A stretch of DNA of 46,118 nt from a virus. Below the pieces are notes generated by a model. That model was not told the DNA's origin. It made no database searches and worked only from the letters and a program-made list of their open reading frames with translations. The position numbers were made by a program, and so were the translations under genes. This document shows positions 1 to 46,118 of the stretch, in pieces (positions within the stretch are counted from its first letter, which is position 1; each line of letters opens with the position of its first letter). The DNA is taken from the IMG/VR virus record IMGVR_UViG_3300035564_000229, positions 1 through 46,118 of that record, one strand, 5' to 3'.

Positions 1-123
1 GAACATCACAATCACAATCCCCGGTGTTCCCGGAGCCAAGGCCAGGCCAAGGGTCCGTATCGTGAAACCGAAAATCGGAACTGCATTCGCAACGATGTAT
101 TCTCCGAAGGAAACGACGAACTA
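1..123. repeat. Terminal direct repeat, left copy
   Basis: Bases 1-123 are identical to 45996-46118. The repeat lies inside one open reading frame (rusA-like), so it looks like the overlap left when a circular or circularly permuted genome is assembled as a linear contig, not a biological terminal repeat. Unit genome length is then 45,995 bp. Confidence 0.95.
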
Positions 124-445
124 CGAAAATCTTGTCAAAACGTCGTTTTGTAAGGCCTATTGCGGAAAACCGACCGAATATCCGGTCAAACTTACCGTGG
201 CAGCGTTTTTCCCGATCCCTGCCAGCGCAACAAAGCGATTCCGCACTGAGTGTCAGGGCGAGGATAAGCCGGTTGTGAAGAAGCCGGATTTCGACAATGT
301 GGCGAAAATTATCTGTGACTCATTGAACCAGATCGCTTTCAGGGACGATTCCCAGGTATACGACGCGCATGTGGTGAAATTCTATTCCGAGATGCCGCGC
401 ACGGTTGTGACCATCGATGACGTCGAAACAGAGTTGCACTTTTAA
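1..445 (+). CDS. rusA: RusA-like Holliday junction resolvase (5' end lies at 45994)
   Basis: RusA-family endodeoxyribonuclease that resolves Holliday junctions and branched replication intermediates. The frame is open to base 2 of the window. Its ATG is at 45994 in the overlapping right end, giving a joined protein of about 148 residues, near the usual 120-150 of the family. The N-terminus has the family PGVPGAKARPR basic motif. The C-terminal half carries KPDFDNVAKIICDSLN followed by FRDDSQV, which supply the conserved catalytic aspartates (KxDxDN and DDSQV). Its ATG overlaps the TGA of the upstream coiled-coil gene (ATGA), so it is translationally coupled to the recombination operon. It is the second last gene before the cassette array. 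The stop is TAA. Confidence 0.93.
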   Translation, partial: NITITIPGVPGAKARPRVRIVKPKIGTAFATMYSPKETTNYENLVKTSFCKAYCGKPTEYPVKLTVAAFFPIPASATKRFRTECQGEDKPVVKKPDFDNVAKIICDSLNQIAFRDDSQVYDAHVVKFYSEMPRTVVTIDDVETELHF

Positions 446-485
446 CCGTTGCCGAATATTAACCCGTCAGGAGTTATTAAAAGCT

Positions 486-872
486 ATGAAAAAATCAGAG
501 ACTAAAAACATTACTCCGAAGGTCACACGCAGGCCTGCAGATCGGGAATGTTTCGTCCCTTTCACGGCAAAGGATAAGCGCCGGGAAGAATTGCTCACTA
601 CCATTTTTGAGTCCGGAAAAAAGGTCGATATCCTCGAATCGGCAATCAAAAAACTCAAGGATTCCGCCAAGGGGCCAAGCGATGAATACGAATCGGCGCT
701 CAATGAACTGAAAAAAGGTAAGCCGGAGAAAGTTCCGTGTTGGGAGGTTTTTAATTGGGAGGACAGAAAAATAATCGTTCGGCGCCAAGACAACGACGAA
801 ATTGTTTCCGAAAATGAAATCACAGAAGAGGCCGTCCCGCTTACCATGGGTGACGAAGTGGTAACAGAGTAA
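486..872 (+). CDS. Hypothetical protein, last backbone gene before the cassettes
   Basis: 128 residues from ATG 486, which has an AGGAG ribosome site 12 bases upstream; the frame is open further upstream to 417 but that would overlap rusA. The protein is highly charged, with a Lys/Glu-rich helix-forming stretch around residues 40-75 and a C-terminus rich in Glu and Val. I recognise no domain. It follows the rusA-like gene by 40 bases and ends in TAA 27 bases before the first cassette boundary at 900. That marks it as the last gene of the constant early operon and the upstream flank of the mobile array. Confidence 0.75.
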   Translation: MKKSETKNITPKVTRRPADRECFVPFTAKDKRREELLTTIFESGKKVDILESAIKKLKDSAKGPSDEYESALNELKKGKPEKVPCWEVFNWEDRKIIVRRQDNDEIVSENEITEEAVPLTMGDEVVTE

Positions 873-957
873 ATGCCCTCCATCCGCGTCATACTGACAG
901 TTGTGCGAAAGCCTGCCGATTCTTGGAATTTGTAGGCCGCCGCAAGAGGAAGACAAA

Positions 958-1179
958 ATGAAAAATCCATGTTGCAGTTGTGAATATCGCGGCGATCTTT
1001 TCAAACTTGGCGATGGTGGTATCCCGCATTGCCATTGCCACCACCCGAGCGTGCCGGAAAAGGACTTCGGATGGGGTTCACTGCGGGAAGGGTTCTGGAC
1101 ATGCAAGAATTTCAAGCGGCGGCTAAAAGCTGTGGAAAATCGGCAGGCCATCGCACAACAGGCGCAGCTTGCAATTTGA
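958..1179 (+). CDS. Cassette 1: small Cys/His-rich protein, probable zinc binding
   Basis: 73 residues from ATG 958, preceded by an AAGAGGAAG ribosome site. The frame is open back to 901, but that would put the start in the cassette core. The N-terminus has PCCSCEY and then PHCHCHH around residues 23-30, a dense Cys/His set typical of small zinc-binding proteins. The last third is basic. The final seven residues or so are encoded by the left arm of the attC-like site, and the TGA stop lies inside the stem-loop. No specific family was recognised. The first cassette is closest to any upstream promoter, so it should be the best expressed by read-through from the recombination operon. Confidence 0.7.
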   Translation: MKNPCCSCEYRGDLFKLGDGGIPHCHCHHPSVPEKDFGWGSLREGFWTCKNFKRRLKAVENRQAIAQQAQLAI

Positions 1180-1214
1180 AGCAAACAGCAAGCGTGCGCC
1201 GAACCGTTAGGTGC
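1151..1214 (+). repeat. attC-like site 1
   Basis: R'' TCGCACAAC (1151-1159) is the exact reverse complement of the cassette's own start GTTGTGCGA (900-908). Arms GGCGCAGCTTGC (1161-1172) and GCAAGC-G-TGCGCC (1188-1200) pair fully except for one extra G at 1194. The next core GTTAGGTGC begins at 1206. Confidence 0.85.
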
Positions 1215-1217
1215 AAT

Positions 1218-1850
1218 ATGGCAAATTCTGAAATTATAGGCGCGGGGCAAGACACGGCGCATCGTGCGCCGAAGAAAATACTGGACGCGTGTTGTGGTGG
1301 CCGTTGGATGTGGTTCGACAAGCGCAACAAGAACACGCTCTATGTTGATTGCCGTGTTGCTGAAAAAGGGCATGATAAATACAGACCGAATCATTGCGTA
1401 TTGCCGGATGTTGTTATGGATTTTAGAGAACTGCATTTCCCAGATGAAACATTTGCGCTTGTCGTTTTTGACCCGCCACACATGGCAACCCTTGGCGACA
1501 CGAGTAAGTTCCGGCGCTATTACGGCAGACTCGACCGTGTTACTTGGCGGGATGATTTGAAGCGTGGCTTTTCTGAATGTTACCGTGTTTTGAAAAAAGA
1601 TGGGGTTCTCATTTTTAAATGGAATGAAACAGAAATAAAATTGAAGGAGCTTTTTGGTCTATTTCCAATAATGCCGCTGTTCGGGCACCCAACAAACTCA
1701 AAGAATACTACGCATTGGGTGTGCTTTATGAAGCTTGAAGAATCGCCCGTCCTGGGCGAGGAAAGCCCAGCGCAGGACACTATGGAAGGTTTACAAACAG
1801 CATATAACAGGCCAAGTATGCCAGCTTTGCAGGTGGCTTTGGAATTGTGA
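1218..1850 (+). CDS. Cassette 2: SAM-dependent methyltransferase (DPPH type)
   Basis: 210 residues from ATG 1218, which sits inside the cassette leader; the frame is open upstream to 1029, but that part runs backwards through attC 1. It is a class I Rossmann methyltransferase with motif I LDACCGG (residues 22-28), an acidic VDCR strand end near 43-46, and motif IV FDPPH (84-88), followed by FKWNE (133-137) and HWVCFMK (166-172). This set matches a phage-associated family of small class I methyltransferases; the substrate (DNA base or other) is not established. The native domain ends near residue 172. The remaining ~38 residues come from a GC-rich palindromic stretch (1743-1779) and from the attC arm, so the tail is probably not functional. 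No strong ribosome site is seen, so leaderless-like or coupled initiation is possible. Confidence 0.82.
   Translation: MANSEIIGAGQDTAHRAPKKILDACCGGRWMWFDKRNKNTLYVDCRVAEKGHDKYRPNHCVLPDVVMDFRELHFPDETFALVVFDPPHMATLGDTSKFRRYYGRLDRVTWRDDLKRGFSECYRVLKKDGVLIFKWNETEIKLKELFGLFPIMPLFGHPTNSKNTTHWVCFMKLEESPVLGEESPAQDTMEGLQTAYNRPSMPALQVALEL
1743..1779 (+). repeat. GC-rich palindromic element, copy A
   Basis: TCGCCCGTCCTGGGCGAGGA (1743-1762) followed by GCGCAGGACA. The inverted repeat CGCCC/GGGCG and an outer GTCCT/AGGAC pair allow a hairpin. The same 20-mer, and the same downstream 10-mer, recur on the - strand at 38004-38038. Confidence 0.7.
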
Positions 1851-1892
1851 TTATAGGCAAAGCCAGCATACATTGGCCGAACCGTTGTGGGA
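1800..1892 (+). repeat. attC-like site 2
   Basis: R'' GCATATAAC (1800-1808) pairs 7/9 with the cassette start GTTAGGTGC. Arms GGCCAAGTATGC (1810-1821) and GCATAC-A-TTGGCC (1866-1878) pair with one extra A at 1872. The next core GTTGTGGGA begins at 1884. The methyltransferase stop is inside the loop. Confidence 0.82.
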
Positions 1893-1924
1893 AATAAACC
1901 GGCGACCATATAGGGAGGCGCGCA

Positions 1925-2110
1925 ATGGAACCAATCACTATCGAAATTAACATGGATAAAAAGTGCCCTCGGTGCGGTAAGAAAGGTACGTGTCAAAATG
2001 GCTTGTGCATGGATTGTGCGGTGTCTAATTATCTCAAGTCGTTGAAGAGATTGCGCGCTAACAAGGGGAGCGCCGGTTTACATCCCACAACAAAGCAAGT
2101 GACGCCATGA
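1925..2110 (+). CDS. Cassette 3: small zinc-ribbon protein
   Basis: 61 residues from ATG 1925 with a good GGAGG ribosome site seven to eleven bases upstream; an internal ATG at residue 10 is a weaker alternative. Residues 14-31 contain CPRCGKKGTC followed by GLCMDC, a four-to-six cysteine zinc-ribbon knuckle, then a basic helix (YLKSLKRLRANKG). The C-terminal ten or so residues (TTKQVTP) are encoded within the attC-like site, and the TGA lies in the arm. Small zinc ribbons of this kind are common in phages as nucleic-acid-binding or transcription-modulating proteins, but no specific function can be assigned. Confidence 0.68.
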   Translation: MEPITIEINMDKKCPRCGKKGTCQNGLCMDCAVSNYLKSLKRLRANKGSAGLHPTTKQVTP

Positions 2111-2143
2111 AACACAGCACCCGTTGCGCATAGCGTTGTACAA
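2083..2143 (+). repeat. attC-like site 3
   Basis: R'' TCCCACAAC (2083-2091) is the exact reverse complement of the cassette start GTTGTGGGA (1884-1892). The internal stem is poorer than in the other sites (GCAAGTG against CACCCGTTGC with an internal bulge). The next core GTTGTACAA begins at 2135. Confidence 0.72.
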
Positions 2144-2191
2144 AATTTGGCGGTCTCTTGAATTGTAGGCCGCCGAGAAAAGGAGCATTCG

Positions 2192-2587
2192 ATGATAAAA
2201 GAGATTATTACTCAGTGGGACGCGAACAAGGGCAAGCTGGAAGAACGGTTTCGGTCGGCTCACCCCGAGAGCTACACCGCGATAGTCAAAGCCATATTTG
2301 AACTCGTTATTTCTGATTATAACATCTCGAACATGACCGTAATCAACAACGGACATTATCAAGGTACGCAGATTTTTCTTATTCCCGAGGAAACGTATCA
2401 GCCGTCCGTTGACGATTACTTGGTAACACATACTTATTATGGGTCATGTTCGGGATGTGATACACTTGAAGGTATTCGTTCTTACGATGACGAAAAGCCG
2501 ACCGAAACACAGGTGAAGGATTATATGATGCTTGCCCTTCATCTTGTCCAGCGGCTTAAAAAACTGTCGGCGGCTGAAGACGATTGA
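2192..2587 (+). CDS. Cassette 4: phage protein of unknown function
   Basis: 131 residues from ATG 2192, preceded by AAAAGGAG. The sequence contains HYQGTQIFLI and YYGSCSGCDTLEGI (roughly residues 55-92), then SYDDEKPTETQVKDYMMLALHLVQRLKKL. I recall this combination from conserved small proteins of unknown function in several unrelated phages; this is from memory and was not checked. The central SCSGCD motif could bind metal. The gene ends in TGA at 2587, ahead of its attC, so unlike most neighbours its product carries no attC-encoded tail. Confidence 0.75.
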   Translation: MIKEIITQWDANKGKLEERFRSAHPESYTAIVKAIFELVISDYNISNMTVINNGHYQGTQIFLIPEETYQPSVDDYLVTHTYYGSCSGCDTLEGIRSYDDEKPTETQVKDYMMLALHLVQRLKKLSAAEDD

Positions 2588-2601
2588 AAGCCCGCCAAAC
2601 T

Positions 2602-2677
2602 TCGTACAACAGGCCAATGGTGGCGCAAAGCCTACATGCTGAGTACAGCACGTCACCATTGCTCGGACGTTGCTTGC
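2602..2677 (+). repeat. attC-like site 4
   Basis: R'' TCGTACAAC (2602-2610) matches 8/9 the reverse complement of the cassette start GTTGTACAA (2135-2143). Arms CAATGGTG (2615-2622) and CACCATTG (2654-2661) pair perfectly. The next core GTTGCTTGC begins at 2669. Confidence 0.82.
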
Positions 2678-2728
2678 AATAAACTGGCCCCTTTAATTTG
2701 AAGGCGCGCCGAGAAAGGCAAAAACGAA

Positions 2729-3481
2729 ATGAAAAAAGAAGATATTCTCAGCCAGTGCATCGTTGAGGGAAACGTGGTTAAGTTGCCGCCACAGCAGCTG
2801 GAACGTAACCTATATCTCGAAGTGGCGAAAGCTTTGCAGCTTATCGGCGGGAAATGGAAGGGCGGCAAGGTGGCTGGATTCGTTTTTCAGAGTGATCCAA
2901 CCGAACTTCTTGCACAAATCGTCACGGGCCAGCGCCGCAACCTCAAAAAAGAATACCAGTTTTTCGCAACGCCCGCCGCGCTCGCCGACAAGTTGGTCGA
3001 GATGGCGGAAATTCAGCCGGGCAACTCCGTGCTCGAACCGAGCGCGGGCCAGGGTGCTATCGTGCAGGCAATTCAACGTCGCCATCCCGGCGGAACCGTG
3101 GATTGTTTTGAACTTATGGATATCAACCGTAGCTTTTTGTTTAAAATACCAGAGGTCAATTTTATCGGACCTGATTTTTTGGAAGCCGAACCGCTGTCGG
3201 AATATGATCGCATTGTCGCAAATCCACCATTCGCGAAAAATCAGGACAGCGATCATATTCGGCACATGTTTGACTGTCTCAGTCCGGGCGGTGTTTTGGT
3301 GTCCATCAGCTCGAAGCATTGGACACTGTCCGGCAACAAAAAAGAAAAAGCGTTTGCAGAATGGCTGGGTTCACTCAGCGCTGAAATTGTAGAAATCGAT
3401 TCGGGTGAGTTTCAGGAAAGCGGCACTATGGTGGGCGGCTACATCCTGAAAATAAAGAAGAATCGGCGCGCTGGAAACTAA
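2729..3481 (+). CDS. Cassette 5: N6-adenine-type DNA methyltransferase (NPPF)
   Basis: 250 residues from ATG 2729, with a GAAAGG leader 10-15 bases upstream. A ~70-residue N-terminal region precedes a class I methyltransferase core: FFATP (78-82), motif I LEPSAGQG (102-109), motif II acidic FELMD (127-131) and motif IV NPPF (165-168). The order motif I before NPPF, and the NPP(F/Y) signature, are those of gamma-type adenine-N6 methylases. There is no obvious separate target-recognition domain, as is usual in short phage-borne enzymes. The likely role is protection of phage DNA or alteration of host methylation. The gene ends in TAA 18 bases before its attC. It could instead methylate RNA; DNA is favoured by motif type and context. 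Confidence 0.85.
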   Translation: MKKEDILSQCIVEGNVVKLPPQQLERNLYLEVAKALQLIGGKWKGGKVAGFVFQSDPTELLAQIVTGQRRNLKKEYQFFATPAALADKLVEMAEIQPGNSVLEPSAGQGAIVQAIQRRHPGGTVDCFELMDINRSFLFKIPEVNFIGPDFLEAEPLSEYDRIVANPPFAKNQDSDHIRHMFDCLSPGGVLVSISSKHWTLSGNKKEKAFAEWLGSLSAEIVEIDSGEFQESGTMVGGYILKIKKNRRAGN

Positions 3482-3498
3482 GGAAGGGCCAGTTTACA

Positions 3499-3640
3499 GC
3501 AAGCAACAGCCGCAGCCCAAAATTACGACTCTTTCCGATACTTGCGGTGTGTACGGTTCCAGTTTATGCAATGGCGTTTGTCGGGGTTGTTCACTTTATA
3601 CGCCGTCGTAACTTCTGGCGTGCGGCAACCCGTTGGGCGA
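3499..3640 (+). repeat. attC-like site 5 (long form)
   Basis: R'' GCAAGCAAC (3499-3507) is the exact reverse complement of the cassette start GTTGCTTGC (2669-2677). Arms GCCGCAGCC (3509-3517) and GGC-G-TGCGGC (3617-3626) pair with one extra G at 3620. The ~100-base loop makes this one of the two longest sites. The next core GTTGGGCGA begins at 3632. Confidence 0.85.
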
Positions 3641-3643
3641 AAT

Positions 3644-4402
3644 ATGGCAAATCTTGAATTTATAGTCGCGCCCGAAAACCAAATCATAAAAGGCAACAGC
3701 CTTGAAATTATGAAGCGGTTGCCGGACAAAAGCGTAAATCTAATTCTAACCGATCCTCCGTATGGTCTTAATTATGGGTATAATTCGTATGTTGATACAA
3801 AAGAAAATCTTTGTGATCTTATTGCAGGATTTATGCCGGAAGCGTTGCGAATATCAAATCTTGTTGCGGTAACATGTGGAATAACGCCAATGCATCTTTA
3901 CCCGCAACCAGATTGGATTATGGCTTGTGTTTGGGATACAACCGGAAGCCATGGCATGTTTGGATTTACTCAATGGTTCCCTATTTTAATGTATGGAAAA
4001 GACATTGCTGGATTTGGTTCGGTAAATGGATTGTTAAAATCAGATGTTATCAAGGTTACAGGTGGCGCGGGAGTCGGTTTTATGCGAGACGCTATTGTCA
4101 AAAACCATCCTTGCCCTAAACCGTTAAACTTGATTAAGTATCTAATTCGTAGGTTGTCTTATGTAAACGATTTGGTTTTTGATCCTTTTTCTGGTAGTGG
4201 CACCACAGCAATTGCTTGTTTAGAAACAGAACGAAGATTTTTTGGAATCGAAATTGACGAGGAATATTACGCACTATCGTTAAGGCGAATTGAAGAGGCA
4301 ACCGCTCAACAAAACTTATTCGGAACGGGCGCGAAGAATAATGCGGTAATTTGCCATACATCGCCCAACAGCGCAAGTATGCAAGTTGCGCTTGACATTT
4401 AG
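3644..4402 (+). CDS. Cassette 6: beta-class N6-adenine DNA methyltransferase
   Basis: 252 residues from ATG 3644, which lies in the cassette leader; upstream codons back to 3542 run through attC 5 and are discarded. Motif IV TDPPYG (residues 36-41) comes before the SAM-binding motif DPFSGSGTT (about 180-188), which is followed by FFGIEIDEEYYALSLRRIEE. That is the order of beta-class (type II M.RsrI/CcrM-like) adenine-N6 enzymes. The final ~34 residues lie outside the enzyme core, and the end of this tail is encoded by the attC site (…NSASMQVALDI); it resembles the tail of cassette 7 (…NSASMLVA). The stop is TAG in the stem-loop. It probably acts as a solitary modification enzyme, since no restriction endonuclease is adjacent. 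Confidence 0.9.
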   Translation: MANLEFIVAPENQIIKGNSLEIMKRLPDKSVNLILTDPPYGLNYGYNSYVDTKENLCDLIAGFMPEALRISNLVAVTCGITPMHLYPQPDWIMACVWDTTGSHGMFGFTQWFPILMYGKDIAGFGSVNGLLKSDVIKVTGGAGVGFMRDAIVKNHPCPKPLNLIKYLIRRLSYVNDLVFDPFSGSGTTAIACLETERRFFGIEIDEEYYALSLRRIEEATAQQNLFGTGAKNNAVICHTSPNSASMQVALDI

Positions 4403-4454
4403 GACTATGTTTTTAATAGGCGCAACCAGCATACATTGCGCGAACGTTGCATGC
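4361..4454 (+). repeat. attC-like site 6
   Basis: R'' TCGCCCAAC (4361-4369) is the exact reverse complement of the cassette start GTTGGGCGA (3632-3640). Arms GCGCAAGTATGC (4371-4382) and GCATAC-A-TTGCGC (4429-4441) pair with one extra A at 4435. The next core GTTGCATGC begins at 4446. Confidence 0.87.
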
Positions 4455-4504
4455 AAATTTGGCAGCTCTGAAATTAGAGCGCGCCGCAGGAAAGGAAAAA
4501 GACA

Positions 4505-5104
4505 GTGCAAGAATTTATTGAGTTTCCAAAGATTTATCGAGTGTCCCGCCAGTGTATCATCACGGAAAAAATTGACGGAACGAACGGCCAGATTTGCATA
4601 GGCGAAGACGGAGAATTTTTAGTCGGTAGTCGTACTCGCTGGCTTAACGGGCAAACGGGCGATAATCACGGATTTTTCTTGTGGGCACTTGAACACAAAG
4701 AAGACCTTCTCAAGCTCGGAGCCGGTCGGCATTTTGGCGAATGGTGGGGAAGCGGTATTCAACGCGGTTACGGTTTAAAAGAAAAGCGGTTTTCCTTGTT
4801 CAACACTTCTCGATGGTTTGACGATGCCATTCGGCCCGCGTGCTGCCATGTTGTGCCAGTGCTTTACGAGGGCATATTTGATACAGCGCGAGTTGAAGAA
4901 TGTGTTTCGAGGTTGCGGGCAGAAGGAAGTGTTGCCGCACCAGGCTTTATGAAAGCCGAAGGTGTGGTCTGTTTTCATACTCAGGGTAATTTTGGTTTGA
5001 AAAAGACGCTGGAAAAAGACGAAGAACACAAAGGCATGCGGCGCGAGAATAATGCGGAAGCTGCCAAATCAACATGCAACAGCGCAAGCATGCTAGTTGC
5101 GTAA
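4505..5104 (+). CDS. Cassette 7: RNA ligase-family nucleotidyltransferase
   Basis: 199 residues from GTG 4505, with AGGAAAGG about 10 bases upstream. It has the covalent nucleotidyltransferase motifs of the Rnl2-like RNA ligase family: motif I EKIDGTNG (residues 21-28, nucleophile Lys22), a GEWWG motif III-like strand (78-82), motif IV EGVV (152-155) and motif V GLKKTLEKD (around 164-172). The family seals RNA or nicked nucleic-acid ends using ATP; here it might repair tRNA cut by host defences, which is inference. The protein is short, lacking a C-terminal accessory domain. Residues from about 190 are encoded by the attC site, and the TAA is inside it. Confidence 0.82.
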   Translation: MQEFIEFPKIYRVSRQCIITEKIDGTNGQICIGEDGEFLVGSRTRWLNGQTGDNHGFFLWALEHKEDLLKLGAGRHFGEWWGSGIQRGYGLKEKRFSLFNTSRWFDDAIRPACCHVVPVLYEGIFDTARVEECVSRLRAEGSVAAPGFMKAEGVVCFHTQGNFGLKKTLEKDEEHKGMRRENNAEAAKSTCNSASMLVA

Positions 5105-5155
5105 GTAAATATGCAGTCATAGCAACCAGCATGCGGTTGCGCACACGTTTGCAAT
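5072..5155 (+). repeat. attC-like site 7
   Basis: R'' ACATGCAAC (5072-5080) matches 8/9 the reverse complement of the cassette start GTTGCATGC (4446-4454). Arms GCGCAAGCATGC (5082-5093) and GCATGC-GG-TTGCGC (5129-5142) pair with two extra G at 5135-5136. The next core GTTTGCAAT begins at 5147. Confidence 0.85.
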
Positions 5156-5184
5156 GGGCTTCTTAAATTTATTGGAGGTGCGGC

Positions 5185-5415
5185 ATGAGTTGCGGTAATT
5201 GTTCTCACAAACTTGTTTGCAAATATAAACCGGTATCGCCTTGTCCGATATACCCGGATGATGCCGCACTGGAAGAATGTGGTACTCAGCCCACAGACAA
5301 CCAACAGCCGCAGCACAAAATATCTACGCGTCCGTGCAAGCAAGGGTATGCCAAGTGCGTGTTTGATATTTGCTTCGAGCTGTGTGATACCTGTACCGTA
5401 AAAAAACCCGCGTAG
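5185..5415 (+). CDS. Cassette 8: small Cys-rich protein
   Basis: 76 residues from ATG 5185 with a strong GGAGG site. CGNCSHKLVC near the N-terminus (Cys 3, 6 and 12) and further cysteines to residue 33 suggest metal binding. From about residue 38 (…TDNQQPQHKIST) the frame runs through the long attC-like site, including CVFDICFELCDTC, so nearly half of the protein is specified by recombination-site DNA. The TAG is 22 bases before the next core. No family was recognised. An ancestral shorter protein extended by cassette rearrangement is possible. Confidence 0.62.
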   Translation: MSCGNCSHKLVCKYKPVSPCPIYPDDAALEECGTQPTDNQQPQHKISTRPCKQGYAKCVFDICFELCDTCTVKKPA

Positions 5416-5446
5416 CTACTTCGTGCGTGCGGCGCACGTTGTTTTC
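5297..5446 (+). repeat. attC-like site 8 (long form)
   Basis: The R'' 9-mer at 5297-5305 ends in CAAC but does not match the cassette's own start (GTTTGCAAT), unlike the other sites. Arms GCCGCAGCAC (5307-5316) and GTGC-G-TGCGGC (5423-5433) pair with one extra G at 5427. The next core GTTGTTTTC begins at 5438. Confidence 0.7.
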
Positions 5447-5498
5447 AATTTGGGGCGAGAGCGTTATTATAGGCCCGCCCACTTAACAAGAAAGTTTT

Positions 5499-5969
5499 AT
5501 GGTTAAAAATTACACTTCTACGGTCGCAGCTTCCCGGTCTGTCCAGCATATCGAGGACAGGTTAGTGTCACATGGTGCTATGAATATACTAAAACTGTAC
5601 GAAAACAAGTCTCTTACGGGGGTTGCGTTTATTCTCGACGCGAACGGCAAGCAGCTTCCTTTCAAACTTCCTGCCCGTGTCAGCAATGTTGAAAAGCAAC
5701 TGCGTTCTGAAATTAAGCGTCCGCGCCCTGGCACACTTCAACACATCAAGGAGCAGGCTGAGCGGACTGCATGGAAACTGCTTGCCGATTGGGTTGACAT
5801 ACAGCTTAGCCTTGTCGAGCTACAACAGGTACAGTTTTTAGAGGTGTTCCTGCCGTATGTTTACGATCATGCTAAGCAGCAGACGTTTTTTGAAAAGCTG
5901 GAGCAGACCGGGTTTAAACAATTATCATTTCAGGGCGGTCAGAATAATATGGAGTCGCCCAAAACATAA
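5499..5969 (+). CDS. Cassette 9: conserved phage protein of unknown function
   Basis: 156 residues from ATG 5499, the first in-frame ATG after the leader; AAGAAAG lies upstream. The N-terminal half has NYTSTVAASRSVQHIEDRL and a predicted beta-rich region ending FKLPARV. The middle has an alpha-helical EQAERTAWKLLADWVDIQLSL (about 90-110), then VFLPYVYD. This arrangement (short N-terminal helix, FxLPA, then AWR/KxLxDWVxxQ) recurs in many unrelated phages and mobile islands as a protein without assigned function; that comparison is from memory. The gene ends in TAA at the first base of attC 9. Confidence 0.78.
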   Translation: MVKNYTSTVAASRSVQHIEDRLVSHGAMNILKLYENKSLTGVAFILDANGKQLPFKLPARVSNVEKQLRSEIKRPRPGTLQHIKEQAERTAWKLLADWVDIQLSLVELQQVQFLEVFLPYVYDHAKQQTFFEKLEQTGFKQLSFQGGQNNMESPKT

Positions 5970-6023
5970 AAACAACAACCGTATGGCAACATTTAAACGT
6001 CGCCATACTATACCGTTAGAGGC
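5968..6023 (+). repeat. attC-like site 9 (short form)
   Basis: R'' AAAAACAAC (5968-5976) matches 8/9 the reverse complement of the cassette start GTTGTTTTC (5438-5446). Arms GTATGGC (5981-5987) and GCCATAC (6002-6008) pair perfectly around a 14-base loop. The next core GTTAGAGGC begins at 6015. Confidence 0.82.
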
Positions 6024-6071
6024 CATACGCCGGAGTCTTATTTGTAATTACGCCGCCAAGAAAGGAAAGTT

Positions 6072-6455
6072 ATGTTAATATATTTAGCTGCACGGTATTC
6101 AAGATTCAGTGAAATGCAGAAGGTTCGGGCCGACCTTGAAGCTTTGGGTCATTCAGTCACGTCCAGGTGGATCAATGGCGGCCATCAGATAAGCGACGAT
6201 GGATTGTCAGTAGAAGGGAAAGCGGCGTTTGCGACAGAGGACTTAAGTGATCTGGTCGCTTCCGATACGGTTATTTCTTTTACTGAAGCGCCGCGCTCTA
6301 CAAGTAGCAGGGGTGGCCGCCATGTCGAATTTGGCATTGCCCTTTCATCTGATAGGCGAGTCATCGTTGTCGGCCCCCGCGAGAACGTTTTTCATTGCCT
6401 TCCGAATGTTGAATGGTATGCAGATTATTCGTCGTTCTTAACTAAGTTCAAATAG
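6072..6455 (+). CDS. Cassette 10: nucleoside 2-deoxyribosyltransferase-like protein
   Basis: 127 residues from ATG 6072, with AAGAAAGGAAAG upstream. It begins IYLAARYSRFSEMQKVRADLEALGHSV, the Rossmann-like nucleotide-binding start of this family. It continues through EDLSDLVASDTVISFTE to a GGRHVEFGIAL motif (about residues 82-92), whose Glu is in the position of the family's catalytic glutamate, then VVGPRENVFHCLP. Enzymes of this family exchange or hydrolyse the base of deoxynucleosides. In phages they are thought to salvage nucleotides or alter nucleotide pools; that role here is inference. The TAG stop is 32 bases before the attC. Confidence 0.8.
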   Translation: MLIYLAARYSRFSEMQKVRADLEALGHSVTSRWINGGHQISDDGLSVEGKAAFATEDLSDLVASDTVISFTEAPRSTSSRGGRHVEFGIALSSDRRVIVVGPRENVFHCLPNVEWYADYSSFLTKFK

Positions 6456-6487
6456 GCGGCGTTGGACACTATGGAATCCGGCGTACA

Positions 6488-6577
6488 GCCTCTAACAGCC
6501 GCAGCACAAAACGCGGCAATCAAGGACGTTTGAGTGTATAAGGCCGCGCATCGTGCTTGCGGCGAACCGTTGTTTGC
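6488..6577 (+). repeat. attC-like site 10
   Basis: R'' GCCTCTAAC (6488-6496) is the exact reverse complement of the cassette start GTTAGAGGC (6015-6023). Arms GCCGCAGCAC (6498-6507) and GTGC-T-TGCGGC (6553-6563) pair with one extra T at 6557. The next core GTTGTTTGC begins at 6569. GGACACTATGGAA at 6464-6476, just upstream, is shared with cassette 2 (1775-1787). Confidence 0.87.
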
Positions 6578-6596
6578 AATTGCGCCGGAGAGCGTT

Positions 6597-7415
6597 ATGA
6601 TAGTTGCGCCCGAAATTCAGCCTTATCTCAACACCGTAACTCACGGCGATTGCTTAGAGGTTATGGCGCGGCTGCCGGGAGAATGCGTCGACATGATTTT
6701 CACCGATCCACCATACGGCCACGGAAACCACGACGGCGACTGGAACGAAAGGTTGAACAACCATCGCGGCATTGAGAATAAACCAATCGGCAACGATGAT
6801 TGCGAGAGTATGCGCCGTGTGGTTTCTGGCATGCTTACACATGCTGCGCGGCTCCTAAAAAGCGACTGCTGCTGCTGCTGCTGCTGCGGCGGCGGCGGCC
6901 CAAAGCCCACCTTTGCGTGGGTTGCCCAGCGCATGGATGAAGGCGGCCTGTCGTTCTTTCACAGCGTTATCTGGGATAAGTGCAATCCTGGCCTTGGCTG
7001 GCGGTATAGGCGGCAGCACGAAATGATCATGGTCGCTCACCGAGCGGGGGGCCGCCTGCGCTGGGCAGATGAAAAGACAACGCAAAGGAATATCATTTCT
7101 ATGTCTCCGCCGCGAGACCGCGAACATCCAAACGAGAAGCCTCTTGCGCTCGTTCGGCGCTTCATCGAGCTGCACACATTACCCGGCGATCTGGTGCTCG
7201 ATCCGTTCGCGGGCAGCAGCACAACAGCGGTAGCGTGCATTGAGCTTGGTCGCAATTTTATATGCATCGAGCAAGCCGCGCAATACGTGGCCGTGAGTAA
7301 GCGACGCATTCAAGAGGCAGCCGCAAAGACGAGTCTTTTCGAGCCGGGCGCAATTTTTAAGGAGTCCGGCGCAACAGACAAACAACAGCCGCAGCTTGAA
7401 ATGCGGCTTGAGTAA
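6597..7415 (+). CDS. Cassette 11: beta-class N6-adenine DNA methyltransferase with poly-Cys run
   Basis: 272 residues from ATG 6597, with GGAG six bases upstream; upstream codons back to 6534 belong to attC 10. Motif IV TDPPYG (36-41) precedes LDPFAGSSTT (201-210), the order of beta-class adenine-N6 methylases. A run of seven TGC codons (Cys91-97, bases 6867-6887) and four GGC codons (6888-6899) lies at the start of a predicted strand after the ARLLKSD helix; related methylases can have a Cys/Gly-rich turn here. Triplet repeats change length without changing frame. The C-terminal …TDKQQPQLEMRLE comes from the attC arm. It is probably a solitary modification enzyme. Confidence 0.9.
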   Translation: MIVAPEIQPYLNTVTHGDCLEVMARLPGECVDMIFTDPPYGHGNHDGDWNERLNNHRGIENKPIGNDDCESMRRVVSGMLTHAARLLKSDCCCCCCCGGGGPKPTFAWVAQRMDEGGLSFFHSVIWDKCNPGLGWRYRRQHEMIMVAHRAGGRLRWADEKTTQRNIISMSPPRDREHPNEKPLALVRRFIELHTLPGDLVLDPFAGSSTTAVACIELGRNFICIEQAAQYVAVSKRRIQEAAAKTSLFEPGAIFKESGATDKQQPQLEMRLE

Positions 7416-7461
7416 TATGCAGTAGTACCGCACTTCAAGCGGTGCGGCGAACGTTGGCTGC
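7378..7461 (+). repeat. attC-like site 11
   Basis: R'' ACAAACAAC (7378-7386) matches 8/9 the reverse complement of the cassette start GTTGTTTGC (6569-6577). Arms GCCGCAGCTTGAA (7388-7400) and TTCAAGC-GG-TGCGGC (7434-7448) pair with two extra G at 7441-7442. The next core GTTGGCTGC begins at 7453. Confidence 0.87.
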
Positions 7462-7490
7462 AATGGTTGCCTTTGGAGAATTATAGCGCA

Positions 7491-8192
7491 ATGAGAAAAC
7501 CAAGACTACTCGATCTATTCTGTGGGGCTGGTGGCTGTTCAACCGGCTACGAGCGGGCGGGATTTGACGTGCATGGCGTCGACATCAAGCAGCAGCCTCA
7601 CTATCGCGGAGAGTTTACGTGCGGCGATGCACTGGAGTTTCTGCAAAGGTTTGGCCTCGAATACGACGCCATACACGCAAGCCCTCCGTGCCAGGCCCAC
7701 TGTAGCCTCAACCAGATGTGGAATTCCAAGCAGCATCTCTCGCTCATAGAGCCTACGCGCCGGCTATTGGTAGAAACCGGGAAGCCGTGGGTGATAGAAA
7801 ACGTGGTAGGTGCGCCATTGCGCAACCCAATTACTATGTGCGGCACCATGTTCGGGTTGAAGACTCGCGGCGCGGAACTTCGCAGGCATCGTCTCTTCGA
7901 AACGAGTTTTCCCATTCTCCTACGTCCTGCTTGTCAACATGGCCAAGAGCCGCGAGTAATAGGTGTGTATGGTGGTCATGGCCGAGATCGTAGGCGCACA
8001 ACAAACACCCAAGACTTCCCGGTTCAGGCACGGCGCGAGGCTATGGGTATCGACTGGATGGCTGGCACAGAGCTGTCGCAAGCGATCCCGCCCGCCTATA
8101 CAGAGTGGATTGGGAAGCATCTCATTGCGCAAGTCAAGGAAGCGGCAACCACAGACAGCCAACAGGCCAAGGTTGCCAGCCTTCGCGGGTAA
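7491..8192 (+). CDS. Cassette 12: DNA (cytosine-5) methyltransferase
   Basis: 233 residues from ATG 7491, with GGAG 12 bases upstream; an in-frame TTG at 7467 is a weaker alternative. C5-MTase signatures appear in order: motif I DLFCGAGG (8-15), a motif II acidic end VDIK (30-33), catalytic PCQ (66-68, nucleophile Cys67), motif VI ENV (103-105) and RRHRLFE (131-137). It is shorter than bacterial Dcm-type enzymes (over 300 residues) and has only a small variable region, typical of phage enzymes. The closing …TTDSQQAKVASLRG is encoded by the attC arm. As the last cassette it is the oldest insertion if cassettes enter at the left end. Confidence 0.9.
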   Translation: MRKPRLLDLFCGAGGCSTGYERAGFDVHGVDIKQQPHYRGEFTCGDALEFLQRFGLEYDAIHASPPCQAHCSLNQMWNSKQHLSLIEPTRRLLVETGKPWVIENVVGAPLRNPITMCGTMFGLKTRGAELRRHRLFETSFPILLRPACQHGQEPRVIGVYGGHGRDRRRTTNTQDFPVQARREAMGIDWMAGTELSQAIPPAYTEWIGKHLIAQVKEAATTDSQQAKVASLRG

Positions 8193-8238
8193 GTATGCGG
8201 TCTAAACGGCCAGCAACCGTTGGCCAAACGTAAGGCGA
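8155..8238 (+). repeat. attC-like site 12, right end of the array
   Basis: R'' ACAGCCAAC (8155-8163) matches 8/9 the reverse complement of the cassette start GTTGGCTGC (7453-7461). Arms GGCCAAGGTTGC (8165-8176) and GCAACC-G-TTGGCC (8213-8225) pair with one extra G at 8219. The right core is GTAAGGCGA (8230-8238), a GTT variant that marks the junction with the phage backbone. Confidence 0.82.
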
Positions 8239-8273
8239 CATGTAAGGTTAAAATAAGGGTTTTAAAGTGAAAA

Positions 8274-8293
8274 GGGCGGCCGCAGCGCCGCCC
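8274..8293 (-). terminator. Rho-independent terminator of the late operon
   Basis: On the - strand, GGGCGGC (8293-8287) and GCCGCCC (8280-8274) form a perfect 7-bp stem with a 6-base loop, followed by TTTTCACTTT. It lies 25 bases past the holin stop codon, between the convergent late operon and cassette array. Confidence 0.85.
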
Positions 8294-8317
8294 CATGCCA
8301 GCACCTCAGAAATTGTA

Positions 8318-8779
8318 TTATCCCACGCCTTTGATTTTTTCCATAGTCCTCATCCCGGCGATTCCCAGGAGTCCGAGCAGTAGCGGCATGAGTGTTGACA
8401 TGTCGAGGTGCGGCGGGACCGGAATTACCCAAATCGCAGATCCCCAGGCAAGGAACGGCTGCAGGAGATACTCATACGCCAGCCCCGCGGCGCATACCCA
8501 TCCTACAAACGGACGCCAGCCAGCGCGAAAAAGGGATCCGCTCTGCGCGTCGAGCTTGTTGAGGTCGATCTGCCCGGTGACCATCTGCGTCTGCAAATCG
8601 GACGCTGCTTTCTCCAGCGCATTGGCCTGGTCAATCATTTTAATACGCATTTCCTCGGTAAGAGGCGCGGTCCCGGTGAAAGCGGTTCTCAAATCCCTGG
8701 CCAGTCCTCCCGCTGCCCCCAGGAGACCGGCGACACCCTGCTGCACAACATTACCGACGACATCGAGTATGCTTGCCAT
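8318..8779 (-). CDS. Holin-like membrane protein
   Basis: 153 residues from ATG 8779, with AGGAGG eight to thirteen bases upstream; the frame is open further upstream only as the antisense of the M15 gene. An N-terminal amphipathic alanine/glycine-rich segment and a charged helix precede hydrophobic segments WRPFVGWVCAAGLAYEYLLQ, FLAWGSAIWVIPV and LMPLLLGLLGIAGMRTMEK. The WRPF-membrane-GxxxxRTxEK layout is that of the three-transmembrane holin family found in phages and gene-transfer agents. It would permeabilise the inner membrane so that the adjacent peptidase reaches the wall. It is the last gene of the late operon. Confidence 0.85.
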   Translation of the reverse strand: MASILDVVGNVVQQGVAGLLGAAGGLARDLRTAFTGTAPLTEEMRIKMIDQANALEKAASDLQTQMVTGQIDLNKLDAQSGSLFRAGWRPFVGWVCAAGLAYEYLLQPFLAWGSAIWVIPVPPHLDMSTLMPLLLGLLGIAGMRTMEKIKGVG

Positions 8780-8789
8780 CTGAGGCCTC

Positions 8790-9212
8790 CTATGCGTGAA
8801 AGAAGAGGATTTCTGTTCCCGGAACGGAAGCGCAGTCAATATGACACCATGAAACTCCGTCCTCGATCCGGGCGATATATTGTAATTCCGTGGTGAGTTT
8901 TCCGGCGCGTACCATTTCCCGGAATTGTTCCGCCGTGATGCCTTTGATGTCAAAATCGCAGGCCCGGCCGAAGCGATGCTGAGAAAGCGGAGCGCCGGTA
9001 TTCGGATCGTCCCGGAAGCCGCGCTGCTCGAATGCGCCGCCCGTCTGCCAGTTATTTGCCGTGATCGGCGCACCGAACGACTCCCGTAGCGCGTCCAGCG
9101 TCCAGAGAATGCGTGCGTCCATGACAAGGAGAGCGGATTCACCGCGATCACGAAATAGGCCAGGAGGCAAAAACTCCTGCGGGACGAAATGTTTCGGAGA
9201 ATAAAAACGCAT
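8790..9212 (-). CDS. M15-type peptidase (endolysin or wall-cleaving peptidase)
   Basis: 140 residues from ATG 9212, chosen over an in-frame GTG at 9218 because GGGGGTG is correctly spaced for the ATG. The D-Ala-D-Ala carboxypeptidase-like (M15) zinc site is visible: QHRFGRACDFD (His79, Asp87) and SWCHID (His124), with Glu109/Glu117 as candidates for the catalytic base. Length fits the single-domain phage peptidases of this family. It cleaves peptidoglycan cross-bridges or stems. It is ten bases upstream of the holin, forming a lysis cassette; no signal peptide is seen, consistent with holin-dependent release. Confidence 0.87.
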   Translation of the reverse strand: MRFYSPKHFVPQEFLPPGLFRDRGESALLVMDARILWTLDALRESFGAPITANNWQTGGAFEQRGFRDDPNTGAPLSQHRFGRACDFDIKGITAEQFREMVRAGKLTTELQYIARIEDGVSWCHIDCASVPGTEILFFHA

Positions 9213-9234
9213 AGTCACCCCCTGTTTTATACCT

Positions 9235-9558
9235 CTATTCCTGAAAAATAGTTATCTTCGACATTGTAACCGTTGAGCCGGAAAAAATAACCTTGTCAAA
9301 ACGACAGAAATTTCTACCGCTCGCAAACAACGGCATTAAATAGTTCACCCCGGAAGCGTTTCCTATAGGATGAACATTCAACAGTAAACCGTCCGTTCCT
9401 GTCGGGTCCTGTTCAGCACCATTGCAGATTCCGGCGGGAACATATACCCCATCAGAAAACAATCCGTCACTCATGAGAATTGTTTTCTCCGGAGGACGCA
9501 TTATTTCCAAAATTCTCGATGACGGCAGATTGCTTTCCGTTGCTGAAGACGCACCCAT
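9235..9558 (-). CDS. Hypothetical late protein
   Basis: 107 residues from ATG 9558, with AAAGGAG just upstream. The sequence is mixed polar and beta-prone (…SGVNYLMPLFASGRNFCRFDKVIFSGSTVTMSKITIF), with no transmembrane segment or catalytic motif that I recognise. It lies between the tail hydrolase and the lysis pair, so a small virion or tail-decoration role is plausible but not shown. The sequence ends in TAG, 22 bases before the M15 gene start. Confidence 0.7.
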   Translation of the reverse strand: MGASSATESNLPSSRILEIMRPPEKTILMSDGLFSDGVYVPAGICNGAEQDPTGTDGLLLNVHPIGNASGVNYLMPLFASGRNFCRFDKVIFSGSTVTMSKITIFQE

Positions 9559-9581
9559 AAAATCTCCTTTCTTTAAAGTTA

Positions 9582-11915
9582 TTATTTCTTTTTCCTAAAA
9601 CAATAAAACATTCCCATCACTCCCGAACCAATAATTGAAGATGTTATAGCTGCCCCGCTGGCCCCACTTGATTGTTCTGCTTGACTAATCGCCGTCTGTT
9701 CATCCCATATAGTTTTTAACTCAGCCTCACTCATGGCGTAGTTCACCGCGCCCCATTCATGGATCGTTCCGTCGAAATAGTAATTATCAGCATTTGTAAA
9801 AAATCGTCCTATTGTTATCGCGATCTCTTGTGCGCTATCGAGAGTCATCGCGTAACTGTCCTGCACTATTCCGTCCAGAATTAGTTTCGTCTTTGCCCCG
9901 TCATGCGTCAATGCAAGAAGGTATTTTGTGCCTGGCGTTATCACTCCACCGGCAGATAGCAAATCGTGCGTCCCACTCAAATCGGATTTCTGTACCCTTG
10001 CCATCACCTTGCCGCCATTGTAAACGCATATTGCCCAACCTCTCTGCGGATCGAAATTATATAATTTTGACAGCACACCACCGTAATTCGCCGGGTCACT
10101 GGCAGGGGTGATTATCGCATACATGGTCATTCCCGAAATGTTCTGATACGGCGTGGTGAGCGTGGTTGTCATGTACATTTTTGATGCTGCCGTGAAATCA
10201 TATCCCTTTTTGCTTGAATTTAGGACCGCGCTTCCGGTATTGCCAAGATCGTCGGAAGCACCCGAGTAATTGTGCAGATTAAGCATGGGGAAATAATTGA
10301 GATATTTTCCCGCATGATAGGCAAATTCATGGTTCGTCAACTGCGCTACCTGCGCCGGGGTTTTGCATACGTTCCATGTGCATATGCTGTGGATTGTCCC
10401 CGCAAAATAATAATTATTGTTATCGTAATATTGTCTCCCGAAAATTGCCGGTATTTCTTGCGCTGTATCAACAGTACTGATTGCCGATCCGACATTGCAA
10501 CCGTCAAGATACAGATTTACCGTTGTACCATCATATGTCGCGGTCATGACATGGCGAAAACCGTTTATAATGGAACCCACGGCAGAGTAAATTGAAGGAA
10601 AAATCTCCAGCGCTGCATTATATCCGCCAAAATGCAGGCGGTTGTTATACAACGACAGGAAAAAACCGTGCGCATACTCACCGTAGCATTTTGTAAATAG
10701 TCCCTGTAATCCCGACGATCCCGACACTGCTGTCGGAGTGAAAACCACTTCAATTGAAAATGCCGTCAAATTTTGATAGGATGTCCCTTTTGTCAGGGTA
10801 ATCATCCCGTTGATACCGTCGAAAACCTTTCCCCTGCCATTGGCCGCATTGGCACATCCGCCCGACGGAGTGCCGTGGTCCACATACGCGGAATAATCGG
10901 TCGAATTGCCAAGCAAAGGAAAATATCCGAGCATTGAACTTTCAATGTCGCAGAGCTTGTTAACAATGTCCTTTTTAGAAAAAACCGACGTGTCGCTCGA
11001 TTCGTTTACGGCAGCATCACCGCATTGCAGGTAAAGTTGATCATTTCGAATTAAAGACCTTTTTGACTGTGCGATTGCAAATGATAACTTTTTATTCGTC
11101 GTGTCGAATACCGATTTTGCAATTGGCAATTTTGATGCTCCCGATGTCGCCACTATATCTCGACCATCGGAAAAAGCAGCATTTGTAAACAGCGTTGAAA
11201 GACCGGTTTCGTTGATAATTAACGGACTGTTTTCCGTGGAAAGATGGATATTTTCCTGCGGCAGTTTAACCCTGTATCTTTTGGTTGAATTGCCGTATTT
11301 GACAAATGGAGCGTATGATTCCGTGCTGCCGAGATAAGTTCGGATTGCAGAACAAACCGCACGGGCCAGCACTTCGCGCCCCGCCTCATCCTGATGCGTG
11401 CCGTCCGGCGCTTTATTCGTGCCGAGCCCCGCCGTATACGTATCAACGATGGTCGCTCCAAACGATAGTGCGATAGGTGTCGCGATGGCATTATAGTCGA
11501 TGACATCGGCCTCAAACCTTTTCGGGTCGGCGATTGTGGTATACGTTTCGTCGACACTGGTTATAGTACACCAGAACATTTTACCTGTAGGACCGATCGC
11601 CCCTGCAATGAGCGTGAATACTGCAGTGAGGTTTGAAGCAAAAAGCGGTTTAGAAGTGGCGCATACGCCGGCGGTGTTTTCAATGTCATGTAGGCCGCAA
11701 TCAAGTACAGCAATATCTCCTTCAGTGATTCCGAATGCGGCAAGTGCGGCGGGGAGTACGGCCAGGAGGTTGGTGCTGTTATCGTAGCTCTGGCCATTTT
11801 GAATATTGTCAATCACCCTTACGCCCGGTATTTGTATCAAGTCCTCCTGAACCCACGGCCAATAGCCGGTCGTAGCTGACCAGCCAATGCTATCAGTTAT
11901 GCGTACGATTTTCAT
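9582..11915 (-). CDS. Tail protein with SGNH-hydrolase and two LamG-like domains
   Basis: 777 residues from ATG 11915, with GAGGAAG upstream. Residues 1-195 resemble an SGNH/GDSL esterase: ITDSIGW carries the block I Ser (residue 9), CGLHD occupies the block III position, and DGTHQDEAG carries the block V Asp/His pair. Two related beta-rich segments follow (about 350-520 and 555-735), with AFSIEVVFTP / MTMYAIITP, DGTTVNLYLDG / DGAKTKLILDG, AQEIPAIFGRQYYDNNNYYFAGTIH / AQEIAITIGRFFTNADNYYFDGTIH and a closing helix. These are concanavalin-A-like (LamG) jelly-rolls arising by internal duplication. The C-terminus is a glycine-rich hydrophobic segment ending CFRKKK. It is likely a receptor-binding or surface-glycan-deacetylating tail protein. 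Confidence 0.78.
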   Translation of the reverse strand: MKIVRITDSIGWSATTGYWPWVQEDLIQIPGVRVIDNIQNGQSYDNSTNLLAVLPAALAAFGITEGDIAVLDCGLHDIENTAGVCATSKPLFASNLTAVFTLIAGAIGPTGKMFWCTITSVDETYTTIADPKRFEADVIDYNAIATPIALSFGATIVDTYTAGLGTNKAPDGTHQDEAGREVLARAVCSAIRTYLGSTESYAPFVKYGNSTKRYRVKLPQENIHLSTENSPLIINETGLSTLFTNAAFSDGRDIVATSGASKLPIAKSVFDTTNKKLSFAIAQSKRSLIRNDQLYLQCGDAAVNESSDTSVFSKKDIVNKLCDIESSMLGYFPLLGNSTDYSAYVDHGTPSGGCANAANGRGKVFDGINGMITLTKGTSYQNLTAFSIEVVFTPTAVSGSSGLQGLFTKCYGEYAHGFFLSLYNNRLHFGGYNAALEIFPSIYSAVGSIINGFRHVMTATYDGTTVNLYLDGCNVGSAISTVDTAQEIPAIFGRQYYDNNNYYFAGTIHSICTWNVCKTPAQVAQLTNHEFAYHAGKYLNYFPMLNLHNYSGASDDLGNTGSAVLNSSKKGYDFTAASKMYMTTTLTTPYQNISGMTMYAIITPASDPANYGGVLSKLYNFDPQRGWAICVYNGGKVMARVQKSDLSGTHDLLSAGGVITPGTKYLLALTHDGAKTKLILDGIVQDSYAMTLDSAQEIAITIGRFFTNADNYYFDGTIHEWGAVNYAMSEAELKTIWDEQTAISQAEQSSGASGAAITSSIIGSGVMGMFYCFRKKK

Positions 11916-12006
11916 ATTACTTCCTCATCTCCAAAAGTATTCCAATTACCTGATTGTCTGTCTTGATTTTTAAAATGAAAGTTGACACTATTTTTTCCTC
12001 TTCTTC

Positions 12007-15000
12007 TCAATCTTCAACCTGTTCTCTCAAAATAGCCTTGAAAAGATTTGTCTTTTTTGACAACCGCCTTTTTTCTTTTGCTCTTTCAGTTCCGGTAAGT
12101 TTTTTGTTATCGAGGATTTTATTTATTGCGGCCGCGCGCTCTTTCAAAGAAGTAGCGGCGGCAATTTCTTTTGTTTCCTGATCCCCAAGTTTCTTTATGG
12201 CGAGTTCCCGGTATTTTGTTTTGAATACACCGAACCTTCCGGAATACCCGGCCGCCTTTGCTTCTTGAAAAAGAGGATGCAGTTCAGTTGTGATACCCTT
12301 CTCTTGAATATTGTTTGTTATAACGTCTTTTACGTCAAGTGAGATATTTTTCTGTTCATTCTGGGCCTTGAGACGCTCATTCTTGATTTCCTCGCTTATT
12401 CCACGATCGGAAACTTTTAAGAATGCCCCGAGTGCTGGTCCCACCATTGGTATCCCAAAAGCGTTTTCAAGTGCGCCTTTGGCCCTAAAATCAAAGTTGT
12501 CCGGCATCTTCCATACTGTTGAACCGCCAACCTGGTCATAAGTCCACTTTGCCACCAATGGTAATTCTCTTACGGGACCGGCACCGACCACATCTTGAGG
12601 AATAACCATTCCGCCAGTAAAGGAATCATAGATATTTCCCTGAGTAAGATACTGAGCGTATCCCGCGGCAAGTTCAACTGTCGGTTGGAGGGAAGCGGTC
12701 CCCAAGGGAGAAACGGAAAGTAATTCCTTTGCTAAGTTCTGTGTTCCCTTTGGTTCTCCCGCATGTACCATGCGCCATAATGTCGCTCCGATAAGTTGGC
12801 CGGAATAATCGGAGGGTATACTGAAATAAACCTGCTGCCCCGATTCTGTCCTCATTGGAAGAGGTATGCAGTAATACTTTGCTTTGTGATGGCTTGGAAT
12901 CATTTTGTAGGCGTCTTCCAGCCACTTTGCGGCCGCATCATTGATACCCAGATTATGGGCCAACCATGCCGCCCCGCCTGCGCCAGCAGCGTACATGAAC
13001 GCTTTGGGAGCAATATCATAAAGAGCCAGTTTCAGCAAATACCGCTTCGGGTCCGTCTTGAATGCATCCCAAGCCGCACGTTGGCCCTGCATATTCACGC
13101 TCGAAAATATAAAAAGTTGATTCGTCAAAGGTTTCGATGTTCCGCCAGCAAACACGTCAGGAGTTCCGGACTGTGTGCGAATAAGTTGTGCGCGGGCCTC
13201 TTTGGATATTTCAGGATGCTTTTCTTTGATGAAAGTATAATCCGCGTACTTGCGGGACTTTTCCTCAAGTTGCCCAAACGCTTCAAAGAAAGAACTTACC
13301 TTTTCCAAAACGCGATTATGCCACTCTTTGTATTCGTTCGGTTTTCCCTCAAAAGTGGCAATCTGCCTTTCAAGTTCATCTTTCCCCTCAAGTATTTTTT
13401 CACTTTCAAAATTACGTTGAATCGGGATAGCGCCTTCCCGGAAAGCATCTGCCAATCCCGAAGACATTTTTCCTGTCTGAACATAATTCCATACTTCGGG
13501 AAAAGTTTTGAAGGCATACTGTAATGTTCGGAAAGGTCCGGAAACAACCCCGTACTGAGGAATGTTTTTTATTGATCCGGCAATATCCCTGAAAGGATTT
13601 CTTAAAAGGAAAGGTAATGAATACTTTACAAATACAGCCCTTTGAATATCACCTACAGAACGCAAGAACCCCAGGATACCGTCAGCGTGCGGAAGATCGG
13701 TGTTAAGAAGATCAGCAAGTTCTTTGCTTACATTGTATCCTTGGAGTTCTCCATCCTTGAGATAGTAAACGGTTTTCATTTCGCCATCGACATGCTTGAA
13801 GCGAATGATCCCTTTTAGATTTTCGGTTTCTGCCGGCTCGACCTTGATATGGGATACAATATTTTCCTTTCCCTGGTTGTCCCTGAAAAGTTCAACGGTG
13901 GACCGGACGAAATCGCTTTTTGCCTTTGCGCGAAGGAGTCCAGAGTCATAAACGACAGTTTCGACAAAGGGGTTTCCAATAGCCCGAAGTGTTCCCTTGA
14001 CTGATTTCATACCGAGTAAAGATGCAGAAGCATTTGATCCATACTTTTCTTCGAAGTCTTTCACGATTTCACGGCGGGAATATTCCGTATTTTCCTTGAT
14101 TGTTTTGGTGAGTTCGGGTGAGAAGGTGTCAGGATATGCACCCTCTGTAAGAACGGGGATTATTTCTTTTTTCCGTAGATCAAAATAAGCATTGACCGCC
14201 TCTTCAATTTTCCCCGAACGTTCTTTTCCAAGATCCTTCCGCATATAGTCGAGTTGTTCTTGAGCGAACTTCCCCTGAATTCCTTGCGGAGCCATCTTGT
14301 CTGACAATCGGCCAGCCTGTTGCTTCATCTGCATGAATGCGCCGATATACTTTCGCACCGAATTATTATTCCAATCGTCAGCACCTTTGATCTTTGCTTT
14401 ACTCTCTGCTTCCAATGCGCCCTGTTGATATACGTGTTGCTGACCGGAAACATACTTCTGGCTTCGAGCACCGAGAAAAGGGTTTCGATCATCCGTTATT
14501 TCAATACCCATTTTCTTTGCAGCATTTACGGCATGTTCGATGATGTCGTATTTTTCAATAAGAGAACGGTATACTCCTCGCGCCAAACCTGTTTTCTTTG
14601 CTTTTATTTCGGCATCTTTCTTTACGGCTTCCGACTTTCTTTGCGTTTCCTTCTCCTCGTAACCAGAGAATATTCTTTCCTGCCTATTTGCAAGAACAGC
14701 ATCTTGCCCCTGTTGAGTTCTGTTCGTCAGTTCGTCGTAGATACCCTTGACTTCTGGATTCTTGTCAATGTGACTCATCAGTAATTCGTAGAAATGTGGA
14801 GCCTTCTGCTTAAGAAGTTCCGGCTCATTCATGAGAACCGAGAAGGCATCGGCATGCAGTTCGTCGTAGGAGTTCCGGTATTTCTTTTCCTTGAAACCTG
14901 CAATAGACTCATCCCATGGTCGCCATTCGGCAGACACGGCCTTCAATTCATTCTTGACATCGCGCTGAGAAATGAGTCCGCCGGACAGTTTGAAGTTTTC

Positions 15001-18000
15001 GTCGATATTCACCGGTTCAACAAAAAGCGTTGCCTTCAGATATTTGAATAGAGTTCCGATCTTCCCGGTGACGTGCTGTGCGACGTGTCCTATTTCATGT
15101 GCCAAGGTCTTTGCGAGCTGTTCAGGGTCTTTGCCAAGGTCTGCGCGTAGTTTTATATTTCTCCCGCTTGCCGTTCCGCGCGCCTGTCCGCCGGCAGCAC
15201 GAAGTTTTTCCAAGACCTTTGGAGATTCTCCATTCGCCAGCTTGCCAGCCATCTCGACAAGCTCGGGAGTCTCTACCAATGGAGGCGTAGGATCATTGCG
15301 GTTTGCATAGTCACCGACCGAGGCACCGCGCGCAAAAAGACTTGTCTGTTCACTCGCTTGCTGCTCCTTCTCAAACAACGGCGTCCCCTCTGTCCCGGCC
15401 CCCGCGGCCTTTGCCTGTTGCTCACGGAACGCCTTCTCGGTTTCTATAGCCTTCTGCGTTACGCTATGGGGATCTTCGAGACCGGCCATTTCTGCTTGGG
15501 TGAAATCGATAGGCTTCTTTGCAGGAACCGCAGCAGCCGCTTCCGCTTCAAGGCTTTTCCGGTAATCGCTGACCTGGGAGTCGATGTCTTTGCTGTCTTT
15601 TGTAAGATTTTTTAGCACGCTTCTTTGCTCGTTTATCGTCTTTTCTGTAGGAAGCGTCCTGATAAATTCCAAAAATTCAGAAGGAGTCTGCATTTTATCA
15701 GCCGATGTTCCTAAGTCGGAAAGCGTTTTCTCGTATCTTGAAACAAACCTCTTCCTCATTTCGTCAACATTTTTTCCTGTCGGAGAAGAAAACCTTCCTA
15801 AGTCTTGTGCGAAATTCTTATCTCCCGCTTGCGCAAGAGACTCTTTTTTCATAGGATTGTTTTTGAGATAGTTTGCCGCTTCGTAAAGTTTCAAATTCTG
15901 TTCAATATCAGACTGAAGGCTTTCAATATCTTTTTCTCTTTGAGCATTCAGGTCGTTTGCGTGGTTGCCTACCCGTTGTTCAATAACAAACGGACGAGCG
16001 TACTCAGGGATGTCCTTCATTTCTACAGCGTGTTTTCCGGTGACAGCATTGGCAGGTTCGAGAAGTGAGGTAACTTCTTCGTGAGTTTTGTCGAGAAGAT
16101 AATTGTCTAATTTGGAGGGTAAGTACTCGTCTGCCGGGGCATTGATGGCTTGAAGCTCTTTGTTTGCTTCTTCTGGAATTCCCTCTCCGCGGCCAGGACC
16201 TTTTCCTTGTAGGGAGAGGTCTTCCGCTCCGGGTAAATCTGTACGGGGCTTCCCCTGTATGTCACTACGGATTCCGTTGACGGCTTGTATGGCTCGTTCA
16301 AGGGCGCTCCGGTCCTCGGGTGTCTGTACCTTGCCTGTTGCGAGGAGTCGCCGTGCCCGTTGTTCGATTTGTCTGAGGTCGGTATCTGTAACATACGGCT
16401 TGTCCCCTACTTGTTTCCCTTGTATAGTATAAGGCGCGGAAGCACCATTGTCAACACTTATTTGGTTTTTCCCGGTACGCTTCATCTGGTTAAGCGCATC
16501 ATCAGCCTGTTTTAAGTTGTCTCCTATTCCGCCGGAAACGGTAATGGAAGCACCCTTTACTTTTACTTCGTCAGGAAGTGAGTTAAGAAATTCTTTGGCC
16601 TGTTCATGCTGCCCCTTATTGAGAATAACGGCGAATTCTTCCCCTCCAATTCTTCCGAATTCTGCATCAGGGAAATGTGCTTGAACGGATGATCCGACAC
16701 CGCGAAGAACATTATCTCCCTCGTCATGACCATAGGTATCGTTTACGGCCTTGAAGTCGTCTATGTCGAATATCAGAACGTCTTTTGATGGGTCCTTCCC
16801 GGCCGCTTCAACCTTCGGGCGAATCGTATTGGAGTTCTGAATGCCGGTCGTGAGGTCGATATTTTCCTTCGGCATCTCAATCGCCTTATCCGGAGCGTTC
16901 TTGAGGATGTCCGATTCCGGTTGGGGTGTTTTGACCCCACCTTTTGCAGCCTCACCTGCCAATGCCGTTTCGAGAAGGTCTGGCTTTTGACGCTTTGCAA
17001 GAGCCCCCATTCCCGCGCCCAAGATTGCCCCAGATAGAATTTCTTCCGGTGTCCCGCCTGCAGCAGCAGTGCCGCCGGCGAACCCTGCCGCCCCGCTTGC
17101 TACCTGTGCTACCTTCTGAATGATCGGTGCCGCTTCCTTGGTCAAGGCGCTGGCCACCGGTCCAAGTATCTTCGCTGGACCAACCATTGCAGCGTTTCTC
17201 AACGCAGCCTGACCCATGTTCTGACCCGTCACCGCGGCTTCCCCGGCCCCAAGTGCCCCGAATCCTGTCATGTCGCCAAGGGCCTCTATGGCGGTCTTAT
17301 ACACGCTCGGATTGACCTTTTCGAGTGCCGGGAGAATTTTGGTCAGGGATTTGAGAGGTATCTTCGAAAGAAGACCTTTCACCGCAGCAATACCACCACC
17401 ACCGGCAAGTTCAAAAATTGGTATCTGCGTCAGGAGAGCCCCGCCTTCGATTGCCAACTTTCCAGCCAATCCCATATCGTCGATCTGCCGTTGTTGCTCC
17501 TTGGTCGTGTTTTCGTCGATGTCTACCAGAAGTTCGGCAAAATCTTTGCGATACTGTTTTTCCCTCTCCGGATCAAGGTACGTCATTCCGGATGCCCGAC
17601 GAGCCAATTCTGCGAAATTCAAGAACCCCTTGGCGGATTCGTCGATGATCTTTCCCAGGACGAGTTTACCCTTTTCGATAATGCCAATCTCGAGTAGTGG
17701 TTCAGGTTGTGCAAATTCGACATTCTCTTTAATCCCGGAAGGCTGTGGTTCCCCAAGACCAAGAAGTTCCTCGACAGATCCGGCAGAGGATTCAGATATA
17801 CCACTAACCGACAACGCAGGAAGGGTTGTATTTCCCATTCGACCCATAACCTGAGCGACATAATCAGTGGTGAATACCCTGCCGTCATTGCTTTTGGGAT
17901 TTATCGTTCCATCGGGAAGGACCGCACTTGGTCCACCGTGATAATCAGCAAGGACAAGAGGAATACTGCCGTTATATTTTTTCAATAGTTCTGAAAGAAG

Positions 18001-18372
18001 AGTAGTCCCGTAACGAATATTGGTATCTGGCTCGTGAAGTTTTTGCTCATCGAAAGTGTCACCGAGTTTGCTGGCAATAGACCGCCCTGTTCCTGGCATG
18101 ATCTGCATGAGTCCCGAGGCTCCCTTTGGAGACACCGCGGAAGGATTGCCGGCCGATTCTTGACCTATGACCGCCTTGACAAGTTCGGGATCAACGCCAT
18201 TTTCTTCCGAATGTTTCATGACAAGAGTGTCGAGATCAAACATTTCCGGCGATTGATTATAGGAAGGCGGGGACTGACTATTCAATCCCAGAATAGTTTC
18301 GACAGACCCCTCATTGTCAGTTTCGGGGGAAGGGGAAGATAATCCAAGCAGTTCTTCAACGGTTCCTATCAT
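12007..18372 (-). CDS. Giant internal virion protein: lytic transglycosylase, GGDEF and HExxH domains
   Basis: 2121 residues from ATG 18372, which overlaps the upstream TGA (ATGA). Residues ~46-165 form a soluble lytic transglycosylase domain (IGQESAGNP with catalytic Glu72; ASGLMQIMPGT; LADYHGGP). Residues ~503-640 are a GGDEF domain: FDIDDFKAVNDTYGHDEGDN (metal Asp536 region) and RIGGEEF (574-580), without the RxxD inhibitory site. Residues ~1081-1100 hold AHEIGHVAQH, a zinc-peptidase HExxH. The long C-terminal part (LLRNPFRDIAGS…, YDIAPKAFMYAAGAGGAAWLA) resembles phage polyvalent-protein-associated modules. By analogy with T7 gp16 it would be ejected with the DNA to cross the wall. Alanine/glycine segments around 390-460 may enter membranes. 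The stop is TGA; see the read-through finding. Confidence 0.85.
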   Translation of the reverse strand: MIGTVEELLGLSSPSPETDNEGSVETILGLNSQSPPSYNQSPEMFDLDTLVMKHSEENGVDPELVKAVIGQESAGNPSAVSPKGASGLMQIMPGTGRSIASKLGDTFDEQKLHEPDTNIRYGTTLLSELLKKYNGSIPLVLADYHGGPSAVLPDGTINPKSNDGRVFTTDYVAQVMGRMGNTTLPALSVSGISESSAGSVEELLGLGEPQPSGIKENVEFAQPEPLLEIGIIEKGKLVLGKIIDESAKGFLNFAELARRASGMTYLDPEREKQYRKDFAELLVDIDENTTKEQQRQIDDMGLAGKLAIEGGALLTQIPIFELAGGGGIAAVKGLLSKIPLKSLTKILPALEKVNPSVYKTAIEALGDMTGFGALGAGEAAVTGQNMGQAALRNAAMVGPAKILGPVASALTKEAAPIIQKVAQVASGAAGFAGGTAAAGGTPEEILSGAILGAGMGALAKRQKPDLLETALAGEAAKGGVKTPQPESDILKNAPDKAIEMPKENIDLTTGIQNSNTIRPKVEAAGKDPSKDVLIFDIDDFKAVNDTYGHDEGDNVLRGVGSSVQAHFPDAEFGRIGGEEFAVILNKGQHEQAKEFLNSLPDEVKVKGASITVSGGIGDNLKQADDALNQMKRTGKNQISVDNGASAPYTIQGKQVGDKPYVTDTDLRQIEQRARRLLATGKVQTPEDRSALERAIQAVNGIRSDIQGKPRTDLPGAEDLSLQGKGPGRGEGIPEEANKELQAINAPADEYLPSKLDNYLLDKTHEEVTSLLEPANAVTGKHAVEMKDIPEYARPFVIEQRVGNHANDLNAQREKDIESLQSDIEQNLKLYEAANYLKNNPMKKESLAQAGDKNFAQDLGRFSSPTGKNVDEMRKRFVSRYEKTLSDLGTSADKMQTPSEFLEFIRTLPTEKTINEQRSVLKNLTKDSKDIDSQVSDYRKSLEAEAAAAVPAKKPIDFTQAEMAGLEDPHSVTQKAIETEKAFREQQAKAAGAGTEGTPLFEKEQQASEQTSLFARGASVGDYANRNDPTPPLVETPELVEMAGKLANGESPKVLEKLRAAGGQARGTASGRNIKLRADLGKDPEQLAKTLAHEIGHVAQHVTGKIGTLFKYLKATLFVEPVNIDENFKLSGGLISQRDVKNELKAVSAEWRPWDESIAGFKEKKYRNSYDELHADAFSVLMNEPELLKQKAPHFYELLMSHIDKNPEVKGIYDELTNRTQQGQDAVLANRQERIFSGYEEKETQRKSEAVKKDAEIKAKKTGLARGVYRSLIEKYDIIEHAVNAAKKMGIEITDDRNPFLGARSQKYVSGQQHVYQQGALEAESKAKIKGADDWNNNSVRKYIGAFMQMKQQAGRLSDKMAPQGIQGKFAQEQLDYMRKDLGKERSGKIEEAVNAYFDLRKKEIIPVLTEGAYPDTFSPELTKTIKENTEYSRREIVKDFEEKYGSNASASLLGMKSVKGTLRAIGNPFVETVVYDSGLLRAKAKSDFVRSTVELFRDNQGKENIVSHIKVEPAETENLKGIIRFKHVDGEMKTVYYLKDGELQGYNVSKELADLLNTDLPHADGILGFLRSVGDIQRAVFVKYSLPFLLRNPFRDIAGSIKNIPQYGVVSGPFRTLQYAFKTFPEVWNYVQTGKMSSGLADAFREGAIPIQRNFESEKILEGKDELERQIATFEGKPNEYKEWHNRVLEKVSSFFEAFGQLEEKSRKYADYTFIKEKHPEISKEARAQLIRTQSGTPDVFAGGTSKPLTNQLFIFSSVNMQGQRAAWDAFKTDPKRYLLKLALYDIAPKAFMYAAGAGGAAWLAHNLGINDAAAKWLEDAYKMIPSHHKAKYYCIPLPMRTESGQQVYFSIPSDYSGQLIGATLWRMVHAGEPKGTQNLAKELLSVSPLGTASLQPTVELAAGYAQYLTQGNIYDSFTGGMVIPQDVVGAGPVRELPLVAKWTYDQVGGSTVWKMPDNFDFRAKGALENAFGIPMVGPALGAFLKVSDRGISEEIKNERLKAQNEQKNISLDVKDVITNNIQEKGITTELHPLFQEAKAAGYSGRFGVFKTKYRELAIKKLGDQETKEIAAATSLKERAAAINKILDNKKLTGTERAKEKRRLSKKTNLFKAILREQVED

Positions 18373-19739
18373 TTCAGATTTTGCCCAAGAACATTTTTGG
18401 GATAGGTAATCATATCAATATTTTTTTGCTGTGCCTCTCTTAACAATTCGAGAATTTTTTCCTCCGTGTATACCATTCCTGTTGAGGGATTTACTTTTCC
18501 TATCCACCACAATGCGGCAATTTTTTTATCTTCGGGAACCGCCGTTATGTCTTTGGCATCCGTGTCAAGAATGTTTTTCACCTGCATTGCCTTCCGAGTG
18601 GCTTGGTCCGCGGTCATACCATTTTCGAAATTATCCCAGGCAATTTTTTTGACATCAATATCGGGAGAATCGTTTTTGGTAGCAGCATCTAAGGCGGTAC
18701 GCAACTTATCACTTTCGGCAATATCACGCGTAGTTTGCTTTTCCAACGTAGCACGCATTGTCTTCAGTGACTCCTTGGTTGCGTCTTGTGATGCCTTTAT
18801 GGAAGCATTTTTTACTGATGCATCAACGGTGTACTTGGTATTTGCATCCAGCACACCAGCTTCTTCAGCATGCTTCCGTATCGCTGCTTGTTCCTTATGA
18901 TCGTCATTTACAGCATCGAGAAATACTTTGTTTGCCGCAGCAACAGCCTCGTGAGCAGGGTTTGAATTTTTATGAGTCAAGGCATTTTGAATTGCCGCAT
19001 TCTTTTTGTCCTCAAGAATTTTTATATAGTCCCGGTTTTCAGGTGAAACCGTTGACAATATCTTACTCATTGTTTCCGGTGTACTCGCAGGAGCTGCAGA
19101 AGCAGGTGTAGGATTTAACGAAGGGGCTGGAGCCGGTTGCTGTTGAGGAGAGATAGACTGCGTTATTAAATCTGCGTTCCCACCGGGTGTCGGCTGAGTA
19201 ATATCATTTCCCGCAGTCTGGCCCAGAACAGACCCGGCTACTGCTTTCTGAAAACTTTCTTGACCGTTATCGGTTTGACCAGAAGACATACTTGATAAGG
19301 ATGATGGAGGTCCAACAAATGACGAAAAAGATTTTCTCGCGGGAGCGGCAGTCGCTTGCGGTGCGGGTTGTTCGAGAGCGGGACCACCCGTCTGTCCACC
19401 AGCATCAGATATGATAGCCTCTCTTTTCGCCTTTTCTACACTGTAAAGCTGCATGTATGTAACTGTTTGCTTCATCCTCTCAAAATATGCTTCCTTATTT
19501 TGCTTGTCCGTTTCAGTGGGAACGAGTTTTTCTCTTATTACCTTCTCTGCCTCCGGGTCTAATCCCATGAATGGAAGATCATCAATTGTACTTTTATAAG
19601 CCAAATTGACGGCATCCGCCGAGTTCTTGATGCTTTCAAATTTTTGAAGGGCGCCTTGGATTAATGTTCCGGCTTGTTCGGCAAATTTTCCCCAAGAATT
19701 CCCGCCCGCCCCAACATCCGGCGTTTGCATCGGTATCAT
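18369..19739 (-). CDS. Internal virion protein, coiled-coil
   Basis: 456 residues from ATG 19739. The first ~130 residues are helical. A central Gln/Pro/Ala/Ser-rich linker (about 125-225, with runs such as QQQPAPAPS) separates them from a second long alpha-helical region of Lys, Asp, Ala and Thr. No catalytic motif is visible. It sits directly between the giant transglycosylase protein and a 95-residue membrane-anchored protein, an order like the T7 internal core genes 14-15-16. I infer it is a component of the DNA-ejection apparatus. It ends TGA TAG in tandem, overlapping the next ATG. Confidence 0.7.
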   Translation of the reverse strand: MIPMQTPDVGAGGNSWGKFAEQAGTLIQGALQKFESIKNSADAVNLAYKSTIDDLPFMGLDPEAEKVIREKLVPTETDKQNKEAYFERMKQTVTYMQLYSVEKAKREAIISDAGGQTGGPALEQPAPQATAAPARKSFSSFVGPPSSLSSMSSGQTDNGQESFQKAVAGSVLGQTAGNDITQPTPGGNADLITQSISPQQQPAPAPSLNPTPASAAPASTPETMSKILSTVSPENRDYIKILEDKKNAAIQNALTHKNSNPAHEAVAAANKVFLDAVNDDHKEQAAIRKHAEEAGVLDANTKYTVDASVKNASIKASQDATKESLKTMRATLEKQTTRDIAESDKLRTALDAATKNDSPDIDVKKIAWDNFENGMTADQATRKAMQVKNILDTDAKDITAVPEDKKIAALWWIGKVNPSTGMVYTEEKILELLREAQQKNIDMITYPKNVLGQNLK

Positions 19740-19745
19740 AATGTT

Positions 19746-20033
19746 TTACCTTCCTGCCCAAATATCAAGGACTGATTTCTTGAGTTCGGGATATTTTGAG
19801 ATCTTATTGTTTAACATGGTCATATCCGCAAGTCGAACGTTTTCATGAGCGTTGTACTTGCTCGTGTCCGCGTTCTGCTGTTGAATGTCAAGTTCCCGGT
19901 TATTCAGTTTCATATTGGCAATATTTGTCTCTCCGACAGCAGCGGAATTTTTATCCGCCGCATTGGAAGAAGACCATGCAGAAACCCCCGCCGCGGTAAG
20001 ACCGACTATTAAAGAAACAATTGATGAGAACAT
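19746..20033 (-). CDS. Small internal virion protein with N-terminal membrane segment
   Basis: 95 residues from ATG 20033. Residues 1-22 (FSSIVSLIVGLTAAGVSAWSSS) form a single hydrophobic helix. The remainder is a polar amphipathic helix rich in Asn, Gln, Ala and Lys. Size, topology and position (upstream of two larger ejection-type proteins) resemble T7 gp14-like proteins that form the outer-membrane part of the ejection channel. The function is inferred only from context. The gene is spaced six bases from the next. Confidence 0.6.
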   Translation of the reverse strand: MFSSIVSLIVGLTAAGVSAWSSSNAADKNSAAVGETNIANMKLNNRELDIQQQNADTSKYNAHENVRLADMTMLNNKISKYPELKKSVLDIWAGR

Positions 20034-20045
20034 AATTCACCACCT

Positions 20046-22166
20046 TTACCTACTAAAAAGATTGTAGAATCCTAAAGTTAAAACATTGTAAAGCCTTTCC
20101 TCGCTGGACATTCCTTGTCCTGACGAGATATTTCCGGTAAACATCCCGCGTAGTGTCTCGACAGCTTTGCCTTCACCTTTGTATGGCTGATCCGTTCCTG
20201 TGAGATCATAAATCATCACATTGCCTTTTTCGTCTTTATTGATACTTTGCAAATGAGTCGCATCGACGGCAATGTAGTCACCGGTCGGAATGGTCACAGA
20301 CGAACCCTGAACTGAGGCGTTTTGATTTTTGATAGTTATTAATTGCCCGCCAACCAAAGCCGGAGTACTTTTTTCACTTTTCCACTCGGCCCCCGCAGTA
20401 GTAAAAGTTGCCGGCATAGATGTTGAAGAGGGGTCAATGGTAATATCAGGCTTGAACTCGCTACTGTTATCATTCGCATCGGTAGCAACAACGTTTCCAT
20501 TGACGTCTTCGGTAAGTTTTATTCCCGACGGCAACATTTTCATGACGGCTTTTAAATCCTTCTTATCTTTGGCACTCAGGGTTGTACTTGAATCAATAGT
20601 ATACATTGCCTGATCAATAGGATTTGTCAATCGACCATCAGAAGCAGCAGAAACCTCACCCCTTGCCCATTGAATATATTTTGCATCTGGAACCGCAGGG
20701 GCCTCGACGCCAAATTCAGCTTTATACCAAATTTTTAATTCAGGTGCAAGATTTGGATTTGTAGTCGGGTTCCAATTTGGATTATTGGCCGAAGCTGCCA
20801 AATCGACATTTTTTGCAACAAAGGTTGCAAAGCGTTTCGATGCATCCCAATAATCTTTACTTTTTTGGTCGGATTCCGCCATAGACATAGTGCGTTCCTT
20901 AAAACCATCCGGACCATAATCGGCAAGAAATACCCCACGCGCTATTTCATCCTGAGTTTTTGCCGTATCGGACGCAATCCCAAGCGATCCTTTTACTTCA
21001 CTTCCTTTAACGGCCGCAGTGCTTCCGACAGAAACCTTATTGCCGTTCTTGTCAAGGGCATATCCGTATAAGGAGAAGGCGCGGTCTTGTTTTGTGGCGT
21101 CCATGTTGTCAATATTTGCCAAGACCTCTTTTTCTTGCAGGGTATACGTTTTGTTTTTAAGACCAAATTCATTTGCGGCAATTTCAAGAGATCCCATGAT
21201 ATGCGTTCCGTCCGCAGCAGTATACCCTTTGAGGCCGGCACTCTGAAGATTGATACCTTGCTGTTCAAGCCAATTACGGTCTTCGGCGATCCTTTCAGCA
21301 GATTTTATCTGAGCTCCGGCTATTGTCTCATTCGAAGAAATATTCATTCCGGCGATCTTTTCCCCCGATACTATACCCGCAAGTGTCAATTCTTTACTCT
21401 GTGAAAGTTGTCCCCATCGGTAAGTATTGTCAGAAGCTTTTTGCATCAAAGCGTAAGAAGTATCGTTAAGCGTTCCGGATCCAAATTCCCAATTGATCTC
21501 GTCTTTAGTTGCCCCGGCATTCACTCGGTCTCGGATCGAAGTGAACTTCTGGTCTTTCAGCTGACCGCGCAGGCCCTCAATCGTGAGTTCTCCGGTTGTT
21601 ATATCCATCCCCTGTTTTTTATTGAGGTAATCCTGTGTTCTTTGCATCTGGGTAATGTCCAGGTCTTTCCCGGTCAGTTGCTTATATGATGCCGCGGCCG
21701 TAGGAAAGTCGCCAGCCACAACAGCAGTCTCATAAGTTTTCCAACCCTGGTCCTGCTGACTCTTTAAAGTATTCAAACCAAGGGTCCCAACATCGGTATA
21801 ATTTTTGATGCCTTGATTCACCATTTCCTGCTCGCCTTGAGCCATACCGATTTTATTCTGAGATACCGCCCCAAGAACCTTCTGTTCGACACCCTGTTGA
21901 ACCCGGACCGCAGAACCCTGGCCGATGTTTGGAGCGAACTGTCCGCCCGTGGTTGCCCTCAGATTGGACGCAGCGCGCACCATAGCCTCGTTCGAGGCTG
22001 TCCGATACGGAGTATATGCCTCGCCCGATACCTGGCCTCCAATGCCTTTATAGACGTCTTGCGATAGTTGATCTCCCGTCTTGAGGGAATCGAAAGCACC
22101 CGTCAATGTACTAATAGACGGCGTTATCAGGTCGAGACCGACCGAATCTACTCCGTTAATATTCAT
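20046..22166 (-). CDS. Putative virion (internal/tail) structural protein
   Basis: 706 residues from ATG 22166, with a GGGAGAAT site upstream. N-terminal residues 1-130 are Gln/Gly/Ala-rich and helical (…QGVEQKVLGAVSQNKIGMAQGEQEMVNQG). The middle, around 260-330, has repeating GEKIAGMNISSNETIAGAQIKS-like heptads, and the C-terminal third is beta-rich. No enzyme motif is seen. Length and position between the fibre gene and the small internal proteins suggest a core or tail-tip component. I do not recognise a named family. Confidence 0.65.
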   Translation of the reverse strand: MNINGVDSVGLDLITPSISTLTGAFDSLKTGDQLSQDVYKGIGGQVSGEAYTPYRTASNEAMVRAASNLRATTGGQFAPNIGQGSAVRVQQGVEQKVLGAVSQNKIGMAQGEQEMVNQGIKNYTDVGTLGLNTLKSQQDQGWKTYETAVVAGDFPTAAASYKQLTGKDLDITQMQRTQDYLNKKQGMDITTGELTIEGLRGQLKDQKFTSIRDRVNAGATKDEINWEFGSGTLNDTSYALMQKASDNTYRWGQLSQSKELTLAGIVSGEKIAGMNISSNETIAGAQIKSAERIAEDRNWLEQQGINLQSAGLKGYTAADGTHIMGSLEIAANEFGLKNKTYTLQEKEVLANIDNMDATKQDRAFSLYGYALDKNGNKVSVGSTAAVKGSEVKGSLGIASDTAKTQDEIARGVFLADYGPDGFKERTMSMAESDQKSKDYWDASKRFATFVAKNVDLAASANNPNWNPTTNPNLAPELKIWYKAEFGVEAPAVPDAKYIQWARGEVSAASDGRLTNPIDQAMYTIDSSTTLSAKDKKDLKAVMKMLPSGIKLTEDVNGNVVATDANDNSSEFKPDITIDPSSTSMPATFTTAGAEWKSEKSTPALVGGQLITIKNQNASVQGSSVTIPTGDYIAVDATHLQSINKDEKGNVMIYDLTGTDQPYKGEGKAVETLRGMFTGNISSGQGMSSEERLYNVLTLGFYNLFSR

Positions 22167-22197
22167 CTTTTATTCTCCCTGTTTCCTTTGTTTCGGT

Positions 22198-23139
22198 TTA
22201 TGTTGCGGAATATCCTTGACAACTCCAATATCCCTCAGATGATTTAATAAAACATACACCATGATTTTCATCTATTGAATACTCGTGTCCGTCGTGTACA
22301 ATTGTAGGATAACCTCCCGCAGAACCCTTAGAAATAAATAGTAGTGTTCCTGCATTTAAAGAACCATTTAATAAAGTACCTCTATACGTACCATTAACCT
22401 CCATACGGGATGATGTCGGAATTATATCCGCGTCTCCGGTTAAGGTTACTGTCTGGCATGTATCGAACGATTGTGTCGGATTTGTACCAGCAATAGCAAA
22501 AGTAGCCCCAGGGTTTTCCGTTCCGAGACCCATTTTACCGTTTGACCTGACACATATTTTACTATTTGTCGCAGGGTTTGTTCCTGTTCCGATGTATAAA
22601 AACCCTGCGTCGTCTATTGTTAAATAAAAATTCTCACTGCCATTTGTAAGCAAATATGTTGCGTACTTGCCGCCCGCGGACGTTATTGCCCGTATGTAAA
22701 CATTATTAGTGGCGTTTTTTACATCCAAAGCATAGCCCGGACTCGTTGTCCCTATTCCGATATTTGTCCCGTCTGAATAAATCGGAGATGTTCCAGATAG
22801 TCCCTCAGTCGTCCACGCAGGCACATAACCCGCAGTGCCGAGGCTGGTGGAAAGCAATCCACTCGCGTTTGTGACAACCATACCAGCAGTGAGGTTAGAA
22901 ATTGTTAGCGGTCCTAAAAGCGAGGTAATTTCTACCCATGCATGTACGTGCGTGTTATCAGATTTGCCAGCAATCTGCCCAATCAATTCCGAAACGGAAA
23001 GACTTCGATCAATTGTGAGGCGGGATTGTGATAAAAGAATCTTCCCTGATCCTGAAATAATATCTTTCAACTTGCCATAATCCTTTTCAAGATCGGCAAT
23101 TTTACGTTTTAAGTTTTCAAGATCGGTAGTAATATTCAC
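22198..23139 (-). CDS. Tail fibre-like protein
   Basis: 313 residues from GTG 23139, immediately after the TGATAA of the preceding gene, so probably translationally coupled. Residues 4-30 form a coiled coil (LENLKRKIADLEKDYGKLKDII). Then come short beta-repeats characteristic of phage fibres: NIGIGTTSPGYALDVKNATN, FLYIGTGTNPATN and KMGLGTENPGATFAIAG. The C-terminal ~80 residues form a compact domain ending HDGHEYSIDENHGVCFIKSSEGYWSCQGYSAT. A trimeric fibre with a receptor-facing tip is likely. It is short for a main fibre and may be a side fibre. Confidence 0.75.
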   Translation of the reverse strand: MNITTDLENLKRKIADLEKDYGKLKDIISGSGKILLSQSRLTIDRSLSVSELIGQIAGKSDNTHVHAWVEITSLLGPLTISNLTAGMVVTNASGLLSTSLGTAGYVPAWTTEGLSGTSPIYSDGTNIGIGTTSPGYALDVKNATNNVYIRAITSAGGKYATYLLTNGSENFYLTIDDAGFLYIGTGTNPATNSKICVRSNGKMGLGTENPGATFAIAGTNPTQSFDTCQTVTLTGDADIIPTSSRMEVNGTYRGTLLNGSLNAGTLLFISKGSAGGYPTIVHDGHEYSIDENHGVCFIKSSEGYWSCQGYSAT

Positions 23140-23148
23140 AAGTTTTTA

Positions 23149-23394
23149 TCAATTCTTTCTCTGATTTAACAAGGTATTTAAAATCATGTTCATCGTGTCT
23201 CGTATTTCCTCGAATTTTTTATTTCCTTCTTCCAACTCTTTTTTAACGGGAGCGCAAAGAATGACATGATCTTCTTTTGTCAAGTGTCCGTTGCCGTTCC
23301 TTTTTATGGTAAAATTCTTTCCAAACCACCCTGCGGCTGAACCCCCTAATGTGCAAACGGCACAAGAAACTACTATTATTTCCATGCTTACCAT
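23149..23394 (-). CDS. Small membrane protein with coiled-coil tail
   Basis: 81 residues from ATG 23394; a second ATG three codons in is an alternative, and AAGG lies about 11 bases upstream. Residues 3-25 are hydrophobic (MEIIVVSCAVCTLGGSAAGWFG), and the rest is a charged helix (VKKELEEGNKKFEEIRDTMNMILNTLL). The layout of one membrane helix plus a coil resembles small phage holin-accessory or spanin-like proteins, but it sits among the tail genes. The function is unknown. It starts 19 bases after the tail protein's stop codon. Confidence 0.55.
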   Translation of the reverse strand: MVSMEIIVVSCAVCTLGGSAAGWFGKNFTIKRNGNGHLTKEDHVILCAPVKKELEEGNKKFEEIRDTMNMILNTLLNQRKN

Positions 23395-23413
23395 TGGTGT
23401 ACTACCTTCGTTG

Positions 23414-26400
23414 TTATACCGGAACTTCCGGAGTTGCGTCTGCTTTTTCAACGTGAACAGTAGCACCCGTCGCCACGCTGGCAGCACTCATGAACTCTTC
23501 TTTTGGATATTCATTGACGTCGGTAATTATAAGTTCCTGCCCAAAAAATTCCACGGCTCCCGTCGATGGTACAACCTTTGAAATGAGCACGTCGAAAAAA
23601 CTGATACCATCCATTCCTGCCTGTAAAAGGTCCATAATAAAATGTCGGCAAGTGTTATCGGCCCTGATCCCGGATTGCCGGACCTGAGAAAAGGTACATT
23701 CAGAAGTGAGACGACTTCCGTCACCGCAAACCGTAATGGTGAGCCCTGCAGTATCGACAAAAGTGATATAAACGATACAGCACTTCCCGGAGGCTGTCGC
23801 ACACCGCAATGCCCCGGAGTAAAGATACCGTGTTTGGAATTTCATCGAATAGGCAATGGCGCCTTCAGAAAGGTATGTATCCTGAAACTTGGCCGGGTCG
23901 AGGAAACGATGTAGGCGATATTTTACATTCGAACTATCGTTAAACCTATGACTTAAAGTATATGCCCGAATGTTGTCGACAGGAATGAGTAGTTGCGGTT
24001 CATAAAGTAAAAAATTCAAACATGGAAAAGTAAACTGAAAAGCCCCAACGCTTTCCCCATCATTTCCAAACTGAAAACCGAAGTATTTTCCTGCGATCAA
24101 TTGACATTCGGTATCCCGGGAGTCCCCGCCAAACAAGTACCATGTGGAATTCCAGAAGGACGAATAGATTTTATTCCTCGTGTACCAATCCGTAGGAAGG
24201 CCGCTGGCGAGCTTCAGGAAGCCGGTCTTTGAGGGCCATAGTTCAGATATCCGGTGTTCAACCAAAAGCCTTACCTTGCCCCCTGGAAGAAGCATGGCGG
24301 GACCAGATTCCGATAGGAACAAAGCACAATTCCCCCCAAGGGTAGGAATATCGCCAGTAACCAAAGTTTGAGGGCATGCGCAACCGATCGAATCCGAAAT
24401 CTTGCGGGGAACATTATCGGCAGAGGCATTATCCAAAACGAATATCTTCCGTTCCTTGAAGAAATACAGATCTCCACCAAGAAGACAACATCCGGTATCC
24501 TTTTGCCCATCGTATGGTTCACAAGTGACATTCAGACTTCCCGGCATGAAGCGGGACGCCGCAGACTTTGGGTATTGTAAATTGGTAGGAGTATCGCTAC
24601 AAAACCAGTATCCAGGGTTCGCAGGATTTCCCCCTATCCACAGGCGACCGCCGGCCCAGATGATGTATCGACCCTGCGGAGGAACGTCAACGCCGGTCAT
24701 GTCGAGAATATTGGTTTCTCCTTCAAGGGTTCCATCCGTTAAGTCGTCAACGAATATTTTACTGGTATCGTAAATGGTTCCCGAAAGGGAGATGTCGGCA
24801 ATGAAACGATGAGAAAGGCCGGCAGCAACATCCGCATCGGCGTCGCCAAGAGTTCTGAAGTATCTGAGATGTGTTGCTTCTTGCGCGACGGCAGCGGAAG
24901 TATTTGGTAAAGTTAAAACCAAAATTGCCGTTGCGGCAGAAACAGACGGATAAATACTCCGTCTTAAATCCAAATCTTCAACACCGTCACAATCTGAAGG
25001 AAGGAAAGAAGTCATATTAATTGGAGCATCTAATGATGGGGCAAGGGCATATGTCGACGATGAGCATCCATCGGTAGATCCAATTAAATCGTATCTTGCT
25101 GAAGTAGCGGATATAATTGCCGTTAAAAGCATCAAGCTTTGAATTCCATTATATACCGAAGAACCATACGCCCTCAAAACGGAATTTTTCGTTTGGTCTA
25201 CAAGTTGAAATGTTAATCCTGACAAATCGTAATAATTATCCGGATTTACCACAACGGCAAGAGTGGCATTTGTAATGGATGTTATTTTTAATGGATTGGC
25301 AAGACCAGCCAATTTTAAATAATTTCCTGCGGTAAGTTTTGTGAAATCAGTTCCGGTTCCTCTGAGAAAAGTATTCCCGCCATTCCCGATAGTTACAGTG
25401 CCGACTTGCAAAGTGCCGGAAGTTTGAACAAATAAATTAGTAAAATCCGTTCCGGTTCCGGCAATTAAGCCAGAAGAAGCAACTATTGTTCCCGGCAATA
25501 GAATTTCATTTGGCCCAGGAATCAATCGACCATTTACTATTTTCCAATTAACATATTTATAACTTGCAAGAGCGCCTTGTTTTGAGGAAGAATCGGTATG
25601 TCTTACGAATATCCAAGACAGAGAATAAAACTTATTTTTCGGGACGCATGGTTTCGTCGTTATGAAATTCTGGCCATCCGTTGAAATATAAATATCATCT
25701 ACTGCGTCCGAGACGTATCCGCCTATGACATAGATTGAATTATTAAAAACGCATGCGGCTGATTGTGATGTTGCAACTGGAAGGGCGTTTGCAGGAGTGG
25801 TTTCCGTCCAGGTAATTCCGTCAGTGGAATATAGTACTTTTCGTGAGTTTGCACCGTTTACATATCCGCCAATGACATACATTTTATTGTTGTAAACAAC
25901 GGATGAATGCAAATAACATCCGTCTGTAGGCAAGGAATTTGTTCCCGCTTCCGCCCACGTTGTCCCATCCAAAGAATAAAAAACTTTGCGTGAAGGTGAG
26001 TCGGCATTAATTCCGCCAATTGCCCATATTTTTCCGTTGTAAAGAAGGCAGGTGTGAGATCTTATGGCGTTCGGGATTGCATTCGTCCCGGCCTCAGTCC
26101 ATGTAATACCATCTTCCGAATAATAAACTTTACGAGTAGCAGAAGACGAAACAGAACCGCCGACAACCCACATTTTATTATTGAAAACAACTCCCGCAGC
26201 CATCGAGATAGCAACAGGAAAAGAACTTGAACCAACCTCTGCCCAGGTAATTCCGTCCGATGAATTTATAACCCTTCTCCCAAAGGTTGTTCCCCCTATG
26301 GACCATAACTTTCCTTTATAAACAAGAGTAACGGATGCCCAGTCCGGAGAAGGATTAGAAAAGATGTCACTTTCCCATGATGAGCAATCATTAGTAGAAT

Positions 26401-27046
26401 AAAAATTAATTGTTTGGCCAATTACCCTTAGTTTATTTTTAAAAACAAGGGCTGTTCCTAAAGTCAAATTTACAGGAAGCAATAAATCATGAGGGTTTTC
26501 CCATCCGGCGGGACCTAACTCAGGCACGCAATCAATTCCCATTTCCCTTACCGTCCATGCGCCGTTGATGTATTCAATAATCTTGTTTTTCGTCCGGTAA
26601 GACGACGTGTGGTTCGTCGTGATTTCGTAATCGAAAACGAGGTATAGCGCATTGTAAAGTTTCTGGAAACCGAAGTACACATTGTCGGCCGAGAACAAAC
26701 CGTATTCGAGTCTCGTTCTCGTGACATCGGTTATATTCCAGACCTCAATAGCATATTCCCTTTTGTATGAAACGTGGTCGGTTCTGGTAATGGCGAAGAT
26801 GAAATCCTTCCCGCCGGCGTTCATGTGGATAGCATGCGGCCGAAACAATGAATGGTTCGTACCATATCCAAGTTGAGTCCCATCGGAAAGGATTTCATTC
26901 ACACCATTACGCGGTTTCCCGCTCAAGCCGGGAAAGGAGTTTTCAATCAACTGCCAAACATGCTGTTTTAAAAGCTTTGGCGAGTCGAGACTATTCATCC
27001 CGAAACGCACATCTTCGGGAACAGATGGAATTACCTTGTCTGACAT
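23414..27046 (-). CDS. Tail nozzle-like protein with an inserted Kelch beta-propeller
   Basis: 1210 residues from ATG 27046, fixed by an in-frame TAA immediately upstream. The N-terminus (SVPEDVRFGMNSLDSPKLLKQHVWQLIENSFPGLSGKPR) and the terminal two thirds look like the tail tubular/nozzle protein B of podoviruses. Between about residues 190 and 470 are at least six Kelch-type repeats, each with VFNNK(M/I)WVIGG followed ~25 residues later by YSxDGxTWTE. They start near VFKNKLRVIGQ and end at NNSIYVIGGYVSDAVDD, enough for a closed six-bladed propeller. Such an insertion could bind glycans or proteins on the host surface. At 1210 residues it is far longer than the ~800 usual for this role. Confidence 0.75.
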   Translation of the reverse strand: MSDKVIPSVPEDVRFGMNSLDSPKLLKQHVWQLIENSFPGLSGKPRNGVNEILSDGTQLGYGTNHSLFRPHAIHMNAGGKDFIFAITRTDHVSYKREYAIEVWNITDVTRTRLEYGLFSADNVYFGFQKLYNALYLVFDYEITTNHTSSYRTKNKIIEYINGAWTVREMGIDCVPELGPAGWENPHDLLLPVNLTLGTALVFKNKLRVIGQTINFYSTNDCSSWESDIFSNPSPDWASVTLVYKGKLWSIGGTTFGRRVINSSDGITWAEVGSSSFPVAISMAAGVVFNNKMWVVGGSVSSSATRKVYYSEDGITWTEAGTNAIPNAIRSHTCLLYNGKIWAIGGINADSPSRKVFYSLDGTTWAEAGTNSLPTDGCYLHSSVVYNNKMYVIGGYVNGANSRKVLYSTDGITWTETTPANALPVATSQSAACVFNNSIYVIGGYVSDAVDDIYISTDGQNFITTKPCVPKNKFYSLSWIFVRHTDSSSKQGALASYKYVNWKIVNGRLIPGPNEILLPGTIVASSGLIAGTGTDFTNLFVQTSGTLQVGTVTIGNGGNTFLRGTGTDFTKLTAGNYLKLAGLANPLKITSITNATLAVVVNPDNYYDLSGLTFQLVDQTKNSVLRAYGSSVYNGIQSLMLLTAIISATSARYDLIGSTDGCSSSTYALAPSLDAPINMTSFLPSDCDGVEDLDLRRSIYPSVSAATAILVLTLPNTSAAVAQEATHLRYFRTLGDADADVAAGLSHRFIADISLSGTIYDTSKIFVDDLTDGTLEGETNILDMTGVDVPPQGRYIIWAGGRLWIGGNPANPGYWFCSDTPTNLQYPKSAASRFMPGSLNVTCEPYDGQKDTGCCLLGGDLYFFKERKIFVLDNASADNVPRKISDSIGCACPQTLVTGDIPTLGGNCALFLSESGPAMLLPGGKVRLLVEHRISELWPSKTGFLKLASGLPTDWYTRNKIYSSFWNSTWYLFGGDSRDTECQLIAGKYFGFQFGNDGESVGAFQFTFPCLNFLLYEPQLLIPVDNIRAYTLSHRFNDSSNVKYRLHRFLDPAKFQDTYLSEGAIAYSMKFQTRYLYSGALRCATASGKCCIVYITFVDTAGLTITVCGDGSRLTSECTFSQVRQSGIRADNTCRHFIMDLLQAGMDGISFFDVLISKVVPSTGAVEFFGQELIITDVNEYPKEEFMSAASVATGATVHVEKADATPEVPV

Positions 27047-27135
27047 TTAGATTAATTTCTCGTTAAAGCTGACGTTTCGGCCTTTGCCTCCGTTAAATGC
27101 AGTCGTATCACTCGCAAATTAAGCGCGACGTTAAT

Positions 27136-28017
27136 CTAAACGTACCCTTCTTCCGGGTAATCCGGGAAAGTATCCAACATCCGGACGTTCTCCAACCCTG
27201 GCATAGACCTTGCTGGTGGCCGGGCCTGATCGGCCGTGGGAGTGAATTGTTCGCATTCGAGAATGTCGATCTCGTTCAGATAATCCCTCTCATAGTCGAT
27301 TTTCTTCTGGTCACTCTTAGGAGTCGCAAGCCACAACATTCCGAAGATAAGGGCATTGAGATATTTGTCATCAATCGGAATGGTGCTGGTACTCGCTGAG
27401 AGACCCGTGTGCTTTGCCAAATACTTCAGGACGAGGTAAGATAAGGTGAGGTATCCGGCGATCGTGGTCGACGTCGCAGGGCCATTGGCGTGAAGAAAAG
27501 TCAGCTGTGCAGTCCCCGCGCTTACCGCGGCACTGTCCGCAATGATGTAATTCAACCCCAACTGGTCCCCGTTCGTTGGAACAAGAAGGTAGTCGTTCCA
27601 TTGGTCGGCGGTCGCATCCGTGTCGTTTATCTTCACGCCTGTCGTTGCCCAGGTCGAAAGAGTGAAGGATGAGGGGGCCGCATCTTTGTCGTATGGCCGG
27701 TCGAGTTTGATCTTGCCGTTGGAAAAAGCCCACCCGAATTTAATATCTTCGTCGTCGGGATCACTTTCCCCGTCCGCTGAAATTGGAAGTTTTATGTCAA
27801 TAACGCTTCGGAAGTCGGAAGGCAGAGAAATCCAATGGTAATTGGATACCTCCACCCCGACTTCCTTCACTTGGTTCAATGTGAACAACTTCTTTGCCTC
27901 AAGTTGCCGGAGAATCATGTTGCCGATATACACCCACCCCCGGGCTCCAGTATAATCAAGGACATTCTGCATTGCCTTGGGAATGTACTGCTCGACAACA
28001 TTGGCAAGAGTGGTCAT
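27136..28017 (-). CDS. Tail tubular/adaptor-like protein
   Basis: 293 residues from ATG 28017. The N-terminal helical region (LANVVEQYIPKAMQNVLDYTGARGWVYIGNMILRQLE), a central beta-rich part and a C-terminal helix (DQKKIDYERDYLNEIDILEC) fit podoviral head-tail adaptors such as T7 gp11 and P22 gp4-type proteins in size and location. It lies directly upstream of the nozzle-like gene, the usual tubular A then B order. No catalytic motif is seen. A 90-base gap to the next gene contains no clear gene. Confidence 0.65.
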   Translation of the reverse strand: MTTLANVVEQYIPKAMQNVLDYTGARGWVYIGNMILRQLEAKKLFTLNQVKEVGVEVSNYHWISLPSDFRSVIDIKLPISADGESDPDDEDIKFGWAFSNGKIKLDRPYDKDAAPSSFTLSTWATTGVKINDTDATADQWNDYLLVPTNGDQLGLNYIIADSAAVSAGTAQLTFLHANGPATSTTIAGYLTLSYLVLKYLAKHTGLSASTSTIPIDDKYLNALIFGMLWLATPKSDQKKIDYERDYLNEIDILECEQFTPTADQARPPARSMPGLENVRMLDTFPDYPEEGYV

Positions 28018-28026
28018 GATGTTTCC

Positions 28027-28416
28027 TTACTTCGTGTTCGTGAGTTCGGTCCAGACCGGGATCTTCTCATAAATCGGCTTGTCGTTCTCGTCAAGTTTGG
28101 GTTTCCCGGTTTCCGAATCCATGACGGCTTTCGTGATGAAGTCCCGTTTCCAGGGATAGAATGTCTTCACGACATTGCACCCTTCTGGGTTATTGACGAG
28201 AATATCGTGCTTCTCGGTTCCCAGAAAAACCCATCGGCCCGGCTTTGCCGAAACCTGATGCCGTGCGTGTTTCTTCGGAAGTTTGCAAATAGTAATACCA
28301 TCCCGAACTTCCGGATAATAAATGGTTTCATCACCGGGAAACCACATCGGTTTAGCGATGATACCTTCTTCCTTGAGTGCAATTTCACACATTCCTTCAT
28401 ACTGGTTTTGGTTCAT
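28027..28416 (-). CDS. Hypothetical head/tail protein
   Basis: 129 residues from ATG 28416, with an ideal GGAGG site; the frame continues upstream, but the ribosome site decides the start. The sequence includes GITICKLPKKHARHQVSAKPGRWVFLGTEKHDILVNNPEGCNVVKTFYPWKRDFITKAVM, a basic beta-rich core without a recognised domain. It overlaps the preceding gene by 20 bases. Position between capsid and adaptor genes suggests a head-completion or small structural role, by context only. Confidence 0.65.
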   Translation of the reverse strand: MNQNQYEGMCEIALKEEGIIAKPMWFPGDETIYYPEVRDGITICKLPKKHARHQVSAKPGRWVFLGTEKHDILVNNPEGCNVVKTFYPWKRDFITKAVMDSETGKPKLDENDKPIYEKIPVWTELTNTK

Positions 28417-28651
28417 TCGACCCCTCCTTTTTTGAAACTTGTTTTTGTAATATTTGTAGGATTGGAGCATTCAGCATTTTTTTTATTTTAAGGCATTGCT
28501 GCAAAGCTCCGTATACAGCGTTTCGGTCGTTATTTGCTTGTTCAAGTTCTTTCTGAAGATGCGTTATAAAATCCTGCAATTCATCGCACCTTTTTGAAAA
28601 GGTTTCCGCCTCTTTATCAATAAAATCAACCATTTCTTTTCCTTCAAGCAT
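28397..28651 (-). CDS. Small coiled-coil protein
   Basis: 84 residues from ATG 28651, with a GGAGG site nearly identical to that of its downstream neighbour. Residues ~5-50 are a heptad-type coil (DKEAETFSKRCDELQDFITHLQKELEQANNDR), followed by an amphipathic helix. The TGA stop lies inside the next gene's start region (20-base overlap). The function is unknown; it may be a head-assembly accessory. Confidence 0.6.
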   Translation of the reverse strand: MLEGKEMVDFIDKEAETFSKRCDELQDFITHLQKELEQANNDRNAVYGALQQCLKIKKMLNAPILQILQKQVSKKEGSNEPKPV

Positions 28652-28680
28652 TCGACCCCTCCTTTTAAAATGAAAAGCGT

Positions 28681-28707
28681 GGTGCGCCCCCGATTAAGAA
28701 GCGCACC
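28681..28707 (-). terminator. Hairpin after the capsid-fibre-like gene, possible attenuator
   Basis: On the - strand, GGTGCGC (28707-28701) and GCGCACC (28687-28681) form a perfect 7-bp stem with a 13-base loop, followed by ACGCTTTTCATTTT. It lies just beyond the stop at 28718 and could lower transcription of tail genes relative to the capsid genes. Confidence 0.6.
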
Positions 28708-28717
28708 ATTACTATCG

Positions 28718-29713
28718 TTATGCCAACGTGGTATATCCCGGAATCCAGAACGCCCCATCCTGAGTAACCATTTTGAAAACCGCATCACAGTTTGAAACTG
28801 TGATATGGCCTGATTCGTAAATGTATGCTTTTGTCGTCTCGGTGTGGGCTGTTCCCCTGTTTGTAATCGGACCGCAACGGAAAAACGCATCCACTCCATA
28901 GGACGTGTTTACGTCCGTGAAATAGATGAACGAACTCGCCGCACCTGCCGCTGTCGACAGGAAATACGAATCGCACCGCAGGGAAGCGATCGTACCGCCG
29001 GCGGGGGCCGTATTCGTCAGGCCGATACCGATCGTGGCCCGCACGCCCGAGGCCTCACCCGTTACCGTACCGACGCTTGCCGCGTCTTCCGAGCCGAGTT
29101 GCGCCGTGATATGAGCACCGTGCATGTTTGCAATCGACACATTGGTCAGATTGTAAGCACGAAGGGCATCACCGGTCGCCGTTCCCGCTCCAGTAAACAA
29201 TGTTCGGACACTCAGCCCGCGGAATATTCCGCTTGTGGCGCTGGACTGGCCCCAGATACGGGCCAGTTCCCCGGCCGCTGTTAAAGTGGTTGCGCTGAGA
29301 GAGTCAGCCCCTTCAATAGCTTTAACCCACCCGTAAGCACCGGTCCATTTTTTTGTCCACTTGTCGTATTGTGATACGACTCCCGCCGAAGAAAAGGTGA
29401 ACATTTCGCATATTGAACCTATAGGAAGGACCGCAAGCGTCGCATCGCCAACGGGAGTCGTACGGGTATAAACGTCAAGAGTTTCTTTCGCGCCGTCTGT
29501 GGCATCGAAAGGAAACTGCTTGATCCGAATGACGTTCTTGATGTTTCCCGTCGAAAGTTTTCCGGCTTCGATAAACGGGCTTGGCTCATTCTCCCTTACT
29601 GCCGCAGGCGGGCAAAGGATGTCGAGTGCTATCGAACCTTTCTGGTTGTTCAGCACTTTTATTGCGCAGACAATCGCAAATAGGATTGTTGCAAAAATAT
29701 TCTTCAAAAACAT
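28718..29713 (-). CDS. Putative head decoration or virion structural protein
   Basis: 331 residues from ATG 29713, with AAGGAGG upstream; the open frame extends to 29878, but those codons lack a ribosome site and overlap the capsid gene's end. Residues 2-19 (FLKNIFATILFAIVCAIK) are hydrophobic, like a signal or anchor, which is odd for a virion protein. The remainder is Ala/Thr/Gly-rich and beta-prone (…GLSVRTLFTGAGTATGDALRAYNLTNVSIANMHGAHITAQLGSEDAASVG…). The gene follows the major capsid gene directly. A decoration protein or head fibre is the most likely role; a secreted protein is the alternative. Confidence 0.65.
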   Translation of the reverse strand: MFLKNIFATILFAIVCAIKVLNNQKGSIALDILCPPAAVRENEPSPFIEAGKLSTGNIKNVIRIKQFPFDATDGAKETLDVYTRTTPVGDATLAVLPIGSICEMFTFSSAGVVSQYDKWTKKWTGAYGWVKAIEGADSLSATTLTAAGELARIWGQSSATSGIFRGLSVRTLFTGAGTATGDALRAYNLTNVSIANMHGAHITAQLGSEDAASVGTVTGEASGVRATIGIGLTNTAPAGGTIASLRCDSYFLSTAAGAASSFIYFTDVNTSYGVDAFFRCGPITNRGTAHTETTKAYIYESGHITVSNCDAVFKMVTQDGAFWIPGYTTLA

Positions 29714-29784
29714 GAAAATCCTCCTTGTTAAAAAATTACGTTTTAGAAATATCAACTCAAAAAACACGATCTCCGACTTGTCGC

Positions 29785-31143
29785 TTATGCGCCAACGCCG
29801 GGTTCGTAGAATGCCGCGCATATCACGGAATAGTTCCGCACCGAATTGGCATCCGTACGGCCATCCTTGGCATACCACTCACCGCGCATTGCGCCCTGCA
29901 TCGTCCGGGCCGCAACCTGGACGCCCTTATCGAAATCCGCCCACTTTTCTTTGATTACCACGCTGCCGTTGAATCCTTCCACAATCGCATTGCGGCCAAG
30001 GAAGACGACGAGTGCGGTTGTCGACGTCACTGCATAATCCCTGAAATCCGCCGTTGCGTCCGGGCCGAAACTCGGGGGAACGACTGTCGGGTTTGTGCTG
30101 ACGTATGCAGGCCGCATGAGGTACAGTGTCGGGTCTGACACGTACAGGATTCCATCGTAGACAATAGTTGTGTCTACGTTAAACCACGGATTGTCCATTC
30201 CCCTGGGGGCCGCATATAGATAACCGGCCGCGGCAAGAAGAGAATGCAGGCGATAGAACAGTTCAGGATCAATGATGGCAACCGCTTTGTACTTCTTGCC
30301 CATAAATGTCGGACTCCAAAGATGCTCGGTATCCATCTTAAAACGGATTTTCTTAAGTTGAGCAAGGGTAATGTAGTCACCCGCTGCCGTTCCGATTGCA
30401 TTGATGCCGCCGTTCACCGTGCCATTATACGTAGCCACGTTCCTACTGTGTGCCATCCAGCCATCACCACCCATCCACCACCAACGGTTCATATACGGTA
30501 CGCCCGCGCCACCGCCGGCATTCACGCCAAGAGAAACCCCAAGGCCACCGCTTGTCGTCGCGGTCAGACATGACGGGCTGGCGCCGTAGATAAGTCCGCA
30601 ATGACTTTCCCAATCCAACTGTTGAGCAAGCCAGTTCGTCACTTTTGCCTTCGTAGTGGCATCAAGATTGCTTATCGACTCCTTGATGCGCTGCTGAGAC
30701 ATTTCCCCGACGATGGGAACCGCAGGGCTGTTTATTATGTTCAGTCGAGCAAACATGTTTTTGTATGCGGCAAAGTCACCAGCGGCATGCTGTCTGTCGC
30801 CGTAGGTCGGCGCCCCGGTCATGTTCTCGTCCATGGTGAATCGGAGTTCGTCACCGGTCACTATCTTGACCCTCTTCACAATGGACCCGGAACTCAGGTC
30901 CCCGGGAGATCCGGCAATCGAATCGTCCCATTCATCGCCGGTTTTCGCCATCGAATTGAACATGAGTTTACTGCGGACTTCGGCAGCTAACTGCTTGTCG
31001 AAACCGAAGCTGGTCTGCTGGTCATAAGTCCCAGAGGTATAATTGTTTGTCGAGTCGAACCTGCCCGGCCCGCCTGCCATCTGCGGCATAATGCTGAATG
31101 CCGCCATAAACGACCTTTTGAGTTTGCCGAAATATGATAACAT
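29785..31143 (-). CDS. Major capsid protein, N4 gp56-like
   Basis: 452 residues from ATG 31143, with AGGAGG eight bases upstream. Sequence features match the N4-gp56/DUF4043 capsid family: KLMFNSMAKTGDEWDDSIAG near residue 60, VKIVTGDELRFTMDENMTGAP, GDYITLAQLKKIRFKMDTEHLWSPTFMGKKYKAVAIIDPELFYRL and a closing FDKGVQVAARTMQGAMRGEWY…NSVRNYSVICAAFYEPG. Family proteins are HK97-fold shells of 380-450 residues. The gene follows the scaffold-like gene, as expected, and its strong ribosome site agrees with high expression. Confidence 0.9.
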   Translation of the reverse strand: MLSYFGKLKRSFMAAFSIMPQMAGGPGRFDSTNNYTSGTYDQQTSFGFDKQLAAEVRSKLMFNSMAKTGDEWDDSIAGSPGDLSSGSIVKRVKIVTGDELRFTMDENMTGAPTYGDRQHAAGDFAAYKNMFARLNIINSPAVPIVGEMSQQRIKESISNLDATTKAKVTNWLAQQLDWESHCGLIYGASPSCLTATTSGGLGVSLGVNAGGGAGVPYMNRWWWMGGDGWMAHSRNVATYNGTVNGGINAIGTAAGDYITLAQLKKIRFKMDTEHLWSPTFMGKKYKAVAIIDPELFYRLHSLLAAAGYLYAAPRGMDNPWFNVDTTIVYDGILYVSDPTLYLMRPAYVSTNPTVVPPSFGPDATADFRDYAVTSTTALVVFLGRNAIVEGFNGSVVIKEKWADFDKGVQVAARTMQGAMRGEWYAKDGRTDANSVRNYSVICAAFYEPGVGA

Positions 31144-31161
31144 ATTGAAATCCTCCTCTTG

Positions 31162-31620
31162 TTATTTTCTATGTTTTTCCTTCCACTTTTCTTCCCCAAG
31201 TCTACGGACCTCCCCTAAAATCGCAATGGCTTTGACGTTTCCATCATTGGCTTCAAGTGCCTTTTCCCAATTGGCAAGATTGCCTTGGGAGATGTCGTCA
31301 ATGAGCGCATCTTTACTGAAGCCCAACGAAGTATCATTCGTTGACGGTTCAATGGACGGCTGTCCCGCGTCCAGGGTGCGTGCTTTTTCGGGATTCCGGA
31401 GTTTATCGAGAAGTGTCTTTTTTGCTTTTTCGGAAATTTTTTTATCACGTTCCTTGTCCCAGCCTTTATCGGCAGCATACATCGCATAAAGTTTCTTCGG
31501 GCCGAACGCCTGCACTTGTTCCAGCGTCACGTTGTGTTTTGTGCAGAATTTAACAAGATCACCCGGGCCTTCCTGGTATTTCTGGAAGAGTTTATGCTTG
31601 GGGTTGGTGATTATAGAATC
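31162..31620 (-). CDS. In-frame continuation of the scaffold gene beyond a UGA
   Basis: This frame is the direct continuation of the 31621-32580 gene after its TGA. It gives 152 further codons without a stop, starting DSIITNPKHKLFQKYQEGPGDLVKF and ending KKWKEK-like basic residues (…LGEEKWKEKHRK). If translated alone, the first usable start is GTG at 31530, but no ribosome site precedes it, and about 30 protein-like codons would lie outside the gene. The sequence around the stop reads naturally if the TGA is read as an amino acid (…AIEEND-x-DSIITNP…). It is therefore either read-through, a TGG-to-TGA change, or a separate gene with a cryptic start. It ends in TAA 18 bases before the capsid gene. 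Confidence 0.6.
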   Translation of the reverse strand, partial: DSIITNPKHKLFQKYQEGPGDLVKFCTKHNVTLEQVQAFGPKKLYAMYAADKGWDKERDKKISEKAKKTLLDKLRNPEKARTLDAGQPSIEPSTNDTSLGFSKDALIDDISQGNLANWEKALEANDGNVKAIAILGEVRRLGEEKWKEKHRK

Positions 31621-32580
31621 TCAATCATTTTCCTCGATTGCCAGCCGGGGATCGAGTTTTCCTACTTCGATAAAAATATCGCGCGCTTTTGCTTCCGCAG
31701 TTTTTCGGAAAACTTGTTTGTCAATAACAGAACGCTCATGCTTGATTGCGTCCTGGGCTTTTGCCGCTACCCATTTGTTCAAATACTCAATGGCTCCGGT
31801 TGAATTTCCATCCGTAAGTAGAGTATCCAGTTCCGAAATTTCTGTCTGAGTAAATTTTGGGAGCTGAGTGGCAACATAAGCCTTTCCGGTCGAAATTTCT
31901 TCAAGGCGTGCTGCAATCACCGCGTCTTTATTGGATTCCGTCACATCGGCAAATAACTGATTGTATTTCTTTTCCAATTCAGAATGCTTGCCAGAACTTT
32001 CCGTCATTGTTGAAAAGGCCTTGGCAAGACTTTCCTGCGCGGCGGTCGGAAGAGCCGAGAAGTCTTTTTCGTTCAGGCCGGTCTTTTCGAAAAACTCTTT
32101 GACTTCGGGATCGTCTTCATCCTTTTTATCGGAAACATCTGTTTCCTTTTCTTTAGATTTTTCCGAAGGAGTTTCCTTCTCATCTTTTGGAACTTCCGCA
32201 TTTTTCTTTTCAATTTCTGCAATCTGTTCAGCAGAAAGAAATATCTCAGATCCGGCTTCCGAGATAAGCGCATCAATCTGTTTGGGGTTCATTCCGTCCC
32301 GAACAAAGTTCTTGAGCGGCCGTTGGTCCGGATTTACTTTCTTGCTTCCCCGATAATTCTTGATGTCGATTTTCTGGGAAATGACAGTTTGCGACGGTTT
32401 TTCCGAAGGAGGGGCACCGACGGGCTCCCCATCAGGAGCCGTGCCGGAACTCTCACCACCACCAAGCGGAGAAGAGCCAGGAGCCGGTGCTCCGCCACCT
32501 TCGGGAACTTCATTGATATTCGGATGAAACATAAACGATCTTTTTACCAAATCGGATACATTAAAATTCATGCTTCTCAT
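31621..32580 (-). CDS. Putative scaffolding protein
   Basis: 319 residues from ATG 32580, with GGAGG six bases upstream. The N-terminal ~70 residues are Gly/Pro/Ser-rich and flexible. Residues ~125-165 are extremely charged (EIEKKNAEVPKDEKETPSEKSKEKETDVSDKKDEDD), and the rest is helical with KYNQLFADVTESNKDAV and YLNKWVAAKAQDAIKHER. An acidic, low-complexity, helical protein between portal and major capsid is typical of a scaffold or an assembly protease substrate. The TGA at 31621-31623 interrupts an otherwise continuous frame; the extended product would be about 472 residues. Confidence 0.7.
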   Translation of the reverse strand: MRSMNFNVSDLVKRSFMFHPNINEVPEGGGAPAPGSSPLGGGESSGTAPDGEPVGAPPSEKPSQTVISQKIDIKNYRGSKKVNPDQRPLKNFVRDGMNPKQIDALISEAGSEIFLSAEQIAEIEKKNAEVPKDEKETPSEKSKEKETDVSDKKDEDDPEVKEFFEKTGLNEKDFSALPTAAQESLAKAFSTMTESSGKHSELEKKYNQLFADVTESNKDAVIAARLEEISTGKAYVATQLPKFTQTEISELDTLLTDGNSTGAIEYLNKWVAAKAQDAIKHERSVIDKQVFRKTAEAKARDIFIEVGKLDPRLAIEEND

Positions 32581-32602
32581 GGCGACCCTCCATTTAAAGT
32601 GT

Positions 32603-34717
32603 TTATACCATCGCCGGCGCTGCCTCTTGAGGCATAGGCGCCGTTGGTTGCTGTCCCATATTCAAAGCCGCAAGGGTATTCATCATCAACTTAAATCCTT
32701 CCGGCGCTTCGTTGAAATCTGTCGGGCTTAAACGAATATTCCAATTCGGCCGTTTGATTTTTTCCATCTCGACGGCCTGTTTCGATGCTTCCTTTTGCGC
32801 CTCTACCTGCTGCTGGGCCTGACCGGCCCGGGCCGCGGCCTGTTCTCTCTGTTGTCCATACTTCACGAGTCCTTCAGCCGCTTCCTTGGCAAACCTGTTC
32901 GGCAAATGTTTCCAAATATTTGCGATAAAAACAGGATCGGATTGCAACATCTGGTTTCCGGTCGCCTCGATCATGCGAACGAAATCATCATATTCCTTTT
33001 CTCGGTTCGTGGCCGAATCATCACTGAGCACAGGAACCACACGATACTTTGCGCTTGTCAAATCGTTCGCCACGATTTTTGCTTCTTCTCCGCGTGCGTC
33101 GAACTCCTGAACATTGACTTCGACCGGACCCAACTTTTTTCCGAACTCATCCTGTATTTCTATGACCTTATATTCATTAAGGAAATATGGGATCATGTCG
33201 CAAAGAAGTTGCGTGGTATTCAAATTGAAATAGGTATAATTCTCAATGTAAGGAGCTTGCGAAATCATACCCTGAATTATTTCACGTTGCTTTGCCTTGT
33301 CGGATTGTCGGGGATTCGAAGTTCCCATTATCGACAAATTGATATTGTGGACTTCCCGCATTTCTTCCCGCATCCGATCAGAAAGTTGATAATAAGTATC
33401 GTTCGGTTTTCGATCCTTGAATGTGATATCCTGATCAATATTTGCATGCTTTTTAACTGCAACAACACCGTCTTCTTTCGAAAGTTCAACACCTACTGTG
33501 TTCGGTTCTAAAAATGAATTCTCTTTGTAAACTGTGAGAAAACCCGAGCCTTTTCTTACCTGACTCAATCCTTCCGTTTTGCAGGCCGCAACAGCAAGGA
33601 TATACGGAAGAAGGTCCTCTGCGATACCTGACGGGATATTATCATCCATACTCGGGATATAAACAATTCCCGGAAGTTTTCCATCGCACTGAAACCAGTG
33701 TTCCGCGTTTTCCCAAACAAATCCGCTTTGGTCAATCGTTGACACCCAAAGCGTTTTAACGTCTTGTGTTTTTGACAAATCATAATCAGGGTTCAACTGA
33801 TGCCAGACATCCTCTTGCCATCCCTTCCAATCGGGAGGAAGCACGACGACGTCGGCGGTTTTTTGATTTATCCAGACCTTCCGTTTTGTATGCAAACAGA
33901 AAACACGCTCTATGACAAATAGGAATCCTTGTATTGCATCGTATTTTGCCGCTGAGATATTGTCGTAAAACAGGGTCTTTCTCGAATCCGCCGTTATGCT
34001 GTCCCCCATGCCGATAATTCCATTGATGTATTCAGGATTTCCGAGAAGTTTTACATGCTCCTCATATTTTTCTTTCCTGTTTGGAAAGTTTTCAAGCATT
34101 TCTGTTTTTGTCTTGTTAAAAAGATTTACCACACAGTCGATTTCAAGACCCTCATAGAACAAGGGCGAACAGAGAGTTGAATCCCAGGGGCGGAGGGTCG
34201 CGCTCAAGTCCCCGGCATAACCTTCCGCCGCCCTTGCCCGTTCAAACCAAAGCCATTGCGGATACCCTGTAACCAATCCCTCCCGTAATCCCTTCTTGCT
34301 TTTACTTTCGAGATGCATTCGAGTCTGAAGCCATTTGATTACAACATTCATGACGTCAGGGCGAGCGGCATTGGCCGGCGGTTCGTCATCTTCCATGGTG
34401 ATTGCGCTCGATCTCACGGTTTGACCGATCTGACCTGCAGCGGCATTTATTACGGGCTTCAATTCCTGGGGTTCGATAGGCCACTTGTCCTGCAGTTCAT
34501 ACTTTTCCCGCTGTTCGGCAGAAAAGATGTCGCGCCGGAGGTATCTCTGACAGCATCTCCCGACTTCAATCCTTGGAGCCCAGAACTTTGCAAGGGTCTG
34601 GTAGATGCAGATGCACTTCTGCCAGATATCCTTTGCAGCGTCTGACCCGGGGACGAGTTTATCGATCGCGTACTTCGGGTCCGCCTCATCGATTTTGTCG
34701 AGAAATTCAGTATTCAT
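32603..34717 (-). CDS. Portal protein, P22/N4-like
   Basis: 704 residues from ATG 34717, overlapping the upstream TGA (ATGA). Early residues carry CCQRYLRRDIFSAEQREKYELQDKWPIEPQELKPVINAAAGQIGQTVRSSAITMEDDE, a portal-type N-terminus like the large P22-type portals. Further on are GLREGLVTGYPQWLWFE, PSMDDNIPSGIAEDLLPYILAVAACKTEGLSQVRKGSGFL and IMGTSNPRQSDKAKQREIIQGM. The C-terminus is a Gln/Ala-rich coil (YGQQREQAAARAGQAQQQVEAQKEASKQAVE), matching the barrel helix of long portals. It forms the DNA-entry dodecamer and lies between the terminase and the scaffold-like gene, the standard order. Confidence 0.88.
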   Translation of the reverse strand: MNTEFLDKIDEADPKYAIDKLVPGSDAAKDIWQKCICIYQTLAKFWAPRIEVGRCCQRYLRRDIFSAEQREKYELQDKWPIEPQELKPVINAAAGQIGQTVRSSAITMEDDEPPANAARPDVMNVVIKWLQTRMHLESKSKKGLREGLVTGYPQWLWFERARAAEGYAGDLSATLRPWDSTLCSPLFYEGLEIDCVVNLFNKTKTEMLENFPNRKEKYEEHVKLLGNPEYINGIIGMGDSITADSRKTLFYDNISAAKYDAIQGFLFVIERVFCLHTKRKVWINQKTADVVVLPPDWKGWQEDVWHQLNPDYDLSKTQDVKTLWVSTIDQSGFVWENAEHWFQCDGKLPGIVYIPSMDDNIPSGIAEDLLPYILAVAACKTEGLSQVRKGSGFLTVYKENSFLEPNTVGVELSKEDGVVAVKKHANIDQDITFKDRKPNDTYYQLSDRMREEMREVHNINLSIMGTSNPRQSDKAKQREIIQGMISQAPYIENYTYFNLNTTQLLCDMIPYFLNEYKVIEIQDEFGKKLGPVEVNVQEFDARGEEAKIVANDLTSAKYRVVPVLSDDSATNREKEYDDFVRMIEATGNQMLQSDPVFIANIWKHLPNRFAKEAAEGLVKYGQQREQAAARAGQAQQQVEAQKEASKQAVEMEKIKRPNWNIRLSPTDFNEAPEGFKLMMNTLAALNMGQQPTAPMPQEAAPAMV

Positions 34718-34896
34718 TTTAACTTTAAACCCGAAAGAGCCGACTTTTTCCGAAGATGAAATTTTGAATCCGGGAACTTCTTCTCGACTTTATCGGGAAG
34801 TTTCTTCCCTTTTGGCGTTTTCGACTCCATCTCTTTTGCCAGTTTCTGATGTTTTGAGTACATAAAACCTCTCTGTGCTTGGCTTTTGAAAGGCAT
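34714..34896 (-). CDS. Small basic phage protein next to portal
   Basis: 60 residues from ATG 34896, with AAAGGAGAG upstream. The N-terminus MPFKSQAQRGFMYSKHQKLAKEMESKTPKGKKLP is a well-known small-protein signature that commonly sits beside terminase or portal genes in many phages; its function is unsettled. Lys content is high, suggesting DNA or RNA contact. Its TGA overlaps the portal ATG. Confidence 0.75.
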   Translation of the reverse strand: MPFKSQAQRGFMYSKHQKLAKEMESKTPKGKKLPDKVEKKFPDSKFHLRKKSALSGLKLK

Positions 34897-34915
34897 GTTG
34901 TTCTCTCCTTTGATT

Positions 34916-36535
34916 TTACGCCATCACTCTACGACCGTCACGGCCGGCGCGTATGGCATCATATTCGCTCATACCGTAATTTCCTTCCTGGCGCCACGGG
35001 GTCCAAGGTTCCATCTTCAGCCCGAAGTACCGCAGGCACGCAATAGGACAACTCCACGTCTGGTCTATTCGTTCCATCGTCCCGGCGTACTGGTCCGCCG
35101 TTTTCTTGATACCGAACTCCTGCAGGGCTCTCCGGACATTCTTGCATGTGCGAAAAACGTACATCCCGGGCTGGTTTACCGCAGAAATAGTACGCAGGGA
35201 ATCGTAATAGATCAAACCCCTGATCTTGTCATGCCCGAGTTCGATGGAATCTTCAACGCTGCAGTCATAATCCCAACCATTCAGTGAGTATTCCGTCAAA
35301 ATGGTCCGATTCGTGTTTGGCATCTTCGTCGGCATGATATTCGGGTCGCCAATGCGATAAATCGACTTCGTTTGCAAATAATCGAACTCCGGATTCTGGC
35401 CCCGCTCCATCAAATCGAAGTTTTTGCAGTGGTGTTCGATCGTGAGTTCCGTACTTTTCAAGGTGTCCCATGGTTCATTCGGATATTCCGCGACCACAAA
35501 AGCCTGTCCGAGCGCATTCACCGCCACCCAGGCAGCGAAGGGAGGCTTCACAAGGTGGGGATCGCAGATATGGTACAGGTTGTATGACCGGTCGATCAAG
35601 AAGGGGTCTATGACGTGTATGTCTTCCTTGTATGCCTTGAAAATCGCCCCCGCGAGGTGAGCGAACTTCCCCCACACGCGAGCCTGAAGGGTATCCGGGT
35701 TCTTCGACCAGTCCCGAATTTGACTTTCAATCGCCTCTCTTGTCAGTTGTCCGCGGTTCCCCGGAACATCAATACAGTTGTCCCAGATCGAAACTTCGGT
35801 CGAAACTATCTCACCATCCGGAGCCGGCTGGTTTATTTCCCGCAACAGGTATGCCGCAGCATCAAGGGGAGTGCAAAACACGAACCCAATACCTTCGCCG
35901 CGTGTTCTCGCTATATTTTCGTCATACACAGGTTCCGGAGGCGGTTCGTTGAAAATCACCAAATCCTCGTCCGGTCCTGCCTGGGAAGTCACCTTCATGT
36001 CGTGCGTTTTAACGTCGACCTTGACTTCTCCAATTATGACGGTCTGGAAAAAATCCCCCGTCTTGTTCGAAAACTGCGCCGTGGGAATCCATTTCGCAAT
36101 CTGCTGATAAAGAGATCCGGCGTCCTCTTTCATGTCTTTCGCATCACACACGAGCCGAACGCCAAGTTTCCTCTTTGACCGTATTTCCGCGCAGTACCGG
36201 AAATACTCATGGTTCCCGAAGAATTCCTTGTTTATCGCATCCGGACCCAGACACGCCCCGGCAAGAAGAACCCCCGCACAAAGAGCCGTCTTTCCGCTAC
36301 CATTCCCCCCAAGAACGAAAACCTTATGAGGAAACCTTCCGTATGTGAGATGCCTTTTCTCCAAGCACCGAAACGCCCGTTCTTGACCAATATTCGGAAC
36401 AAAGTCAACGCTTGGATAGTGCTTGCGCCGCTCCACCAATTCCGCTCTCAATGTCGTCTGAAACCGCACAGGATCACTTACCGCCATCTCCTGCAACTCC
36501 GGTCTCAACGACTCCATAAATTGCACTCTATCCAC
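34916..36535 (-). CDS. terL: Terminase large subunit
   Basis: 539 residues from ATG 36535, overlapping the end of the small-subunit gene by eight bases. The ATPase domain has Walker A GGNGSGKT (residues 76-83) and Walker B DLVIFNEPP (191-199), followed by the coupling segment ARTRGEGIGFVFCTPLDAA. The C-terminal half (about 300-539) is the RNase H-like nuclease domain, with candidate metal acidic residues in YHICDPH, FVVAEYPNEPWD and YRIGDPN. It packages DNA into the prohead and cuts concatemers, in line with the circularly permuted genome. Walker B has FNEPP instead of the usual DE pair, a variant also seen in other podoviral terminases. Confidence 0.88.
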   Translation of the reverse strand: MDRVQFMESLRPELQEMAVSDPVRFQTTLRAELVERRKHYPSVDFVPNIGQERAFRCLEKRHLTYGRFPHKVFVLGGNGSGKTALCAGVLLAGACLGPDAINKEFFGNHEYFRYCAEIRSKRKLGVRLVCDAKDMKEDAGSLYQQIAKWIPTAQFSNKTGDFFQTVIIGEVKVDVKTHDMKVTSQAGPDEDLVIFNEPPPEPVYDENIARTRGEGIGFVFCTPLDAAAYLLREINQPAPDGEIVSTEVSIWDNCIDVPGNRGQLTREAIESQIRDWSKNPDTLQARVWGKFAHLAGAIFKAYKEDIHVIDPFLIDRSYNLYHICDPHLVKPPFAAWVAVNALGQAFVVAEYPNEPWDTLKSTELTIEHHCKNFDLMERGQNPEFDYLQTKSIYRIGDPNIMPTKMPNTNRTILTEYSLNGWDYDCSVEDSIELGHDKIRGLIYYDSLRTISAVNQPGMYVFRTCKNVRRALQEFGIKKTADQYAGTMERIDQTWSCPIACLRYFGLKMEPWTPWRQEGNYGMSEYDAIRAGRDGRRVMA

Positions 36536-36980
36536 CCTGTTCCTCCAAAAATGCCGCTATATCCGACGTCCTAACATCCTTCAACTCCACAAACATACCC
36601 CGTACACTCAGCTCCTTCTTCTCCGGCTCCGTATATCCAGGCAACATCGAGTTCGCTACCTTCACCGCATTTATCCGGTCCGACGCCTGCTCTTTCTTGT
36701 TATCCCGTATCTCAACAAGAGGACTCAACTGGTCCCTCACCGTTATCCTCAAATCCCTTATCGCCTCCTCCTTCTGCTTCTCCAAACTCTTAAATACCTT
36801 CCCACTCTCCACACACGCCGTATGCGTCCCAGGACTATATCCCGCTGCCCTCATCGCATACTTCTTCGGCAATTCAGGATACTTCGCCCGCAACCTCGAA
36901 TACTCTATCGCCGCAGGACTCCGTATTCCCTTCGGCCTTCCCCTCGGTAAACCCTTCGGCTTCTCTGAAATACTTATCAC
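36528..36980 (-). CDS. terS: Terminase small subunit
   Basis: 150 residues from GTG 36980; no ATG lies before residue 44 and the upstream ribosome site is weak. The N-terminus is basic (KPKGLPRGRPKGIRS), followed by a helix-turn-helix-like region (EYSRLRAKYPELPKKYAMRAAGYSPGTHTACVESGKVFKSLEKQKEEAIRDLR) that would bind the packaging site. A helical oligomerisation part follows (ASDRINAVKVANSMLPGYTEPEKKE). Location immediately upstream of the large subunit supports the call. It is the first gene of the late operon, about 450 bases from the promoter. Confidence 0.78.
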   Translation of the reverse strand: MISISEKPKGLPRGRPKGIRSPAAIEYSRLRAKYPELPKKYAMRAAGYSPGTHTACVESGKVFKSLEKQKEEAIRDLRITVRDQLSPLVEIRDNKKEQASDRINAVKVANSMLPGYTEPEKKELSVRGMFVELKDVRTSDIAAFLEEQGG

Positions 36981-37389
36981 TTGTCAAGCCCTGAAAAAAG
37001 TGTTTCTGCTATTGGGGAAAGGGAGGGACCGATAGATGAAAATCGAGGGGTGGTCGCAAGGGGAGTACCCCCCTCCCCCCGTCCGGTAAATCGAGCATAA
37101 TGCGCTCTTGCCTGATTATTATAGATCAAAATCCTCCCCTTGCCTGCATCATCGAAATCAACTATGAACAAAATCAATGCGTTACAAATGAAGTTTACAT
37201 AATAGTTATTATGAGCCATCCTATCTGTCAATCTTTTTTGAATGAAATAGCACGTTTTTTGCGCTGTAATGCGTGGAATTATATGGGTTTGTGGGTTTAT
37301 TTGGTTTGGGGGATTATGGATGTGACCGGTCATTCCGTCCTCCCTTTTTGCCCGATTTGTTACAAAAAGTATCAACGCATCAATGGAAA

Positions 37390-37434
37390 GTCGCATAATT
37401 GCGACCAATGGTAGCATAAATGCGACCTTTGGTA
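37390..37434. promoter_or_regulatory. Operator-like repeats at the late transcription start
   Basis: Two direct repeats TGCGACCnnTGGTA lie at 37400-37413 and 37421-37434, 21 bp apart (two helical turns). An inverted repeat GTCGCA-TAAT-TGCGAC lies at 37390-37405. The right repeat covers the predicted start of transcription of the - strand promoter. A related TGGTCGCA lies at 37051-37058 in the opposite orientation. This suggests a phage repressor or activator site. Confidence 0.6.
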
Positions 37435-37436
37435 AG

Positions 37437-37465
37437 ATAATAACAAATTATCAACATGATGTCAA
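37437..37465 (-). promoter_or_regulatory. Late promoter, sigma70-like
   Basis: On the - strand, TTGACA (37465-37460), a 17-base spacer and TATTAT (37442-37437). Predicted start is about 37430, inside the operator-like repeats. It is the only near-consensus promoter found upstream of the terminase-to-lysis operon. Confidence 0.78.
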
Positions 37466-37706
37466 CACAAATCGTATTTAACGTGAAATTAAGTACAATA
37501 ATTAATATAATGAGTAAATAGGTACTTTGGGTATTGCTTGGGGTAGGAATCAGATAGGGACATATGATTATGATCAGGCAGCAAGAAGATAATACGACAT
37601 CCATCCTATTCTATCCCCTCTTATATTCTCCCCTTTCCTTCCCTTCCCTGTTTTTCCTTTTGTATCCTGCATATCAAATCAGCAGGTGATCGCAGGGGCT
37701 GCTGTG

Positions 37707-38018
37707 TTATTGTACCGGTGTCTGGACGGTCGTCACGTGCGCCGGCGCCGTCGGGCCGTCGGGCCGCGGAGAATTGATAAGCTCGGGCACGGTGACGAAC
37801 CGGTATCCACGTGCTTTTAACTGGGAAAGGATGACCGGCAGCGCCCGTACCGTTTCCCTGCGATCGGCGTCCGGCTTCAGTTCGAGGCCGTCGTGGAGCA
37901 GGATGATCGCACCGGCGCCGCATTTCGACAGAACAACCAGGACATGGAGCATACCAATGTCCACAACCTCAGCACGAGTGACCGTCGTAGGGGCACTCCT
38001 GAATGTCCTGCGCGCCCC
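37707..38018 (-). pseudogene. Polysaccharide deacetylase C-terminal fragment (bacterial remnant)
   Basis: The frame encodes …TTVTRAEVVDIGMLHVLVVLSKCGAGAIILLHDGLELKPDADRRETVRALPVILSQLKARGYRFVTVPELI. The GAIILLHDG and RETVRALPxILxxLKARGYRFVTVPEL blocks are those at the C-terminus of NodB-type polysaccharide deacetylases. The catalytic N-terminal two thirds (the DHxxH part) are absent; upstream the similarity stops near a GC-rich palindromic element at 38004-38038. Base composition is richer in G+C than the neighbouring phage genes. A truncated bacterial gene captured by the phage is the most likely explanation; a chimeric assembly is the alternative. Confidence 0.65.
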
Positions 38019-38038
38019 TCCTCGCCCAGGACGGGCGA
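38004..38038 (-). repeat. GC-rich palindromic element, copy B
   Basis: The reverse strand of 38019-38038 is identical over 20 bases to 1743-1762 and is followed, as there, by GCGCAGGACA (38013-38004). It marks the truncation point of the deacetylase fragment. Confidence 0.7.
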
Positions 38039-38071
38039 AATCTGGCTCTGAAAAAATAGTTGAAATAACTG

Positions 38072-38106
38072 TTGACACCGTAACCGGGTTATGGTATATT
38101 ATATAC
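38072..38106 (+). promoter_or_regulatory. Sigma70-like promoter with palindromic -10 region
   Basis: TTGACA (38072-38077), a 17-base spacer and TATATT (38095-38100). The -10 lies in a perfect inverted repeat GTATAT-T-ATATAC (38094-38106), a possible operator. It drives the two-gene module that ends at the terminator at 38612. Confidence 0.82.
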
Positions 38107-38156
38107 AGAGACAGGGAGAGCCCCTGAATCGGAAAAAACCAAAACCCGGAGGATTT

Positions 38157-38453
38157 ATGAAATACACGATTCAAAACAGAAATTTCAGCACATGCAAACC
38201 AGAGGCCTGCCAGGATAACGGATACGAGGGATACGACAACGGCTATAAAAACGCATTGCCAGTTGGCGAATATACCGCGTTTGCCGTATCCTATACTCCT
38301 GACGGTGGCAAATCGTTTACCGAATCGTGGTATCTGACCGATAGCGATGACGTTGAAACCAGCAATACGACAGAGGGCGATCAGTACCGCAGAATTTGCA
38401 GGGTGTGGAGAGTAAAATTTGACGGCGAACGCATCCGTAGAATCGAGGCATAA
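38157..38453 (+). CDS. Moron-like gene 1, unknown function
   Basis: 98 residues from ATG 38157, with GGAGG five bases upstream; the frame is open to 38091, but that lies in the promoter. The protein is mixed alpha/beta with YTIQNRNFSTCKPEACQDNGYEGYDNGYKN, then SYTPDGGKSFTESWYLTDSDDVE and a basic C-terminus RVWRVKFDGERIRRIEA. Two cysteines and many aromatic residues are present, but no known domain was recognised. With its own promoter and terminator and opposite orientation to neighbours, it behaves like a moron (an independently expressed accessory gene). Confidence 0.7.
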   Translation: MKYTIQNRNFSTCKPEACQDNGYEGYDNGYKNALPVGEYTAFAVSYTPDGGKSFTESWYLTDSDDVETSNTTEGDQYRRICRVWRVKFDGERIRRIEA

Positions 38454-38455
38454 TA

Positions 38456-38605
38456 ATGAAAACACTGATTCAAAAATACCTATCTGAAATCGGCAAGCGC
38501 GGCGGGGAGAAATCCCGACGCACCCTGACGACAGAACAGTCTCGCGCAATGACGGCAGCGAGAGAGGCAAGGAGAAAAAAGAAAAAACCTGATTCATATG
38601 TCTGA
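38456..38605 (+). CDS. Moron-like gene 2, small basic protein
   Basis: 49 residues from ATG 38456, with GAGG nine to twelve bases upstream and only two bases from the previous stop. The sequence KYLSEIGKRGGEKSRRTLTTEQSRAMTAAREARRKKKK matches the common GGKxxxxxLTxEQRxxxAxxAxxARxxK pattern of tiny basic bacterial and phage proteins, thought to bind nucleic acid; the function is unproved. The terminator follows within ten bases. Confidence 0.7.
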   Translation: MKTLIQKYLSEIGKRGGEKSRRTLTTEQSRAMTAAREARRKKKKPDSYV

Positions 38606-38611
38606 TTCTCC

Positions 38612-38640
38612 GGCCCGCACGACGCGGGCCTTTTTGTTTT
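38612..38640 (+). terminator. Rho-independent terminator of the moron module
   Basis: GGCCCGC (38612-38618), loop ACGAC, GCGGGCC (38624-38630), then TTTTTGTTTT (38631-38640). Confidence 0.9.
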
Positions 38641-39646
38641 GGGGCGCGACCGACGCCAGATACTGGTCCGGCGATTCACGTCCCTGCGGATGTGTCTGGA
38701 CAATGGAGACGGCATGCAAGGTGTCGTTATGGTCGATCAGGGAGTCTTTCCTGGAAAAAACATCGGCAGTCACATCGACGGAAGATCCCCAATACCTCCG
38801 GTATTCAAACGGCGTCCTGAAATAAAACCAGGAGATAGGCGAGAACTTCAATGAAACGGAGATGTCCGCATCGCCGCCCGCATTATAGATCGTTTCAATG
38901 CGGCGGACCCGCGCCACCTGTGAGAACGTCGCGGTTTTTCCCGAATCGTCAAGATACGCCGTGTAGAGAATGCTGTTTTCATCGAACGTGGTGTTGAAAA
39001 AAACCGGCCGCACGCTCAGTCCGAGCGAAAGGAGATCGGAAACGTTCGTTGAATAATACAGATGAAAAGACCGGAGCTGGAACGCCGACGTGTTTTCTTC
39101 CCGTGCGCCGTTGTCGATCCAGAAACTGGCGCTGTCCTTCACCTCTTTTGCATCGAACGGAGGATTACCTGCATCACGGCAGGTCAGGGAAGACCCTCAG
39201 CCGCCGCCGTACGGATAATAGTAATGAAAGTCATACATGTGGAGAGAATCGGTGATCCTGCGCGCCAGTCTGTCCATTTCGTAGCTCATGAAATTTGACG
39301 GATAGAGCGCGTTTGCCTCAAGCGATGATCCGCCGGCAAGCCCGATGTCCCCGCCCCCGACGGATTTTTTTACGAGCCAAAGCCGGTTCGACGCATAGGC
39401 GAAAAGTTTTCCTGCCGGAAGTGTGTAATTTTTTCCGATCAGGAAGTTTGCCGCGCATTCAGGATCGTACGGGCTGATCATGGAACAGGTAAGGCAGCCG
39501 GAAGACAGCGCCGGTGCCGCCTGTACGGGCACTGTAATTGCGGACAGCGGTGCAGTTTCCTGTTTCCGGGACGCGGAATCCGGTGAAGCTGCGGCCTTTG
39601 CAGGCGCCGGTTTCGCGGAATCGGGCGCGGTCTCTTCGGGCGGCAT
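38641..39646 (-). pseudogene. Outer-membrane-like protein fragment interrupted by UGA (bacterial remnant)
   Basis: One frame runs from 39646 down to 38594, with a single TGA at 39197-39199. The upstream part (149 residues) is Ala/Pro-rich, then SMISPYDPECAANFLIGKNYTLPAGKLFAYASNRLWLVKKS… ending HMYDFHYYYPYGGG. Downstream the frame continues GSSLTCRDAGNPPFDAKEVKDSASFWIDNGAREENTSAFQLRSFHLYYSTNVSDLLSLGLSVRPVFF…, typical of a beta-barrel or periplasmic protein of a Gram-negative bacterium. Neither a signal peptide nor a natural C-terminus is present; the last ~10 codons run into the moron terminator. It is G+C-rich. YGGG-x-GSS is natural if x is Trp, so the TGA may be a TGG mutation. Likely captured host DNA. 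Confidence 0.6.
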
Positions 39647-39667
39647 TTTGCCTAACTGACCAGGACG

Positions 39668-41047
39668 TCAAAACGCATTTTGCTGTTCAACCATTTCCTT
39701 CTCGACTTTCTCCGGGTCCTCGTAGTAGGGCGTAAAAATACCAGTATCGACATTGTATTTGAGAAAACAAACGCCGACCTTGCCCGCAGGCTTAAATTTG
39801 ATCTTTTGGACATGCACAGCGATCACGTCGGCCTTGAAATATCGATACGTGGTGATGCCCTGGAACGCCGAATTGTAGTATGCGGCCGATCCGTCGATGT
39901 CATATAATGTCGGAACCGGATATTTATGTGTCTTGAAATCCTTCTGCAGCTTGGTCGTGTGGGCTACAATGTACGGAGAAAATTCTTTTTTCCGTCCCAT
40001 CCGGCGTATCATCCGGAGGAAGCGCGCGACGGAATAGGTTTTATTTTCGGATTTTCGGATTGATATTTCCAGGTCGCCGATCGGATCAATAACCAATCCC
40101 TGAATGCTGTTTTTCGCGGTATAATCACGGACCAGCGAGAGCATGTCGTCGCTGGTAAATTCTCCGTCTCCTATGTCGATCACCCTGATATGATCGTTTA
40201 AAAAACTGATTGCTGCTTCCAATTCGACGGACGTCATGAGGTCATTACCACGGAAAAATCCTTTTCCAATTATTTTTTCCGCGAGATTTTGAATGAGATA
40301 GTAATGCGGGAATGATTCAGGAGAAAAAATCAACCATTTCCAATCTGATTGTTGAGACAGATCAACAATGACCTGATTGAGCAGCTCAGTTTTCCCGTGC
40401 GATGGGATGCCGGTCCAGATGTTTAAAAACCCGAGCGCCGGCTTGTAAAATTGGGACAGGTTCGGAAGAGATTGCAGCTCGAACACCTGGGCCTGTTCCC
40501 CCTCCTGATGATATTTCTGAGTGATCGGCGCCAGATCAGACGCAGAGAGTATTTTAACCTGACTGCCGGATCCTATTTCAGCCTCTTCGAGCCTATTATT
40601 CAGCTCGTTTGAAAACTCAGAGACGCTTTTGATCACGGTTTCGGACGATTCCCCGGAGAACGCGCGCGCGGCTATGTTGCTGCAATATCCAATAGCTTTC
40701 CGAAGAATGCTTTTTTCGATCAGTATTTTGCAGTGGCTTTCAATGTTCGCGGCTGTGGCGACGTTGGAAACCAGTTCGGACAAGTAGGGCTCAGCACCGA
40801 CCGATTCGAGTTGGTCGTTTTTACGCAGTTCTTCGGCCACCGTCAGTACGTCCAGGGTCTTCCCGTCGTCCATCATGATGATGATCGCCGACCATATTAC
40901 CGCGTTCTGGGACGCATAGAAACAGTCGTCCGTGAGCATTTGCCGCGCACGGGCGGCCGCTGACTTGTCCAGCAGGATGGTTCCCAGGATGGTCCTTTCG
41001 ACATCCAGGGATTGAGGGGGGACTTGATCGATATCGATGTCGGTCAT
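39668..41047 (-). CDS. dnaB: Replicative DNA helicase, DnaB-like
   Basis: 459 residues from ATG 41047, overlapping the upstream initiator stop (ATGA). The N-terminal DnaB domain (about 8-110) begins VPPQSLDVERTILGTILLDKSA and has YASQNAVIWSAIIIMMDDGKTLDVLTVAEELR. A linker precedes the RecA-type motor with Walker A GIPSHGKT (213-220), FSPESFP, LVIDPIGDLE (Walker B) and PYIVAHTTKLQKD. It is the 5'-3' hexameric helicase of the phage fork. The GxPxHGKTE form and the C-terminus without a Toprim domain are typical of phage DnaB-type helicases. The TGA is followed in frame by the bacterial fragment. Confidence 0.9.
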   Translation of the reverse strand: MTDIDIDQVPPQSLDVERTILGTILLDKSAAARARQMLTDDCFYASQNAVIWSAIIIMMDDGKTLDVLTVAEELRKNDQLESVGAEPYLSELVSNVATAANIESHCKILIEKSILRKAIGYCSNIAARAFSGESSETVIKSVSEFSNELNNRLEEAEIGSGSQVKILSASDLAPITQKYHQEGEQAQVFELQSLPNLSQFYKPALGFLNIWTGIPSHGKTELLNQVIVDLSQQSDWKWLIFSPESFPHYYLIQNLAEKIIGKGFFRGNDLMTSVELEAAISFLNDHIRVIDIGDGEFTSDDMLSLVRDYTAKNSIQGLVIDPIGDLEISIRKSENKTYSVARFLRMIRRMGRKKEFSPYIVAHTTKLQKDFKTHKYPVPTLYDIDGSAAYYNSAFQGITTYRYFKADVIAVHVQKIKFKPAGKVGVCFLKYNVDTGIFTPYYEDPEKVEKEMVEQQNAF

Positions 41048-41756
41048 AGGGCTACCTCTGGCATTCGGAATGGTTGTTTTTGTGGTTGTGAAATATCACG
41101 ATTCCGGTCTTGAAACCAAACATGTTGTAATTTTTGCTTCCAGCTTTTTATCTGTGACCCTTGAGAGTCATGCCAGTTAGCAGCATCATACCCCTTAAAA
41201 GCCCGTTCTGCGATATTCTCAAATCCGTTATCTTTGCAGTATGCCTTGAATTCCTCGAAATTCGGTGGGGTGAATATTTTCGATCTTTTACCATGCTTTG
41301 AATTTTCAAAAGAAGAAGAAGGTACCGAAGAAGAAGAAGACAATACAGGTATTACAGACATAACAGGACATGGCGCAGTTATCTCGCACCCGTGCGCGGA
41401 AATTCCGCAGTTAACATCTATCTCTATAATTTCCACCCATTTAAGAATATTAGTACAATAAGAAATTGTCTGAGATATTAAAGAGGGTAAAATACGGCAA
41501 ATTCTGCCTATCGAATCAAAAGTATGAGGTTCACCAGACGACCTTATAAGCGTTCCTCGAGGATCACAACAGGCCGCCAGTTCTACCAAAGAAATAAATG
41601 TCCCAAAAATAGCAGGGCCGTTTTTTGCTCCATTATCTGACAATAACCATCACCGCTTAAATTAACAGGTAAAGCGATCCATTTTACTTCTTTTAATTCC
41701 CTGGTTCTGTTTTTTTCGTAAATGTCTTGCCAGTTTTTAATTTTGTAACACTGCAT
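41044..41756 (-). CDS. Replication initiator-like protein, split by a -1 frameshift
   Basis: From ATG 41756 the frame reads MQCYKIKNWQDIYEKNRTRELKEVKWIALPVNL then SGDGYCQIMEQK, and runs into a stop soon after. The -1 frame, from the A6 tract at 41621-41626, continues NGPAIFGTFISLVELAACCDPRGTLIRSSGEPHTFDSIGRICRILPSLISQTISYCTNILKWVEIIE. Together they match, from memory, a phage replication protein pattern (KIKNWxxxxENxRTRELKxxxWxxxPN… DGYxxLMxHKNGAAxxG… CxxRGTLxR). The C-terminal part is variable and Ser-rich, ending near KSKIFTPPNFEEFKAYCKDNGFENIAERAFKGYDAANW. The C-terminal frame alone could start at TTG 41643. Overlap with dnaB suggests initiator and helicase are made together. Confidence 0.72.
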
Positions 41757-41773
41757 AATGGCCTTTTAAAAAA

Positions 41774-41839
41774 AGCCTGCTCTTATTCCTGACGAGGGAA
41801 ATAAGACTATGCGCCGGAGCTTTGCGCCACGGACAGGCT
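41774..41839 (-). ncRNA. Structured leader: three-way junction with closing T-tract
   Basis: On the - strand AGCCTG (41839-41834) pairs with CAGGCT (41779-41774). Inside are a GGCGC/GGCGC-type stem with loop AAAGCTCC and a CTTATTTCC/GGAATAAG stem with loop CTCGTCA. TTTTTTT follows the outer stem directly, then AAAAGG and the ATG of the initiator. Predicted transcription starts at ~41872. The compact junction ending in a U-tract just before a ribosome site looks like a regulated leader (riboswitch or attenuator). I could not match it to a known class. Confidence 0.5.
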
Positions 41840-41878
41840 ATTTTGTTCTAAATTGGTAAAATCTCGTCATTGGAGGAT

Positions 41879-41907
41879 AATATAATGCGATAATTCAAGA
41901 ATGGCAA
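41879..41907 (-). promoter_or_regulatory. Promoter of the initiator-helicase operon
   Basis: TTGCCA (41907-41902), a 17-base spacer and TATATT (41884-41879) on the - strand. The predicted start is ~41872, which places the structured leader at the 5' end of the transcript. Confidence 0.68.
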
Positions 41908-41913
41908 GATTTT

Positions 41914-42000
41914 TTATTTTAAATTACGGAATGTCGAGCGGCGAATAAAAAAGCCGATGATAACCAAAACGATTATCACCGGCCATAAATACCAGGACAT
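41914..42000 (-). CDS. Possible 28-residue membrane peptide
   Basis: ATG 42000 to TAA 41914 encodes a single hydrophobic helix (YLWPVIIVLVIIGFFI) with a basic tail RRSTFRNLK, following the positive-inside rule. It starts two bases after the stop of another small frame. It is too short for statistical support; the amphipathic layout and adjacency are the only evidence. Confidence 0.4.
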   Translation of the reverse strand: MSWYLWPVIIVLVIIGFFIRRSTFRNLK

Positions 42001-42002
42001 TT

Positions 42003-42122
42003 TTATGGTCCTATAACGGTAATTCGGTAATACCAATCAACCAAAATATCTCCGCGAGGAGCCTTTGTTCCCCCTGTCATTATTTCCGACATCGTACCCG
42101 AAGAAAGCCTGCCGCTCGGCAT
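42003..42122 (-). CDS. Possible 39-residue protein
   Basis: ATG 42122 to TAA 42003 encodes MPSGRLSSGTMSEIMTGGTK…VDWYYRITVIGP. It lies downstream of the promoter at 42287-42315 and two bases before the membrane peptide. The ribosome site is weak, and no known family was recognised. Confidence 0.35.
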   Translation of the reverse strand: MPSGRLSSGTMSEIMTGGTKAPRGDILVDWYYRITVIGP

Positions 42123-42225
42123 AAATCAGCCATGAACCAGCCCTTTTTTTCTAAGAATTTTTGAATTCTTTGCGCAAACATAGCAAAATCTATTCTAATT
42201 ATTTCGCTTATCTTGAATATTTTCT

Positions 42226-42254
42226 TTGTTTTATCAAGAAATCCGAGTTATATT
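42226..42254 (+). promoter_or_regulatory. Early rightward promoter
   Basis: TTGTTT (42226-42231), 17-base spacer, TATATT (42249-42254). It should drive the recombination operon from 42317 and, by read-through, perhaps the cassettes. Confidence 0.6.
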
Positions 42255-42286
42255 ACCTACCGTGCGCTAATATCACCATCTAACAC

Positions 42287-42315
42287 ATTATAACACTCGC
42301 GCGGAGAAAAGTCAA
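42287..42315 (-). promoter_or_regulatory. Early leftward promoter
   Basis: TTGACT (42315-42310), 17-base spacer, consensus TATAAT (42292-42287) on the - strand. It lies face to face with the rightward promoter. Confidence 0.75.
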
Positions 42316-42316
42316 T

Positions 42317-42448
42317 ATGAGAGCAGTACGAATCAATATCACCGACGATCAGGCAAGGCGTAAAAACAATCTTCCGAGGAAATATACACACCCGAAGGTT
42401 TATGGTAAGGGCCTTGATGCTGCGGAAAAGGAAGTATCCAAGAAGTAA
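42317..42448 (+). CDS. Small basic early protein, 43 residues
   Basis: ATG 42317 with GGAG about 12 bases upstream, ending TAA. The sequence is RAVRINITDDQARRKNNLPRKYTHPKVYGKGLDAAEKEVSKK: basic, no Cys, likely nucleic-acid- or protein-binding. It is the first gene of the early operon and its start overlaps the -35 of the leftward promoter. No family was recognised; a small regulatory role is possible. Confidence 0.6.
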   Translation: MRAVRINITDDQARRKNNLPRKYTHPKVYGKGLDAAEKEVSKK

Positions 42449-42450
42449 AA

Positions 42451-42633
42451 ATGAATTGCAAAAAATATCCATCTACCAGATTATTTCTCACTCCCGTGGA
42501 GTTAGACAACATCGACATACTGTGCGCGGACATACTGGACGGTCACAAGATCACTCGTGCTGAGGTTGTGGACATTGTTGAGGAAATTAAGTTAAAAAAG
42601 ACAATTGAAAATTTTAACCCGGTGGAAAAATGA
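42451..42633 (+). CDS. Small early protein, 60 residues
   Basis: ATG 42451, two bases after the previous stop; TGA at 42633 overlaps the next ATG (ATGA). The sequence STRLFLTPVELDNIDILCADILDGHKITRAEVVDIVEEIKLKKTIENF reads as a short helical protein with a possible helix-turn-helix-like ITRAEVVDIVEEI. No specific family was recognised. Confidence 0.65.
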   Translation: MNCKKYPSTRLFLTPVELDNIDILCADILDGHKITRAEVVDIVEEIKLKKTIENFNPVEK

Positions 42634-42869
42634 CCAGCACCGAACAACATGAGCGCATGATTGCTATTCGAGAGAAGAATCACCCTCAATGGTATCACGG
42701 TATTGTCCGCAGGTGCTGTGTTTGCAAACGGGTTAATGTCAGAGGTAAATGGATCTATATGCCGAAACAAAGATTGGAAAATGGGGACGTCAAATATTCG
42801 GACGGATATTGCCCGAAAGACTACAAGAAAGAAAGAGAAAAATTACTCACTCTAATCTTAAAAGGATAG
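42630..42869 (+). CDS. Small zinc-binding early protein
   Basis: 79 residues from ATG 42630, coupled to the previous gene by ATGA. CCVCKRV (residues 29-35) and GYCPKDY (about 60-66) form a Cys-x2-Cys...Cys zinc-knuckle-like arrangement seen in small phage and bacterial proteins. The C-terminus is a charged helix. The function is unknown. Confidence 0.65.
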   Translation: MTSTEQHERMIAIREKNHPQWYHGIVRRCCVCKRVNVRGKWIYMPKQRLENGDVKYSDGYCPKDYKKEREKLLTLILKG

Positions 42870-42874
42870 GATAA

Positions 42875-43210
42875 ATGCCTGAGATAAAATTCAGCCACGT
42901 CTACCCAAAAATTCACGGCCAAGAAAACGCCATCCTGCTTGCCGTGGATTGCGTACCGGCAAAGGAGCTTGATGTCGACCTTGTGGAATATGACACGGTA
43001 TACGACGGAGACAAGCACTACGAATTACCCGGAGGGATGGTCCTGATACTCACTTTCCAGGGGAACAAAAAGATTCCCTTCACGACAATACGCCGCTCAA
43101 ATGCCAGTAAATATCTCTATTACAAACGCCAGATCGGCCAGCCTTTTTACATCGTGTACGTCGATCCGGCGGCTACACCTGCGGCTGTCCAGGAGGCTTT
43201 ACAGGTATGA
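42875..43210 (+). CDS. Hypothetical early protein
   Basis: 111 residues from ATG 42875, with AAAGGATAGG upstream. Mixed alpha/beta: HVYPKIHGQENAILLAVDCVPAKELDVDLVEYDTVYDGDKHYELPGGMVLILTFQGNKKIPFTTIRR…YKRQIGQPFYIVYV. The two beta-hairpin-like halves suggest an SH3/OB-like fold, but this is only a guess. TGA overlaps the next gene (ATGA). Confidence 0.7.
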   Translation: MPEIKFSHVYPKIHGQENAILLAVDCVPAKELDVDLVEYDTVYDGDKHYELPGGMVLILTFQGNKKIPFTTIRRSNASKYLYYKRQIGQPFYIVYVDPAATPAAVQEALQV

Positions 43211-43347
43211 ACGATCAGGATAAGTTTGTCTGTCTTGTTTTGTGTGTATGTTTTCTGGTCATATCGCTCTGGGCGATTTATCTATGGAACCAGGGAAATA
43301 CACCAGTAAATCTATTGTTCGGGACAATTCACGCTTGGTTTAAATGA
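43207..43347 (+). CDS. Small early membrane peptide, 46 residues
   Basis: ATG 43207 overlaps the previous TGA. Residues 8-26 (VCLVLCVCFLVISLWAIYL) form one hydrophobic helix, followed by a short polar tail. A single-pass inner-membrane peptide is predicted. It may be a superinfection-exclusion or accessory factor by analogy with other early membrane peptides; that is inference. Confidence 0.6.
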   Translation: MNDQDKFVCLVLCVCFLVISLWAIYLWNQGNTPVNLLFGTIHAWFK

Positions 43348-43385
43348 GTGATAAAAGAATAAAATAACGAAAGGAAAGGAAAAAA

Positions 43386-44486
43386 ATGAATACCGACAAA
43401 AAGGAACTTCAAGTTTCCGACCAAGAAAAGCAGCACAGGGCAATGATGCAGATTGTCAGGAACACGATTTTCAAAAATTCAACGGACGAGGAACTCGCCC
43501 TATTTTTCCACATTTGCAAAAGCAATAACTGTTCCCCGCTTGATCGGCTCCTTCATCCTTCCGTTTACAAGGACTCGGACGGCAACAGAATCCTTGTCGT
43601 GGTCACTTCGATTGATCTCATGCGTTCTCGTTCGGTTGAAACCGGCCTTGATAATGGCATGGATGAACCGGAATTTTCCGAAAGTATCTTTGATCTTAAA
43701 ACCGAAAAGGAAACAATTAAGGTTCCCGAGTGGTGCAAGGTCCGGGTCTATAAGAAAAATGTCGAACGGCCTTACGTGGGCGTTGCCCGGTGGGTTGAAT
43801 TCTATCCCGGCGAAAAGCGCGGGCACATGTGGCGCAAGATGCCTACTATCATGCTTGCCAAGTGCGCGGAAGCGCAGGCTCGCCGTCTCGCATTCCCGAG
43901 GGAATTAAACAAACTCTACGAGGAAGCGGAGATTATCCAGGCGACGGCCATTCTTGCCGGAGTCACGGACAGCACGCAGCCGCCGGCATCCGGCAAACCC
44001 GAAACAACAGCGCCGTCCGAGGTCCAGAAGCCCGACGAGCCTACACGGAAGGCGAACAAGTGGATTTCCGAGGGACAAGAAAAGCGCCTGTACGCAATTC
44101 TGAAAGCAAATAACGTTGATGTGGCAGACTTCCGGGCATGGCTCATTATGATGCTGAAAAAAGAGCACATGTATATGATTTCCTGGGCGGGCAAGGAGTA
44201 CGACAAAATCATCGAGCACATTGAAAAAAACCCGAAGGATTTTACCGGATATGCGGATAAACTTGCAGCGCAGGAAACGTCAAAGGCCGCAGAGTCAACC
44301 GGTAAGAGCGAATTTCAGCTTTCCATCGAGGGATACGCTTCCTTACTCGGCAAAACACTTCACGACATGGAAGAAATTATTAATGCCGAATTCGGATACA
44401 TTGGCCTTGCCGAAGTTCCAGAGGACCAAAAAGACGCGGTCCTCGATCATTTCAAAACCATGTTACAGGCAAAGGACAAGAAATAA
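43386..44486 (+). CDS. bet: Single-strand annealing protein, Bet/RecT-type
   Basis: 366 residues from ATG 43386, with GGAAAGGAAA upstream. The Redbeta/Bet core is clear: EELALFFHICKSNNCSPLDRLLHPSVYKDSDGNRILVVVTSIDLMRSR, CKVRVYKKNVERPYVGVARWVEFYPGEKRGHMWRKMPTIMLAKCAEAQARRLAFPRELNKLYEEAE. A Pro/Glu/Thr linker (about 195-225) leads to a C-terminal helical extension of ~140 residues not present in lambda Bet, which may contact the ssDNA-binding protein or nuclease. It anneals complementary strands in recombination-dependent replication, together with the adjacent exonuclease. Confidence 0.9.
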   Translation: MNTDKKELQVSDQEKQHRAMMQIVRNTIFKNSTDEELALFFHICKSNNCSPLDRLLHPSVYKDSDGNRILVVVTSIDLMRSRSVETGLDNGMDEPEFSESIFDLKTEKETIKVPEWCKVRVYKKNVERPYVGVARWVEFYPGEKRGHMWRKMPTIMLAKCAEAQARRLAFPRELNKLYEEAEIIQATAILAGVTDSTQPPASGKPETTAPSEVQKPDEPTRKANKWISEGQEKRLYAILKANNVDVADFRAWLIMMLKKEHMYMISWAGKEYDKIIEHIEKNPKDFTGYADKLAAQETSKAAESTGKSEFQLSIEGYASLLGKTLHDMEEIINAEFGYIGLAEVPEDQKDAVLDHFKTMLQAKDKK

Positions 44487-44491
44487 TTACG

Positions 44492-44559
44492 GCGGCGGAT
44501 TCGGGATAACCAGCAATGGCCCGCGACTTTCCTCGGTCGGTGGTGGTCCGCCGCTTTTA
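44492..44559 (+). other. Intergenic hairpin between bet and exonuclease
   Basis: GCGGCGGA (44492-44499) and TCCGCCGC (44547-44554) form a perfect 8-bp stem enclosing 47 bases, then TTTTAAA. It precedes the exonuclease ATG by 22 bases and may attenuate or stabilise the transcript. Confidence 0.5.
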
Positions 44560-44576
44560 AATACGAGAAAAAAAAT

Positions 44577-45203
44577 ATGCTTGCTTACGACGACAAAAAA
44601 CACACATACACCGTCGATGGAATTGTAAAGCCATCCGTCACGCAGATATTATCAAACGTGGGAACGCGCCGGGAAGGAAGCGACGGAAAAAAGCACTGGT
44701 CCCCCATCGGTTTTGATGATCGCTTTTTCGATGACTCTGGAAATGCGTCGAAGTTCGGACAGCATTTTCACATGGTTGCTCATTGGTTCGCTCTTGAAAC
44801 GGACTGCGAATACGATCCCAAAATGGAGCCATGGGTAAAAGGTTTGAAAAAATTCTTTCACGATTATAGAAAAAAATTTGCAGACATCAAGAAACATATC
44901 GTTGAAATGCCTATGTATTCTAAAGCCTATGGCTTTACCGGTACTCCTGATTGGTACTTCGAGACAACAAATGATCGGTATTTGATTGATTGGAAAACCG
45001 GAGTCCTTAATAAAACATATAGCAGGCTTCAAACGGCGGCGTATGGAAAACTGATCAATGAATATTTCGGATTTAGCCGCAATCCTATCAGAATCACAGT
45101 ACAGGTCATTGCTCATGATTACCAAGTCGATATTCGAAAATATAACCCCGAGGACTGGAACCAATTTCTTTCACTTTTAAATGTCTGGAAAATGGGAGCG
45201 TAA
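44577..45203 (+). CDS. PD-(D/E)XK exonuclease
   Basis: 208 residues from ATG 44577. PD-(D/E)XK core residues: VEMPMYSKAYGFTGTPD (Glu110, Asp125), LIDWKTG (Asp138, Lys140) and RLQTAAYGKLI (Gln152), the arrangement of the YqaJ/RecB-like nuclease superfamily. It would resect double-strand ends for the adjacent Bet-type annealing protein. The protein is compact, with an N-terminal part (YDDKKHTYTVDGIVKPSVTQILSNVG) typical of phage-type nucleases. The TAA stop lies two bases before the next gene. Confidence 0.85.
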   Translation: MLAYDDKKHTYTVDGIVKPSVTQILSNVGTRREGSDGKKHWSPIGFDDRFFDDSGNASKFGQHFHMVAHWFALETDCEYDPKMEPWVKGLKKFFHDYRKKFADIKKHIVEMPMYSKAYGFTGTPDWYFETTNDRYLIDWKTGVLNKTYSRLQTAAYGKLINEYFGFSRNPIRITVQVIAHDYQVDIRKYNPEDWNQFLSLLNVWKMGA

Positions 45204-45205
45204 AA

Positions 45206-45997
45206 ATGGAGCAAAAAGCCCTTATTACCGAACAGGCGGCAAAACTCATTCAGGAGGCAAAGGACTTCCTTACAAACGAAATCAAGAGTCTTACCATCAG
45301 CACCGAACTGGAATATTCGGCCTCAGAATTCCTCATTACCGAGATCAAACGCAAGAAAAAGATCCTGGAAGGATCACACAAGGCCGAAAAGTTACCTCAT
45401 CTTGAAGCAGGCAGGCTTGTCGACAATGCCTTTTTCCCCACAATCGACCTACTGGAAGAAAAGGCGAAGCTCCTGGACAAATCGGGTCGGGATTACCGCC
45501 AGAAGCAGATAGACCTTGCTGCAGCAGCCCAAAAACGCCTTGAGGACGAATATGAGGCCGAAAGGAAGGCTCTTGAGGCCCAGGCCGGTACAAAGGCCGA
45601 GAAGGCCGCCAGACTACGGGAAAGGGCCTTAGAATTGACGCGGAAGGCCGCCAAGGAGAAAGACCCTGCCAAGGCCGCCAACCTCATGCACGAGGCTCAG
45701 AAGTACGAACAAAGGGCCTGTGGATACGATGAGCGGGCAGAAGCCAAGGTGCAGCAGGCTCAGACGCTTGTAGCGCCGATCGTCCAGCCCGCGGTCCCGC
45801 CGGCGCATCGCGGTGGCTTTAACACGCGGACCACCTATGCGGCAAAAATTACCGATATGAACAAGGTCCTCGACCATTTGAAAAAGGCCGTTCCGTCCGC
45901 AATTCAGGCATCAATACTTCAATGGGCGAATGCGGCCGCGCGCAGTTCTCAGGGCGCAGCGAGCACGATCCCGGGAGTGGAGTTCTACAAAATATGA
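45206..45997 (+). CDS. Coiled-coil protein of the recombination operon
   Basis: 263 residues from ATG 45206. N-terminal ~85 residues are helical (ITEQAAKLIQEAKDFLTNEIKSL…). Residues ~105-185 form a long Lys/Glu/Ala coiled coil (AAAAQKRLEDEYEAERKALEAQAGTKAEKAARLRERALELTRKAAKEKDPAKAANLMHEAQKYEQRA). A Pro-rich turn precedes a C-terminal domain (NTRTTYAAKITDMNKVLDHL…). Proteins of this shape sit between annealing and nuclease genes in several phages, but the function is not known. TGA overlaps the rusA-like ATG. Confidence 0.75.
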   Translation: MEQKALITEQAAKLIQEAKDFLTNEIKSLTISTELEYSASEFLITEIKRKKKILEGSHKAEKLPHLEAGRLVDNAFFPTIDLLEEKAKLLDKSGRDYRQKQIDLAAAAQKRLEDEYEAERKALEAQAGTKAEKAARLRERALELTRKAAKEKDPAKAANLMHEAQKYEQRACGYDERAEAKVQQAQTLVAPIVQPAVPPAHRGGFNTRTTYAAKITDMNKVLDHLKKAVPSAIQASILQWANAAARSSQGAASTIPGVEFYKI

Positions 45998-46118
45998 ACA
46001 TCACAATCACAATCCCCGGTGTTCCCGGAGCCAAGGCCAGGCCAAGGGTCCGTATCGTGAAACCGAAAATCGGAACTGCATTCGCAACGATGTATTCTCC
46101 GAAGGAAACGACGAACTA
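45994..46118 (+). CDS. rusA: RusA-like resolvase, 5' part at the contig end
   Basis: ATG 45994 starts the gene whose remainder is at 1-445. Residues MNITITIPGVPGAKARPRVR give the family's N-terminal basic motif. The coding part shared with the left end (45996-46118) is the terminal repeat. Complete product 148 residues. Confidence 0.9.
   Translation, partial: MNITITIPGVPGAKARPRVRIVKPKIGTAFATMYSPKETTN
45996..46118. repeat. Terminal direct repeat, right copy
   Basis: Exact copy of bases 1-123; see the left copy. Confidence 0.95.

Follow-up and report, generated by a model that had tools for sequence, protein, structure and literature searches.

A candidate phage-adapted class of integron-type cassettes in a twelve-unit array

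Twelve single-gene units separated by hairpins lie side by side in the phage genome IMGVR_UViG_3300035564_000229, and they raise the question of whether this is an integron-type cassette array and, if so, whether its cassettes are bacterial or of a class particular to phages. The window, that is the whole stretch of 46,118 nucleotides that was analysed, closes in a 123-bp direct repeat at the end of the record, and the 46-kb phage is therefore a circularised, complete genome. The array (900-8228) has one gene in each of its 12 units, all of them on the plus strand, and is delimited by 13 core positions. The first twelve are GTT cores, located at the cassette start coordinates in Table 1, and the last is G/TAAGGC at about 8228. 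A GTT at 8219 was rejected as the terminal core, as it falls inside the L′ arm belonging to the terminal site. The cores, the end pairing and the folding together confirmed what the preliminary description had reported, a run of twelve single-gene units in one orientation with GTT-type cores and stem-loop ends.

Table 1. Cassettes of the array and other features of the window
Feature	Coordinates	Strand	Content and sites
Cassette 1	900-1205	+	Small Cys-rich ORF 958-1179; attC-like site 1152-1213
Cassette 2	1206-1883	+	Methyltransferase-like ORF 1218-1850; attC-like site 1801-1891
Cassette 3	1884-2134	+	ORF 1925-2110 (61 aa, CxxC pairs); inter-unit site 2084-2142
Cassette 4	2135-2668	+	ORF 2192-2587, no family found; attC-like site 2603-2676
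Cassette 5	2669-3631	+	Methyltransferase-like ORF 2729-3481; attC-like site 3500-3639
Cassette 6	3632-4445	+	N6_N4 DNA methyltransferase ORF 3644-4402; attC-like site 4362-4453
Cassette 7	4446-5146	+	RNA_ligase-family ORF 4505-5104; attC-like site 5073-5154
Cassette 8	5147-5437	+	Cys-rich ORF 5185-5415; attC-like site 5298-5445
Cassette 9	5438-6014	+	ORF 5499-5969, no family found; short site 5969-6022
Cassette 10	6015-6568	+	ORF 6072-6455, weak nucleoside 2-deoxyribosyltransferase match; attC-like site 6489-6576
Cassette 11	6569-7452	+	N6_N4 DNA methyltransferase ORF 6597-7415; attC-like site 7379-7460
Cassette 12	7453-8228	+	C5 cytosine methyltransferase-like ORF 7491-8192; terminal site 8156-8235, right core G/TAAGGC
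RecT-like annealing protein	43386-44486	+	Upstream of the array across the circular junction; recombination operon
Exonuclease-like genes (two)	44577-45203, 45206-45997	+	Same operon as the RecT-like gene (43386-45997)
RusA-like Holliday junction resolvase	2-445	+	Upstream of the array
Orphan cassette relic	37975-38656 (limits approximate)	-	Related to cassettes of phage contigs G003 and G407

The cargo includes five methyltransferase-like genes and an RNA ligase. The protein of cassette 4 had no match in IMG/VR, comparison of the array DNA with known phages gave nothing beyond short methyltransferase matches, and an Rfam scan of the array region returned no match above threshold. Searches with RecT, TerL, the portal and the major head protein found no close relatives of the window phage.

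The anatomy of attC sites was present at at least 10 of the 12 inter-unit hairpins. When the bottom strand of the twelve sites was folded, nine had z values between -2.0 and -4.1, and most of these nine carried one extrahelical base in the L stem, 6 bp in. Sites 5 and 8 were long with weak z values, and site 3 was a degenerate hairpin (z = +0.64). The R box consensus GTTRRRY was matched in full only by the cores at 1206 and 3632. Weak pairing of the R boxes within the array might have been a distinguishing trait, but was dropped because bacterial arrays pair just slightly better.

Complementarity between the two ends of a unit falls into three boxes that span about 48 nt, labelled A (nt 1-9, the usual R box), B (approximately 11-22) and C (approximately 32-48), with conserved unpaired stretches separating them. 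In cassette 1 the pairing spans 44 nt (900-943 with 1116-1159). The 32-nt score, computed after the ends had been selected on the outermost 8 nt, averaged 14.7 for a unit's own ends, 6.0 for the ends of other units and 6.1 for the neighbour, and none of 100,000 permutations matched the own-end mean. An end-pair scan of the window recovered 10 of the 12 units and one chance pair, and block-shuffled copies gave 0-1. Pairing for own and other ends was 8.4 and 4.4 in box A, 9.7 and 3.8 in box B, and 8.6 and 5.4 in box C, each own-end value being reached in none of 20,000 permutations; between B and C, and past C, the window cassettes gave no own-end signal. Since box A partly guided the choice of borders in the window and in the bacterial arrays, independent evidence from these two sets comes from B and C only. 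The borders of 14 cassettes in the phage contigs G408 and G407 were set by a model of the window sites, independently of end pairing, and these cassettes gave own and other values of 6.29 and 4.34 (A), 7.64 and 3.61 (B), and 6.93 and 4.31 (C). Double compensatory changes were found at 19 of the 21 predicted pairs (14 cassettes). Similar base composition as the source of the pairing was examined by permutation between cassettes, and the own-end excess remained both in the window and in G408/G407. These three-box ends, which had been missed in the preliminary description, appear to be new.

Individual units depart from this pattern. The ends of cassette 2 are a hybrid whose own ends are mismatched, its start resembling that of cassette 6, and cassette 8 appears, judging by its sequence, to have lost 3 nt from its start core. 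Cassette 3 has all three boxes intact. The degenerate hairpin of unit 3 and the damaged ends of units 2 and 8 count against the explanation favoured below. In the orphan relic, boxes C, C′ and B′ are still recognisable and the A boxes have been lost. Among matches to a cassette-start pattern, 11 of 13 were chance, with two tail-gene families repeated. A promoter -10 box was one reading of AATTTATAG, which is conserved in loop 2, but this sequence falls within coding DNA in units 2 and 6 and is therefore more likely to be structural.

The unit layout, the GTT/AAC cores, the L hairpin and the own-end complementary R box are shared with the sedentary chromosomal integron arrays of Pseudomonadota. 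Unlike the window cassettes, which pair over three boxes, those of Pseudomonadota cease to pair after 10-11 nt; their L-box sequence differs, an integrase is near by, and their cores are GTTRRRY, whereas the window cores keep GTTR only. In 125 Pseudomonadota integron cassettes, own and other values were 3.41 and 3.38 for box B and 3.99 and 4.12 for box C, with pairing in A alone, and an end score of 15 was reached by none of 175 bacterial cassettes. Own-end pairing as a generic property of integrons was thus true for box A only. The attC covariance search proposed in the preliminary description was run with a model built here from 36 bacterial sites, which recovers held-out bacterial arrays, phage TJE1 and the phage contig G001 (IMGVR_UViG_3300012964_000025). 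It failed on all twelve window sites, even after the filters had been switched off, the best score being 8.4 bits (E 0.71), so that use of these sites by any of the known integron integrases cannot be taken for granted. Neither the integron-integrase family nor PF00589 had a match in the window, which encodes no tyrosine recombinase. Of the earlier proposal of an attC cluster lacking an integrase, the anatomy and the missing integrase stood, but an origin from an ordinary bacterial integron found no support, given the failure of the model on 12 of 12 sites.

The model of the window sites detected arrays or single cassettes in the phage contigs G002, G003, G404/G405, G407 and G408, and the other phage arrays carry other cassettes, so that the same twelve genes are not found everywhere. 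Of the two outcomes that the preliminary description had jointly named as refuting, failure of attC models on all twelve sites was observed and an identical gene set throughout related phages was not. Cassette 11 is also present in G002 and G003, at about 90% nucleotide identity and with the homology bounded by the cassette, and these contigs have little else in common with the window phage. Unrelated phages thus share such cassettes one at a time. Between G002 and G003 this methyltransferase cassette is 98.7% identical and the sequence on both sides is random beyond its borders. The Polaribacter phages P12002L and P12002S have flanks that are 99.6% identical and differ by whole cassettes, through replacement of a complete cassette and insertion of three cassettes; the breakpoints lie at GTT cores or within about 20 nt of them. 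The arm test gave at least four arm-bearing cassettes in P12002L, in examples picked for high scores, and of these P12002 examples just the breakpoints count as evidence. The suggestion that the array serves in cargo exchange is accordingly upheld for movement between phages, through cassette 11 in G002 and G003, and not for uptake from an ordinary bacterial integron. Neither excision nor insertion was observed in the window phage itself, and no near relative turned up for comparison, which also counts against the favoured explanation.

The cassettes might instead be ordinary bacterial ones, acquired from a chromosomal integron in some host phylum not yet sampled, with the three-box ends a trait of that phylum's integrons. 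Phage clusters with bacterial-type sites do exist, as TJE1 and G001 match the bacterial model (PMC9892861), and the bacterial controls were nearly all Pseudomonadota, with one cyanobacterial plasmid beyond these. However, the model of the window sites matched none of 399 Pseudomonadota genomes, 72 of them with an integron integrase, and the integron of the cyanobacterial plasmid has bacterial-type sites with a pairing of just 8-11 nt or so and no boxes B and C. An exact site pattern gave chance matches only in 84,980 genomes and in IMG/VR, and neither the site-pattern search nor the site-model search found a bacterial integron with the window site type. The recurrence of the array type among phage contigs with differing virion genes, and recognisable cargo that is typical of phages, also argue against a bacterial origin, which we consider unlikely while still the most serious of the alternatives.

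It is improbable that the paired ends act in RNA, as a panhandle between the 5′ and 3′ ends of the transcript that protects it or controls translation, with exchange left to homologous recombination by RecT and exonuclease. The transcript would likewise have complementary ends, and RecT, exonucleases and RusA are encoded directly upstream of the array. However, the pairing begins exactly at the recombination core and lengthens the R stem common to all integron cassettes, and the exchange borders are at cores, without homology outside. The start codon falls among the paired bases of units 2 and 6 and outside them in units 1, 4 and 5, and the arms therefore do not follow translation signals. Movement of the cassettes in single-stranded form by an HUH enzyme that recognises hairpins, such as an IS200-like Y1 transposase, with no tyrosine recombinase involved, seems very improbable. 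Such enzymes use hairpins and folded single strands, and a Y1 transposase gene is carried by one G408 cassette, but none was present in the other seven phage records tested, including the window, and GTT/AAC cores with L-box hairpins bearing an extrahelical base are traits of integron sites.

We conclude that the region is probably an integron-type cassette array in a phage, made up of a distinct, phage-adapted class of cassettes. Under this reading a cassette would leave as a circle, whose bottom strand would fold into one long rod in which stems A, B and C follow the L hairpin. The cut at G/TT would be made by an integron-integrase-type tyrosine recombinase that either the host or a different element provides in trans, after which the excised circle would enter a core of a second phage. 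The identity of the enzyme is a guess, as no recombinase was found in the window or in G002, G003, G404, G405, G407 and G408. Pairing through B and C requires the two ends of one cassette, and these boxes would make the site on the circle much more stable than the sites in the array, by predicted folding (about -50 versus -25 kcal/mol). This added stability would favour capture over loss, and the cargo of methyltransferases and RNA ligase may help the phage with repair and with escape from host restriction. We propose more tentatively, as something possible if on balance doubtful, that phages of several lineages exchange cassettes through a common system separate from bacterial integrons, with its own attC class, a recombinase, and folded three-box circles as what moves. 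Their arrays would then be interchangeable collections of genes for anti-restriction and repair, handed on between phages.

An integrase-less attC cluster (CALIN) in a phage is not a new idea, since such clusters were published in 2023; 17 were reported, drawn as a few sites each, with TJE1, P12002L and PH101 among the phages concerned, and IntI1 used five of the six phage attC sites tested, at least one site of P12002L being usable (Qi et al. 2023, PMC9892861). They resemble the window array in their phage-borne attC-like sites, one-gene cassettes without an integrase and methyltransferase cargo, and the window differs in having 12 cassettes, sites missed by the bacterial attC model, and boxes B and C. 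The sites of TJE1, which match the bacterial model, have no arms, whereas the P12002L/S cassettes, in high-scoring examples, have A and B boxes and an inner loop as in the window. G001 has three consecutive modification-type cassettes with own-end arms of 18 bp, but its sites match the bacterial model, its arms lack the inner loop and it encodes a tyrosine integrase. The arms provide a sequence test for cassettes invisible to bacterial attC models. Phage arrays have probably been undercounted, as this test reveals cassettes that such models miss; P12002L, given two sites in 2023 (PMC9892861), has at least four arm-bearing cassettes by it. The extra paired boxes also yield a testable proposal on mechanism, that they lock the circular cassette in the recombining fold. 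If the reading of a phage-adapted cassette class is true, unrelated phages would swap genes one by one, most of them for DNA methyltransferases, through site-specific exchange of cassettes besides homologous mosaicism.

The 46,118-base IMG/VR virus record has a 123-base direct terminal repeat and was therefore considered a circularised genome. Its genes include a terminase, a portal, a major head protein and a DnaB-like helicase, as well as recombination genes for a RecT-like annealing protein, exonucleases and a RusA-like resolvase. The named phages were distant from it by protein comparison. The array comprises twelve units, from a GTT at 900 to a core at about 8228, with the rightward-reading recombination operon on one side and the leftward-reading late genes on the other. 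No Phage_integrase-family tyrosine recombinase is encoded in the window, in agreement with the preliminary description of an array lacking an integrase.

The twelve units proposed there are real. Ends picked on their outermost 8 nt paired further in, with a mean score of 14.7 within units vs 6.0 with other units, and none of 100,000 permutations equalled the observed own-end mean. A blind scan for end pairs recovered ten of the twelve units and one chance pair, while shuffled copies yielded 0-1. The bottom strand of the inter-unit sites folded in the attC pattern, with an R side, an unpaired spacer, a 6-bp L box, one extrahelical base and a variable terminal stem. Site 3 was degenerate, and the ends of units 2 and 8 were damaged or hybrid.

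In one respect, the cassette ends, the finding goes further than had been claimed. When the 48 nt at the start of each cassette were aligned with the reverse complement of the 48 nt at its end, three paired boxes appeared. Box A, which is the R box, and box B (about 10 nt) are set apart by 2-4 mismatched nt, AA or CAA facing TG or TCTG. Between box B and box C (8-10 nt) is a loop, in which AATTTATAG at the 5′ side faces GGAG at the 3′ side. Box sequences varied between cassettes, yet matched within each. Among the ten cassettes of the window whose ends were clear, own and other scores were 9.7 vs 3.8 for box B and 8.6 vs 5.4 for box C (0 of 20,000 permutations each); the loop between B and C and the stretch past C gave no own-end pairing signal. 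RNAalifold predicted 21 pairs on 14 joined ends, 19 of them with double compensatory change. The predicted fold energy was about -50 kcal/mol for the circular junction of intact cassettes, vs about -25 for the array site. All three boxes were significant again in the phage contigs G408 and G407, where cassette borders were set by the window-site model alone.

Unlike these cassettes, those of Pseudomonadota integrons (175 cassettes, ten integrons) stopped pairing after 10-11 nt; none attained an end score of 15, and boxes B and C were at chance level in 125. The one cyanobacterial plasmid integron tested had box A only, these being the only phyla sampled. The integron-type sites of the preliminary description were not matched in the window by a covariance model built from 36 bacterial attC sites, which detected numerous sites in held-out bacterial arrays and also matched two sites of phage TJE1 and three of the phage contig G001. 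A model built from nine window sites recovered other three-box arrays in four phage contigs (G002, G003, G407 and G408) and a singleton in G404/G405. It had no match in 399 Pseudomonadota genomes, where weak sites may have escaped because stricter filters were used. The phage contigs recovered by this model encode portal, terminase or head proteins; apart from cassettes, their only homology to the window is remote (e.g. DnaB at about 31%). One G408 cassette (8047-8770 on the reverse complement, L258) encodes an IS200-like Y1 transposase. A 25-bp inverted repeat, CATGCTTATCCGGTTTAAACACACA, encloses a methyltransferase gene in another phage contig (L042, 5955-6656); no attC-like hairpins accompany it.

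Sharing between phages was bounded by the cassettes. Cassette 11 and its G003 copy were 91% identical from the GTT core through AAC, and random upstream. Between G002 and G003 this cassette was 98.7% identical; the sequence ahead of it was 47.5% identical and that following it 52%, as for unrelated DNA. G003 and G407 have a cassette with common ends and a diverged interior. Another cassette of this type occurs in the window as an orphan relic: 37 nt match the start of the G407 cassette exactly, and boxes C′ and B′ are present in its 3′ end, AGGGGCGCGCAGGACATTCAGGAGTGCCCC. The cassette related to it in G003 seems to contain a gene in antisense, equipped with a promoter of its own and a terminator hairpin.

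Features of the window located by coordinate
Feature	Position	Strand	Observation
Cassette 4 protein	2192-2587		zero Pfam match
Cassette 9 protein	5499-5969		zero Pfam match
Orphan cassette relic	about 37,975-38,656	-	same type as G003/G407 cassette

The Polaribacter phages P12002L and P12002S, whose sequences flanking the variable region were about 99.6% identical, differed by a replaced block. Its left breakpoint was at a GTT core (L 37,265 / S 36,675), and on the right it rejoined close to the following core (L about 39,240). An insertion of about 1.1 kb in P12002S also adjoined a core (L 39,696-39,700). Cassettes of these phages, in examples chosen for high scores, showed boxes A and B and the same inner loop as the window. 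An identical 68-nt sequence, ending GTTGTT, is found in P12002L at 29172-29239 and 37200-37265, at the left ends of two distinct cassette clusters, and is possibly an attI-like entry site.

Five units (2, 5, 6, 11 and 12) encode methyltransferase-like proteins and unit 7 encodes an RNA ligase, while unit 10 had a weak nucleoside deoxyribosyltransferase match; no family was found for the remaining units. Methyltransferase cargo was also noted in phage clusters described earlier. The cassette 11 methyltransferase has a CTG/GGC codon repeat (about 6866-6900), which varies in length across the window, G002 and G003 and could switch or tune the enzyme.

We suggest that the cassettes move as circular folded intermediates, on which boxes B and C would stabilise the site, with the recombinase supplied in trans; the cargo may give an anti-restriction benefit. 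Phage clusters of attC sites without an integrase have already been published (Qi et al. 2023, PMC9892861), and the idea of such an array is thus not in itself new, though the array stands. In that study IntI1 used five of six phage sites tested, one from P12002L. A trans-acting integrase is therefore plausible for the wider group of phage clusters, the window's site class lying outside those assayed with IntI1. The array operates like an integron array and, by the features tested, is not of the standard bacterial type.
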